64,000 nt of DNA from Gracilaria domingensis (taxonomy: Eukaryota > Rhodophyta > Florideophyceae > Gracilariales > Gracilariaceae): assembly GCA_022539475.1 (NCBI GenBank), contig VCMS01000160.1, forward strand, positions 58,480 to 122,479, given 5' to 3'. Positions 1 through 64,000 of the stretch are shown here, piece by piece (within the stretch, counting starts at the first letter, position 1; every line of letters begins with the position of its first letter). Both the position numbers and the translations under genes were made by a program. A model generated the notes under the pieces. That model was given only the letters and a program-made list of their open reading frames with translations. It had not been told where the DNA came from and made no database searches.

Positions 1-359
1 ATCGTTGTTTCCAGAGGTGTTCGGAATTGCACCCTGGTTTCACGAGGGGTAACTTCAACAGGGATGTCTTCCATGTCACTTTCTGTTGACATTGTATCTC
101 GCTCCTCTAAGGTACTAGCACCGTTGGAGTCGGAAACGTGAGAAATCGTCGGACGTTCCAAGGAATTTGAGGCAAAAGAATTGTTTGAGATGGAAGCTGC
201 CGAAATCGTTGGGCTTTCCAAGGAACTTAAAGCATTCAAATCGTTTGAGTTTGAAGTTGATGTCTTTGTCGCACTTCTCAAGTGCGCGGAGGCATTTCCT
301 TCAGTGGGGTTCACACTGGACGAAGTCTCAAATTTCGAGGCATAGACATTTGTGTTCAT
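1..359 (-). CDS. 5' end of an unidentified Ser/Thr/Asn-rich protein (runs off the left edge)
   Basis: Reading leftwards from an ATG at 359 the minus strand is open for all 119 codons to the window edge. An in-frame stop lies 8 codons upstream, so 359 is the first possible start. The encoded N-terminus is rich in Ser, Thr and Asn, with an acidic patch near residues 85-105. It has no signal peptide or membrane helix and looks disordered. No domain is recognisable in this fragment. A TATATAT stretch at about 619-630 could serve as a distant promoter. A disordered N-terminus of a larger protein is likely, but a chance ORF cannot be excluded. Confidence 0.45.
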   Translation of the reverse strand, partial: MNTNVYASKFETSSSVNPTEGNASAHLRSATKTSTSNSNDLNALSSLESPTISAASISNNSFASNSLERPTISHVSDSNGASTLEERDTMSTESDMEDIPVEVTPRETRVQFRTPLETT

Positions 360-1033
360 TGTGGTACGCTTCACTATGGGTATTCAACGGCGATGAATGT
401 GCAATAGTGCATAGGATTGAAGCCACCGGGTCAGTTGGTCGGGCTCTGCAGTTCACCGTTTTGCTTTTGTTGTCATTCATTAACTGATAATGCAAAGAAT
501 AATGGAGTGAACCCATGTGCTGGACGAGCGGAGGAAGTGACCTGGAGTCCCTTTTTTGATATGGCAATGTACTGAGATGGCTTCCATGACCTGGTGTTAA
601 TCGGAGATGAGGGCTATGATATATATTATGCAACGTAATATTAGACGGTATCATCCAGACACGGCAGGCCATCGTTGCGATCTCATGATCGTTTGCACAT
701 GTATCCTTTAGGATTTCCCTAAGGATGCACGTGAGGTTAACCTCTACCGCACGTCTATAAAAAGACTAGCGGTTTTTAAGAAGGGCATGCATCTGTAAGG
801 GTCGTGAAGAATTAATTCTTAACGCCGCGGAAGAGAACTCGTATGATCCGTACCGTCGGCAACTGGAGCTTCCGTTCGACATGACATGTACAAACATTGT
901 TTGCTGGCGCGACAACGATCATGCCCCAAACTGCTTGCCGACGGTGCTCCGCCTGAGCGCGACGTGACTCACGACTAGTCGCTGAAGTCACGGCGCGCAC
1001 ACGCGGCGAACGCGTGTGTGTAGCAGAATAATT

Positions 1034-1136
1034 CACACGTGTGCCAAAATGATTATATATAAGACGGTCTATCTGTCACGAGCAGATAGGGCTCACGGGA
1101 GCCTGAGGGTTCTGCTGGTTAACCTGTTTAAACAGG
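1034..1136. repeat. Cluster of four short palindromes
   Basis: Four palindromes follow one another: CACACGTGTG (1034-1043), CTATCTG/CAGATAG (1069-1075 and 1083-1089), GGCTC/GAGCC (1090-1094 and 1099-1103) and CCTGTTTAAACAGG (1123-1136). A TATA-like TATATATAAG sits inside the cluster near 1053-1062. Stems of 5-7 bp are common by chance; the clustering is the notable part. Confidence 0.5.
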
Positions 1137-1594
1137 AGTGTCAAGGATTATAATGTCAAGGTAAACTTTAACCTTACCTGCTTCTACAATCTTTGAAAAG
1201 CCCGTCCGCAAAAATGTGTTTGGGGCAAGTGTACAATGCTTTACCAAGATTAAAGGCGCGGGTCTAGAGTTAATTTTACGAAGAAAGCGCACTTGAGATT
1301 CATCAATGCTCCCGAAACATTTGGAATGATCAACACAAGTCGTCAGTATGAACACGATCACAAATTCACTGCCACGTTCCGTAATCAATAGTAGATCTGT
1401 GTTCGAGATCTTTGACACGATTCGACATCGGCCAAAACTCCCCCTAGTGGAAGAATAGTATTAATTTCAAGACTGCTAGGCTAGACACAAGATGTCGCAG
1501 AGTGTAAAAGGGTCTTCACGTTCTTCTGCGGCAGGTTCTACAAACTTGTCAAAGCCCTTCTATTCAATCCTGAGTACTCTCCATACTGCCGATC

Positions 1595-2503
1595 ATGTAC
1601 TGCATCTTATCTGTACTGAGCATCGTTCTTCACATCTCATGGGTGTCAGCAGGCTCTTTCTTCTCTGCTGATGGGCATGTGTCACACGGAATCAACACTT
1701 TCAACGACAAGCCGTTAGTTGACCTTGGTTCTTCGTCGAGCATATTTTCCTCCTTCGGTCGTATCTATGAGATTGGTGTGGTGAATGAGGACGGGACTAA
1801 CGCGTCCGTTATCACAGAGCGGACACCTTTGTCTTCGCTAATGGCCACCATAGATGCCTTCGAATATCAAACTTCTCTCGGCTTCCCTGCAGGAGTAGGA
1901 CCGTTCAATATCCCAGTTGCCGAAGCACCTGCATTGACCATTTTGTCGCAGGGCCTCAATGACCGAGTCCCTCCACCTTCATTTGCCGATTCGTCAGATC
2001 CGTCTGTGATTGCCTTGCCCTATCTTTCTCGCGAAAGCGACGACCAAATAACTCTGGGTGACTGGAATAGAATGTCGACCCGAATCGTCGGCAAATGTTT
2101 CAACGACAGTGCAAAAGTGAAAGTTTTTGTTAAGAATGCGTTGCCGAACGGTCTGTACACTCTTTGGGATGTAGGAGTGACGGATCCTCTCACACCAGAA
2201 GAAGGACTTTCAGCTGGACCATTTGGTGGTCTGCCCAACGTTATCGTCACGAATCAACGTGGTTATGGATCGATAATGCGCCATCTCAACTACTGCCCAG
2301 TCAACAAATGTCCCGGGTCAAAGCGATGCACACTATACGTCAGTCTCTTCTACCATTTCGACCATATGGTGTATGGAGGGTCACCTGTGCTCGATTTCGC
2401 CGGACAAGCAGTTGGCCATGCTGCTGCGAATCAGATACAGATCTTCTTGAACGGTGAAATCTTGATTCCTCCACAGAATCCATTCTTCGACAGATTCAAA
2501 TGA
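1595..2503 (+). CDS. Secreted protein of unknown function, 302 aa
   Basis: An intact intronless ORF starts at ATG 1595. Residues 1-19 form a typical signal peptide (short polar start, hydrophobic core, small residues before the predicted cut at VSA/G). The mature part is mostly hydrophilic with alternating Gly, Pro and hydrophobic residues, as in an all-beta extracellular domain. Four Cys cluster late in the chain: YCPVNKCPG near residue 230, then RC, plus GKC near 165. No membrane anchor or GPI-like tail is visible. I do not recognise the family. Secretion to the cell wall or matrix is inference from the signal peptide. The nearest genes are unrelated and it shows no operon-like link to them. 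Confidence 0.75.
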   Translation: MYCILSVLSIVLHISWVSAGSFFSADGHVSHGINTFNDKPLVDLGSSSSIFSSFGRIYEIGVVNEDGTNASVITERTPLSSLMATIDAFEYQTSLGFPAGVGPFNIPVAEAPALTILSQGLNDRVPPPSFADSSDPSVIALPYLSRESDDQITLGDWNRMSTRIVGKCFNDSAKVKVFVKNALPNGLYTLWDVGVTDPLTPEEGLSAGPFGGLPNVIVTNQRGYGSIMRHLNYCPVNKCPGSKRCTLYVSLFYHFDHMVYGGSPVLDFAGQAVGHAAANQIQIFLNGEILIPPQNPFFDRFK

Positions 2504-4709
2504 GAGGCCCCCGTGCTTGTCTTGAGGTAGAATGATCATATCAATTGAACGCAAACTAGTCTAGTAAGTATGCTGTCTGCAAACGCTGAAGGCAATGCCT
2601 CGCGAACTTGTTTGAGGAGCAGCGTTCAAGTAAAGAGTACGTGAGAAGAGTCACTTGTAGATAAGAGTTACTTGTAGAGTTTTCAGCACGAAACTTACGT
2701 TGACTTCATTTGCGGAAACTGTATGATGCTGTGCGTGTGCAGCGCACAGTGTGCACCGAGGGCCGTTCTGAACTAAGGCATGCAGAACAATGTTCTGATC
2801 TGCACAATGATGTCGGAACGTATCTGACTTCTTGTTCTTTTGGGCAACCCCCCAATGTAAAGTTAGTCGTATGGCTTTCGTAGATTTAAAGCAAGTGTTG
2901 GCGCCAACACTTCTTAAGGGCATACCTGTGGCGAGAAAGATTCTTTCAGAAACTCTCTGCAGCCAGTTCTAGTTAAAAGTATTGTGCTCTTAAATATGAG
3001 AGAGAGAGAGATTCATAGCTGTAATTAAGAAGGATAAACGCTAACGCTTCCTTCGTGATTCAAGGCAAATCGATCAAGTAGCTGCGAACTTAAGATCTCG
3101 AGCCTATCTCTGGCACAGCAGATTATTCGTAGGTCAGATACAGCTACACGTAATAGGGCAATCCTTTTGACTTCCCAGCTCTATTTCTCTCCTAAAGCTC
3201 TTACCCTCCAAGTTAAAAAAGGTAAGGCCAGCATTCGCGTGTAGGCTGTGAAGACACATAGTCATAAAAAATGGCTACTCGGCTAATTCTGAACTAGAAC
3301 TGCACTATCACGGATGCGATAGATGAAAGCGTGACACATGAAACATGTACGTGCAAAGGCCGTTTTGCAAGACAACATGACACAACAGGGCAGAATTCAA
3401 ACTTGGATCATTTCGTCAGAGAAACTACATTGGCACACTTGCACGACACCCGTGTCGTGATAGGGTCACCATTCACCATCGGAACTCACTCGGTACACAC
3501 TTCATAATCTTGTCGATCCGATGACAAGCTTCTTTCGACATGTTCTTCGCCAATATGATACGGGCTAGATTGTCCCATAATCATGAAGAAGATGTCAGTC
3601 GCTCGCGAATCAGTCCCTGCTCCCAGATGCCAGTTCTTCTCATGCTCGTAAGCTGGATGTCAGTTGGTAGAGTTGCCCTCCATGACAGAAGATGTGTACT
3701 CTGGAACATCGGCATGGCAGGTTCGAAGACGATGTACAGTGTTGATTCAACACTGTTGAATCTCGCCGCCTTCCGCATTCCACACTGGTCGCCCTCTAAG
3801 CGAAGGTGCGTCACAGTACATGGTTGTGCCCGTCCATATATGAAGGCACACACATCATTCACCATCAGAGAAGCACGCATCGACGCCATCGCTAAGCGAA
3901 GGGGTCGATGCGTGGTTCGTACTCAAGAACCATTCGCACCACCTGTACGTTGAGTGATAAGCAGGCATGACGGCGCCAATCGATGTTACCAAAGCCCTAT
4001 GAAGCACCACTTTCTTTCAATATCCCGATCCAGAGGTGGACAGAATCGTCTTCATCGTCATCTCCTTCGCTCGTCAAGGGTAAGAGTCCTCTCAAAATGG
4101 TATGAGAAATCCAACACGTATGTAGTGAGTACTGAAAAAGTGTCATCGCAATGGTTGGAAATTCTTCCATGCTCACCCCCTGGCATAATTACTGGACACG
4201 AGGGGATGAAGCTTAAAGACATGAACTGGAGCCGGCAAGTTGTACACCTCGAAAAACTCGGCAGTGACTGATTCGAAACCTAACTGGCTCCAATTCATTC
4301 GCAGCTGAAACTTGACGCCTCCAAAAATGGTCCTGTTCCCGTTTTGCCCTATAGCAAAAACAGTGGTGCTGACTCTGGTATGCAGGTGCAGAGCGATTTC
4401 TGATTCCGAAGAGAGCGCAAGAACAAAATGTCGTTGAAATCACAGAGATCGTTTCCGGAGGTCAGACGGTGGTGCGCAGCCACAGATTGTTTGCTTTCGA
4501 CAATGAGGAAAAACGCGTTCTTGGATTTTGCTGGTACACGGTTCGCGACGTAGCGGGTAGCAATCTGGTGTTGACGCTCGTGGCCAGGTGATCGATTCGT
4601 CTGTTGGACGAAAGCGAACGAAAGATTGTGAAAGATGTCCGCATAGCAAGCGTAGAGACTACACAAAGTTTGGATGAACGCAAGGATACAGCCCGCGCCG
4701 CGGCGCAGC
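2504..4709. other. Intergenic, no supported gene
   Basis: Only short overlapping ORFs are present. The longest is 137 codons at 3540-3953 (+), with a 102-codon ORF opposite at 3581-3889 (-). Neither has a recognisable domain or codon pattern. A short (GA)n run lies at about 2999-3012. Confidence 0.5.
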
Positions 4710-4914
4710 CCAAACAAAAGTTTGTGCTTTGCACAATCCAGAATCGCAGCGCACAAACTTTTGTTTGGCGCAGTGCATATTGTGCAAGCATTGCTTCACT
4801 CTGTAAGACTGGTACACGTATCTCGCAAGATTTCAATTTCAATTTTCTGTACGTGTACACCCCCCAGAACACTACGTGTACTACACGGACCGTGTACACG
4901 GCGTGTAGTACGCT
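4710..4914. repeat. Strong inverted repeat plus GTAC-rich palindromes
   Basis: A perfect 18-bp inverted repeat pairs 4710-4727 with 4751-4768 across a 23-nt loop; the left arm begins CCAAACAAAAG. It is followed by GTACACGTA (4812-4820) pairing with TACGTGTAC (4850-4858), then ACACGG-a-CCGTGT nested inside CTACACG/CGTGTAG at about 4882-4910. As RNA, the first pair would form a 59-nt hairpin in either orientation. No coding function is evident. Confidence 0.7.
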
Positions 4915-5322
4915 GTTGCTCGAGCCAGATTGACTCGTCGAGCAGCATTGCGAAGAACTTTTGGCGCCGAATCTTCCTCTTCCCCCGCTTGTCGGCTTCA
5001 AGGAAGCAGTATACCGTGTAACTGCCTGCACCATCATTTGTTTGCCAACAGTGGACGGTGTTTGAGTCATGTTACCCAAAACAGCCTGAGAAGACCTCTC
5101 GCGTCAGCACAAGAAGGGCTTTGTGGTCGTCTGCGCCACTGGATTTTACCACATCATGATACGGTATGCAACTGCTCTCTATGGATTGGAAGCGAAACGA
5201 TAAATAGTGTAGCAACAGTACAACGAGAGATTTCGATATCTCTACTTGAAAATTTACGTTTTTCTCTGGCTAATCAACAAAGAGTTCTCGTGATCCAGAA
5301 CCAAAACATCCTTTGGCTGCCC

Positions 5323-6816
5323 CTAACACTCATCATCAACATCATCTACAGCAGTTCGTCGATCGACCACCTTGCAATCTCTTGTGAAATTCGCCACTTC
5401 CGCAACGCATTCCTCAGCGGACAAATCACGACTGCCAATAAAGAGCTGCTGCAATGTAGCGATAGTCAAAGGCTTTGCGTTGCCATTCAACGAACTAACC
5501 TTCTCGCTGAATTCATTCACAATTTGATCATCTGCATCGGTGTAAAACAATCTGAACAGCACTTCTAGTTGCTTCTTCGACGGCGGCGAGAATCGAAACT
5601 GCTTATCCACGCGTCCACCCCGAATGAGAGCGGGATCAAGTTGATCGACATGATTCGTAGTCATGATAGTCACTAACCCTTCTGTGCTGGTAACTCCATC
5701 CAATGCATTTAGCAATCCAGAAAACGTAACAGGAGCTTTTGTGGCACTTGATCGGTCTGATTTGAAAAGAGCGTCTGCGTCCTCCAGAACCAGGAGTGAA
5801 TACGAAGGCACAGCATCAAGAGCATCCAGCAGCGTCTGATTACTGAAATTCTCATTAGTCATGGAGAGGAAATAGCATGGAAGTGAAAACTTCCCAGCCA
5901 CCACTCGGATGGTGCTTGTTTTCCCTGTACCCGGAGGGCCTTCAAACAAATAGCTTCGACGATAAGGCAAACCATGTTCGATGTACCAGCTCTTAGATTT
6001 TGGATGAAGAAATGACTCAAGATCTTTAACGAGTCCTTCCATAATCCCATCCCCTAATACAACGGAGTCCATTGGACGTGCTCGCCGAGCACCTTGTTCA
6101 AACCATCTGCCAGAACCACAATTATCAGATTTGAAACGATGTAAGTTGTACATTTTGCCTTGATGATCAGGGTTCGTTCGATCATACTTCCATTGCATTA
6201 CTCCGGACAAAAACTGCTTGAGAGCTTCATCTCCGTCAGATGTCGATATTCGAATTACATGCAGAGTTTCCATGCAGTCATACCCTTTCCGCGGGGCGCC
6301 CATTTCGTAGTGCATGACATGTAGAGTGATAGAGTCTCCCAAATCTTCCGTCAATTTGTACGGGGATTGGTTGTATCTCTCCAAAAGCAAATCTGGAATA
6401 AGATGTCTTGGAGGGGGCCAGCGAACTAGGGTCGAGCCAATATCCATTAAAAGGTTTGGTGACGGAACATTCGCGCGTCGAGCATCAGGGAGGATGTACT
6501 CTGGCGGGTGATGGTCCGGAGAGTCGTCCTCATCGCAACTGTCATAGTCATCTTCACGTCCTGTTCCAAACGGATCTGCGGGGCTGACGAAAAACGAACG
6601 TGCTGCGTTCCCGCTAAACTCCTTCGGACAAAGAGCGGCGTACTCAAGAATGGGACAGAACAGCTTTCGGATGTCATGAGTAATAGTGCATGAGCTAATT
6701 CGATCGAGAGGGGCGTCTAGAGCATGCTGAACACATTTGAAGTGCTCCTCGGGAAAATGAGTGAGCGTGGCTTGCGGAACACCACTGAAGGAAAGTGGGG
6801 ACGGGTCTGGAGCCAT
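5323..6816 (-). CDS. BCS1-like AAA+ ATPase, 497 aa
   Basis: An intact intronless ORF starts at 6816. The C-terminal half is an AAA+ module: Walker A GPPGTGKTS (293-301), Walker B LLVLEDADAL (341-350), sensor-1 region MTTNH (385-389) and RGGRVD arginine-finger region (399-404). Spacing and the phrase TTNHVDQLDPALIRGGRVD match the BCS1 branch. Mitochondrial BCS1 translocates the folded Rieske iron-sulphur protein during complex III assembly. This protein lacks the usual single membrane helix at its N-terminus and carries an acidic linker (88-102), so it is more likely a paralogue with another substrate, as in plant AATP1-type proteins. Walker B has Asp-Ala-Asp where BCS1 often has Asp-Ile-Asp. 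A TATA box lies about 55 bp upstream of the start. Confidence 0.88.
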   Translation of the reverse strand: MAPDPSPLSFSGVPQATLTHFPEEHFKCVQHALDAPLDRISSCTITHDIRKLFCPILEYAALCPKEFSGNAARSFFVSPADPFGTGREDDYDSCDEDDSPDHHPPEYILPDARRANVPSPNLLMDIGSTLVRWPPPRHLIPDLLLERYNQSPYKLTEDLGDSITLHVMHYEMGAPRKGYDCMETLHVIRISTSDGDEALKQFLSGVMQWKYDRTNPDHQGKMYNLHRFKSDNCGSGRWFEQGARRARPMDSVVLGDGIMEGLVKDLESFLHPKSKSWYIEHGLPYRRSYLFEGPPGTGKTSTIRVVAGKFSLPCYFLSMTNENFSNQTLLDALDAVPSYSLLVLEDADALFKSDRSSATKAPVTFSGLLNALDGVTSTEGLVTIMTTNHVDQLDPALIRGGRVDKQFRFSPPSKKQLEVLFRLFYTDADDQIVNEFSEKVSSLNGNAKPLTIATLQQLFIGSRDLSAEECVAEVANFTRDCKVVDRRTAVDDVDDEC

Positions 6817-6870
6817 CTCAACTGGAAGGGTAATATTCAGGGAAATGGTGGCTCTGAGAGGAGCGCTTCC

Positions 6871-6878
6871 CTTTTATA
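6871..6878 (-). promoter_or_regulatory. TATA box of the BCS1-like gene
   Basis: TATAAAAG read on the minus strand, 55 bp before the ATG at 6816. This leaves a very short 5' UTR if transcription begins 25-30 bp downstream. Confidence 0.6.
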
Positions 6879-8286
6879 CACACGCAGGATGCAAAGGATC
6901 TTCAGTTTCCGGCATATGATGTCCAGTACCAAAGTGGAATCCTGTCACCCTTTTCCCTCCACACCCTGTAGGTATACCCCGCGAGTCGCCAGGTAGCTAT
7001 TTGCCTCCAAGGACCGTCGAGCCATCAGAGATGAGTTCTCCTAAGTTCCTTCATCTTAACACGTTATGCTTACAGTCTATGCATCATTCAGTTGACGGTG
7101 GTACTCTTGATTCTACACTTGTAATGACGAAGCACGCGAGGTACCAAAGGTGCGACGGTACCATTCTCTTCCAAAGTCTTCAAACAGCTCGAGGCTGTCC
7201 AAGCTCTTCAGAAACATGAGATAGATAACTAGATATCACGGAGGATCATCGCATGATGCCGCCTGCAAGGCGCGTTCTGGTGAAGATTATTACATGTGAA
7301 TAGTGCACACTACGACGGTACAGCACCTTTTTGTTCGTGTACAAAGGTATCCTTAAGATACCACCGGTAAGGATACCGACGGTTGCAGTTGTCCCTGTGC
7401 TCACTCCATTCACATTTGAGGAAGGCCATCGTTATACCTTTGGTACCGTCGTACCTTTGTATAGGGAAGATGCTCTTGACCAGGGACGCAGGAAGCGGGT
7501 CAACAGTCTCGTCAAGGCCCATTTCAGAGCTGGTGAACTTCCTCATGACCCTGATCGCACGAAGAGCAGCGTGACGAGTTTCGGCAAAATTGCCAGCAGC
7601 CCACACTTCGCCCTGAGGGCGCGGCACCGCCCTCACACACCCTCAAAACTCCCCGAGCACGCCAGTCGCCCCCACATCGCCACGTGCTTTTCCCCGTTCT
7701 TGTCTGCGCTCACCCGTGCTCAATCTTGTTCACCGTGCGACTAACATAGTGCCCTTGGTTCAACTCAGTGGCGTCACATACCAACAGATCCCCATCCTCA
7801 ACCTCATCTCCAGCGCTTTCTCGCCCTTCTCGCGTTCTGCTCGAGCGCAGAAGTGTCACCAAAACGCTTACGCTATGCCCACAAAATCTGCAAGCGCTCG
7901 CTCGATGTGTTCGTTTTCTTCTCGTCTGTGCCCAGCATGAGGGTTATCCTGTAGAAGCTCCCGAAGTTGCCCGGCTTAGAGCACCCCGCGCGAGGAAAAA
8001 TCACCGTGCGTCCAGCAGTAAGCAACCCCATAACGGGGCAGGAGAACATGGTGGCAATGCTCCCACGCGTGCCGCCGTGGAGCTGAGCAATTCACCATGA
8101 AGCTAGAGCTCGAGAGAGACGACAAACAGCTTGTGATAATAGTGATGCTGTGAGAACAGCACATGACCCAGATACGCAGTGCTCTTTGATGGTCACGGAG
8201 GACGAGGAATCACAACTTCATCGACCCATGGAGAAGGAGTCGCGTTGGAATCCGCGAACGTGACGGCGTGCCGCGTCTGCGTGTGA
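6879..8286. other. Intergenic, no supported gene; palindromes at 7346-7463
   Basis: Several overlapping ORFs of 60-137 codons exist on both strands, none with a recognisable domain. Within it GGTATCCTTA (7346-7355) pairs perfectly with TAAGGATACC (7368-7377). A second nested hairpin spans 7433-7463, with TATAC/GTATA outside and GGTAC/GTACC inside. Confidence 0.5.
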
Positions 8287-8738
8287 AGCACTACCGACTC
8301 AGAGCTCCCATGCTCCAATTCGAATGTCACGGGCATCGATCTGGCGGACCATTTCTTCAATGTGTGTATCACGAGAGCAGCAGCACCAACGACGCGACCG
8401 CGGGGCAAGACTTTCAATGTCAGGAATTCTTCAAGAATGCACGCCGCGTGCTGCCTTGGAGCAGAATTGCCAGGTATTGCGCGCATTGGCGCCACGACGT
8501 GAACATGAAACGAGGTTAATGTGTTTACCATTAGTGATGACGTTATGGAATTGGCGCCGTCGCGATCGACCTGGCATTGGATAGCAACTACTCGAAGCGA
8601 GAGATTCCGGGGGTTGCGACTGGCGCCATGAATGAGCTTGGATTCGATGCGAGCATCAGGCTCAAGGAGATTGCGGATGATGCCAACGTGATCAAACGGA
8701 CTACCAGCACGAACGCTTGGCGTCGAAAGGTGCAGTGA
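8287..8738 (+). pseudogene. Possible degraded TFIIB-like cyclin-repeat fragment
   Basis: Two open stretches in different frames are separated by stops. 8541-8738 reads through PGVATGAM and RLKEIADDANVIKRTT, which resembles the end of a TFIIB/TFB cyclin repeat (the family pattern is roughly KEIA-x-x-A-x-V-T-x-x-T-I-R). 8287-8502 contains RPRGK and HAACC and could be the decayed first repeat. There is no ATG in a suitable place, the two halves are out of frame and no zinc ribbon is convincing. If genuine this is a relic of a transcription factor gene. Chance resemblance remains possible, since only about 20 residues carry the signal. Confidence 0.3.
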
Positions 8739-8829
8739 CCGAAGGTAAGGACAGAAGGCTACCGGCAGTATCTACGACAGTATCGAAGGCACCTTAAGCA
8801 GAAGCCTGGACGTCTCAAAAAGCATTGGG

Positions 8830-8898
8830 AATCCCATGATGGGATCGATGAAGACCTCGAGTGTTGCATAGAGTTACAACAACTCGAGGTCTTCATCG
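8830..8898. repeat. Nested hairpins with a 16-bp perfect stem
   Basis: ATCCCATGATGGGAT (8830-8844) is a palindrome around one central base. It is followed directly by CGATGAAGACCTCGAG (8846-8861), which pairs perfectly with 8883-8898 across a 21-nt loop. With one bulge the stem extends by a further 5 bp (TGTTG/CAACA). No ORF crosses it usefully. Confidence 0.7.
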
Positions 8899-10116
8899 TT
8901 ATCGTTATTTTTATTTTTTCTTCAGAATTTGTAGTTTCGCTTGTTGAGACAAAGGGCACTGCCGTCTTGCATTGTTGCCCTGCCTTCGTATAGGAATGGC
9001 ACAATGTGTCATTTTGAAGCTGGCTGTCGCAGCAACAATACGGGCTGAAGCATAATTGTTGCGGCTATGCTGCTCTTTCTTTCACCAGCTTCCCTGAATG
9101 TTATTCAAGGCTACCTGTTGGAAAAGAATCCCTCGTTGTGTTTGCTGAAGAGGAACAAATCTAACCCAAGAATGGAAAGTGAAAAGGGTCCCACTACGGA
9201 AAAGGCGGAATAAGGGCCGAAACTAGTCGATCCATCGACGGAGGGCCGTAGCTGCAAGCCGTCAAGCCAACGATGCTGAATTGCAGAGAAATTTCTTAGA
9301 ATGTCAGTTCGCCCTCACTTGATATTTCGATGTTGAAAGAATGAAGGCCGAAGAAAGACTTCACGGGCCAAGCTCGGAACACAACGCAATTGTTCACAAG
9401 ATGGATTTATGTTAATGACCATCAGAGTTTACTTGCAGGGTTATAGGAAGATGGTATCTCACTACCACTGCAGCCAAGAAGCGGTTTCGACCTTTGCAAA
9501 AAACTACGCGCTATTGAGAGTGCGTACAACGAATGACGCTTTACAAACAATATTTGGGGGAACCGCCCCTAAGAAAGTAGCCCATTTCATTGTCCAGTCA
9601 CATGGGAAATGAGTTCCACTTCTGAGAATCTTAAAATCATAGGTTCTGATCGACGTGCTTGAAAGCGTGTTCCGTATCAAACCGCAATTTAAAACTCTCT
9701 AAGCTTATGGCAAAAGATAGAGATTATGCCGGGTTGCATCTCGGATGATGTTCTAAGATGTCCTATCAGCACATATTCATGGTTGTCGTGTGTCACTCCG
9801 ATCACATTTCATCACGTTGTTCAAGAGCTCTCTCGTCCAAGATGATATGACACAAACCCATCTTTGGGAGAATAAGGTCTTCTACAAGGTTTACAGTTTG
9901 CCGAAATTGATGTTCCGCTCTCTCTCTGCAGATAAAAGATATCAAATTCCGTGTTGCTACCAAGGGTACCCCGGAAACGGAAACATTTTCTCTTCAATCG
10001 CACACATTTCGGTTCTCAGAATTCATTACAGCGAACATCATGCACAAAGGTACACCAATACCAGTGGGATTTGCTCAATTTCATGCAAAACGAAGGACAT
10101 CAAGAGGACCCGGGAG
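8899..10116. other. Intergenic, nothing recognised
   Basis: Only short ORFs (the longest is 129 codons at 9790-10179, plus strand) without domains, extending into the downstream minisatellite. A T-rich stretch lies at 8898-8930. Confidence 0.45.
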
Positions 10117-10390
10117 GTCGTTAAACTCGTCCCAGCGATTGGCGCACCAATCGCTGTTCCGGACTCAGGAAGTCGGTAAACTCGCATAGGCGCTCGGCAC
10201 ACCGACGCCTCTCCGGACTCGGGAAGTCGCTAAACTCGCCGCGGTAATCGGCGCACCGATCGCCGCTCCGGACTCGGGATGTCGTTAAACTCGCATGGGC
10301 GCTCGGCGCACCGGCGCGCCTCTCCAGACTCGGGAAGTCACTAAAATCGGCCGGACGGTTGGTCTGCTTACCGATCGCCATTGTCGACCT
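10117..10390. repeat. 55-bp tandem repeat, about five units, each with a hairpin
   Basis: The box GTCG-n-TAAACTCG recurs with starts at 10117, 10172, 10226, 10281 and 10337, a period of 54-56 bp. Each unit also carries CTCCGGACTCGGGA or a close variant. The middle of each unit is an inverted repeat around a CGCA or CACA loop. In unit 1 AGCGATTGG (10134-10142) pairs perfectly with CCAATCGCT (10147-10155). Units 2-4 change the stem sequence but keep much of the pairing. The unit length is not a fixed multiple of three and the frames break, so it is unlikely to be coding. Confidence 0.75.
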
Positions 10391-11319
10391 GGGTGGTAAG
10401 TCGTGAAAAGGCCCCCGACTAGCTGCACGCAAGCAGCAGGCCACGAGCTGATCACTGGGAACGATCCTACCGATGTTTTCCCTGGCTTTCCCTCCCCATG
10501 GTGTGATACATCCAACGGAGGCAACCATGTGGCGGTTTTCTACAGGGTTTTTCTTCGTAAAAGCTTTTACGCACATGCCTAGGGTCGAAGAACGATGTGA
10601 AGCGACTGGCTGCTCCTTTGCCTGGTGTCGCCAAGGAAATGAGGACTGAGTGAAGGAGAGCCGTCACAACCTCTTGTACGGCGCAATGAGGTACGTGCAG
10701 AGCGCCTTGCCGTGGTGTACCCCTTAGCCGATGACCTCAAGAGGAAGAAGGAAGAGGTACTACAAAAAGAAGGAGAGATGAAGAGGCTGAATCATCGGTG
10801 ACGAAATGCTCACGCAGACGAGAGAACACTTTAGAGGTTAATGCTTTTGCTGACACAAAGCTCAGTGAGCGTAACACGGTACAAATCAGATTTGTAGTCA
10901 GCAGCTACGTTGATAGGGAAAACATTATAAGTGCTGGGGGTCCTTAGCAAAACCCCACGTGATACGAGCAATAAGCGTATCACGCTCATAATAAAGAAGA
11001 AGAAGAGACATCAAGAGGACCATTATCCCGAAATATTCAACGCCCTAGAGGAAATCGATGCGGAGAAAGTAACTACCTTCGTAGACAACACCAAAGTAGC
11101 CCTCACATGGAACATTTGGTATCTGAAAATAAATACCTCTGTAACCAGATTTGTTCTAAAACTTGGCAGTTGCATTGTTATGACAGCAAATAGTATGTGC
11201 TGCTACAACAACGAGCAAAATTGTTCCACCAAAGTGTGCTTTTCTCACAATCGATGAGATGGTGAGTTTCACTCACTTGTTGGCTCGCTAGCATCTGAAG
11301 AAGAATTAATATTGAAGGA

Positions 11320-11327
11320 TATAAAAG
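11320..11327 (+). promoter_or_regulatory. TATA box of the secreted Cys-rich gene
   Basis: TATAAAAG, 104 bp before the ATG at 11431. An in-frame ATG at 11338 would fall at or before the expected transcription start, which supports 11431 as the true start. Confidence 0.6.
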
Positions 11328-11430
11328 GCTGGTGCGAGACAGTTTGATGGGACACCCATTCAGAACGTCATCGCGCAAAGCCCTCCTTCTCTCTCTGTGT
11401 TGGAATTCAATTTCAAATCAGCTTCGCATA

Positions 11431-12033
11431 ATGAGACAGATCATCAACTTCACTTCTCGTACTTTTATTCTCCTGCTGTTCGTTGCTGTGAACGGTCATG
11501 CCTTGCCCACAAGACATTGGGACCAAATTACCGTTCCGAATACTGAGGTCGAAACTTTCGAAGTCGCAGGAAACCTGTCAATAACACCTATAGGCGTGCA
11601 CGTGGAAGAGCAGCCCAACATGAAAATCTTTACATGTTCGGATTCCTATCCCGACCGCTGCTTCGACTCGGAAGGCAACTGCTACGACTGCAGTCAACAT
11701 GGCAACCGAGTAAAGCCACCGCTCAACCGTAAACTGTTGCTTCTGAAAGGCAAGTACAGTGGTATGCAACTTTACGAGGCAGAAGCACGCATGCGAGAGA
11801 CATTCCGTATAACAACGAAAGCAAAGATCACCATGCCAGCCAACGGATATTCAGTTGTACCAAAATGGAAGAAAGTGGTTCAAGCCCAGGTTTTGGAATG
11901 TATACGAACGGAACCTATAGGAAGAAACTTTGGATCATGTTGCGGAGCATGTGATTACAGGAGTGGTTATCGACCCCCACTATATGCTCCTGCGGGACTA
12001 TGCTGTCGAAGCTGCTCCTATCGAAAACGCTGA
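11431..12033 (+). CDS. Small secreted Cys-rich protein, family A copy 1, 200 aa
   Basis: The start at 11431 gives a clean signal peptide (about residues 1-24, ending GHA/LP) and fits the TATA box upstream. The mature protein opens with a variable stretch, then a conserved Cys block (FTCS, DRCFDS, NCYDCS), a middle part with KLLLLKGKYSG and QLYEAEAR, and a Cys-rich tail (ECIRTEPIGR, SCCGACDY, LCCRSCSY): 11 Cys in all. The same layout with all these Cys occurs in the gene at 31371-31991 on the other strand, so this is a real paralogous family. A disulphide-rich secreted protein is certain in outline. Its role (matrix, defence or signalling) is unknown and I assign none. Confidence 0.85.
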   Translation: MRQIINFTSRTFILLLFVAVNGHALPTRHWDQITVPNTEVETFEVAGNLSITPIGVHVEEQPNMKIFTCSDSYPDRCFDSEGNCYDCSQHGNRVKPPLNRKLLLLKGKYSGMQLYEAEARMRETFRITTKAKITMPANGYSVVPKWKKVVQAQVLECIRTEPIGRNFGSCCGACDYRSGYRPPLYAPAGLCCRSCSYRKR

Positions 12034-12394
12034 GTGTGAGTCTCTCAGCAACATTACTGGAATTTTTCATGTGCTTCATAACTATCCGGGGATTATGCTT
12101 TCTCCATTAACAAATAATACTTTCGTACTCTTCGTAAACTAACTCCTTGTTGTGTTAAGATCCCTGAGATTATAGAAGCGATTACCAAAAAACAGAAACC
12201 TTTTCCCATATGCCAACGCGCAAATCATCATGAGTTGATAGATGAACGGCAGCATGGCTTATTCGCCAATACGCTAGACATAGGAAATTCCTACAACTGG
12301 CCGTCTGTGAGCCACAGACATTTTGTCGCAACTTGCTGAGATGACACGTTACTGTAGTTTAATGTGGTTAATCCTTTTGTAACACAGAAGACAG

Positions 12395-13658
12395 CCTACA
12401 AGCCGAAGTCACGCCTGATCACCTTGCTTGGCTTGTAGCTGACGTGTTACGAGACAGTCAGAGACAATAGACATCTCGTAGGATAGTTGTAGACATCTGT
12501 AGACTGCTACAAGATCTGTATTAAAGGAGCGTCAGCCGGCCTTCCCCTCCATCGAGAAAGGCCAGACTTCACTCAACCATCATAGTGTTACACCTTTATT
12601 GCCCAAACGGTTAATATCTACTTTTAATGATTTCTGCAAACGTATTTTGAAAAGTAAGCAAAGATGAAGGCGCAACATATAACAGTCGCTACGTGACTCA
12701 TGGCGCTCAGACCGTATTATAAACTTCATATTGGGAGGATGGGCGTGTTCTGTTTGCTCCACAACACCATTTACAAAGTACATATCTGGCATTTAAACAG
12801 ACTTTTGATGGATCTGGTTGTCGAAAGCTCATTAGATAAAATTAATTATAGGGCACACTCTACGTATTTTATTTATTATCATTCAACATCTAACCAAGAT
12901 TGATTCCCAAAACTGATAAATATGAGTTTAAAATTGAGAGTAAATGTTCATTTCAGTGATTGAAAATATTGCATAATTCATGGCTACTTTTGCTTGTTAC
13001 ATAGCTTTCACGCATGTAAAATAAAATGTTTTGTTTTTTATAAGTTTCCTTTGTTTCCTTCAAAGAAGCGCTTTATAAATTATATTTTGGTTAAGACCAT
13101 GAAAAGATAGTCATGCTGTGTTCTTAAGAAATTTTATTTTTGAAGTCAGTATCAGTTCCAACTTTTATTGATGCGTGATCTATGGTCAGATGTCAAAGGA
13201 GGAAAAGACATTATGGGAAAAACCCTAAATAACAGATGATGACATTGAGATATGCAAGACAACCACGCACTATTCATTTAAACCGAACTCCCTCGCATCA
13301 TACGAGTCGTATGCGGGGGAAAAAAGCAATTCCAATTTCACAATGCTTGAATCATTTGAACTCTTTTACGTAATACCATTGTATTTCATTTCCTCGCTGT
13401 AGTTCATATTCTATCTAGAATTTATATTGAGATGTGGATTTATTTGTATGTCTATGTAATGAAGAGATGGTTGAGTGAAGTCTGGCCTTCTCCGATGGAG
13501 GGGAAGGCCGGCTGACGCTCCTTTAATACAGATCTCGTGGGAATGTCTAGAGATATCTAGGACTATCCTACAAGCTTTCTACTGTCTCGTTCTGGCTCGC
13601 AGCACGTGAGCTACAAGCCACGGACGGTGATCAAGAGTCACGGCTGGCTTGTAGTAGG
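12395..13658. mobile_element. Non-autonomous DNA transposon with about 190-bp terminal inverted repeats
   Basis: The left arm (12395-12581) and right arm (13466-13658) are inverted copies with strong but imperfect identity. Both outer ends read CTACAAGCC inwards. The inner block carrying ATACAGATC and the GGAGCGTCAGCCGGCC motif is nearly perfect. The 0.88-kb core is AT-rich with only short ORFs and no transposase. The heptamer AAGACAG occurs immediately left (12388-12394) and just right (13661-13667), compatible with an eroded 7-9 bp target-site duplication. Long inverted repeats with duplications in that size range suggest a Mutator-like origin, but the superfamily is not established. Confidence 0.75.
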
Positions 13659-14242
13659 TAAAGACAGTTTTGGAAGCAGAGATAATGGTACTGTACTGTC
13701 TTCTCACATTCTACCTTCGGTATATGTAGACTCTCTTCTGTGTTACAGTCTGATTCTAGATTTGGAATGGTATCCTTGCGTACTAATATTTGAAAAAGGA
13801 TTCATGAAATTATTGCCAGTTAGTGCTACAGAAGGACTCATATGTCTACATTTTATCACTCTCTCCGATATATGTCAGTTTTGGATGTGTTCTTCGAATG
13901 CAATGGCCACTAAACTAAGCATATGAAAACGATGGTGGAGGACAGTGATGATCTTAACGCTCCAGCAGTGATGGAAAGTGCCTAAAAAATCTAAAAAAAT
14001 GTTTTCAATTGCAATCGACTGTCCATCAAAAACTTTTTTTCCGAAATTGTGGATGAAAGCGCTATAAAAGAATTACAAAACTTTATTTCCAAGTCCCAGA
14101 CATCTACTTTCTCTGAGGTGTACCAAATCTGTAACGACTAAGCTAAAGAACGTTCTCATTCACAACAGTTGAACAAAAAGACCCGTTTTACTTCCAACCT
14201 TGTTTTCTTCACAACCGTATCTTCGGATATCTAAATTAACAG
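13659..14242. other. Intergenic, nothing recognised
   Basis: AT-rich sequence flanking the inverted-repeat element. The 106-codon ORF at 13606-13926 starts inside the element's right arm and has no recognisable features. Confidence 0.4.
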
Positions 14243-14452
14243 ATGGCTAAAAGCTATTGTTGCGTTCTTTGCTACAGTACTTTCACCAAGAAATCAAAGG
14301 CTAGGAGTCATGTTTTAAGCCAGCATGGACATCTCGCTCAGAAAGTCATATTTTTCGCCTCCGCCTCAGATCCAAATGTCATCATGGCCGCCCCATCGGG
14401 AAACGTCAGTTCCTCCTCTAATTCTGGAAATGCGATCTCTAGTGGCAGTTAG
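14243..14452 (+). CDS. Small ORF with one C2H2-like zinc finger, 69 aa
   Basis: An ATG-started ORF whose first 30 residues place two Cys and two His as CVLC...HVLSQH, close to a single C2H2 finger, followed by a Ser/Asn/Gly-rich tail. A lone short finger of this kind is also common in remnants of transposon-encoded proteins. No partner domain is present nearby. It may be a genuine micro-protein or a fragment. Confidence 0.3.
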   Translation: MAKSYCCVLCYSTFTKKSKARSHVLSQHGHLAQKVIFFASASDPNVIMAAPSGNVSSSSNSGNAISSGS

Positions 14453-14628
14453 AACTGCTGTTGTCTAGTTGCGAAATATGTCTCTCGACAATTTTTCATC
14501 TCGCTGTATGAAATGAGATAAGACATAAATTCGCTTGATACTTATAGAACTGTAGACGTAGCTTAGAGAAGTTAGACCAGTCAGACGGAAAAAAGCGCCA
14601 TGACCAAAAGTGTTATTTTCATTTTAAT

Positions 14629-14652
14629 GAACTAGTTTTAAAAAACTAGTTC
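14629..14652. repeat. 11-bp palindrome
   Basis: GAACTAGTTTT and AAAACTAGTTC form a perfect inverted repeat around two bases. It lies just upstream of the degraded gag-like ORF. Confidence 0.6.
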
Positions 14653-14836
14653 AATTCCAGTGTTGAAAGAAGCACAGAGCTTCAAAGTAAAAGCACGATG
14701 GCGAGAAGATCGTTAACGGGAAGGAACGAGGCAGAGTCCCGTTCCCCCGTGTGCCGGTTTTCTTTTGCCTGCCATAATTTGACACATTTATAACGTCGCG
14801 AAAACAATTCACGTTCACGTAGAAGGTAGATCGGCA

Positions 14837-15678
14837 ATGGAGGACGACGCTAAGAAAGCGAAAGCTTCAACAGTACTGCAGCGATAATTTTCGGACTTGA
14901 AGCCCCGTTGTTGCGGAATATCGATGTCCCTTCACTCTCAACCTTTCTGAAAGAGCGTAAAGTTTATGACCTTGAGGTGATCGAGAGGAACAAAGAACTT
15001 GATATTTTGATCACTCCAACCTCTTACAAAGCTTCAATCACCGACACAGTGTTGGAAATTATGATTGATGGCAAGGACGGGGAAACTTCTTCTGCGGAAG
15101 AAATCACTTAAGAGATGCTGAAGTCCTTTCTACAAAAGAATGCTAAGATAGGTTTTACGAAACTTCGTATGGTCGAATGGGAGAGAAGTTTTCAAGATAT
15201 GGGCATGGATAGGAAGCTTTCAGATGCACCGAGACGAGTATGGCAGCTTATAGCTACCTACCAAGAGGCATTACGTGACGCTGGATACATCAACTCAATT
15301 GATGAATGTTCTGAGGTCGATAAGGCATTTGCAAGCACGTACTCAAGCAAAGAGGTTGATGGAGCACATGGAGGAAATAATCCGTATGGATTGTAAGTGC
15401 GTGTCTTAACACGCATGCACAAGGACGATTTTCGTGCGTACGCTAGACTATTGGCTTAAGAAGCGCAAGTCATCGAACAGGTCGGTAGAGGACTGGGTTC
15501 AGACAAAACGAACGTTGACATTCCGCCAATGTCCTGGTCGAGAGAAATCACTCTACAAGGACTGCCATTGTCGCAGCATTTCGTGCAAAGTGCTCTAATA
15601 TCTGCTTACTGTGATACAGAGGATCGGTATGTGCAACAATCGAATCATACTTTGCATAAAGCCAAAGAGCAGCTCTGA
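14837..15678 (+). pseudogene. Degraded gag-like ORF, probable retroelement remnant
   Basis: An ATG at 14837 opens a 16-codon start that meets a stop. One frame over, the reading is open from about 14886 through 14908-15111, then continues in the same frame after a TAA at 15109-15111 to 15396, and again after TAA codons at 15394-15396 and near 15456 up to a TGA at 15678. The encoded stretch (LSTFLKERKVYDLEVIERN, DTVLEIMI, MVEWERSFQDMGMD) has the charged helical look of retrotransposon Gag N-terminal regions. No zinc knuckle or Pol domain follows. The retroelement label is inference from style and context only. Confidence 0.4.
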
Positions 15679-16902
15679 TGTCTAGAAATTTATCTCTTGG
15701 AATAGTTTTCTTCATGAAATCGATACCGACAAGATTCGAGATAGACCAATAATCTCATAGTTTGTTGAGCTTATGAATTGAAGTAGCCATCTCCAAAACA
15801 AAGTACGCCAATAATGCATCCTTCCGAAGAGCGTTTTCTCGTTTAGCTCTTCTTACTCGTTATTTACTTCTCAACTTCCTCAGATATTAAATATAGAAGC
15901 CATTGAAGAACAAACCAAACAAACTGGATTCTTTTCTCTGAGCGTAAGTCGGTTTGGTGAACTGAGATTTTGCTAAGAAGTGTTTTTTCTGCCACTGTCT
16001 ACAATATGAATTTGTTTAATATATTTTCTCTTGTTACGCGGGACCTAGTGCTCTTACCGTGAACTTTTTTTTTTGTCGTCAACGTTCCAATACGGAATTG
16101 CAACTTACTCGTAATTGCACTCTTCTTCTTTTCTGCGTTTTGGTTCTTTGTTACAATATGTTTTTCAAGAGCAATTGTTGAAGTTGCTTTGTAATTCATT
16201 GCAACTGGCATGAGATTCAGCGTTGAATGAGCCTTGTGTAGTGTGTCTCGGTGCAAGAAGAACAACTGGTTGCGTCTTTTGGCGGTACGCATGTGTTTGC
16301 GAGATTGCATTCTCGCAGATTCAGAACTGTTGCTTGCTTGAATCTAATAAAAAATGGGGGATGCGTAGTACGAGATATTGCTCCAACCTGTCCCTGTGAT
16401 TGGATTGTAGAGGTACCATGATTGCCGACACGATTGGACCGCAATCAAGTAATTGCGAATAGTATCTTTGCTAGCTTATGTCTATTTGTATTGATATAAG
16501 CAGTTTCAACACTGGGCTCAATGGCAACAAACTGTCTTCGCGTTCGCCCAAATATATATCAATCTAACTCTATTCTCGTAGACATAATTTTTTAGGTTCA
16601 AAAGGGTTAAAAGGCCAGAATATGAAACCATGCGTGGCCACGTTGAAACATGGCGTTCGCGCCGATGTCAGACGCGGGGTTGTGACTGACGAAAAATGTA
16701 TAAGAACATCGTAAGCTTTCGGACGCAAGTTGTTTTCCGTTGATGACAATACCCCCGAATCTCCACCTTCAGATATTTTTTCAGATCCAGTTGTGTCACA
16801 GAATTGCAAATCTCGATGAACCGGTCATGTGCGGCGTGTTGAAAACATCAAGCCGGTACACGTAGAACTTGAACTTAAATGATCTCTCGTACTGTATGAG
16901 CG
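15679..16902. other. Intergenic, nothing recognised
   Basis: AT-rich sequence with short minus-strand ORFs of up to 103 codons lacking domains. Confidence 0.45.
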
Positions 16903-16909
16903 TATAAAT
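16903..16909 (+). promoter_or_regulatory. TATA box of the lipoxygenase gene
   Basis: TATAAAT, 186 bp before the lipoxygenase ATG. Confidence 0.5.
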
Positions 16910-17088
16910 TATTTTTGGCTCTCGTGAATGCAAACCACAACAACGGTTAATAGACTCGATGCAAGCACCCTTGACCTCAGACCTCATGAATCAAGCTGTC
17001 TTTCCTGGTTCCTCCCAGGTCCATCTTGGTCAAGAAGCTGCTAACTTCCCGGCTCGATCTTGATTAGCAACCGTGCAGCGGACTCATC

Positions 17089-19137
17089 ATGGCGTTCATT
17101 TCAACGTTTACGACCTCTGCATCGTCGTTTCAATCTCACCACTCGTCGTTCTTGGCCCCTTCGTCGAAGCCTCGGCTCCACACCACGCCCCGAAAGAATG
17201 GCTCAGTACTCACACACTTTCCAACGCGCTCTACGCCGAACATGGCTTTCTCTCTCCCGTTCCTTACCAAGCCAGACGTCGTATCCCTCCCGCAGAACGA
17301 CAAGAACTCCGAAGAGCGTCGCAAGGAAATCGAGCAGAATCGTGAGGTTTACCAGTGGACACACGAGGCTATTGCGGACGCCTCTATGATAGCCGGTCTC
17401 CCCAGCGCGGAGAACCCGGAGCTTGGCTGGGTTGAGGGACTGATCAAGGTAATGTTGCGTGTATCGGCCAACGGTATTGCTATCCGTGTCGATCAGTTTC
17501 AAGAAGACGGAGCCGCCCTTCGCCGTCAACTATTTTCGCGGATTTCCTCCTTTGCGACCGGAGTAATTTCTAAGCTTCTTTCAGGCGCGTTTGATCGCCA
17601 AGCAGCAAAAGATACTGCCAAAGAACTAGAGGAAATTGTGTCCGTGCACGTGGAGGGTACAGGTAACTCTCTCAATGAGTATAAGGAAATGTTCAAGGTC
17701 TTTAAGCCGGATATTGTTGCCACTCTAGATCAATTCCTTCGCGATGATGTGTTTGGATGGTATCGCGTTGCTGGCCCGAACCCGATGAGACTCACCAAGC
17801 TTGACAAACCTGTTAAAGAAATGTTCCCGGAACTGACAGATGACATTCTTCGTGGCATTCGTGCCTTTGGTGGTGACTCAATAGAAGAAATGCAGAAGGA
17901 AGGACGTCTCTTCTACGTTGATTACCCTGAGTTTTCAGGGCTTAAGGCTGGAGTGTTGCCAGATGGTACTAAGAAGGAAGGGTACTACATTTACTCCCCG
18001 ACGGCGTTGTTCGCGGCTCCGAAAAATCTCAACGATCGAACCACCGTGTTGCCTATAGCCATTCGTTGTGACCAAGACAGAAGCTATCCCATGTACACTC
18101 CAAACTTGAACCACACGGATGAGATCACATGGATCGCCGCGAAGCAAACCGTACAAGTTGCGGACGGTGTCATCCATGAGGCTGTTTACCACCTGGGACG
18201 TACTCACTTGTTGATTGAAGTATTTAACGGTGCTGCCAATCGCACCTTGGCTCCGAACCACCCTATTATGAAGTTGTTGGAGAACCACTTCTACGGTACC
18301 TGTCTCATCAACACAGCAGCTGTCGATTTGTTGATTAACCCTGGTGGCACAATTGACAAGATCACGGCGCCTCAGATTGAGATCACAAAGCAAGTGGCGG
18401 CCAGCTCTGTCAATTCGCCGTCCTTCTCTTTCAACAATTGGATGCCTGACAAAGAGCTTGCATCTCGCGGCGTACTAGACGCCAAGAATATCAGATATCC
18501 GTACCGCGATTACGCTATACGTCTGTGGGGTGTCGTGAACGAATGGGTTGATGCATATTTGAGTGATTACTACAAGAATGATAAGGACGTACTGAACGAC
18601 ACGGAGCTTGAAGCCTGGTGCGAGGAAATTATAGGCGCTGATAAAGGCAACTTGCATGGGTTCGGTGACGGCGACAGCGGGAGGATCAAGACTAAGGCGT
18701 ATCTGATTCGAGTTGTATCCATGATCATTTTCACAGCATCAGTGCAACACGCTGCTGTGAACTTCACCCAGTCTACGTTGATGCAATTCACGCCCGCCAT
18801 GCCCCTGGCCGGATTCCATCCTCCTCCGAAGACCGCCAAACCCTTCGCTAACCTTGATGAGTGGGTTACGAACATGCTTCCAGATCTTGATAAGGCGAAG
18901 TTGCAGATGGACACTGCGGAGTTGATTGGGGTATTCCAGTATACCACCTTGGGAGAATATGGGAGAGACTTGAACTTCCTTTCTGATGAAGTGGAATCAG
19001 CTCTGAAGAATTTCCAAGAGCAGCTCAGCATAGTGGGAGCTGATATCCAAAAGGATAATGTAGTAGAGAGGATTGCAGGATTACCGCCATATACTCAACT
19101 AGTACCGAAGAATATTCCGCAATCTATCAATGTGTAA
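17089..19137 (+). CDS. Lipoxygenase without PLAT domain, 682 aa
   Basis: Lipoxygenases insert O2 into polyunsaturated fatty acids to give hydroperoxides, the first step of oxylipin synthesis. The iron site is intact: H363-E-A-V-Y-H368-L-G-R-T-H373 matches the family motif (H368 and H373 are ligands), with H554 and N558 in VQHAAVNF. The C-terminal ligand position is Val682 (ending PQSINV) where plants have Ile. WIAAK (348-352) and NHPIMKLL (390-397) are also typical. At 682 residues it is about 200 shorter than plant enzymes and lacks the N-terminal PLAT domain. Residues 1-50 are rich in Ser, Thr, His and Phe, like a plastid transit peptide. Intronless. The convergent neighbour is a P450 that may use its product. 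Confidence 0.93.
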   Translation: MAFISTFTTSASSFQSHHSSFLAPSSKPRLHTTPRKNGSVLTHFPTRSTPNMAFSLPFLTKPDVVSLPQNDKNSEERRKEIEQNREVYQWTHEAIADASMIAGLPSAENPELGWVEGLIKVMLRVSANGIAIRVDQFQEDGAALRRQLFSRISSFATGVISKLLSGAFDRQAAKDTAKELEEIVSVHVEGTGNSLNEYKEMFKVFKPDIVATLDQFLRDDVFGWYRVAGPNPMRLTKLDKPVKEMFPELTDDILRGIRAFGGDSIEEMQKEGRLFYVDYPEFSGLKAGVLPDGTKKEGYYIYSPTALFAAPKNLNDRTTVLPIAIRCDQDRSYPMYTPNLNHTDEITWIAAKQTVQVADGVIHEAVYHLGRTHLLIEVFNGAANRTLAPNHPIMKLLENHFYGTCLINTAAVDLLINPGGTIDKITAPQIEITKQVAASSVNSPSFSFNNWMPDKELASRGVLDAKNIRYPYRDYAIRLWGVVNEWVDAYLSDYYKNDKDVLNDTELEAWCEEIIGADKGNLHGFGDGDSGRIKTKAYLIRVVSMIIFTASVQHAAVNFTQSTLMQFTPAMPLAGFHPPPKTAKPFANLDEWVTNMLPDLDKAKLQMDTAELIGVFQYTTLGEYGRDLNFLSDEVESALKNFQEQLSIVGADIQKDNVVERIAGLPPYTQLVPKNIPQSINV

Positions 19138-19719
19138 TTGACCCGAACTGGGAATTGTGGCTACCACGCTTGTTAGGAGGTGCTAGAAGATGAGTGCAAG
19201 GTTGGGTTCGCGAAAAAAGTTCGAGCCGGCATGTAGTTTGGAAGGCGACGAGGAATCTTTGCTCAGCAATGTAGGCCGCAAGAAATCATGCCGTGACGAT
19301 GTTTTCTAGCAAAGCGGCTCCCTTGATTGTAAACGAAATGTTCTGTTTTGTTTTGTCCTCAAGAACGCTCCACCCACGACGCTATCTGTGATCAGTGTGC
19401 AGGCCAGGTAAACATGCTCGGCTTTGTTGAAGTCCAGCGTCAAAGTCACGTTTGGCAATCTGTACTTTGTCAACTTGAGAGAAAGGTATATGGGCCATCT
19501 CTTAACCCCTTCTACCTTCTAGTCGCTAGAGAAACGAGAGAAAACGAGAGAAGTGGCCCACAGATTGGATTTAGTTTTTATCACCAGCCATCATTGATAA
19601 GAACGATATTCTAGATATATACTAATGAGTAGAACAAGGCTGCAAATTGCGAATAGAACTTTTTGACACGGAGGTTTTCCTGGTAGATCTCGCAAAAACT
19701 CCAAAGTGTGGCACAACGT
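19138..19719. other. Shared 3' intergenic region between lipoxygenase and P450
   Basis: The two genes converge here with 582 bp between stop codons. Only short ORFs are present; the stretch presumably holds both 3' UTRs. Confidence 0.5.
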
Positions 19720-21156
19720 TTATCGCTTCTCCACCTTCGTATAGCACTTTCCGGCGTACACACTAGTGCCAGCATTTTGCTTGAAATCAAAGTAGCCCCC
19801 GCTCTTCGCCGTGAACTTATAGTCCTTGAGAAGCTTGGTCAAAAGCACACGCATAATATGAGCGGCAAGATAACGGGCTCCGCAAGGGCGACCACCAATA
19901 TTGGCGGACACACCGAGTGGAGCAAAACCTTTTTGACACAAGAAGCCAATCTCCTCCATGTTCTCAAAGCGCGTTGGGTCAAATTCCAACGGCTTTTCCC
20001 AGGAGCGAGGATCGGTGTCAATGGCATAGGTGGACAAAATCACACTGGTTCCAGTGGCCAACCTCTTGCCATCAACCATGAAATTATCCTCTTCCCTGAC
20101 AACTCGAGACGTTGGGATCGACGTATACAAGCGCAGGGCTTCGCGTAAGATGTGTTCAACGTTTGATTCCGCATCGCTCATAAGGTAGTCATACACCTTG
20201 TCGTCGTTCTGAGCGTTGACCATCATGGCCCCACTCACGGCAGAGTGCAAATTGTTCATTCCGCCGATGTAGACTCCACGAAGAGCCCCTTCCGACTTTT
20301 TGAGATCTACATCTGAGTGATTGATGACGGTATCTGTCCATACATCGTTCATGTGCGCACAGGCGCCGATATTCTTTGAACGCTCGTCCGTTACAGACAA
20401 GCTCCAATCGGCCATTTCCTTAACCTGCGCTTTGAGAGTCGGAGACCACTCGTAGGGAACGTTGTTGACTGTCATACGTACAACATAGTCAAACTCTGGG
20501 GAATGGTCCTCAAAGACCTGTAGCATACGGGCGGTGGTTTCGCTAGGTTCCACACCGTAGCTGGTGTAGGTATACAAGTTCCATACCAACAGACGCAAAA
20601 TTTTGCCGAGCTCCTCAGTCTTGCCGACATACTGCGCCATGTGATCATCGATGATGCGCTCCATAATCGGTATCTGCTCAGGATAACGGTCCTTGGACAT
20701 GACGTGCGGCTCCTGCTCTCTGTACACGTTCCAGTCGCCAAATGGGCATCCCCCATAGCGTTCAGGTGTTGCGTTGAGCGCAGAGCCGGGGGAAAGGCGA
20801 TCAAACAAAACTGGTACGAAATCGCCACGGTGCCCCAGTTCAGTAGAGCATCGGACGAACAAATCAAAATCGCGCGGTACAAACGTGGTTTCACTTAGGT
20901 TTCCATAATCGCCATCGACTCCGTGGACGACGCGCTGAAGAACATAAGGATCGACTGCGAAAGACCCAACCAAACCCGCGATGCGCTCTTTGTTTCCTTG
21001 CTTAGCTGTTATAAAGCGCTTGATGGTAGAGCCGGAGATATCAGGGCCGGAGGCGGTAGCCATGTGCTTGAGGAGCTTGAAAGCGAATGTGATATCTCCA
21101 AAGGAGAATGCCGCGGGAGGGCCATTGCTTCTTCGTCGCGGGTTCTGGGCGAACAT
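19720..21156 (-). CDS. Atypical cytochrome P450, 478 aa, probable oxylipin enzyme
   Basis: P450 hallmarks are present: ExxR as EALR (339-342), FDPTRF (392-397) and a haem loop GGRPCGAR with Cys425. The I-helix region YIGGMNNLHSAVSGAMM (296-312) lacks the (A/G)GxD/ET oxygen-activation motif, and the haem loop departs from FxxGxRxCxG (no Phe at -7, Ala at +2). P450s with such changes often rearrange hydroperoxides without O2 or a reductase (CYP74, prostacyclin and thromboxane synthases). No N-terminal membrane anchor is seen. The first ATG of the open frame is at 21156; the frame is open to 21237 without another ATG. Its position facing a lipoxygenase suggests action on fatty-acid hydroperoxides, which is inference. 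Confidence 0.88.
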   Translation of the reverse strand: MFAQNPRRRSNGPPAAFSFGDITFAFKLLKHMATASGPDISGSTIKRFITAKQGNKERIAGLVGSFAVDPYVLQRVVHGVDGDYGNLSETTFVPRDFDLFVRCSTELGHRGDFVPVLFDRLSPGSALNATPERYGGCPFGDWNVYREQEPHVMSKDRYPEQIPIMERIIDDHMAQYVGKTEELGKILRLLVWNLYTYTSYGVEPSETTARMLQVFEDHSPEFDYVVRMTVNNVPYEWSPTLKAQVKEMADWSLSVTDERSKNIGACAHMNDVWTDTVINHSDVDLKKSEGALRGVYIGGMNNLHSAVSGAMMVNAQNDDKVYDYLMSDAESNVEHILREALRLYTSIPTSRVVREEDNFMVDGKRLATGTSVILSTYAIDTDPRSWEKPLEFDPTRFENMEEIGFLCQKGFAPLGVSANIGGRPCGARYLAAHIMRVLLTKLLKDYKFTAKSGGYFDFKQNAGTSVYAGKCYTKVEKR

Positions 21157-21319
21157 AGTGCTGTTCGGCAGAATCGTAAATCCGATATGAGAAGTGGGTG
21201 GGTAGGAAAGCGAACCTCCGGTTCTGGATCGGAGCACGCGGGATTCGTAGTGGACTCCGCTTCGTAGCTTACCTACTGACTAAAAAGCGCATTTGTGCGT
21301 TACGATAATCTCGTTCAGG

Positions 21320-21327
21320 GTTTTATA
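21320..21327 (-). promoter_or_regulatory. TATA box of the P450 gene
   Basis: TATAAAAC on the minus strand, 164 bp before the ATG at 21156. Confidence 0.5.
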
Positions 21328-23806
21328 TCGCAGGTGTCTCGGACTTCCAGAAGTGTTTTTTTTTAAAATATCGATTAGATGCAGTAGTAGCTTGATATCA
21401 AGCGCGACATTCGTGATTGGCTGGACCTGCGCTCCGTGGCGAGAGGGTCGAAAAAATCGCAACTCGCGAGATTCACGCGGTGTAGGCGCACGTGCTAAAA
21501 CCCCACGCTTTAGAAGCAAGTGACAGGCAGGTGCATTTAATTCTACGTGCAAGAGTTACCAACTGAATGCGCTCTCGTATCGATATCTTTCGCCGAAAGA
21601 TGGCGCGTTACAGAATACCCCTTTTTTCGTGACGCACACATAACGCGTTGCCTTACACAGTATCCGGTAAGCTTTAACCAGGATCTGTCTTCCTACCGCG
21701 TTAGGTGCAAACACGCAAATCCAAACGGAAGTCAGAGTTAGGGATGAGAACAGTGGCTGAGCGACTTCGGGGTTCCACGTCGCAAAGTCTGACATCCTAT
21801 TGTCTTTGGCCGAGATCACGGGCTCAGCCCTGAGGCCAACTGTTACTATGCCTGGCCCTGTGGGCCCGGCAAACGACTCGAGTATCACGGCCTCAAAGAG
21901 TCATCTCTCTCAAGAGCATCAATGACAATGACATTACAGTGTAGAAATAGCTCCGTTACGGTATAGACATAGTTCTGTACGGCCGTAAGAGCTTGTCGGT
22001 TAGTTTTCGTACGTGATTCTATACTGACGGCATCCTTACCCTGCCCCTCACCCTTGGCTCTGCGGTACCTTACAGAAACACTACGCACAGAAGGATGTCG
22101 GGAGTCCTTTTTGAAAACAAACGGAAAAAAACAAAAGTTTAGAATTTCTGGATTTGTTGTGTCGTTTTACGAGGGGTACACTGTATGCCAAATTCCAGCA
22201 GATAGCAGAATCAGGAAATCAAGGTTCACACTGTGAACCGAAGTTTTTGATTTTTGACAACTGCAAATAGTATTACCAGTAACTGTTTGAAACCCTGTTT
22301 TAGCGCCTTTTTGGATGCAAGCAGAAGCGTTTTAATTTCCCTGCTTGCCGGGAGTGAGGAGGCTCATGATTCATTCATGCGGGAGCTAAAACTGACAAAA
22401 AGAGATTAATAGCGCACTGCCAGCAACTCACACTGTCTGTCACTGACAGACGCTCTCCAGAGTAGCTCTACAAAAAAGGAAACTGCAACAAATGGATTAT
22501 AGTCTAATCTGCTGGGAGTGGGTTGGAAATTCGAACCCTTGAATATTTCTGAGGGTGTTAGCGGTTTCAGCGATTTTGCTAGTTTTTAAAGATATAAATT
22601 TTATTATTAATAATACATGTTTAAAAGTGAGAATTTCCGAAACCAGCTTCCCGGTTGCGCGGAACGTACGACGCACGATTTGAAAAAAGAGAGCCATTTC
22701 TAGCCAGATATATGTGGATAAAGCAATGGCTCAATTTGCGGCTGTAAGCACGCATTACAGTTGCAACCTGCCCCTGCAATGAAGCCACAAATTCCCCCCG
22801 TCCATGTTCCATACTTACAGCAGCTACGTGTAAGTTTTTACCATTCATGCTCGACAGCTTCCGGTACAATGCTGAAAAACCGGGAAAATATTTTATTCTC
22901 CACAGCCATGCGATTTTTCTTTCGCCCTTTTACTTTGGTATTCATGTGCGCTTTGCACACGTATTGACAACATAGAGGAACTAAATATCTGTTGTGATTA
23001 GGAGTCGAACCGGACGAATTAGGAGTCGAACCGGACGAATAATATTTGCGGAAATTCTATGCTGATAAGAATGATAGACGGTTACTGACAAATAAAAGTC
23101 AAATAACGTCGGATATAATCGGTTAGGTTAGAACGAGGAAGCAGTACGAATAAATACAAATAAAGTTTTTTACACCCCAAACGGAGTAAAGCAAACCAAA
23201 TACTCAAAGATTTCTAAACACACGGTTTCAAAACAAAAACTAGATCCAAGATGAACGGATTGGATTTTGCCAAATATAAAACGGTAACTAAATATTAGTA
23301 CTTTGTTACTACTATACTGCATTCAAAAATAAATTTTTGTCGCGCTTTTTTCATAAGAAATCTTTATAATCACTTTTTCACCTTTTTTTAACGCTTTTGT
23401 GCTGTACTGGACGTATAACTTTGGATTCCTTACTGTAGGATTCTAATCGAAGCTCTTTCGAAGCAACTATAACAAGAACAATATTGTTCTAGCGACAGAA
23501 ACTTGGCGTCAATCGGATTTTTCATCTCTAGACAAGTACAGCAATTACATTGCATTCGGAAAAAGTCGGTATGAATTTTTTCTTTCTTGGATACAAACAG
23601 AAGATTTATCCGATACATCTACTGACATCAAACACGGATATTTAAATCGTTTTAGAGTTAAAGAAACGGTTTATAAAGTACAGGAAATGGAGTTATTGCT
23701 TTCGGATCATAGTTTGCAAAAAATGTAATTAAGGATTTTCGGATCGTATCGGACAGCTTTGGACAGGTTTCCAACGGACGCTACCGAACGGATAGCCGTC
23801 CGGTTC
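21328..23806. other. AT-rich intergenic region, no supported gene
   Basis: All ORFs are short and featureless. A 21-bp unit containing AGGAGTCGAACCGGACGA is tandemly duplicated at 22997-23038. Confidence 0.5.
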
Positions 23807-23887
23807 GATCACACTGTGATCATCACAACTTGTGATGTGTGGTAATTTACCACAAAGTAAACAGTTTACCAGTGGTAAACTGTTTAC
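23807..23887. repeat. Chain of four consecutive perfect palindromes
   Basis: Four perfect inverted repeats follow almost without spacer: GATCACA-c-TGTGATC (23807-23821), CATCACAA-c-TTGTGATG (23821-23837), TGTGGTAA-t-TTACCACA (23838-23854) and GTAAACAGTTTACC-agt-GGTAAACTGTTTAC (23857-23887, a 14-bp stem with a 3-nt loop). An imperfect fifth, GAACGGA/TCCGGTTC, lies just upstream. Three of the four have one unpaired central base. The whole 81 bp could fold as a string of hairpins or extrude as cruciforms. Confidence 0.85.
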
Positions 23888-25024
23888 CCGTGCAGTATGA
23901 TGCAGGGTACTCAAGAATAGGTACGAAAGTGGGACCTACCAACGATTTAGGGCAGTCCTATCGTTGCTGACCAAACATTGCAAAAACATAACCTTGAATT
24001 CAAAGAATGTGGTTAGAATGCAGGTGTATCCTAAACCCTGCAGCATTTCTACGTCACAGTTGAATATCGTTGCTGTTCTTCGAGGTAAAGGGTGGCTTTG
24101 AGATACATTATCTTCTCTGTCAAACAACGTTTCGCGTGGCAAAAACATCGCTTCATAGTTTCTTAGAAGTTTAGATATTGCAAAATGAAGAACCGGTGAC
24201 ACCTCAAAATAACAAAAGGATTTGAGCTACAAACGTATTTCAACCGTCGGAAGTCGTGTGTAGAGCAGACATAGACATCCCTGCAAGGGGAGCTGCTCAA
24301 CCGTTTCTGCAATCCAGAACCTGACCTTTAAGCAACTGCGGCAAAGACCACATTGATTGGACCCTATTCCAGTTGCAAACATTTTAGACTGATTTACAAG
24401 TTACTTTCAGGAGTTGCCGTTTGTAGGTGAGAAAGGAAAACTTTTGGCCTCGGATGTGAGCATCTTTACAAGCGATATCTGCATCCAACAAGCTCCAGGA
24501 TCATAAGATACTTGGTACCAAACCGTCGGTACAGGGTAAGTCGCTTGCCTCCATTTGAGGCTCATAATCTGCCCACAAATTTCGCAGCCATTAAGGATAT
24601 GTATTAAAACTCCTAATTGTGTACTGGAAGCACCTACGCCATGCACGCATACAGAGATGCACTACCCCTGTATAAAGGATTACAGGGTATAAGGAAGAAT
24701 GGAGGCAGCAAATGGTGAGCAGGATGCAAGTTATTATCGGAAACGAGTGTCTGCCCAATAGAATAGAAAGGCAAGGTGTAGTACCCAAGACTGCCGTTTC
24801 ACGTTAGGATTAAGAACAAAGAAGCAATGCGTGATTTGCGATATTAGAGATACCCCACTACCCGCGGTACTTTCATGCTACGGTAGGGTCGACAACAGTA
24901 ACTACCATCAATCGTAAGCACCATTGGGTGCGTAACTATTGATCTGAAGAAGAGATTACCGCCTCTGCGTTCCCTCAGAGCGTCGCCACTGCCGCGATTT
25001 CTGAGACGAGATCAGCACGTCGCT
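23888..25024. other. Intergenic upstream of the bestrophin gene
   Basis: No supported gene. TTGGTACCAA is a palindrome near 24509, and CCCTGTA/TACAGGG form an inverted repeat at about 24665-24687 that encloses a TATAAAGG about 350 bp before the bestrophin ATG. That is a possible but distant promoter element. Confidence 0.4.
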
Positions 25025-28000
25025 ATGTCCAACCTCCCAAAACCCGCTTTTGGCGAGCGGTCAGCTCCCGTTTCCACCACACTTCCTGACGAGGAGGCAC
25101 CATCACCATCAACAACATCGTCGTATCGGACCTTTTCGCACCGTGCGCTGGCTCTACGTTTGAAAACGGCAGTGGCCACTGGGCAACTCGGAACCTCTCC
25201 GCCTGAGTCGAACCCAGCCGACTTTTCCCTTCTTTGTATGCTGTTCAACACCATTCCATGGATCATTCTGACTATTCAGCTTCTCTGGAGTTCTATCGTT
25301 GTCCTTCTTTCGTACTACCTCGCACCTGAAGATGGGGACTCATTATCGGTCGACTTCTGGAGCTCCCGTCTTGTTGTCTCTGCTTCTGTCTCGTATGCGG
25401 TTGGATGGGCTTTATTCATCCTTCTCGGTTTCTTCATTCGTGAAGCAAGCAATCGATATTGGCAGGCACAACTTGCTTGGTCTCATATGGCTGCCTACCT
25501 GCGCTATGTTCTCAGAGATCTCCGTCAGGGATTCCCTGCAGGTTCATGGCATCCCGGAGACCTTGACCGTATCGTGGCCCATCTTATTGCATTTCCAATC
25601 GCTTTGAAAATGCAGTTGAGGGGAGAAAGAGAGCGTCAGCAACTGAAAGGAATTCTTTGCGATTCTGATATCGATGATGTCCTTGCCGCCAAGAGCATGC
25701 ATTTTCATTGTACAAGAGTTGTCAGGGCCTATTTCAGTGCAGCTCAAGATGATGCTCCCATTTCGTTTTTGTCGGTAGCAATGGAGACTACTCCTGCGGG
25801 TCGAGGCACTCAGCACTTGATCATGAACAATGTCGATGGAGCAGATTCCGAAGCCGGGACTCTCACCACCATATCAAGTTTTACTCCTTCTGCTGGATAC
25901 GTCAACCACATGAAGATCTTTCTTTACATCTGGATGTTCTTCCTTCCTCTCGCAGTTGTTGAAACAAGTGGCTGGTAAGCGTATTGTCAAGACTCATATC
26001 CTCAGACATCTTGCTCTGACATTCTTTTACTAACGTATCTCTCACTCATGCGGTTCAGGTTTACTGTGTTGTGGACCATTCTCATTACGTATGGCGTGGC
26101 AATGCTGTTCACCATTGCAAGAGCTCTCAACGATCCGTTTGGGTATGATTTTCAGGACATCAAACTTAACCGGTTGGCAGCCGAAACCGCATTTCAACTT
26201 CTCAACTCGTTCTCCCTGGAGAAGATAACGTACTCATCAGTTATCGATCCTCATCATGACACTCCAACTTGGTTAGAACAACCTTGTTCCAAAAGATGCT
26301 CTTCTGACCTTAAGAAACTGAAGCAATCGTGCATTCAATCGGTACTTCCTGTGCTGCGGTTCGTCCGAGTCACGAAGAATGTTGCACTCTGTATGGTGAC
26401 CCTGCTTTTATGGACTTCTTTCATTGTCTTCTTCACGTGGGGTACTACCAGAAACGATGACAACAGTTCATGTCGATGGTGGTGCGTGTACATCCCAGTG
26501 GGAGGGTCTACCGATGCATATGTTAGTCTTGGTATATTCCTTGTATTGGGTTTTTGGTTGAATGATGCTTATCGGCGATACTCGAGAGGACTTGAAATCT
26601 GGCAGAGCAAACTGAAACCCGCAATTGAAGAAGCGGCTTTCAGGTTTGCCATGTCCTGCAGTCCGGGTACTTGGCATCAGAGAGACAGGGAGCGCCTTTT
26701 CTCATATTTCGCAGCTTTGCCTTACGCCGCCAAGCAGCATCTTCGAGATACGAGGGACACCTCAGAGCTGCTCAACATTCTGTCTGCAAAGGACGTCGCT
26801 GCTTTCGATGAGTGCGACAATCCGTTCGAACACGCTATGGATGTGATATATGGCTACAACAACAGTCTCGACTGTGGTGATGATAAGACCTGTCAGCTTT
26901 CTGCTTCTCCGATGAGAGGAGCCGGGGAGACCGTCGCCTACACATTGAGAAAGATCGAAATTGCTGTTCACGAATGCGCCGCTATGCACACTTTCCCCAT
27001 TTCGCAGTCATTCACGGTACATCTCAAGGTCTTCGCCGTCTTCTGGTTAGCCCTCCTACCACTAGTATTGGTCGAGTTCAATGGATGGTTGGTATTCTTC
27101 TACATCATTCCCATCGGTTTTTCAGTGGTCAATCTGATAAAGATTGGAGAGGACCTTGCTGATCCCTTTGGTTTTGATGAGTTCGACATTCCGCTGCACT
27201 TGTTTTGCGAAGAAATTAAACATTCCCTTCACGAAATGTACCACAACAGCCGAAGCGGAACCGTTGGATTTGTTCATGGGTCTACTTACTCTCGTACATC
27301 TTTCTTGCCACAAGAAGTTGGAGTGCGAATGATAACTAGTGAGTCGGCCCCAGATACGAAGACGAAATGGTCTTTGGGGAAGTGGCTGAAATCGAAGCAA
27401 GAGACCAAATCTCCGTCTCCTCTAACATCCATATTCTACCTTCTTGAAAGCATTCCGTCCGTCAGAGCTCGAGATATAGTTTTAGTCTTGCTGTGGAACA
27501 CGATAGCAGTATTTACGTCGTACGGAATATCATTTGCATGGGATGAAGGGAGGAGAAATGACTGCCATGGATGGTGCAGTCCGATTGATGTTGACCTTGG
27601 CGTTCTGGGAAATATCGGATTCGCCTTGTTTATGATTTTGGCTTTCCGTGCATCTGATGCAATTGGAAGGTATGAAGATGGCGCAAGGCTCATCTTTGAC
27701 ATGAAGATGCAGTTACGAACCCTTGCGATTGAAGTTATCCAAAATTTCAGGGACGGAATGTTTCACGAGCAGGACAAGGAAAGACTCATCGCCCATATAG
27801 TTCAAATCCCTCTCTCTTTCCGAGAACTTCTTCTGAATGATGGGGAACAAAAGGAAGGGGGCTCTGATGGATTGCTATCAGCGTCAGACAAGCAAAAACT
27901 AGAAAGAAGAAATGACCCTATTTCCTACTTGCTTCAGACAATCGAAGCATATATAGTTCTGCAGGACAAGAAGAATCGTGAAGGTCATGATGATATGGGA

Positions 28001-30772
28001 CCGTACCGATGCCAAGGAACGATCGTGATTTTGATGTTGAATCGGATGCTGACTCTCCGGGAGCTCATTCAGCGAGCATTTGGAGTGAAGCGGTTCCCAG
28101 TTGTGAAAAGCTATACCAGACATCAGCACCTCTTCACTTTGGTTTGGTTGGTGTTACTTCCATTCGCAATGACTCCGTCAGCTGGCTTCTTCACGCTCCT
28201 CTGGGCGCCCATAATCTCGTATGGAGTGATCGGTCTCGAAGAGATTGCAGTAAAACTCGTGGACCCTTACGGAACCGACGCCATCGACATTCCTGTGAAT
28301 GACATGTGCCTCGAAATCGCTGGTTTTATTCTCGATGCTGTGCGTGGCACCGATTGGGATTGTCATCGATTCATAAGATCATCTGCTCCAGATGCAGAAG
28401 CGGAACTGGGAATCACTTTTCGAAATCGAAAGGTACATGCTGAATACAGCCTTCCACGACTCGAATGCGATTCTCCCTCAGGGTTTGGAGAGGAATCTCT
28501 TTCTCATGCTGACAAGCTTGAGGAAACAAGGTTAAAGCCCCGTTTGTATTCCCATTTGGTAAGGTCAGTTCCATGGAGGACTTTGATGATCATATCTTGT
28601 TATACAGCTCTGGCTGTTGTGCTTTCGTATGTATCCAGAGATCGTTCAGAAGCTTCTAAATGGTGGCTTTCACGGATAAGTATCGATGTATCAGTGGCAA
28701 CATATGTGTCATTTGCAGGTACGTACAAAATACCATATTGACGAAGGATTCTTCATGCGTGTGCATTTCATTTCATTTGCCCATTGATTCTGACTTACAT
28801 CCTCTCAGCCTTTCTACTTCTTGGATTCTATGTAAATGCTGCTTTTGATCGCTTCAAGGATGCCGGATACATATGGGTTGATATGCTTCACTCATCCTGT
28901 CACTCCCTTGCGGTTCAATTCCTAACCCTATTTGAAGATGGAGACATCCACGAGGGAGATCATAATCGTATTATCGGTCACATAGCTGCTATTCCTCTCG
29001 TGCTGAAGAGTGAAATGCGGAACTCTCGTGATATCAGAGAGATCAAAGGGCTCCTCTCTCAGGAAGATCTTGCGCATGTTCATTGTGCGGGAAGTATGTC
29101 CCGCTACTGCGTTGAGGTAATCAAAACCTATCAGCTCGTTGCGGCAAGTCGCCCTGAATATACCACTCGGAAGATCATATACGGCAAGAGATTTATAGCC
29201 ATGAAGCGGGAGATGGAGCTATTGGAGAAATCTGTGCAGCAGTCAATGTTTTTGTCATCCTTTCCGATTGCACCAGGATTTTTGATTCTCTTGAATGCTC
29301 TACTTTCCATATGGTTCATAATCTTACCGTTCGCTTTGTCAGAGATATCAGGTACGTCTGAGACGACTTGCGAGCGGTTTGTTTATTGTTTAATAACCGT
29401 ATTGTTCTCTCTCATTACATGTATTTACAGGTTGGTTCACTATACTTTGGGTCACTATAATCGCTTATGGCGTGTTAGGGTAAGTTTTGTGAACCATCTA
29501 GAAACGAGGAGCAGATTTGACTGACTGAATGACGCATGAAATTTCATCAGGATGTACGCTATCGCGTCGGAGATTCAACATCCGTTTGGTTCAGACTTGA
29601 ACGATTTGGATCTTGACAACTTCGCTCGCAATATTGTTTCAGACATTCTCTTCATTCGAAAGAACTACCGAAATACAGAGCGCGGACTTATTCACGCTTC
29701 TTCCGTTCGGCCATTCTGGACGGAACCGTTGAAGCATGAGCCTCGACAATTGCCACAAAGGGGTCTTCGAACCCGCGCACTTGAGAAATTCAGGTTGGCT
29801 GTAAACGTTCTGTCACCGCGGATAATGATGTCGATGCTGATCTGGACCGCATCGTCGATAACGATAGCGTGGTTGGTGTCCGAGAACTTTCCGTTCAAAG
29901 ACGAGTTTGACAAGGCATGCGAGCCATGGTTTTGCTCTCGCATCGCCCTTGACAGTTCCGTACAAGAGTACGTCGGATTTGCATTGTTTCTGTTGCTGGG
30001 TTTCCGTCTTTATGACAGTCACTGGCGATATGTAAGGGCAATTAATATCTGGCAAAGAGGAATTGTTTCAAAGTTGCGGGTCCTGAGCATTCGCATTTTT
30101 GAGAGCTACACTGACAGTTTATGGCACTCAAGAGATCTTGAGCGCATTGCTGCGCATCTGGCGGCCTTCCCGATCGCTCTGATGGGCGAACTGCGTGGAA
30201 GAGACTACAACGAAAAATTCGAAGAGATCTTGGGTGATGAAGACTCTAGAAGACTGCTGTCGACCACTGAACGGGCCAACTACTGTATAGATGTCGTCCA
30301 AAACTATCTTGCAGAAGGAGACAGGATATCGGCGACAAAAGGAACATTATATCCTGCTGGAGGACAAGAGGTTGAGTACATTTGGAAGTACTTGCATCAG
30401 CTGAAGGAAGCGGCATTCGAATGTGATCGGATGGTGCGAGTGCCCATGCCGTACGGATATGTGCAGCACTTGCGAATCTTTTTGGTGATCTGGTTGTTGC
30501 TTCTGCCGCTAGGACTTGTAGAGGACAGCGGATGGTTGACTATTCTTTGGGTGCTGTTCGTAACATACGGCGTGTTGGGAATAGAAAAATGGGCTACGGA
30601 GCTCTCAGATCCTTTTGGTTACGACATATCCGACGTTCCATTGGACGATTTCGTTGAAAAGGCCATCATGACTGTCAAAAGCAATCTTGAACTGTACAGG
30701 GACGGGGTTAAAGACATTGTCGAAAAGAAAAGAGGCGGATTAGTCGTAGAGGAAACTCAAGACAATCTTTGA
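25025..30772 (+). CDS. Five-unit tandem bestrophin-like channel, 1,807 aa, five exons
   Basis: Exons 25025-25974, 26059-28718, 28809-29351, 29431-29479 and 29551-30772 join in frame to 1,807 codons. All four introns are GT-AG, and each junction restores a motif present in the other units. Five bestrophin-like units follow each other. The TM2 motif (GF-x-x-x-x-x-x-x-R-[YF]) starts at residues 135, 481, 845, 1209 and 1551. The clasp motif ([DH]P[FY]G-x-D-x-x-D) starts at 342, 685, 1052, 1411 and 1754. The fourth unit's GFYV matches human bestrophin TM2. Each unit also has a hydrophobic helix before TM2, an [AG]H/SY-type amphipathic segment (such as RIVAHLIAFP) and a hydrophobic LLPL-x-x-[VT]E segment before the clasp. 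Bestrophins are pentameric anion channels, so one chain may supply a whole pore. Units are divergent, so the fusion is old. Confidence 0.92.
25975..26058 (+). other. Intron 1 of the bestrophin gene (84 bp)
   Basis: Donor GTAAGC and acceptor TTCAG. Splicing completes the Trp codon and joins ETSG to WFTVLWTI, matching EDSGWLTILW in unit 5. Confidence 0.88.
28719..28808 (+). other. Intron 2 of the bestrophin gene (90 bp)
   Basis: Donor GTACGT and acceptor CTCAG, phase 1. Splicing joins TYVSFA to AFLLLGFYV, rebuilding TM2 of unit 4. Confidence 0.88.
29352..29430 (+). other. Intron 3 of the bestrophin gene (79 bp)
   Basis: Donor GTACGT and acceptor TTACAG, phase 1. Splicing joins SEISG to WFTILWVTI, the same point in unit 4 as intron 1 in unit 1. 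Confidence 0.88.
29480..29550 (+). other. Intron 4 of the bestrophin gene (71 bp)
   Basis: Donor GTAAGT and acceptor ATCAG. It leaves a 49-bp exon 4 and joins AYGVLG to MYAIASEIQHPFG, completing the clasp region of unit 4. Confidence 0.87.
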
Positions 30773-31370
30773 GGTATAGAGTTGAGCAACGGAGTTGTGC
30801 AGTTGCTATGGTTCGCACGTGCACATACATTCTGCCATGATAGTTATATAGGCTTGTATCATCCTTTAAAGTGCTTCCCACGTTGGAAATCCCAACACCG
30901 GGTGAACCAAAGTTTGCAGCTAATGTCGTGTACTGTCCAAACCCAAACGTCTTCGCACAAACATTGTTATTCCGCTGTAGGTGCGAAAGAAGACGAACGA
31001 ACGAACGAAGGTGAAGGGACAAATAACCTGTACCTTCGGAATCTAAATCTACGTTTATTACCATAACGATCATAAGACTCATGAGTTGTTGAGCTTTGCT
31101 TGCCCGTCGACTGCCTCTACCTCATCCATGGCATGGGACTGAGCCAATTCAAAAACGTTCTTCCCCCATTTTGACCCCGCTTTGATTTTGCTCTTTTCAA
31201 CCGTATGCGTTCTGGGGATGAAGAGAGCTTCAGGGTCTTGTTCCAACTAAAGGTAAAGTCAGGGCCAGTTTTGTTTGGCGCAAACTCATTCTTTAGCTTC
31301 TAGAAGATCGAAAGGACGCAAGTACAGACGAACTGCTACTCATGTCTACCTCCTAATTGGCTTCATGAAG
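30773..31370. other. Intergenic, nothing recognised
   Basis: The 3' region shared by the bestrophin gene and the convergent Cys-rich gene. Short ORFs only. Confidence 0.45.
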
Positions 31371-31991
31371 TCATCTACTGCTATAAGAACAGCCTCGGCA
31401 GCACAGCCCTGCGGGACTGGAAACGGGCGGAGTATATCCACTAGCGTAGCTACACGCGCCGCAGCACGTTCCGAAAGTCCTACCGACAGGCTCTGTTCGA
31501 ATGCACTCCATGACGCCCTTGCGCACTTTCTTCCACCTCGCGATCTCCGCGTACTCGCCCTTGTCGCGGTCCCAGCCACTAGGCATGAGCACCTTGGCGC
31601 GCGACCAAATCCGGTACGTCTCGCGATTCACGCCTTCCGCCTCGTAAAGCTGCGTACCGGAAAATTTGCCTTGCAGCAGCAACAGCTTATTGTTAGATGG
31701 AGGTTCGAGTCGAACTCCCTTTCGGCTGCAATCGTAACAGTTACTTTGCGAGTCGAAGCAGCGGTCCAGATATGCGTTCGAGCACGTGAAGATTTCACGC
31801 CTGTTTGTCTCGGTCTCGTTCTGACTGCTAGCGGGCTCGGTTGGCGCTTCAGTCTCGACTATCCCGACGTCGTCAGCAACGGAAACTGTCGTCATGTGGA
31901 GCACGGACTGACTCAGTTGCGCCAGCCCGCGCATCGCGAAGAGAGACAGTAGAAGGAGCACGCAGTTTGCAAAGGTGGGGATAGATCTCAT
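31371..31991 (-). CDS. Small secreted Cys-rich protein, family A copy 2, 206 aa
   Basis: A signal peptide covers about residues 1-24 (ending RGLA/Q). The mature part has a Thr/Glu-rich N-terminal stretch, then the same Cys framework as the gene at 11431-12033: FTCS, DRCFDS, NCYDCS, KLLLLQGKFSG, QLYEAEG, ECIRTEPVGR, TCCGACSY and LCCRGCSY. All 11 framework Cys of the paralogue are conserved, and a further Cys lies in the signal peptide. The two copies lie 19 kb apart on opposite strands, suggesting an expanded lineage-specific family. The TATA box and ATG spacing is also the same in both copies, which supports both starts. Function is unknown beyond being a disulphide-rich secreted protein. Confidence 0.87.
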   Translation of the reverse strand: MRSIPTFANCVLLLLSLFAMRGLAQLSQSVLHMTTVSVADDVGIVETEAPTEPASSQNETETNRREIFTCSNAYLDRCFDSQSNCYDCSRKGVRLEPPSNNKLLLLQGKFSGTQLYEAEGVNRETYRIWSRAKVLMPSGWDRDKGEYAEIARWKKVRKGVMECIRTEPVGRTFGTCCGACSYASGYTPPVSSPAGLCCRGCSYSSR

Positions 31992-32099
31992 TGTGTACTG
32001 GTCTTGTTGAGGCCCGTACCTGAGTGAGATGATGAGGCTTGGCGATGGCTCGTGTGTGAGACATAACGGCCGAACGTTAGGTGTGTTTCTGCTCCCTAG

Positions 32100-32107
32100 T
32101 ATTTATA
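32100..32107 (-). promoter_or_regulatory. TATA box of the second Cys-rich gene
   Basis: TATAAATA on the minus strand, 109 bp before the ATG at 31991, nearly the same distance as in the paralogue. Confidence 0.55.
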
Positions 32108-32546
32108 CTGGGAAAGCGACATTTGGCGCCAACAATTGGGAGCTTCAGTGAGATTGGCGTAACAGTGGCTACACACAATCAAAGTAGAGCTCTCGGTGTC
32201 GTTGCCGCTTGCAACAATGTGGGCTGCCCCTTAAGCCGCTCTAGTAAGAGGCGTAGATATTTTGCTTTTGGAATGCAGCAAACAACGCGTGGTTGCGCAC
32301 AACAAAGGAACGGCAGTGCTAAGCTGGTCTCCACGAATGGAGCCTTTCTCGTGGTGGTGGCAGATGTTACCGACTCTGTAGGAGTCTGTCAGCTTTCTAC
32401 CGACTCTTGCGACGTGAAGGCCAACAGACTCGAGTCTGCTATAATCGTTCTGCTGGCTTTTTTGGAGCCCTTTGAGAGATGGTCACTGTACCAGGGGTAG
32501 GACGAATAAGACTCAAAACAAACTGTTTTGGTTTAGATAAGGACTT

Positions 32547-32807
32547 TACAATAACTTGGTTATTGTAGCTGCGCCGTCTACACTACACGTACCAACGGTA
32601 GCCTTCCGTCGGACACTGTCATGTATACTGTATAACTTTGGAGGCGACCTTCGTAGCAACACCATGAAGGCTGGTAGGTTCTACGAAGGTACATGACGTG
32701 TGAGCATCATGCTCACGATGATCGTTTCAACATTTTCCCCTGGTCGGGTGACGGTACGCGTACAAGGGCACGGGTTGTGGGCAGAACTTCTGACGTTACC
32801 CTTGTAC
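32547..32807. repeat. Chain of inverted repeats
   Basis: Perfect pairs in order: TACAATAAC/GTTATTGTA (32547-32567), ACCTTCGTAG (32647-32656) with CTACGAAGGT (32681-32690), GTGAGCAT-c-ATGCTCAC (32700-32716), GTACGCGTAC (32754-32763), and GTACAAGGG (32760-32768) with CCCTTGTAC (32799-32807). No supported gene occupies 32108-33551. Confidence 0.7.
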
Positions 32808-33551
32808 CCTGTTCATTCTGACGTGTTGTTTCTTCATTGGCTGTGCACAGCGGTGCTATACAGGGTACACCTGTTAAGTGCTCTCGACTCCACAAATTGG
32901 ATCCAGGGCAGTTTGTTCCAAAATCATTGGTGTCAACAACAAGCTTTGCTTGCACGCTCTCCCACACCTTCAGAGTTTCTTCTTCCTTCATTCCAACGTT
33001 CTGTGCTGAGAATACTGTTCGCATGGGTCAAGAGCTCCACTGGGCTCCTCCCACGCGGGACGAAATGTGCGAGAGATGGAATCTACCTGGAAACAAGGGC
33101 TGGCTTGGCCTCATGCTGTGAGCCATAAACCGTCAGTGACAAATTTCGGCGATGCCCCTGTGTAACAACGTCAACGTCCGCTTTTCTCTCCCCAGGCGGC
33201 GAGTGTCGAGCTCTAGCGACGGCAATGGTATGGGAGAGGGCAATGGCCCGAGCGCGCCAGTCGCGGACGTAATGCGCAGGCGCGGCGCTGCGGCAGAGCA
33301 CAAAGAGACAAGTATTGGTCTCGAGAGACGCGGCTTGCGCCGACGAGAAACGCACGGCTTTGCGCATGGCCTCGACGACGACGGGGCGAGTGGTCAGTGC
33401 GCGCGCGAATGGCTGCTGCGCCGCGCGGCCGCCGTCACGGCGGCTAGGTTGAGACATATCGCCGCGCAATGACCTTCGCCTGCGGCGCGCCCACACGTGC
33501 CGCTCCAGAGCGCCCCCGACTTCCGGCACCAGCACTCCCCCACGCATCACC

Positions 33552-35046
33552 ATGGCGCTCAGTCTGCACGACCTTGAGCGCGGCATTGGGCTCGACCTGC
33601 TGCGCCGCCCCATTATCACCGCCTTCCTCAACGCCTGTCTTCTTCGCTTCTTCACCGATGTGTTTCTGTACCCCGATGACGATGACGACGGCGACGACGA
33701 CGACGATGATGACGACTGCGACGACGATGACGACAGTGGCGATGGTGACGGCGACGACAACTACATGAAGCGCCAGTGGCAGCATAAGTGCGTGGACAGC
33801 GGGCTGTCCGAGAAGGGCGCGGCGGTGACAGTGGTGCTGCTGGCGCAGCTGTTGCGGCTGGTGGGCATGATGGAGACGCTGGCGTGGATGCTGATGGCGC
33901 TACTGTTCGCCGCGCTCAAGCTGCCGCGCGTGTACGCGTTTGAGAAACTGCTGCTGGACGTGGGCGTGCTGCTGTGTCGGCCGTCCGTGTGCTACGTGCA
34001 CAAGCGCATCCGCTTCGAATGCGGCGGCGAGAACGGCGTGCCGCGGCTGCACGCCAGCCGGCACGGCTTTGGGGTGTTCGTGGTGACGATCATCACGTCG
34101 GTGGAGTCGCTGAGCCGCGAGAGCGCGGCGCTGCTGCAGCTGCTGCGCTACATGAACTACACGACGGCGACGTACTGGCGGCACAACGCGCTGGTCATGG
34201 TGGGCGCCAACCGGCACATTGAGCGCGCGCTGTGCGGCGCTTGCCGCGAGCGCGCGGCGATCGACCTGGGGTGGCACAAGGACGTGTTCGAGGCGACCAG
34301 CTTCCGGGTGGAGGCGGTGTTTGCGCGCGCGGATTGCGGCGAGGCGGTCGGGGTGGCCAGCCGCGTGCAGACGGTGGGCCGGAAGGCGGTGGTGGCGGAG
34401 GTGAGCGCGCCGTTCAGCGGCGAGAGCGTGGAGCTGGCGGCGAAGAGCATGGGGCAGTTTGCGGCGGTGTGCGAGGCGTACGAGCGCGGGCTGCGGCTGT
34501 TCAACGGCAAGCGCGTGTCGATCTACGCGGTGGGGCTGGGCGTGTCGGCGGCGCTGATCGTGTTCTACGAGGGGCTGCCGGGGCTGCTGCGGCCGAGCGC
34601 GGACGTGCTGACGCTGGCGGTGGGCGCGTTCACGCTGTGGATGACGGTGGGCAAGAGCGCGGCGCTGGGCGAGACGCAGGAGGAGACGGCGTTCTCGCCG
34701 CGCACGCGACAACGTGCTGCTGGCGTTCCACGGGCTGGCGCGCATCGAGGGCGGCGTGCGCAGCATCGGCTGGGTGCCGGAGCTGTTCCGCGAGCCGGCC
34801 GGCGCGGGCGGCGTGGACGGGTCGATCAGCGCGCTGGAGGCGGCGGTGTTCCTGAGCGTGTTCCACCACGGCGGCCACTTTGTGCGGTGGAGCGGGCCGC
34901 GGCTGCGGCTGCAGCGGCTGCGGCTGGGCGCGGCCGAGAGCGACGGCGTGGCGGCGGTGCTGGGCGCGGCGCGCGTGCGCTGCGCGCGGCGGCTGCCGTG
35001 CATCGGCGGCGCCGTGGCGGCCGCCGCCGTGCGCCGCTTCGGATAA
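33552..35046 (+). pseudogene. Frameshifted copy of the GC-rich membrane protein family (family B)
   Basis: This aligns along its length with the intact gene at 48983-50476 (minus strand), starting from a matching N-terminus (LHDLERGIG against LHEIERGIG). Hydrophobic segments and SMGQFAAVCEAYERGLRLF are shared. Near 34707 the frame shifts; 34714-35046 carries the rest (NVLLAFHGLARI onward). Comparison with the intact copy indicates loss of two bases in a CGCG run. The acidic tract after residue 40 is expanded to a long Asp run coded by GAC/GAT repeats, against about 10 residues in the intact copy. The C-terminal tail also differs. GC content is visibly far above the surroundings. If the frameshift is an assembly error, the gene would be intact. 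Confidence 0.8.
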
Positions 35047-35077
35047 CGGAAGCGAGCGGGCCCTGAAGGGGAGGGCG

Positions 35078-35301
35078 TCCAGTACCGTCGGTACCAACGG
35101 GACAGTTTTGTACCGGCGGAATACATGAAGCTTTCCACACTTTGTGTATCGTCGTACCGACGGTGAAGCCCTGTAGGCTACTGGACAGGGCCCCTGTAAC
35201 AGGGGTAGGCCACCTACCAGGAGCCCCTTTTCCACGCTATCGTCGATAACCTTCAAAAGCGGGCCGATGAGAAAACAGTGCACCAACTTGGTAGCACCAA
35301 G
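35078..35301. repeat. Chain of palindromes between the frameshifted family B copy and the NB-ARC gene
   Basis: Successive pairs: CGTCG-tac-CGACG near 35150, GCCCTGT/ACAGGGC (35168-35174 and 35185-35191), CCCCTGT-a-ACAGGGG (35191-35205), GGTAGG-cca-CCTACC (35204-35218), TATCG-t-CGATA (35238-35248), ACCAA-c-TTGGT (35282-35292) and CTTGGT-agc-ACCAAG (35287-35301). GGTACC and ACCGTCGGT motifs precede them. Neighbouring stems overlap and could compete. Confidence 0.7.
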
Positions 35302-35528
35302 GGTTAGGATGGACAAACCCCTCTGATGTCAATCGTTTCGGTTACACATTTGTTTACACAAACCCTTGTCTCGCCTGGCTTTAAGCGAGGAACCAAGGAT
35401 CATCATGTCAAACTACACACTACCACCCTTCACATCTCAGTTGCACTGGTTCACTTCTTGCCGACATCATGACTCACTTCCCACTCGCTCAGGCTGCAAG
35501 CAATTAGGAAGCGGGCCTGCTTTATTCT

Positions 35529-35535
35529 TATATAA
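35529..35535 (+). promoter_or_regulatory. TATA-like box of the NB-ARC/WD40 gene
   Basis: TATATAA, 163 bp before the ATG at 35692. Confidence 0.4.
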
Positions 35536-35691
35536 TCTTTCTTTGCTGCTCTGATACGGCGTGGAAGTCAAGCTTTTCAGTTGCGCTTCTCTTTTTCTTT
35601 CTTTTCGTCACTATTGGGTGACACCACGACTTTCTCCCCACTCCCCTAGCCCGTCTTCTTGCAACGAGCCTCACATTGTCTCTTGTTTCAA

Positions 35692-38600
35692 ATGACCGAC
35701 CCAATTTCCGCAGGAACAGCAATCGCTGGCGCCGTGCCAGGCACCCTCGACTATTTGTGGAACCTTGTAAATAATCCCGTCCGTCGCAGCGACTTGGCTG
35801 AAGACAATCGCAGGAGATTGCAAGAAGTTCAGCAACTGCTCGAGCAACATCTCGAAACCCTGGACGCTTGGTTGGAAGAGGAAGATTCTCCAGAACACGC
35901 TCTGCAGACTTGGAGAACGAAGCTAGAGAACGCTAAGGACAAATGTGTGCAACTGTCATGTAGGGTTCCGAGCGCTACACTGTTCAGTCGAGTGCGGCGA
36001 GCGGACCAAATTCTGAGCGAAGTGGAGATGACAGCGGAGCTGTTTAATGAGTTTGCCGTAGCTAGGGAAGACAGAATTTCTGGGACTCAAACTGAAGTCG
36101 AGTTTAAAACAAGGTTCGAAGTTCCGATAAACCCACAGCGGCTCATACTGGACTACAAAAACTCTGAAACGTTTGAGGGAAAGCTACGGAAAGCTGTACT
36201 AGAACATTCGGAGCATAAAGTGCTTGGAGTTGTGGCTTCTGGTCGAGGTGGAGTCGGCAAGACCTGTGCCATTCGGGGCTTGATAGGTGTTAAAGATGTG
36301 CGATCGAGGTTTTCGGGTGGTGTGCATTTCATGCGGCTTGGGAAAGATGGTGGAAGTAACGTACTGATTAAGGAGATATCTCGCATTGTTGAATACACAG
36401 GGAATACAGTACTTGCAAGAAGGATACTGAAACGCAGGCCAGAACTACGGAAAGCTGTAGATTGGGCGAAAGAGTGGTTCGCAGAGCACAACTGCCTTTT
36501 TCTTGTTGATGACGTTTGGCAGGCGAACGGGTTCGATGCTGGTACGCTGTTCCTGTTGGCGGATATGATTAACAATGAAAGCCGCCTTGTATACACCACC
36601 AGGGAGAAGGAGCTTGCCGGCGCTGTTGCCAAACAACAACGCATACAGTTCGGACCGAGGAAACCTGAAGCGTCGCGAAATATGTTCTTGAAGCACTCCG
36701 AGTTAGAGGGCTACGCCATTGAAAAGGATGAAAACAAAAAAGCATTGGAACATATACTGAAGATATGTGCAGGGATTCCTTTACTTCTCGCTGTGACGGG
36801 GTCAGGAGTTAGAAATTACCAACGATTCTTGGAGGGACACGAAGAAGATGCTCTGCATTTGTATAATCGGGAACTTGAGAATGAACGGGATATGATAATT
36901 GAGGGTGACGTCACAGGGTACGGATCGGTACGGAACGTTATCAACGCTTCTATATCAGTACTGGAGCTTCGATGGGAACAGAGTGGTAAGCAGGAGACGT
37001 TTCCAATGCCGATCAGGAGGATGCTTCGATCTCTTTGTGTGCTGCAGAAACAGCAGGAGGTACCAGTGTCGATGCTTCGACGGCTATGGGGTTTGAGAGA
37101 TGAGACGAGTACTTGGGAAGTGATGAAAGCGCTCAATTCGGTTGCAGTTGTTGATATCTCAATCCCGAAGGGCAAGGAAAAGTTGAGCTCGGTGCTGCGC
37201 ATGCACGATGATATCCTTGACATGCTCATATTTGAAGAGAAGGAAGAAAACCAGCTGTTAGGACATTTCAAGCGCCTGTTGGACAGTTACTACGAGGGTA
37301 CTGAGGATGATGCTGGACCTGAACCGATGACGGTTTCTGTGAATGCTGATGAGAAAGAGGAGAAGGACTCTCAATCTCGGCTAAATATGGAGGGATTGAG
37401 CTTTTGGAAGCCGCACGAGAATGAAGGAGTGACTGTAGGTGAACCTGCAGTCCCAGACTGTACAAGACCTCAGAAGAGAAGAGAATGGTGGAACGTTGTG
37501 GATGATGATGAGTTTCTCGCAAACAACGTTTGTCGACTGCTGCGGGGAGCCGGAGAATACGAAGAATTGGTTTGGTTGTTGTTGAAACCACAATGGGTGG
37601 TGAAGCGTCTGCAGAGTGATGGAGATATTAGTGTTGAGGATGATTTTTCCACCGGCAAGGAAGCTCTTCATGGCTCTGGTATGGAAAAGAAGGAAGACAA
37701 GAAGATTGCCCTGGAAGCGATAGAGAGCGCAGCACGGTTAAGTCATCATGCCGTAATGGAGAATCCTCGAGAAGCTCACTTTCAGCTTTACGGACGTCTG
37801 TCATGCTATTCGGAAAAGTGCGTGACTATAAGGAGGTTTGCGGAGGAAGTAGAAGAAATTGCAGAGAGACCTTGGTTGAAGGCAAGGAAAGGTTTCTTAG
37901 CAGCTGCGGGTGGGCTTGTTTTGGAGAGGGTATCAGTGGAAGGAATAGTTTGTGGGGTTGCGAAGAAGGGAAACGATCTAAGGGTGTTTATGATGGTGCC
38001 GTTCTACCACTCCGATTTCTGCCGCATAGCGCTCCAGATAGTGAACTACAATGTGAAGAACGGCCGTCGAAACATCGTCGAAGTGGTAGGAAGTGATGGA
38101 GCACTGGCAATAGGGACAATGTCAAGAGATGGAGAACTAGTTGTTACTGTGGACGCGGATGGTAATGTGAAGATGTCGGACGCTATGTTGACTGCAGAGA
38201 CCGTGATTGCACAAAACATCACATCGGCTATGTGTATCTGCTTGAGCGAAGATTCGAAATGGGTTGGATGTGGGCTCTCAGACTGTGGAAAGGTGATAGT
38301 ATGGGACACGCAGGGCGTTGACGCCCCTCGCGAGCTGGTGACGGGAAGAGAAGTGGATGCTCATAATGTCGTTGTGAGTGGGATTGGAAGAAAGGTTGCG
38401 TGTGTTTTGTCTCCCCCTTTAGGTGCAAGCACGATATGGGTATGGGATTTGGAGAGTGGTGAAACGATTTGGAAGGCGCAAACAGAAAATGAAAGTCACG
38501 TGGAATGTGTAGCATTTAGTACGAACGGGAAGATGATTGTGTCCGCTTCGTGGGATAGCAGTATTCGAATTTGGAATGCAGAGACTGGAGAATGCTTACG

Positions 38601-39696
38601 TGTTGCTGAGATTGAGATTGGAGACTGGTTGAGAACTGTGACGTTTGGTCCACGGAACGAGATTCTGTGGGGCTCGTACAGAGGAGCGTTCGGCGTGTGG
38701 GAGCATGAGAATGGAGGCGCCGTGAAAACAGTGGTGGGCGGTGGTGAAAAAGTTTCGTGCGTGGGCGTGTCTGTCGATGGCTCAGAGGGACTCTGCGGGG
38801 GTATGGACGGAACAGTTCAGATATGGGATATGAGAGTCGGGCAGGCGCAAATTGTAAGCTGCGGCGACAACGCGCATGATGCGAAGATATCGAGCGTGTC
38901 CGTGAGTGGGGACGGGAAGCGGATCGCGACGGCGTCGTTGGACGGAACGATTCGGCTGTGGGACGGAGAGAGCGGCACTCTGCTGCCCACGGTGCTGCGC
39001 GGACACATCGGCTTAGTTCCCTGTGTGTCGTTGAGCGAAGACGGGCGGTGGCTCTTGTCCGGCGGCTACGACATGACGGTACGCGCGTGGAACGTGCGCC
39101 TTTCGCGCGCCGTCGGCCGGCCGCTGCGCGGGCACGACGGGCCCGTGGCGGCCGTTGCAATGAACGCGGACGGCAGCGTCGGCGCGTCGGGATCGCACGA
39201 CACGAACGTCCGCGTGTGGGACGCGAGGCGCGGCGCGGCTGTTGGGGAGCCGTTCTGCGGCCACACTAGGAGAGTAACGTGCGTGACGCTATCCGCCGAC
39301 GGCACGCGCGTGGCGTCGGCGTCCATCGACGGCACGCTGCGCGTGTGGGACGTGGTGGCGCACGCGGCCACGCACCAGATCTCCCTTCCAGCCTACCCTC
39401 GGTATGTGATCGACTGTCCGCGGTTGATTTCGCTGCACAGCCGCAGCGCCGATGTTTGGATGTCGGATGGCAGCGTGCACTTGTGCTGTTTGGAGCGCTC
39501 GACTTGCGCGCCGCATCCCTCGCCGCCGCCCGGTCCCTGCAGCTACAAAATGGAGCTCAGCTACTCGCCTCACCGTCTGTGGCTTGGCACGGCGGATGAT
39601 GCTGAGGCGGATTGCCGCCGCTGCGAGCTCGGCTTCTTTCGTGTCCCTCGGGATGAGAGACCTATATGCCTTCGATTCTGTGAATTGCAGCGATAA
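35692..39696 (+). CDS. NB-ARC/WD40 protein (STAND-type NLR-like), 1,334 aa
   Basis: Intronless; the first ATG of the frame is 35692. The N-terminus (1-160) is helical and charged, with no TIR domain. The NB-ARC region has the P-loop GRGGVGKT (184-191), kinase-2 LFLVDDVW (269-276), RNBS-B-like LVYTTR (299-304), the GLPL-type CAGIPLL (359-365) and an MHD motif (504-506), so the nucleotide switch looks complete. A linker is followed by about nine or ten WD40 repeats (roughly 800-1240), ending in phrases such as TVRAWN and LRVWD. Proteins of this design are signal-induced oligomerising switches used in immunity or cell death (APAF-1 has the same order). Codon GC rises sharply over the last WD repeats (from about 38,870). 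Degraded WD and tail sequence recurs at 47500-48968. Confidence 0.92.
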   Translation: MTDPISAGTAIAGAVPGTLDYLWNLVNNPVRRSDLAEDNRRRLQEVQQLLEQHLETLDAWLEEEDSPEHALQTWRTKLENAKDKCVQLSCRVPSATLFSRVRRADQILSEVEMTAELFNEFAVAREDRISGTQTEVEFKTRFEVPINPQRLILDYKNSETFEGKLRKAVLEHSEHKVLGVVASGRGGVGKTCAIRGLIGVKDVRSRFSGGVHFMRLGKDGGSNVLIKEISRIVEYTGNTVLARRILKRRPELRKAVDWAKEWFAEHNCLFLVDDVWQANGFDAGTLFLLADMINNESRLVYTTREKELAGAVAKQQRIQFGPRKPEASRNMFLKHSELEGYAIEKDENKKALEHILKICAGIPLLLAVTGSGVRNYQRFLEGHEEDALHLYNRELENERDMIIEGDVTGYGSVRNVINASISVLELRWEQSGKQETFPMPIRRMLRSLCVLQKQQEVPVSMLRRLWGLRDETSTWEVMKALNSVAVVDISIPKGKEKLSSVLRMHDDILDMLIFEEKEENQLLGHFKRLLDSYYEGTEDDAGPEPMTVSVNADEKEEKDSQSRLNMEGLSFWKPHENEGVTVGEPAVPDCTRPQKRREWWNVVDDDEFLANNVCRLLRGAGEYEELVWLLLKPQWVVKRLQSDGDISVEDDFSTGKEALHGSGMEKKEDKKIALEAIESAARLSHHAVMENPREAHFQLYGRLSCYSEKCVTIRRFAEEVEEIAERPWLKARKGFLAAAGGLVLERVSVEGIVCGVAKKGNDLRVFMMVPFYHSDFCRIALQIVNYNVKNGRRNIVEVVGSDGALAIGTMSRDGELVVTVDADGNVKMSDAMLTAETVIAQNITSAMCICLSEDSKWVGCGLSDCGKVIVWDTQGVDAPRELVTGREVDAHNVVVSGIGRKVACVLSPPLGASTIWVWDLESGETIWKAQTENESHVECVAFSTNGKMIVSASWDSSIRIWNAETGECLRVAEIEIGDWLRTVTFGPRNEILWGSYRGAFGVWEHENGGAVKTVVGGGEKVSCVGVSVDGSEGLCGGMDGTVQIWDMRVGQAQIVSCGDNAHDAKISSVSVSGDGKRIATASLDGTIRLWDGESGTLLPTVLRGHIGLVPCVSLSEDGRWLLSGGYDMTVRAWNVRLSRAVGRPLRGHDGPVAAVAMNADGSVGASGSHDTNVRVWDARRGAAVGEPFCGHTRRVTCVTLSADGTRVASASIDGTLRVWDVVAHAATHQISLPAYPRYVIDCPRLISLHSRSADVWMSDGSVHLCCLERSTCAPHPSPPPGPCSYKMELSYSPHRLWLGTADDAEADCRRCELGFFRVPRDERPICLRFCELQR

Positions 39697-39725
39697 TGGT
39701 AGTACCATTATAGTACCTTTGGTAC
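39693..39725. terminator. Two hairpins overlapping the NB-ARC/WD40 stop codon
   Basis: ATAATGGTA-g-TACCATTAT (39693-39711) contains the TAA stop. GTACC-ttt-GGTAC (39713-39725) follows, then a T9 run near 39736-39745. Labelled terminator only by position; eukaryotic genes do not normally end this way. The duplicated block at 48.97 kb lacks this segment. Confidence 0.3.
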
Positions 39726-39751
39726 GCATGCTGTCTTTTTTTTTTGCTTGC

Positions 39752-39990
39752 TCACACGGCGTTGTGCGGCGCGGCGCCCGCGGCGGCGCGGTCGGCGCCC
39801 AGGCGGCGCGCCAGCGGCGCGCTCTCGCGCAGCCGCAGCGCGGCCGCAGCGCGGCTACGCTCTTGAGCCGCGTCTCGGCGGCCACGTGCGCCAGCCCCGG
39901 CACGTCGCCGCCCACCACGTCGAAGCGGTCCAGCGCCAGCTGCGGCCCCTTCCACTTGAGGAAGTGCCCGTAGTGCTCGAAGATGCTCAC
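39752..39990 (-). pseudogene. 3' fragment of family B, inverted
   Basis: The plus-strand text from 39746 to 39990 is nearly identical to 48973-49211, the 3' end of the intact family B gene, including the terminal HNAV and stop. A 12-bp tandem duplication separates them near 39836. It stops abruptly at the point where the next fragment begins. It keeps the convergent relation to the NB-ARC gene seen in the other block. Confidence 0.8.
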
Positions 39991-40146
39991 GCGGCTGCGG
40001 CTGCAGCGGCTGCGGCTGGGCGCGGGCGAGAGCGACGGCGTGGCGGCGGTGCTGGGCGCGGCGCGCGTGCGCTGCTCGCGGCGGCTGCCGTGCATCGGCG
40101 GCGCCGTGGCGGCGTGGCGGCCGTCGCCTTGCGCCGCTTCGGTTAG
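39991..40146 (+). pseudogene. 3' fragment of family B, forward
   Basis: Nearly identical to 34899-35046, the last 150 bp of the frameshifted copy, down to the CRRLPCIGGAVA region and the RRFG end, with a small insertion near the end. It abuts the inverted fragment at 39990/39991, so two 3' ends are fused back to back. Confidence 0.78.
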
Positions 40147-41674
40147 ACGAGTACATCAACGGATACGGATACCAACCGTAAACCGACACTATTCGACCAC
40201 GTGCACACGTATAGCTACAGCAGCTGTAGATAGTAAGAGGGCTATGTATCCATGGCATGGTTTCAAGTTGAAACTTTCAACCAGGGAAACATATTGCGCA
40301 CAGTCGTTGCTAGCTCTCGAGGGCGGGATCTACGTTGGAGATTGTCTTCGGCTCGGCTCGATGCTATTCAGGTGTTCGATGAATGACCGAATCCGAACTA
40401 GGCTGGGAAGCGTGCAACTGTAATGGAACGTGGCGCAGGCAACGCAGAACTCGCGTCATTCGCACAAGGGAACGTGCAGCCTGTAGACAGCTCTTGAAGA
40501 ACATATTCGGATATTGCGAAAACGGCATCGCTCTGGTCACTTGCATCAGATTCACTGTTCTGTGCAACAGTTGCATGCGTCAGTCGACGTCGTCTTGGCC
40601 ACCGCGATCGATTCCCATGGCGCATGCAAGCAAACTTGGCGACCGAAAGAAGCAGAGACTAGCATGCTTCATTGGACTTGAGCCATACAGTGTCTACGCA
40701 GCTTGGGGACGGGCCACGCCGGAAGATTCCATCAGAAGCAGATCAATGGCAAAGAAGAATGCCGCAGAATCGAGCGAACAGAAATAGAAAGGGGGAAACG
40801 TTGCCCTGGTGGTTTTTGAAATGCAGACAGAATCACGCGACATTGGCACCCACGCGCAGCGAGAATCAGATCATCTCCAATCAACTTGGCCTCACAACCC
40901 TCCTACCTTCGCAGACGATTCTTGTTGTTTGCAAGGCAAAGCGATTGCCCCGATGTGGAACGGGCCTTAGTCTTGTGAAATTGCTTTACCTATCGGACTT
41001 ATATGTAAAAGAGCAACCTATTCATACACATCCAGCATTCCTGTGCCCCCTTTTTGCATCAGCTTCTTAAGTAGAGCTGAAGCAAAATTCTAATGCTGTT
41101 GTTCCAGGACCACACCTTCCGGGGCCTACACGCCCTAGGCTCCCTGCACGGAGCCCCAGAATGGCTCGAGTGCCTGACAAATGAATTTGTTGTGCACAAA
41201 ACGAAAGCCGTTCTAACTCGCGTTTTTGCAGGGCACGTTCCTGAGCTTCTCGTCCCGTCCCACATGAACAGAAAGTTCGAACGGCGTCAATATGTGACAC
41301 TTATTAACAAGGGCGCACAGCGTGTGGCCTTAACATGCCATCTCTCAAACGCCCCTCGTTGCGAGACACCCCATTCCATAGCTGAACGACTTAGTCTCCA
41401 AGAATATTAGACGACATTCACATAGAGTGGGTGCCTTTCTAACGATAGAGAGCTTCTTTTTAGCGAACGTTCTACCTGATGCTATGAATCAGAGCTTGCT
41501 TTAAACATTAAAGGAGTTACGTGCAGATGGGCCACTGTGATTGTTCCCTATCTAAACGACTAAACGCGTGGAGTACTCGCTGCCAAGGCGTTTAAACCCT
41601 CAATGCCGTCTGCTAAGGGCATTATAAAGCACTGATCTGCTCATTTGCGAAACATTCTAACTGGCAAATTAGCT
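40147..41674. other. Intergenic, no supported gene
   Basis: Short ORFs only. The best are 134 codons at 40383-40787 and 105 codons at 41093-41410, both plus strand with an ATG but without recognisable domains. Confidence 0.4.
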
Positions 41675-43177
41675 ATGGTTGACCTACCTAACGTTAAGAT
41701 TTGGGTCGTGAACCTCATCACTCTTCTGGTTACTGAACTGTTTATCGTTATTTTCGCCTTACTCATCACCAGGATAACAGCTCAGATTTGCACGCAACTG
41801 CATTCGCGCAATGAAAAACTTTGCTCAGTGCCTGAAGTTATTCAAATAATCACCCAAGCAAGGTATTGGATTCCGCACAAGTCTTTATCAAACTTTAAAT
41901 TACTTTCCCCCTCAGCATTATTCGTCTTGTTCTTGCTGTTTGGGAACTTACTGTCTTTTGCTGTGGACACAAAAGCCGTGCAAAAGACCAAGAGGATATT
42001 GATACAGTTGCCTGGGCCTTCAATTCAATCGAATGATACAGAACTCAACTTCCGTGACACAACCGAAGAGCTAGAACTACTTTATATAGATCAAATGTCA
42101 GCCAAATGCAACAATGAGACAGGGAATATATTGATGTCTGTAGATGGTCAGTATTGCAGCAGCAGCACCAGAAGTATGAATTATTCTCGTTTCCAGCTGC
42201 ACTACGGAGAATACTGCATCAAACTGGACGCAACGGTTTGTGACTTCACTGGTATGCTCGATGAGAACGGGGACCAGGCTTCTCATTACTGCGGTTCGGA
42301 GACATTTGCCCCTGAAATGCCTTGGAGAGGTGAAGGTTTCGTGTTTCCATCTCACGGCGCTACACTAAATGGTGAAGATTCCTGTGTTACAAGCTCACGA
42401 GCATTGCAATCGTCTTCTTCTCTGCAGAAGAACCCACTAGTACGTCGACATTTATCCGGTAACAGCGTCGTTGTGCTCCAGAAGGTCCAGGTACTCTTTT
42501 ACGACGGTCAGCCTGAGAATAGGCACCCCATTCTACTAAAGCTTGAAGTCACTCACTGGGGACTAATCTACGAAGTCGACTGTGTATCATCGCACGTTCT
42601 CTCTTGTGCCGACAAAGAAACGTTTTGTGACTTGTCAGATATTTGTATATTTCGGGATATCCAGCACAACATAACTTGGATAAGTCCAACAATCCTTGGT
42701 TTCGACCTGGATGGCCATGACTTCTCAAAAATTGATAGGGACAATTGGTTATTGAAAGAAAAGGGAGTACCACTCAACGTCTTCCTGCAGCTACCTCAAT
42801 GCCCATCCATTCGTGTTGGAGACGTCTTACCCTTTATGGACGTTCAACTTGCTGAGAAGCTTCATATGCACTTGGAGAGGGTCCACAGGTCTTGTGCACC
42901 CTTGTTCCTCTCCGATGTTGCAAACACATTACTGGGAAAACGGCTTGTTGAGGTGCTGTCAGGAGTTTCGATTCGCGCACCCACAGTTTCGGAGGAAATT
43001 GAAGTGGCTGACGGTAGACCTTCCGCAGTAGTAACCATTGTGTTGTGGCCACTTGTTCTTTTTGCTGTTGCAATCTTAATTAACTTTCTGGGTCTTGGTG
43101 TATTATGGATCGTAACTCCAACCTCGGACGCTTCAGATACTTCAACCAGAAATGATGGCATTGTACCGTATTGTTAA
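41675..43177 (+). CDS. Membrane protein with a large Cys-containing ectodomain, 500 aa
   Basis: The first ATG of the open frame is 41675. Two hydrophobic helices lie near the N-terminus (about 9-35 and 79-97) and one near the C-terminus (about 450-480). Between the second and third lies a region of about 350 residues with some 17 Cys and several N-glycosylation sequons (NDT, NET, NYS, NIT), so it is most likely outside the cell or in the secretory lumen. The C-terminal tail is about 20 residues. Just downstream, 43204-43330 reads in another frame as a plausible hydrophilic tail (SDLNPSLEVLKVHQVPREIL), so the true C-terminus may be longer and the annotated stop may reflect a frameshift or missed splice. 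I do not recognise the family. Confidence 0.72.
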   Translation: MVDLPNVKIWVVNLITLLVTELFIVIFALLITRITAQICTQLHSRNEKLCSVPEVIQIITQARYWIPHKSLSNFKLLSPSALFVLFLLFGNLLSFAVDTKAVQKTKRILIQLPGPSIQSNDTELNFRDTTEELELLYIDQMSAKCNNETGNILMSVDGQYCSSSTRSMNYSRFQLHYGEYCIKLDATVCDFTGMLDENGDQASHYCGSETFAPEMPWRGEGFVFPSHGATLNGEDSCVTSSRALQSSSSLQKNPLVRRHLSGNSVVVLQKVQVLFYDGQPENRHPILLKLEVTHWGLIYEVDCVSSHVLSCADKETFCDLSDICIFRDIQHNITWISPTILGFDLDGHDFSKIDRDNWLLKEKGVPLNVFLQLPQCPSIRVGDVLPFMDVQLAEKLHMHLERVHRSCAPLFLSDVANTLLGKRLVEVLSGVSIRAPTVSEEIEVADGRPSAVVTIVLWPLVLFAVAILINFLGLGVLWIVTPTSDASDTSTRNDGIVPYC

Positions 43178-45256
43178 CAGTGCAATACAACACAATTCAC
43201 TCATATATTCTGACTTGAACCCCAGCTTAGAAGTTCTTAAAGTCCATCAGGTTCCCCGAGAGATTTTGAGAGATGAAATATGTGACAAGTATCCTGTCGG
43301 CACAGTTTCTCTTGAAGATAATGATACATCTTGCAAGTCCATAGGTTGTAAGTTACAACTTGTAACTGAATGTGCAACGTCCTGTATCGGCCCGCAGAAG
43401 TTCAGTAGAAGAAATTGGAGGACATTTTTGTACCTTGAGTGGTTGCCTTGCATGCCCTAATCTTAAACCAAGTGATGGCATCATGTGTCAATTTCGTTCA
43501 GACCTATTGGGCAAGAGCAAGGAACATATTAGGGACGTAAGCTGTGTTCATTGCAATGACATAACATGGTTATTAGAATCTGGGTGCCATATTTGTCCCT
43601 ACTCCCTGCTTTGGACGCACAGACTCCCTAGAATGAATCTTTCAGTCAAGAACAGAGGATATATAAGTACCTTTAAACAGGACTGTTTGCCTTCTAAAAA
43701 CCACTATCGCAAATCACCTTACACGCGGTAATAGTTTCCACGGCCCTTACGAAGCATGCGAAGGCTCGAGACCTGGCCTCCATCTTCAGATATGAGCGCA
43801 CATCTTCCTAGGGCACCGTGCTTCCGGATGCATTAAGCTGGCCCCCCTGACATACCCCTCTTTCTTGTCATTCTTCGAGGGAGGGAGATGATTTTAAGTG
43901 CGGAAACAGACTGCATGCCCTAAATGGACAGTGTGTATAAGGATACCCTTTCAACCTTCGAGTAAAGATATGAATACGGGACAACCTCAGTCTGCTGTGA
44001 ATGCAGAAGTAAACGTAATAGATATGTTCCTGCAAACATGCTTCTCTTGCAAGAGAACGACTGTAAGCAATCGATATAGAAGCGTTTAGTTTCCGGAGAG
44101 TACCAAAAACTGGAGAAGAAGACTAGAAGAGGCAAGGTAGAATAAGTACTCCTTTCTCAGATTCTGGCCAACAAGGTTTGGCTGCGATCAGAAGTCATAA
44201 CCAGTCGGGGATTGGCAACGTTCATAATCAATCCGGTCGAAAAGTTGGAAGAATGTGAATCGTCTGCGATATTCTGGTAAGGTTGTTGCGGTATGAGGTA
44301 TGCGGCTCGTATGAAGGACAGATTACCTAAATCTACTAGGCACGGAACGAAGGCTTTCTTTTCTTTTATTCATCAAATGTCATGTCCTCCCATTCGCAAG
44401 TCGCCAGGCGCAGGCGTCGTAACTTGCTCATAACCCAGCACCATGGGTGCATGGCGAAGGTAGGCACACTTTCATCTATGGAGCAGCAGGAACTGCGCGT
44501 TGCCGATCCTAAATGAATCGACGAAAAGCGGTAAGCGGCACGACACAGCACAACGCTATGTGGCTCACTTGCAGATATGTTTAACAATCACGTGCCAAAT
44601 GCAACTCTTGGAATCTGTATTCCAACTTTGTGTCTAATGGTCCCATCAACTCACATCCTTCTTTTCAGGCGAATGCAAGCGATGACAGCCGACTTGCGCA
44701 AGCCGAGGAGAAGTCGCCCGAAACTCAACACCTCCCTCTGGTGTTGAGTCGCGAGCTACGCACCAACATGAGCTCACCTACGAGACAAATCTTCGCAACG
44801 GGGGCCCTTCGGCGTGCATTAGGCTCCGGGTAACGCAGGAGAGTGAGCTATTGAGGCGCAAATGAGAGGCCTTAAAGACGGCTCTGGGAAACGATTTGAT
44901 TCCCTGCACTGGTTTTTAAGTTTTCATCGGATCCCTCCGCGCAACTTTGTAGGTTGACGATCTGCGGCTGTCAGAGGGAATCTATCGTCGTACGTCTGGT
45001 ACTGAGATCTTCTGCTTCAACATGTCATAGTGCTCAGCGGCATCATGACGAAGCGTCTGACAACGAGATGAACATCGCAGCTCGTCATATGCGTCAATGA
45101 TTATCATCTCTCTATAGCGTTTTCAGAGAAGGGACACCTGGCTAACACGGGCATTCTCGCGTGTCGTGTTGAAGAGCAAAGGTACTCCGTACTCGGCAAC
45201 CTTTCCTACATTGTGCACTTTCGAGCGGAGGAATGTAACGTGTTTCGATCTCTATT
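43178..45256. other. Intergenic, possible displaced coding tail at 43204-43460
   Basis: Apart from the possible tail of the preceding gene, only short ORFs are seen. Nothing else is recognised. Confidence 0.4.
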
Positions 45257-45979
45257 ATGAGCTCTCCTCGTTTATCATTCGCGGCCCCATTCCCTTCCGT
45301 GGCTCCCACGCTGAAGGCTGTGAAGGTTTGCGGTGTCGTAAGCCCGGAAGATGCCGAAATGGTGGTTGCTGCAGCCAAGCAAACTTTGCCTGCAGACGTT
45401 GATTTCCTGATCGGTATGATTCTGTGGCCGCAATCTCGTCGCTCTGTAAGTAACATCACTGCGAAGGAAATATCCACAGTTGCCGCAAGATCAGGTGCAC
45501 GACCCGTTGCAGTCTTTGTTGATGAAACGCTGTCGGAGATGAACGATACTTGTCGCGAAATTGGGGTGGAGGTTGCTCAGCTTCATGGACCGAAATGCCG
45601 ATCGCACTGGAGCGGTGACACCGATGAGACACAACTCGAATGGATAGATGTACGCGATGTGACCACGAACGGAGCTGTCTTACCGCCAACGCTTTCCTCT
45701 CATGGCCCTGCTCTGTGGTCATTATTTGATACGAAAGGAGGTGGAACTGGAAAGGCCTTTGACTGGAACCTCTTCAAGCCCCCAGAGCATCCTTGGCTGC
45801 TGGCCGGTGGTCTTGATCCTGATAACATAGAAGATGCCGTCCGGTTCCTCAAGCCAAATGGGGTTGACGTTGCCTCAGGAGTCACGTACCCCGACAAATG
45901 CAGGAAGGATGAAGAACGAGTTTACAAATTCTTGACCACATTGGTTAGATCCTATTCCGAGGGCGACGTCGCGCAATAA
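45257..45979 (+). CDS. trpF: Phosphoribosylanthranilate isomerase, 240 aa
   Basis: PRAI converts N-(5'-phosphoribosyl)anthranilate to CdRP in tryptophan synthesis. The catalytic Cys is C25 in KVCG and the catalytic Asp is D158 in FDTKGGGTGKAFDW. Other family phrases are VAVFVDE (84-90), VAQLHG (106-111), PWLLAGGLDPDNI (179-191) and GVDVASGVTYPDKCRKDE, which binds the phosphate and closes the barrel. The length suits a single-domain (beta-alpha)8 barrel, so it is monofunctional and not fused to TrpC. The short leader (1-20) is Ser/Pro-rich and could be a weak plastid-targeting signal, but it is shorter than usual. Intronless. No other tryptophan gene is nearby. Confidence 0.93.
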   Translation: MSSPRLSFAAPFPSVAPTLKAVKVCGVVSPEDAEMVVAAAKQTLPADVDFLIGMILWPQSRRSVSNITAKEISTVAARSGARPVAVFVDETLSEMNDTCREIGVEVAQLHGPKCRSHWSGDTDETQLEWIDVRDVTTNGAVLPPTLSSHGPALWSLFDTKGGGTGKAFDWNLFKPPEHPWLLAGGLDPDNIEDAVRFLKPNGVDVASGVTYPDKCRKDEERVYKFLTTLVRSYSEGDVAQ

Positions 45980-46007
45980 AGTTTAGCTAGTAGAACTAGT
46001 ATAGGAA

Positions 46008-46473
46008 GAAAGAGAGAGAGAAAGAGAAAGAGAGAAAGAACACCAAAACGCATGAGAACATGAAAGACAAATTTGAACAAAGAAAAGCGCGATGAAACTT
46101 TTACAACTGGTAGAGAAGGCGCAGCGAAGTGGAGAGAGAGATGGTGAACACGAAGAAGGCAAAAAAAAAACAAAGGCAAATGTGGACGAAGAAAGAATTG
46201 AAATGAAGCTTTTACAAGAAGTGGGAAAGGGGCACGGAAATAGAATGGGTAATGAGCAGGGAACTTTTTACAACGGTGGCGCCGAAACTGTTTTCACAAC
46301 CTGCAGCGGGAAAGAAGGGACGAAAAGAGGAGAGAAGGAGAAGGGGTGATGAGCAGGGAAACTTTTTACAACGGTGGCGCCGGAACTGTTTTCACAACCT
46401 GCAGTGGAGGAGAAGGAAGTGTCGGCAGCAGGAACACTTTTACAACGGTGGCACCGGAACTGTTTTCACAACC
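46008..46473. repeat. GA-rich tract and a three-unit tandem repeat downstream of trpF
   Basis: A purine-rich microsatellite at 46008-46050 leads into repeats of about 53 bp at 46254-46306, 46351-46404 and 46425-46473. Each contains TTTTTACAACGGTGGC (or TTTTACAACGGTGGC) and CTGTTTTCACAACC. Shorter TTTTACAA pieces near 46098 and 46210 look like older copies. Spacing between units is irregular and GA-rich. Confidence 0.75.
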
Positions 46474-47499
46474 CGCTGGCGACTGAGGAATGAGGACGAA
46501 TGGGAAACATGTGAAGTGAGGGTGGAGGGGCGGCTCTTATACCGCGAGAGATGCGCTGTTCCGCAGCTGGCTCTCCGCTCTGGACAATCTAATTTATGTC
46601 ACCCGTGCGCGTGGTGTCGGTAGGGAGAAATTCGAACTGCTGATGAATGTGACGCCGTGACATTCGCCGTTGGGCAGTCGCTCTGGAATTTGAGCCGTAC
46701 TCGCTAATCGTGAAGGAAAGAAAGAAAGAAAGTTGTGTTCAGCTGTGCTAGTGTTTGATTTTGCTGGTCTTGAACGGAGCACTGCTGCAAGACACAGTGG
46801 CTGATATTGCCGTGTAGATTATGCAACGCGTGTGTACCAGACAGTTGCCTTTCATGCAGCTGTTCTGGAAGGAACTTTGATGCTAGAGCGCTTGGGAACT
46901 ACAATCAAGAGTCAAATTGCATCCTTTGAGATCAGTCAAAGTGAATGTGCCACTGTTCCCTGACATCCCTGACAAGAGGCGATGTGGGCTGCGATCGAAA
47001 CGACACAGCTTTGGCAGAAGCCACGGCTTTGTGATCTGAGAACAGCGAGCGAAGGCACAGGGAGCACACGCCCGGTACGTGTCCGGCTGTGCGCCGCTTG
47101 CTGCGCAGCCGTGGTATCAGCTTTCAAATGAACTGCATGCTACGATGTGCCGCATTCAAAAGCCGCATTCATTCTGATGATGCACCGAACCCCATCGAAA
47201 GTGCTTCCGCCACAATCACCCACCGCTTTCTTCCTCGTCTCTTCGTCTCGTTCTCTTCGTTCTTTTCTCAATATGATGCTCGTTGAACAACTTCTTTTTG
47301 CCTTCATGTCGCTCAAGACTCATATGCCAAGGGAAATATCAACGCCGCTCATCTGCAATCGCTCTACTCGTTTCAACATAGTACCCTCCAAACTTCCGCG
47401 CTCGCGACTCCTCTTCAACGTGCACAATGCAGATACCAATCAACTTGTGTTCAAGATCCTGAGAACCTTTGATGCGATCAGACTGGTTAACGGCTAAAA
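46474..47499. other. Intergenic, no supported gene
   Basis: Short ORFs only, including 116 codons at 47147-47497 (+). No domains recognised. Confidence 0.4.
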
Positions 47500-48968
47500 G
47501 AACGTCTGTTGTGCTATTCGCAAAAGTGCGTGACAATAAGGAGGTTTGTGGAGGAAGTAGAAGAAATTGCAGAGAGACCTTGGCTGATGGCAAATATAAG
47601 TTTCTTAGCAGCTGCGGGAGGGATTTTTTCCGAGAGTCTATCAGTAGAAGGGGTATTTGTGGGGTTGTGAAGAAGGGAAACGATCTAAGGATATAAATGA
47701 TGGTGGCGGTCTACTACTTGGACAGCTCCATCTCCCGTATGGAGTTCAGATAGTGCACTGCAATGTGAAGTACGGCAGTTCAAGCATAGCCGAAGTGACA
47801 GGAAGTTGTGGAGCACTGGCAATAGGGCACTCTCAAACGATGGAGAACTAATTGCTACTACGGATGTGGATGGTAATGCGAAGATGTCGGACGCTATGTT
47901 GACAGCAGATACTATGATAGCACAGAACATGACATCGGCTACGTGCATCTGTTTGAGCGAAGATTCGAAATGGGTTGGATGTGCGATCTCAGACTGTGGA
48001 AGGTGATAGGATGAGAGCTGCTGGGGGGTGACGCACCTCGCGAACTGGTTACGAGTAAAGAAGTGGATGCTCATTATGTTGCTGTGAGTGGGATTGGAAG
48101 AACGGTTGCGTGTATTCTGTCTCCCTTCTTGGGTGCAAGTTCGATATGGGTATGGATTTGGAGAGCGGTAACGCGATTTGGGAGGCGCAAACGGAAAGTG
48201 AAAGCCACGCAGAATGTGTAGCATTGAGTCCGAACAGGAAGATGATTGCGTCCGCTTCATAGGACAGCAGTATTTGCATTTGGGATGCAGAGACTGGACA
48301 ATGCTTGTGCGTTGCTGAGATTGAGACTGGAGACGGGTTGAAAACTGTAATGTTTGGTCCACGGAGCGAGACACCGTGGGGCTCGCACAGAGGGGCGTTC
48401 GGCGTGTGGGAGCATGAGAAGGGAGGCGCCGTGAAAACCGTTGTTGGCGCGGGTGAACGAGTGTACCTAGGAGCGTCTGACGATGGCTCAGAGGGACTTT
48501 GCGGGTGTATGGATGGAACTGTTCAGATATGGGATGTGGGAGTCGGGCAGGCGGAGATTGCAAGCTGCGGCGAGAGCGCGCGTGACGCGAAGATGTCGAG
48601 CGTGTCCGTGAGTGGGGACGGGACGATTCGGGTGTAGGACGGCGAGAGCGGCACTCTACTGCGCCCGGTGCTGCGCGGGCACTGCGGCTTAGTGCGCTGC
48701 GTGTCGTTGCGCGACGACGGGTGGTGGGGTTTGTCTGGCGGCTACGACATGACAGTGCGGGTGCGGGTGCCACATTGTGGGACGTGGTGGCTCACGCGGC
48801 CACGCACCAGACCCCCTTCCGATTCCGCTGCACAGCCGGAGCGCCCATGTCTGGATGCTGTATAGGATGCTGTTTGGCGCGGGCGCCCCGCGCCTGCAGC
48901 TTGAGGATGGAGCTCAGCCACTCGCAGCGGATGATGCTGCGGCGCATTGCCGCCGCTGCGAGCGTCGG
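47500..48968 (+). pseudogene. Degraded NB-ARC/WD40 copy lacking the NB-ARC half
   Basis: Similarity to the gene at 35692-39696 begins abruptly at about 47500 (matching 37793) and continues to the C-terminal tail (matching about 39640). It contains frameshifts and stops near 47694 and 48004. Two WD-repeat Trp codons have become TAG at about 48260 and 48635, and there is a deletion of about 30 bp before the latter. The nucleotide-binding region is absent. It is not expected to make a functional protein. It runs directly into the 3' end of the convergent family B gene, the same order as in the 35-40 kb block. Confidence 0.88.
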
Positions 48969-48982
48969 CTTTGTTTGCTTGC

Positions 48983-50476
48983 TCACACGGCGTTGTGCGG
49001 CGCGGCGCCCGCGGCGGCGCGGTCGGCGCCCAGGCGGCGCGCCAGCGGCGCGCTCTCGCGCAGCCGCAGCGCGGACACGCTCTTGAGCCGCGTCACGGCG
49101 GCCACGTGCGCCAGCCCCGGCACGTCGCCGCCCACCACTTCGAAGCGGTCCAGCGCCAGCCGCGGCCCCTTCCACTTGAGGAAGTGCCCGTAGTGCTCGA
49201 AGATGCTCACGCACACCGCCGCCTCCAGCACGCTGATCGACCCGTCCACCTCCGCCGCGCCGTCGTGCGCCGCCGCCGCCGCCACCTCCCGGTGCACCTC
49301 CGGCACCCAGCACACGTTGCGCACCTCCGGCGCAATGCGCGCCAGCCCGTGGAACGCCAGCAGCACGTTGTCGCGCGTGTGCGGCAAGAACGCCGTCTCC
49401 TCCTGCGTCTCGCCCAGCGCCGCGCTCTTGCCCACCGTCATCCACAGCGTGAACGCGCCCACCGCCAGCGTCAGCACGTCCGCGCTCGGCTTGACCAGCC
49501 CGCCCAGCCCCTCGTAGAACACGATCAGCGCCACCGACAGCCCCAGCCCCACCACGTAGATCGACACGCGCTTGCCGTTGAACAGCCGCAGCCCGCGCTC
49601 GTACGCCTCGCACACCGCCGCAAACTGCCCCATGCTCTTCACCACCAGCTCCAGGTTGGCCGTGCTCAGCGCCGCGCACAGCTGGACCGACACCACGCGC
49701 TTGCCCACCGACTGAATCACACTGTCCGCACCGCGCACGCTCTCGCGCGTGAACACCGCCTCCAGCTTGAAGTTGGTGCTCTCGATCACGTCCTTGTGCC
49801 ACCCGAGGTCCAGCGCGATCGGCTCGCTGCCCAGCCGGCACAGCGCCGCCTCCAGCCGCTTGTTCACCCCCACCATCACCACCGAGTCCGTCGCCCACAG
49901 TGCCACCGTGCTGTTGTTCACGAACCGCACCAGCTGCAGCAGCGCGCGCGTGTCGCGCGTCAGCGACTCGGCCGCGCTCACCACCGTCACCACCATCGCG
50001 CCGTACCCCGACCGTTTCAGCGTCAGCTGCGGCACTTTCTGCCCCGCGCGGCACTGGAACCGAATCGTCTTCTTCACGTAGTACATGGACGGCCGGAACA
50101 GCAGCACGCACACGTCCAGCACCAGCTTCTCAAACCCGTACACGCGCGGCAGTCTCAGCGCCTTGTACACTACCGCAATCACCACCCACGCCACGCTCTC
50201 GGCAAAGCCCACCAGCTGCACCACGTGCGCCGCGATGAAGATGGCTGACGCCGCCAGCTTCTCCGACATGGCGCTCTTCGCGCACCGCACGTCCGCTTGT
50301 TGCTGCGACGCCATCTTCTTTACGCCGTCGCCATCATCGTCGTCCTCGTCCTCGTCCGGCTGCAGAAACGCGTCGGCAAACAGTCGCAAAAGCCATGCGT
50401 TGAGCGTGGCGGTAAGCACGGGGCGTCGCATCAGGTCGATGCCAATTCCTCGCTCGATCTCGTGCAGATTCACCAT
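48983..50476 (-). CDS. Intact GC-rich membrane protein, family B, 497 aa
   Basis: An uninterrupted ORF starts at 50476. Residues 40-50 are an acidic run (DEDEDDDDGD). Hydrophobic segments occur at about 75-105, 304-326 and 333-348, with a possible further one at 160-170. A central soluble part (about 130-300) has the conserved phrase SMGQFAAVCEAYERGLRLF just before the membrane pair. The C-terminal 150 residues are hydrophilic. I recognise no known family. Three more or less broken copies exist at 33.55-35.05 and 39.75-40.15 kb, two of them tied to an NB-ARC/WD40 gene. Codon third positions are almost all G or C, unlike the AT-rich flanks, which could mean transfer, strong codon selection or GC-biased gene conversion among copies. 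Confidence 0.82.
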   Translation of the reverse strand: MVNLHEIERGIGIDLMRRPVLTATLNAWLLRLFADAFLQPDEDEDDDDGDGVKKMASQQQADVRCAKSAMSEKLAASAIFIAAHVVQLVGFAESVAWVVIAVVYKALRLPRVYGFEKLVLDVCVLLFRPSMYYVKKTIRFQCRAGQKVPQLTLKRSGYGAMVVTVVSAAESLTRDTRALLQLVRFVNNSTVALWATDSVVMVGVNKRLEAALCRLGSEPIALDLGWHKDVIESTNFKLEAVFTRESVRGADSVIQSVGKRVVSVQLCAALSTANLELVVKSMGQFAAVCEAYERGLRLFNGKRVSIYVVGLGLSVALIVFYEGLGGLVKPSADVLTLAVGAFTLWMTVGKSAALGETQEETAFLPHTRDNVLLAFHGLARIAPEVRNVCWVPEVHREVAAAAAHDGAAEVDGSISVLEAAVCVSIFEHYGHFLKWKGPRLALDRFEVVGGDVPGLAHVAAVTRLKSVSALRLRESAPLARRLGADRAAAGAAPHNAV

Positions 50477-50831
50477 TGTGATACTCTTCGTGCTTTCGCT
50501 CGAGCAGCGCCACGCTTTGCAGTCCGTCGCCAGCAGACCAACTGGTAAAGCGCGACTGAAACGGACGGCTTTGGTTAATAGGTGGAGTGCTTCCGTTCAA
50601 CGCGGACGAGCTTGGACGAGAGCATCTTGCGTGAGGCGGCACGCTACACACTGTGTAGTACACAGCTGTCAGCTGCAACTGCAACGAGGTGCAAATTACC
50701 CATGACGTTATGGTAGCGGTCACCTCACACGTGTGGTGTGGAACTGTTCCGTTGAACCGTAACTTTGTGGCGTAACCCTTCAGAATGACACAATTATGAT
50801 ATCCGAACTATGGTCGTCACCCTCGGCACGA

Positions 50832-50848
50832 GGGGGGGGGGGGGGGGG
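50832..50848. repeat. G17 homopolymer
   Basis: A run of 17 G shortly after the 3' end of the minus-strand membrane protein gene. Its length is prone to sequencing error. Confidence 0.85.
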
Positions 50849-50873
50849 TGGCGTGGCGGGCCGCGGGACAACC

Positions 50874-51989
50874 TTAACATTGGTCGCAGCCGTCCCTGCC
50901 CCTATCGGTCTCGGATGGCCACGGGAAACATGAGAAAGAGGACATTGATGAGACACTTGTTGAGCTCGTTGATGAAGCGAAAGGCAATGAAATGTCAAAT
51001 GAGCGAGCCAAGCACCTTTTGGCACCGCTTAGAAAGGCCCTCAGGCCGAGGGAGCCAGAGCCATTGTGCCCATCCCGCCGCCGGTGCACACACGCAACAA
51101 GCACACCAACTCCCGACGGTATTGCAAGGACCGCACTCACTATGCCCGTTATAACTGCCACCAGTTCCAGCTTACTGCCACCTTCATTCTCCCCGTTCTG
51201 ATTAGTTGGCCCCGTGCTGTTGGCCACCGGTTGTTCATTTGGCGCAGGTTGTTCATTCGGCGCAGGTTGGTCGACGCTGCCTTGCCCCGAACTTGAGACG
51301 CCAGGATCCGGCGCTGCTTCATCGTCACTACTTGCGGACGATCCTGCGCTCGATTTTTTTTCATCGCAACTGGTCAAATCCTCGTCTGTCATCCCGACAG
51401 AGTCCGGCCACACAACGCCAAAAGCCCTCCCACATCTAGTCTGAATCTCCTCTCTGTCCAGGAAATAGGACGGACAGAAACAGTCCGTTTCCACTCGACA
51501 CATCCCCGAAGGACAGGCGTCGCAACTCTCCGACACATTTTCAAGTGCAGAGTCGGGACAACTGTTAGACGTTCCCACTAAAGCGAGCAACTCTTCCTCA
51601 TTCATTGCGCAGCACGACTTCGTGGACGGGGGAGGTGGCTGAAAGTCTTCTTGACAGCTTCGCCAGTGTCGGTCTTCTTCGATGACCGAGTTGGGCCATA
51701 CTTGCGAAAAGCTGTCCTGGCATGAAACTCGCAGAGGAGCGGAGGAGAGAAAGTAGGCTGGACAATAACACGAGAAACCGACTCGACATGTATTGCGGTC
51801 GCAGTCGAGACATTTGTCCCTGAATGTGGAGAGGGTGGTTGTTGACGGACAAGAGGCGCTGAGACCGTCCATACTCATCAACCGTTCCTCAGAAAGACTG
51901 CAGCAGTTTTCGGAGCGCACTGTGCCGGGCCATGCGGAAAGGAGGATCAGGAGGTAAACAGAAAGGGCCGAAATGGAGGCGGGAGTCAT
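50874..51989 (-). CDS. Type I membrane protein with two 10-Cys ectodomain repeats, 371 aa
   Basis: Starting at 51989 gives a clean signal peptide (1-26). The frame is open to an ATG at 52082, but a TATA-like TAAATA at 52096-52101 would place that ATG upstream of transcription. Two repeats follow (29-112 and 126-208), each with ten Cys in nearly the same spacing: CC, C, CxxC, C, CxC, C, C. Shared phrases are C-RV-x(4)-C-x-CP-x-YFL and VWP[ND]SV. Next come a Ser/Asp/Asn-rich stalk with a tandem QPAPNE, a membrane helix (about 275-301) and a Ser-rich cytoplasmic tail of about 70 residues. Architecture resembles a cell-surface receptor or adhesion protein. The repeat is not one I recognise and the ligand is unknown. 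Confidence 0.83.
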   Translation of the reverse strand: MTPASISALSVYLLILLSAWPGTVRSENCCSLSEERLMSMDGLSASCPSTTTLSTFRDKCLDCDRNTCRVGFSCYCPAYFLSSAPLRVSCQDSFSQVWPNSVIEEDRHWRSCQEDFQPPPPSTKSCCAMNEEELLALVGTSNSCPDSALENVSESCDACPSGMCRVETDCFCPSYFLDREEIQTRCGRAFGVVWPDSVGMTDEDLTSCDEKKSSAGSSASSDDEAAPDPGVSSSGQGSVDQPAPNEQPAPNEQPVANSTGPTNQNGENEGGSKLELVAVITGIVSAVLAIPSGVGVLVACVHRRRDGHNGSGSLGLRAFLSGAKRCLARSFDISLPFASSTSSTSVSSMSSFSCFPWPSETDRGRDGCDQC

Positions 51990-52082
51990 GGTGAGCAATG
52001 TCAAAGCATTGCCTGGGGATGCGGACGCTGTGCGGAGTTGATGAGGACGCAAGAAGAATAATAATGGTACGACTTTACGCAT

Positions 52083-53992
52083 GACTTATGAGCGGTATTT
52101 AGATGGTGGGACCGGCAATTTTAACTGCATTCACGCTTCTCGAAGCAGAAGATCATCTTCCAACATCTCCTTCAACCAAGCGCGAGACAGATATGATATC
52201 TGTATCGTGCTTGGTTGACTTGTTGTACAGTAGTAAGGTTATAAACAAGGTTGTACGAGTTAAAGGGTATACAGTACACCCTTCACGGTTTTCGACCTCC
52301 TCGATAACCTCGAGCAGGGCGAGGGACGCTGTGCTTGCGGCATTTGTAGTCTCCTACTAGAGACACCTAATGTTATGAGAGGAACAATAAACGACAGCGG
52401 GGCCCTTTATGGAGGCATATGCACGAGCAACATGAAATCAATAATGAACGATAGAAAATGAAAACGGTATGGTGGGATCAAGAAAAACGTCCATCACGTT
52501 TTGTTCAGGTGCCCATTGACCAACGCCTCACGACGCGCTGCCCTGCCCGCGCCGCGCCAGCGAGAAGGCAAGACGCTATTAGAACAGATAAGGCAGTGGT
52601 CGTCAAAGTTTTTGGCCTTTATTAGGAGAGAGAACTATCTGTAGATTGCTTTCCTGCAGCCTCGCAGTTAGGGGCTGCAGACCATAATAAAGAAGAAGGT
52701 ATGGTGGGAAGGTGTAGATACAAGAGTAGCGTTCTCTCTCTTCTATAGGCGGCACGGCTGAAGTACTGCCGTTTGCGCAACACTGCAATCATCAGAAACT
52801 CCCGATGACTCTCTGACAGGGCTGTACATCCACCTATGGTGCTTACATGAGCTGGCACCTTTAGGACGGGTGCATGCCCATAGCATTTTGAAGGTTTTCG
52901 AGGGTCAAGTGCTACTAGCACTATGCTAGCTAGCATGGAAACTAAAAGTGCTTGTAACATTATGTGACGATTGCGCCAGCATAGAAACCGTACTAGAAAC
53001 CGTAGAAACTGCAGCATCAATTTCACTTCGGAATAAGGAAAAGCTTTAATGTATAGAAAACGCTAGCGCTAAACTAAATATTGCTACATTACTATCTAAT
53101 CGGTTGCTTGCAACTACCTTTTGTCACTCAGGACCTGAATTGATATCTGATATCATTCAGCGGAGCAGGTCTGATAACCTACGTCGGGGCCAATTGATTT
53201 TATTCACAAAATTACTACCTATCGCTCGCTGCTGTGATATCACAGACAGTTTTGTGATATCACAGCCAATCGACGCCAGCGGTCCTCCACCGCAATTCCA
53301 TCACTTCTCGCTTCCCCTGCGCGCGATCTTTCCAGCTTCCACAACATAGTTCACATTAGTGGTAACATTCCCAGAAAAATGTCCATGATTCCGCAGAAAT
53401 GAAAGCAAAACAACTTCAGGCTCCCGCACAGCAGCATCACACTTTGTAAAAACAGCTTCCCCTTCCAGCACATTTGCTACTTTGTTTCTAGTACAGTTCT
53501 CCTTTGTGGGGCAAACTCGGAAGAGTGAAACCCACCAGACTGTCTGAATGTCCGCTTTTGTTAAAAATTACAGACCAGTGACAGAGCCCTCTGTATCACC
53601 GTAACTCGGTTGTAAGGCCGAAGTGGCAACTGGCTATACCTACAGAGACGCTAGGCCACGTCGTGAGGAAACGATGAGAAACTCCAGAGATGGGGTGGTA
53701 TCGACAACGATAAAACACGACCAACGACCAATGTAGTCCCGAGAGGGAAAGAGACAGAAGACAACAACCAAAAAACACCCACACGCGACGGGTAGCGCCT
53801 CCTCGGCACTGCGCCCGGCGCGGGGTGAGATCCTTCAACGGTAATGCACGGGTTTCCGTAAACACAGCACAATTCTATACAGAGTCGGATCACTTCGTAA
53901 TCTAGTCTTATACCTCCTCAGTACAACACTCAGGCCCCGACATCAACGACAGATGTTCCTCAAAGGTACCGAGAAAGTAAAACCACGTTAAC
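52083..53992. other. Intergenic, palindromes at 53142-53265
   Basis: No supported gene. GATATCTGATATC (53142-53154) is followed by CTGTGATATCACAG (53232-53245) and a second TGTGATATCACAG (53253-53265), separated by 7 bp. Confidence 0.5.
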
Positions 53993-54733
53993 TGTAGTGC
54001 AACCCGTGAGCGGGAAAAAGACACCACGAAGACGTTCGGGATCTTCCTCTACTGAGGGCAACCCAGAGAACAGAGCCTCTCTGGAATGGCGCAACTAGCC
54101 GGGTGTAAGACCGGGGCCAAACCGTCACGACGGGGCGTTGAGAGTTGAGCAGAGAAGGGTGACTCGCACGCGAGTGTAGTAGCCTCGAAGAGGGGCGAAA
54201 CCACGGAGTGGGGAAAGGGAAAGATAGGAGGGAGAGAGGGAAAAAGAGAGGTACGGCGTATCGCCGGGGTATTCCCTATACAGGGTCGAACACGACAACA
54301 GATGCTTATAACACTCTCAAAGTTGGGTTCTGTGGAGACGCAGGGTGGATAGCCGCACCGTTACAACGGGGAGTCCCTCCGATAAGGAGTTGTGCACCGC
54401 CGAAGGCGAGAGTGGCTAGAGCCAAGATCCTTGAGGTAGGATCACCCTGGCTGGGGCACTTTACTGGTGCGACGGCGGCGACGCCGTCGCACTAAGTAGT
54501 GTCTTCACTAAAATTAATAAATAATATTAACTAAACTTCCCACTAATTGTGGCAACCGCCCACGTGTAGTGGCCAACCTCCGATCGGCTCCACCGTGTCC
54601 CACGTGTCCGAACCATCCCAATGGCAACCACTAGTAACTACTAGTCATATACTGGTGTGTACCAGGCAAACCCGTAAACGGGAAATATGACTAAGTCCTG
54701 TCAGAATACTCATAGATGAGCGTTGCACTACAT
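53993..54733 (-). repeat. 3' LTR, 741 bp
   Basis: Bounded by an 11-bp perfect terminal inverted repeat: TGTAGTGCAAC at 53993-54003 and GTTGCACTACA at 54723-54733, with the TG...CA ends typical of LTRs. A polypurine tract (element sense) abuts the inner end. The second LTR is outside the window, so identity between LTRs cannot be judged. Confidence 0.85.
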
Positions 54734-54748
54734 ATCCCCCTCCTTAGG
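54734..54748 (-). promoter_or_regulatory. Polypurine tract next to the 3' LTR
   Basis: Element-sense CTAAGGAGGGGGATA directly before the LTR's TGTAGTG. This is the expected primer site for plus-strand DNA synthesis. The 13-nt core recurs exactly at 58296-58308 and 61533-61545. Confidence 0.75.
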
Positions 54749-54775
54749 CGGTAATACAACCTCGACGAGGTCAGG

Positions 54776-56710
54776 ATGGCGCCGAGCCAAGAAGATATAA
54801 GTGCAGCGCTCCCCGGTCCTCCGGTATGTTCTTCTCCTTCTCCCGTCAACGACGTGCTTCCTGCTCCTGCAGTAGCAGCACCTCCTCAGAGTACCGAACT
54901 CTCTCTCGCTCCTGCGATCAACTTTCCTCCGACACCGGAACTAGACCTTACTTTGAGTGGTGTTCCACCGAACCAGCCTCCGAACCAACCACCGTTCCCC
55001 CAAGGGGGCCTCATCGGATTCCGCTCCGTTCCGCTCCCTCAACAGGGCTCCAACCCGCCCGCGGGGCAATCGAACACTGTCGCAGGATCCTCCGCGCAGC
55101 ATGCCGCTCTCGCGGGCCCCGTCCCCGGGTTCCATCCAGGTGTGGTCTGGCCGTCTTTCAACTCCCTTGTAGGGCTCAACCCGGCGAACCGGCGACATGC
55201 GAGGCGCCTCCGGCTCGCTCCGTGGTTCCACCCAACTGCGGTGTTCAATGAAAGCCTCATCACTGAGTATGCCGACGGACGCAACACCCTTCCGGGGGAC
55301 CTCCCGGCAATGGTGACCACTTCGTGGGATTGGCGCACGCGCATCGCGATTCCTGTCCATCAGGTAGCGCGGGAAAATCGGCAATCCCGGGAAGAAGCCC
55401 ATGCCAACTTTGTCATGGTAGCTTACAAACGGCAAGGCCGGGCGCCGTTCGAGTTTCCTATCCCGCCAGGGATGGACTTCGATGTGGCGTTTTACCGCAC
55501 CCGCGGGTAAATCAGTTACTGCGACCGCCTAGCGGCGTTGGAAACCTTCGCCTGGCGGGGAATGCCCGTTGCACGGCAGGAAGCCATATGCTGGACAAGA
55601 CCGATTCTTCGGGCTGAGTTTCGATATCTCCCCCGCCGTTCGCGGTCTAACTTTCTTCAGAACTTCATCCGCCATGAGAGGCGGTCTCGATCCCAATTTG
55701 GGTACTTCGCTCCATATCAGAACGTGGAGATCCGCCATATCGCGGCTGCGCACCGACAGGGTCGGTATGTACCTCTGCCAGAGTGGTGGAGTTACCTCGA
55801 GGCATGCTGGGGGTGCTACATCGAGTTACCCCCGGTGTTCACCTACTTAGGGTCATACCTACTCACAGATCCCAGGACTGGGTTTTGGTCGGTTGTCGTC
55901 ACCGAGTGGGCTGTCCGCACCGCGGCGTTTGTCCTCGCTGAGGCATATGACGAGTATCGACTGTGGTTCATCCCTCCCCGCGTGCGGGCGGCCATCCGAA
56001 GTTTGGACTTGGAAGTCCCCCTCGGGGGTCGTGCCAACAACGACGAGGTGTTGAGCCTTCTCGATTATATCGATAGTATCGACTCGACCGAAGTGCCTCT
56101 TTCTCAGAGTAGTCGCGGTGATTCCCCGAACACGGGTGGATACGGCCCAGGTCTGGGAAGAAATACCGCTCTTGCGGGCGATTATGTCTTCTTCGACCCG
56201 TGGGATTATCGGGAGATTACCGCTGAGGAAGCGGGTGAGCTCCGTTCTGCTCCCCGGCGCGTGCCGGCCCATCACCCAACTGGGTTTGTGAACTCGGATG
56301 AGTATTACCGAGAGTACCTCGGGGGAGATCCAATGGTGGATATTCAGCCCGGGGACACGGGAGGCGACGATATCGAGATGATCGAAGAGATTGACGCAAC
56401 CCCTGCGGGGGAGAGCGCCGGTTCTGCTCCGTTTGTCGGCTCCGCCTCGGCGGCTGACTTCATCGCTCCCACTCCGGTTCCCATTCCGGTACCCATTCCG
56501 GCTCAACCGGCTCTTCCCGCTGTTGCGGCTGTTGCAGCTCATCCCCCGCCGGCGGGTGTGAACGAAGGTGCGATTATCGCTCGCTTCCTCCGCGGCGCGG
56601 GTTTAAGTGCTATTGCGGCCTCTGGCGACGTCACCGCTATGGCGGATGCCTTGGCTCAACGCCTTGGCGGTATGCCTCCTCAGAATGAGGGCGATGGCGA
56701 CGGCCAGTAA
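54776..56710 (+). pseudogene. Long antisense ORF of the retrotransposon, one in-frame TAA
   Basis: Encoded opposite to gag-pol, starting 43 bp inside the LTR. The frame runs from ATG 54776 for 244 codons to a TAA at 55508-55510, then stays open in the same frame to a stop at 56710, about 640 codons in all. The first part is Pro/Ala/Ser-rich and disordered. A more ordered centre rich in Trp, Tyr and Arg follows (such as WSYLEACWGCYIELP). The C-terminal part is Pro/Ala-rich with acidic segments and ends in a helical AIIARFLRGAGLSAIAASG. It is not an env, RT or gag that I can recognise. Plant elements such as Grande also carry antisense genes of unknown function. The sustained opening over 1.9 kb argues for past selection. 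Confidence 0.6.
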
Positions 56711-57100
56711 ACGGGAGCCGAGCTTCCCCATGCGTGGGTAATTACCTGTTCACAGTAGTATAGCCTTGAGATAAAAAGATTCTTTGCTTCATTCACGTCT
56801 TCGACGATGTGTCCCTTCCTCACCGGCATAGCCGGCTAATGCAATGCGATGCGATGCGCTGCGAAAAACGCACCCTTCCGAGGGGAAAAACCAATGCTCA
56901 TGGTGTGGCAGCGAGGCCATTACCAGCGAGCTGGATGAAAAACCCTCAGGAGTGAGTCTTCTTTCCGAAAATCGGTGTTCGAGCGGCGCGAGCCGGTCGA
57001 ACCGTCAATGCGACAGGCATTCCACCTAGGTGGTGTGGGCCCAATTTCCGTCACATGACGTGTGTTACCAACATGGTATCCTTCCGTTTCCACAGCAACC
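56711..57100. other. Spacer between the antisense ORF and the end of pol
   Basis: 390 bp inside the retrotransposon where the two oppositely directed reading frames converge. No feature recognised apart from a GCGATGC-type short repeat near 56843. Confidence 0.4.
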
Positions 57101-58295
57101 TTATCCCACTAGGGCATCGTCCAGCGTCGCTGGTGTGGCTGTCCCCGCGGAGCGGTGGTACTGTACGACCTTCGAGCGTGGTAGGTGCTTGATAGGTTCG
57201 TATGTATCCCACTCTGGGTCGTAGCCGTAACAACGGACGCGGTATAACAAGATGCCTTCCTGGTCCCAGGTATGCCCGACAATTCGGTCGACAATGTACT
57301 CCTGAATGTACACCTGCCGGCCTTGCCGTGTTATTGTTACTTCATCGGTCGACAACCCTTGCGGGGGAACGGTTGCCGTGACGGGGGTAACAGCGCGCGC
57401 CTGGCTTTGCGTCGCCAGTTCCCTCCGAGGGGAGGTGCTTTCGATGTCGCTGCGTACCGCCATTCGGCGTGGTTCCTTCCGCTTCGGCGGCGTCGGCGTA
57501 GCTGTGTGCTCGCCTTGTCCGTTTGCGTCGGAGAGTCCCACCTCGGGTGGCTTCACAACCGTGCGTGCACGTGAATGTAGCGACGGTTGGCTGTCAAGCT
57601 CCCTCGGGAGAACCGCCTCCCTGTTACAGGTGTCCTCCAACGGCTGCGCCGTTGGCCCTTTTCTTTCTTTGCTCAAGTTCCCGTTCTGAACGGTTACTTC
57701 CGGGTTACCGGGGTTATTGACACCGCCGGCGGCTTGCGATCTCGTGATCTCCGCGCGTGCCTGCGCTTGCGCCGATATTTTACGCCCAATATTTGGTGCC
57801 GTACCGTCCATGACGTGAACTCTTCCCGGAGTGTCCGGCATTCCCACGGCTGTACCGCCGGGTTCTACCGAGTTGCTCGAGACTTCTTTTTCCTCAGCTC
57901 GTGCCTGCTCCGCAGGATTTTCCAGGATTCCTGGTCGTTCTGCGTCGCGTCGCGCGGCGGGCCGCGATGTCGCTGCGCTTTCCCTAGTGGGGCTTCGTTC
58001 CGACGGCGTCGGCGTGATGCCGGTGACATCTTTCGACTTCGTTCGACCCAGCGCGGCTGGTTGGCCACGAGGTTCTGTTGACTTAACCGAGTCCGCTTCT
58101 GCGTGAGTGTCCTTACCCGGCGACGGTGTAGACTTCCCGGCAACGGGGCTGTGTGTGCGGCGTGCGAGCGTACGTTGCGGACACGATGCCCGCGCACTGG
58201 CCGGAACATCCGGAGAGCTCCGTATGGTCCGTGCTTCACGGTTGTCCTCACAACGCGACGTCGGCTTATGACTCTCAGCAGAGCTGATAACCTCC

Positions 58296-58308
58296 TCCCC
58301 CTCCTTAG
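58296..58308 (-). promoter_or_regulatory. Internal copy of the polypurine tract (in pol linker)
   Basis: Exact 13-nt match (element-sense CTAAGGAGGGGGA) to the tract beside the 3' LTR. It encodes SKEGE within the disordered linker. A candidate secondary plus-strand priming site. Confidence 0.45.
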
Positions 58309-61300
58309 ACGGAGCGGCGTGGGGAGTAACAGAATGTCCCGCATCGCGGGTAGGTGAACCCAGCGATGGGACGGAAACGGGGGTGCTCTGGTGGCGATCA
58401 TTGTCCGACACAGTCGGCGGCACCGACTCTATCGGGAGGTCTGTAAGGCCTCGGTGGGGGTGGGGCAGGACGGAGGGTCTTGTCACCACATTTGTTTCCG
58501 GTGGTACCGGTGTTGTTGACTCCGTAGACACGGGCTCTGAATCAGACGGGGTAACCTCAGACGAGGGTGGAGGGGCCATTACCACGCGGTCGCGGGAGAT
58601 CCGCTCATGCGCGTCAACGATCTCGATTACAACAGTGTCCGGTGCAACCGAGATTACCTTGTACGGTCCATCCGCCACAGGCGAGAGCTTATGACGTTTG
58701 CCCTTTTCAGGGTTGTAGTGTTCCTTCCGTACGAAGACATTGTTTCTCACCGTAAGGGGTTCAGGGGTCCTTCCTCGCAAGCGAGCATCAAAATCACGCT
58801 CGTAAGCGGCTTGGGCTTTCGCCATTGACTTCCGGGCAGCCGGTACTAACTTCGTTAGCGAGGCTTTCCATTGTTGGCGATAAGCACCCACAGATGGGAA
58901 ACTGCCCAAGGTAGCTTGTGATTCTAACGCCAATGGCGGGGGTGTCCTTGACAAAACCAGTTCGAATGGGGAAACACCCGTAGTCCTGTGTACCTGCGTG
59001 TTATACGCAAAGGTTAACGCGTCGGTGTATAAGTCCCATGTTTTTGGGTGGTCAGCAACGTAGGAACGGAGAGATGCCAACATCGTACGGTTATACCGTT
59101 CAACTTGCCCATTACATTGGGGATGGTAAGTGGTCGTGAAGAGATTCTTCACGTCCATGATGCGGCAGACATCCTGGAAGAACCGGGATGCGAATTGCTT
59201 TCCGTTATCGGATAACAACTGCACAGGAGGACCGTACACGAAGATCCAGTGCGTGGCGAATGCCTGCGCGACCGTGAACGCGGTGATCCTTTTAAGAGGT
59301 ACTGTCCGAACCAGTTTTGAGAACCGATCGGTGATAACGAGAAGAAATTTGTTACCTCTCCGAGTGGTAAGCAATGGTCCGAGAATATCGATTGCCACAA
59401 ATTCAAGCGGCACCCTGGCAGGGAATAGTTTCACTTTCTTGGAATTCTTTCGCAGCTTCACGCGGTTTTTCGCGCAATCGGCGCAGAAGCGTACCGTAGC
59501 GTAACAATCCACCGCCATGGCGGGCCAGTAGAAATCTCTCCTCAAAGTGAGGTACAATTTCCGTCCACCTGCGTGGCCACCTAACTTTGCGTAATGCGAA
59601 AGGTGTAGGATCCTCGTCTGTAGCGAGTGTGGTACCACGACTTGTGGGTGTGACTCGACTGTCCTTATGAGATAGCCGATGTCATTAACCTCGAATGGGA
59701 GGGTGTCGCCTCCGTTTAGTCGGGCACGGACTTTGATACAGAACGGGTCTCCATGCTGTTCTCGGATCATTTCTTCCGGTGATACCGGGACAAAATTCCC
59801 CGGTAGGGGCTTTATAGCCTCGGTTTTGCCTGCAACAAGCAGTTCGTCGAAGTCAGCGTCCATATCGTCCCAGTGATCTGGCCAGTCGTCTAGCTGCCAC
59901 TCCGGGAGTTCCGGCTCATCATCGCCAACGACGAAGCAAGGAATATCATCGTCCTCGACGGCCAGAGTTTCCCCATTTGTGGGTAAGCGCGACAACGCGT
60001 CCGCCTGGGTGTTCAGGGTCCCCTTTTTGTACACGACGTCGAAGTCGAATTCCGCTAGGCGGAGCCTCCACCGCATAAGGCGGCCTGATGGATCAGAGAT
60101 ATTCATCAACCACCTCAACGAGGAATGATCCGTGTACACGGTAAAGTGCACACCTAGCAGGTAGGGACGGAGGGTGGATAATGCCCATACGACTGCAAGG
60201 CACTCCTTCTCCGAAACGGAGTAGTTCCGTTAATGAACGTTGAGCGAACATGACCAGTACCCTATGGGTTTTCGTTCTCCTTCGGGAGTGGTTTGGAACA
60301 GCGCGCAGCCTACTTGGTAGTCGCTCGAGTCCGTGTCCACGGAGAACGGCAATCCCGGTTTGGGTAACGATAGTATCGGTGCTGACGTAACAGCCTCCTT
60401 TAAGGAGTTGAACGCTTCCGCTTGTGCGGGCGTGAAGGGGTCCAGTTTTGGTGGCTGGCCCTTCCGCAAGAGATCGTTAAGGGGAGCCGCTATGTCCGAA
60501 AAGTTCGGCACGAACCGTCTGTAGACGTTGACCAGCCCTAAGAAGGAGCGTAATTCCGTTTGAGTCCGCGGTTCTTTCGCCTTAGCGAGTGACGTGACGC
60601 GAGCTTTCTCGATGGTCAGCCGTCCTGGACGGATTATGTGCCCAAGATACTTGACGGTGTCGGTGAAGAATTTACACTTCCTCAACTTGAGGGTGATTCC
60701 TGCATCACGCAGAGTGGTCATCACGTCCCTGAAATGGGTGAGATGATCGTCCAGATTACTGGAAAACACGATGATATCGTCAAGGTAGACGAGACAGGTC
60801 CGCCACTTGAAGCGGCTTAGCAGAATGTCGATGGCACGCTGGAACGTAGCGGGCGCGTTGGTTAAGCCGAAAGGCATCCGCTTGAAGCGGTAGGAGCCCG
60901 AGTGGCACACGAACGCAGTCTTATCGCGGTCTTCCTCCCTGACGGGGACTTGCCAATATCCCCAATTGGCATCCAATGCCGTGAACACGGTAGCGTCACC
61001 GAGCGAATCGATGCACTCGTCCATACGAGGGATTGGGTAAGCGTCTCTTACCGTCACGGCGTTAAGTCGGCGATAGTCGACACAGAACCTCCAGGTTCCG
61101 TCGGCTTTGAGAGCCAGTACCACTGGGGATGCCCACGGCGATGGCGCGTGCTCGATGACACCTGCGCGGAGCATCTTGTCCACTTGAAACTGTTCTTCCT
61201 CCCGAGCTTTCGGTCTTGCCCTGTAAGGGGGTTGTGAAACCGGACGCGTGTTCGGTAACACATCGATACGGTGTTCCGTTGCATTGATCTCTCCAAGAGA

Positions 61301-61395
61301 GCCATCCCACATTGTGGTAAACTCCCGTAACATGTCTCTTAGACGTTCACGGTGCGACTCCGGTATATGACCGAGGTCAAGTTCCTCGAGCGCCT

Positions 61396-62283
61396 TCAAG
61401 GGGTCAACCTTGTCGTAGCTCGTAGGCTTACGCTCTTCTGTCCCTGACACAGGGTTTGGTTCCGAGTCAGTCGGTTGCTTCTCCGTTGCGACGGTAGTGG
61501 TACTCGTGGAAGCGGCAGGAATTGCGACTCCCTCCCCCTCCTTAGATGAGGCGACGTCCTTTCGGAGGTAACTAATCCGAGAACATCCGCAGCCGTCATC
61601 TTCGTTGGAAGCATCGCGAGTGGGTGTGGTGTCACAGACCCAATGACTTGGTTCTTCACCAGATACTGGGGGGTGCTGCCAAGGTTGGCAACGAGTATCC
61701 GGAACGGAGTATCCGGTGTGACTTGCACAACGCCATTCGCGACAGCGAGTTGGCACTTCTCGTACAACGAGGTAAGCGGTTGAATAACCCGAAGACCGTG
61801 TTGACGGGAATTAACCGACACCATCATTTGGGACTCAGGCGGGATGCGGATCGACGCGGCGACGCGGAGCTTGGTGGACTCGCGCGACGCCGGTGCCGGG
61901 GCCTGCGCAGCAGGAAGTGGAACTTGCTTCCGCGATGACGGCTTCAGCGGACGACGGAAGATCGGTACCGACGAACCGTCGTCGAGTTCTAAACGCCTGA
62001 GGCGGGGCCTGATTGCATCGACAAACCTGTCGCAGTAATCGCAACCCAAAATGACTGGGGCAGCCAATGACCGACAAACGATGAAGTCGACCTTCACCAC
62101 GGAGGTTCCCAAGCCTACGACTAAGTCGATTGTTCCCACCGTTGTTAACGGGTTGTTATTCGCATCAGCGACATCAGGAAGCATGCTGCGGCGGATACGT
62201 TCCCGCAATTGCGGTGTGAGAAGGGACTCCACGATGAAGTTCGGAGCTGCACCTGTGTCTAGTACAGTCAGGTAACGCACCAT
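61396..62283 (-). pseudogene. Aspartic protease region of the retrotransposon
   Basis: The frame beginning near 62283 contains the retropepsin active site VLDTGAAPNF and the second family motif VILGCDYCDRF, then a Pro/Arg-rich linker. Its frame differs from RT and overlaps it for 360 bp (61396-61756), so continuity needs a frame change within the overlap. Upstream it is also out of frame with the sequence from 62492 (KQNYKVYADLG). These look like indels of decay, though a programmed shift at the overlap is conceivable. Confidence 0.85.
61533..61545 (-). promoter_or_regulatory. Internal copy of the polypurine tract (near start of pol)
   Basis: A second exact 13-nt copy, again encoding SKEGE, in the low-complexity segment before reverse transcriptase and close to the frame change between protease and RT. 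Confidence 0.45.
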
Positions 62284-62530
62284 AAAGTGGGGCTCAGGCC
62301 AAGGTCAGCGTACACCTTATAGTTTTGCTTGGCCATCACCATGATTCGGTCCGGGATCCGGTTATTCCTTACCCGTATCCGCAGTCGACGCAAAACACCG
62401 AGGTGTTCCGAATCCGCGTCTGCGGCGTCTTTCCTCGAGAGGATTTTCACCGGGGAGCGAGGCAACGACGCCTCGGGCGTCAACAGCCTCAACTCTGAGG
62501 ACGCCTCTCCCGAAAGGGAGACTCCCTCGT

Positions 62531-64000
62531 TCAGTTTCCCTGAACTTCCGCCTGCGGCGGCTGCTCAGGTTCCTCGGCTACGAGTGCTTGGGCTCGTTCG
62601 CCGTGGGGTCCCGCGTTCGCGGTTTGGGGTTCGGCAACATGCCGAGGGTTTGGGTGCACGGGTGGTGCCTGGACATTCCGCTGCGGCGGTGGTGCTGCGA
62701 CAGCGTGAGAGAAGTCCGTCTTCGCACGCAAGTACGACGTCATAGGGACGGTTCTCTTCTCCTCTGGAGTCAAGGCTTCATAGTTCACCGTAACCATGGA
62801 CATATCCCTCATCGAGAGGAGGCACTGCGGTGAAATGTGACCATGCGTGTAGCAAAGGTGACAGATCGGCATTGCCATCCCCGAACGCGGGTTACTATTC
62901 CGAGCATCGTTGAACCCTACCCTAGGGCGTGTGTCCTTCCATCCAGGCCGTTGAAAACAGGTTGCTCCGTTCGCGTACGGGATTTTCGGCCCGTTCACAC
63001 GGTTTGCATCTGCGTAAAGCAGCGTGCTGTCCCGAGCGGTATCGAAGGAGGCATCCGTCGTTGACGGTAGGTCCGTAGTTGGAATGGAACTCCGGCCTTC
63101 CTGGGCCAACTGGACGTTGTCGTACTCCCTTGGGGAGGCCTCGCTCGTGTGCAGCGACAACGATGGGGATCCAGTCTCCATCATCAACGCCTTGGCGGAC
63201 TTCGACCTGGTGACAGGACCTCGTGCACGAAGTGCATCACCCTCCGCTCGGCGTACTGGACTAACTCGAGGTAGGTAATCTTCCGCTTATCCTCGCGGCA
63301 GCGGGCGACCAAGGTCTTGATGGCCGGGTCGAGGCCGTCGACGAACATCGTACAACGTTCCCCTGCGGGGCATACATTACCACAACGGTGGAAGGCCTTA
63401 TTCAGGCGGACCGAGTAATCGGTTTCCGTCTCTCCAGACTTCTGCCGGGTGTCCCGGAGTGCCAGGATGGCCGTGCCGATTGCGTCGTTGGTGGCGTACG
63501 AGCGCAGCAAGTACTGGACCGCTTCCGGCCAGCACGTAACCCCTCCTTCGGAGGCACGAGATGAGCCTCTTACAGAGTTGAACTGGTCTTCGGCCACCCC
63601 CCGTAAGAAATACGGTAACGCAATGTAGGCCTGGCCTTCGTTCATCCCGAGAACATCGGCCTCCGCCACAAACGGGCGAGAAAATCAAGCACCAGGACTG
63701 GGTCGTCTCCAAAAAAGGTCTGGTTACGCAGTGAGAGCTGCATACGGCGGATGCAGTCCTTCACTTTACCCGTCCCACGGGGTGTGCGATCCAATGAGGA
63801 ATCTCCAAACGGTAATACCGGTATGAGGGTAGCTTCCGATACATCGGGTTCGTCGGCTTCAGCTCCTTCAGCCCGGAGTGCTTCCGTCCCTTCGACCGGG
63901 TACGAACAACACCTTGGGTGGCCGATGACCGCTTAGAGCGTGATGAGTGCCCTGCACGACCATCTTCGATGGAAGACTCTGACGAGTCAGAACTTTCCAA
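62531..64000 (-). pseudogene. gag region with zinc knuckle, frameshifted
   Basis: From the right edge leftwards: a charged Ser-rich N-terminal part (64000-63761), a capsid-like part with NQTFFGDDPVLVLDFLAR in one frame and AEADVLGMNEGQAYIALPYF in the next (shift near 63680), then a frame change at about 63187 into a segment with a CCHC knuckle, CHLCYTHGHISPQC, and a Pro/Ala/Gln-rich tail ending at 62531. The knuckle fits C-x2-C-x4-H-x4-C. Gag would package the RNA. This copy needs at least two frame corrections and so is broken. Confidence 0.85.

Follow-up and report, generated by a model that had tools for sequence, protein, structure and literature searches.

The gene at 25025..30772 of the window (the whole stretch of 64,000 nucleotides of Gracilaria domingensis DNA analysed here, from an assembly of 77.9 Mb in 680 contigs) raises the question of whether a pentameric ion channel can be encoded as a single polypeptide. 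Bestrophin channels are described as C5 homopentamers with one unit per chain, and the window gene departs from this description: five diverged units lie in one chain. Its product is a bestrophin by sequence and fold, yet it fails the rule of one unit per chain, and this is its new aspect. A full-text literature search returned, among the matches listed, no description of a tandem, fused, single-chain or red-algal bestrophin. Sequences of the five-unit family are already public, since two relatives, P0005 and P0045, are named in NCBI as Bestrophin/UPF0187 and bestrophin, respectively.

Gene structure and unit content

The initial annotation had placed four GT-AG introns and a frame of 1,807 codons within 25025-30772, and splicing reproduced this model together with a stop codon. 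The gene is organised as follows:

25025..30772 (+): whole gene, ATG to stop, defined by the spliced frame and five PF25539 stretches; 5 exons, 1,807 amino acids, 5 bestrophin units
25025..25974 (+): exon 1, by splicing; N-terminus and most of unit 1
25975..26058 (+): intron 1, GT-AG, 84 bases; at unit 1 profile position 253
26059..28718 (+): exon 2, by splicing; last part of unit 1, then units 2 and 3, then the beginning of unit 4; stop-free
28719..28808 (+): intron 2, GT-AG, 90 bases; at unit 4 profile position 60
28809..29351 (+): exon 3, by splicing; middle of unit 4
29352..29430 (+): intron 3, GT-AG, 79 bases; at unit 4 profile position 241
29431..29479 (+): exon 4, by splicing; 49 bases, within unit 4
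29480..29550 (+): intron 4, GT-AG, 71 bases
29551..30772 (+): exon 5, by splicing; end of unit 4 and unit 5
25220..26290 (+): unit 1, by position-specific profile; residues 66-394, across intron 1
26360..27319 (+): unit 2, residues 418-737
27440..28435 (+): unit 3, by position-specific profile; residues 778-1109
28544..29725 (+): unit 4, by position-specific profile; residues 1146-1459, across introns 2-4
29783..30715 (+): unit 5, residues 1479-1789

Five bestrophin-like units had been claimed for this polypeptide, and the claim withstood two comparisons. When the window protein was cut into five pieces, all ten unit pairs matched by BLAST (weakest E 2.7e-29), with identities of 26-30% across alignments of 278-331 columns; over the multiple alignment the units are 22-30% identical. 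A Pfam-A search of the spliced protein found five stretches of a single family, PF25539 (Bestrophin_2), at 575.4 bits against a cut-off of 27 (E 3e-173). Since ten of ten pairs match and five PF25539 stretches are present, a chance origin of the five-unit pattern is excluded. The expectation of five domain stretches in an HMM search thus held, with a different family from the one predicted: PF01062, rejected here, gave no match to the spliced protein at E 0.01, and the true family is PF25539. PF01062 also had 0 matches in the genome, a weak test given that the control genomes likewise had 0.

The two motifs said to recur in step are present in each unit, with small corrections. The clasp motif recurs fivefold as P[FY]G.D..D, at positions 343, 686, 1053, 1412 and 1755, one residue later than claimed; four units read PFG, as proposed, and the third reads PYG. 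The Phe of the second transmembrane helix (TM2) motif stands at 136, 482, 846, 1210 and 1552, again one off the original numbers.

It could be argued that five adjacent single-unit genes have been read together through an error of gene model or assembly. Exon 2 speaks against such an artefact: its 886 codons form one uninterrupted frame from the end of unit 1 into the start of unit 4, so that these parts and units 2 and 3 share one chain without splicing. Like-built chains also occur in Agarophyton chilense (72% identity), in Gracilariopsis chorda and in other assemblies. A further chain, P0008, is entered in EukProt under a GenBank accession of transcript type and covers units 1-3 and the greater part of unit 4; around exon 4 its frame departs from that of the family, and unit 5 is therefore not seen in it. 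We regard the artefact as extremely improbable and close to refuted.

Conservation of unit number and order

If the copy number equals the number of subunits around the pore and the order is fixed, as the initial annotation supposed, relatives are predicted to keep five units in one order. A whole-chain search, which admitted proteins of 0.55 to 1.75 times 1,807 residues (i.e. up to about eight units), yielded 43 relatives, scored among the 7,992 candidates sharing most words; a search with exon 2 yielded 33, 20 of them new. The window chain and these 63 relatives (n = 64) were scored by five profiles, one per unit position. The resulting patterns were U1-U2-U3-U4-U5 in 39 chains, U1-U2-U3-U4 in 21, U2-U3-U4-U5 in two, and U2-U3 and U4-U5 in one each. 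A sixth unit or an altered order was found in 0 of the 64 chains by these position-specific profiles, with the length range open to about eight units. The prediction is therefore supported, and the five-unit architecture is a conserved family.

Many of the chains are incomplete in places. In 9 of the 64, every unit reached at least 60% completeness, and P0007 and P0009, from other assemblies, have five units at this level. In P0002 about 30 profile positions are missing from within unit 5, which is thereby split in two, and P0006 is missing the first third of unit 2. Because the profiles had been built from 44 of the tested chains themselves, we repeated the comparison in profile-free form, using a library of the window's five units only and raw 150-residue windows of the 63 relatives. 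The labels ran in increasing order in 60 of 63; P0039, P0044 and P0063 each had an out-of-order label in this test and were in order by profile scores.

Chain starts fell at unit 1 profile position 251-269 in 41/64 (intron 1 of the window gene is at 253). The 21 four-position chains all stop inside unit 4, close to where the window gene has introns: 18 at profile position 52-69 and three at 244-250 (introns 2 and 3 are at 60 and 241). Since these starts and ends lie close to introns 1, 2 and 3, the shortened chains appear to be open frames truncated at intron sites that the family has in common.

An organism was named for 7 of the 63 relatives (Agarophyton chilense 4, Gracilariopsis chorda 1, G. 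domingensis 2), and the like-built chains of the first two answer the suggestion that the same fusion should be sought in other red algae. Identity to the query was 53% for Gracilariopsis and 25-48% for relatives from other assemblies; given that difference, many of the latter probably lie outside Gracilariales.

Origin of the five units

We placed the units of 22 selected chains in a tree of 101 rows, together with five red-algal-type proteins that have a single unit and eight bacterial bestrophins. U1, U2, U3, U4 and U5 each formed one side of a 100/100 branch, further support for a fixed order, and the single-unit red-algal and bacterial bestrophins together formed one side of a 100/99 branch. 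Three rows were flagged, U2 of P0044 as long and U1 of P0063 and of P0041 as unusual in make-up. If the root lies among the single-unit and bacterial rows, the five units would descend from one ancestor that preceded the parting of the sampled chains, and their positions would not have been exchanged since. The 101-row tree does not resolve in which order the units were duplicated.

Predicted fold and known bestrophins

AlphaFold2 models of the exon 2 product (pLDDT 81.5, pTM 0.80) and the exon 5 product (pLDDT 86.4, pTM 0.80) indicate that the units of the window protein have the bestrophin fold, as predicted in units 2 and 5. A PDB sequence search with the window protein matched KpBest, bestrhodopsin and VCCN1. 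KpBest of Klebsiella pneumoniae (PDB 4wd7, 6ivn, 6jlf and others) is a homopentamer with one unit per chain, whereas the window protein has five. Animal BEST1 and BEST2 are C5-symmetric, again with one unit per chain, and have an I-F-F neck, while the red-algal chains mostly lack the middle-ring Phe. VCCN1, a plant thylakoid chloride channel (7ek1-7ek3), likewise has one unit per chain, with an N-terminal extension of its own, as opposed to five in the window protein. Bestrhodopsin (7pl9, rhodopsin-rhodopsin-bestrophin) resembles the window gene in placing an algal bestrophin in a large fusion chain, but the remainder of its chain is rhodopsin, by the entry title, unlike the all-bestrophin chain of the window. 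Entry 7pl9 contains five chains; a bestrhodopsin channel consists of five chains, each with a single bestrophin unit.

Inter-unit linkers have low confidence in the exon 2 model (e.g. residues 80-99 and 422-448), as might be expected of a polyprotein that is cut in its linkers into five different subunits, which would then assemble into a 1:1:1:1:1 heteropentamer. The common number, order and position-specific residues would fit such processing too. An indirect argument against it is that separate subunits would have no obvious need of a shared gene and a constant arrangement in relatives that have diverged, and we consider it unlikely. We find it probable that the gene instead specifies an entire bestrophin channel in a single polypeptide, in which five covalently linked units would close into one ring. 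The analysis shows five homologous units in one frame, the predicted fold of units 2 and 5, a shared number and order and a single origin that predates the sampled chains; ring closure, the pore and its gating are inferred.

Putative pore, neck and calcium clasp

If the single-chain channel is built like KpBest, BEST1 and VCCN1, TM2 of every unit would line its common pore. Each unit of the window protein has a hydrophobic neck of three rings in this helix (units 1-5: W I F, L L F, F M F, F L F and F L F), so that the rings around the putative pore read W/L/F/F/F, I/L/M/L/L and F/F/F/F/F. Since the unit order is fixed, such a ring would be asymmetric in a defined way, with each position contributing its own neck residues. 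The I-F-F neck of animal bestrophin-type anion channels is absent, the middle ring of the window protein being I/L/M/L/L; across chains, Phe in the middle ring was found in 0/15, 1/59, 2/63, 0/44 and 1/41 for units 1-5, respectively.

We considered whether a middle ring without Phe points to cation selectivity. KpBest is described as a Na+ channel without a calcium site, shifted towards chloride by the substitution I66F (PMC8496536), and VCCN1 as conducting anions with a P-L-F neck (PMC9076864). This reading was dropped because VCCN1 has Leu in the middle ring yet conducts anions. The loop that holds the aperture residue of KpBest (I180) aligns badly with the units.

The clasp Asp pair, equivalent to D301 and D304 of BEST1, is present in all five window units, and for that reason calcium gating of the five-unit chain is a reasonable guess. 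The pair is no proof of such gating, because two cyanobacterial proteins among the 8 bacterial relatives carry it as well.

Individual units of certain relatives no longer have a clasp Asp or a neck Phe: in P0036, unit 3 lacks both clasp Asp (SE instead), and the third neck ring of unit 5 is Lys. Such losses would suit bestrophin-fold units that do not close on themselves, either assembling with units of other chains or forming a non-conducting scaffold. Retention of the third-ring Phe in 15/15, 54/59, 60/63, 42/44 and 34/41 chains for units 1-5 argues the other way. So does the family as a whole: a sixth unit is absent from all 64 chains, and those with four positions stop inside unit 4 close to sites of introns, a pattern for which a working number other than five would hardly account. 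We therefore judge assembly with other chains, or a scaffold, to be very unlikely.

Taken with the tree, a self-closing chain would represent a natural pentameric ion channel made from a single polypeptide: its units were likely joined a single time, earlier than the divergence of the sampled relatives, after which their number stayed at five and their order fixed while each position acquired pore residues of its own. Voltage-gated Na+ and Ca2+ channels serve as an analogy, with ring-channel subunits that are linked in one chain and have since diverged; they have four units, and their fold is unrelated to bestrophin. If our reading is true, the window gene encodes the five-fold counterpart of these four-domain sodium and calcium channels. 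Joining subunits to fix their order is the practice of engineers, and here evolution appears to have done so for a five-membered ring. The family would make it possible to test directly how an asymmetric pore evolves from a symmetric homopentamer, including whether the five calcium clasps and the neck positions have divided the work. It would also offer a ready-made single-chain bestrophin whose units can be changed one at a time, which is impossible in a homopentamer.

Further copies in the genome

PF25539 gave 24 exon-level matches in the genome, five of them within the window gene. Two further five-unit sets, each running from U1 to U5, lie on contigs C203 (the locus of P0005) and C11, with a stop inside two of the PF25539 matches of the C11 set. 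C87 holds a single-unit gene with two introns, annotated FGB62_87g091 and 78% identical to P0065 of Agarophyton, and C62 and C130 hold additional fragments of the family.

C403 and C238 carry copies of the window gene together with the gene downstream of it; along the best stretch, identity is 97.4% for C403 and 92.5% for C238. Window 25172-26516 is missing from both copies, and with it profiled unit 1 and the start of unit 2; the C403 copy has a stop within unit 5, and the C238 copy has stops and also lacks unit 3. To judge by these stops, the copies with fewer than five units are decaying, and the shared deletion suggests that both probably descend from one truncated copy. The segmental duplication covers window 25048-34312, so that the five-unit gene and a gene for a small secreted-looking protein (31371-32102) recur at L023 (C403) and L026 (C238).

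Other genes in the window

Upstream of the five-unit gene, a lipoxygenase (PF00305; 17068-19137, +) and a cytochrome P450 (PF00067; 19720-21279, -) lie tail to tail and might together make up an oxylipin pair. The gene at 5323-6873 (-) encodes an AAA ATPase that has a BCS1-type lid. Open frames at 57101-62304 (-), judged by eye, resemble a Ty3-type retrotransposon (reverse transcriptase, integrase and a chromodomain-like end). The protein of 33453-35066 (+), for which a Pfam scan gave no match, is similar-looking to that of 48983-50596 (-), with common stretches such as LRLFNGKRVSIY; the two are possibly a local gene family. Between them, 35650-39696 (+) is a 1,348-codon open frame in which an NB-ARC domain is followed by WD40 repeats, resembling an NLR-type receptor.
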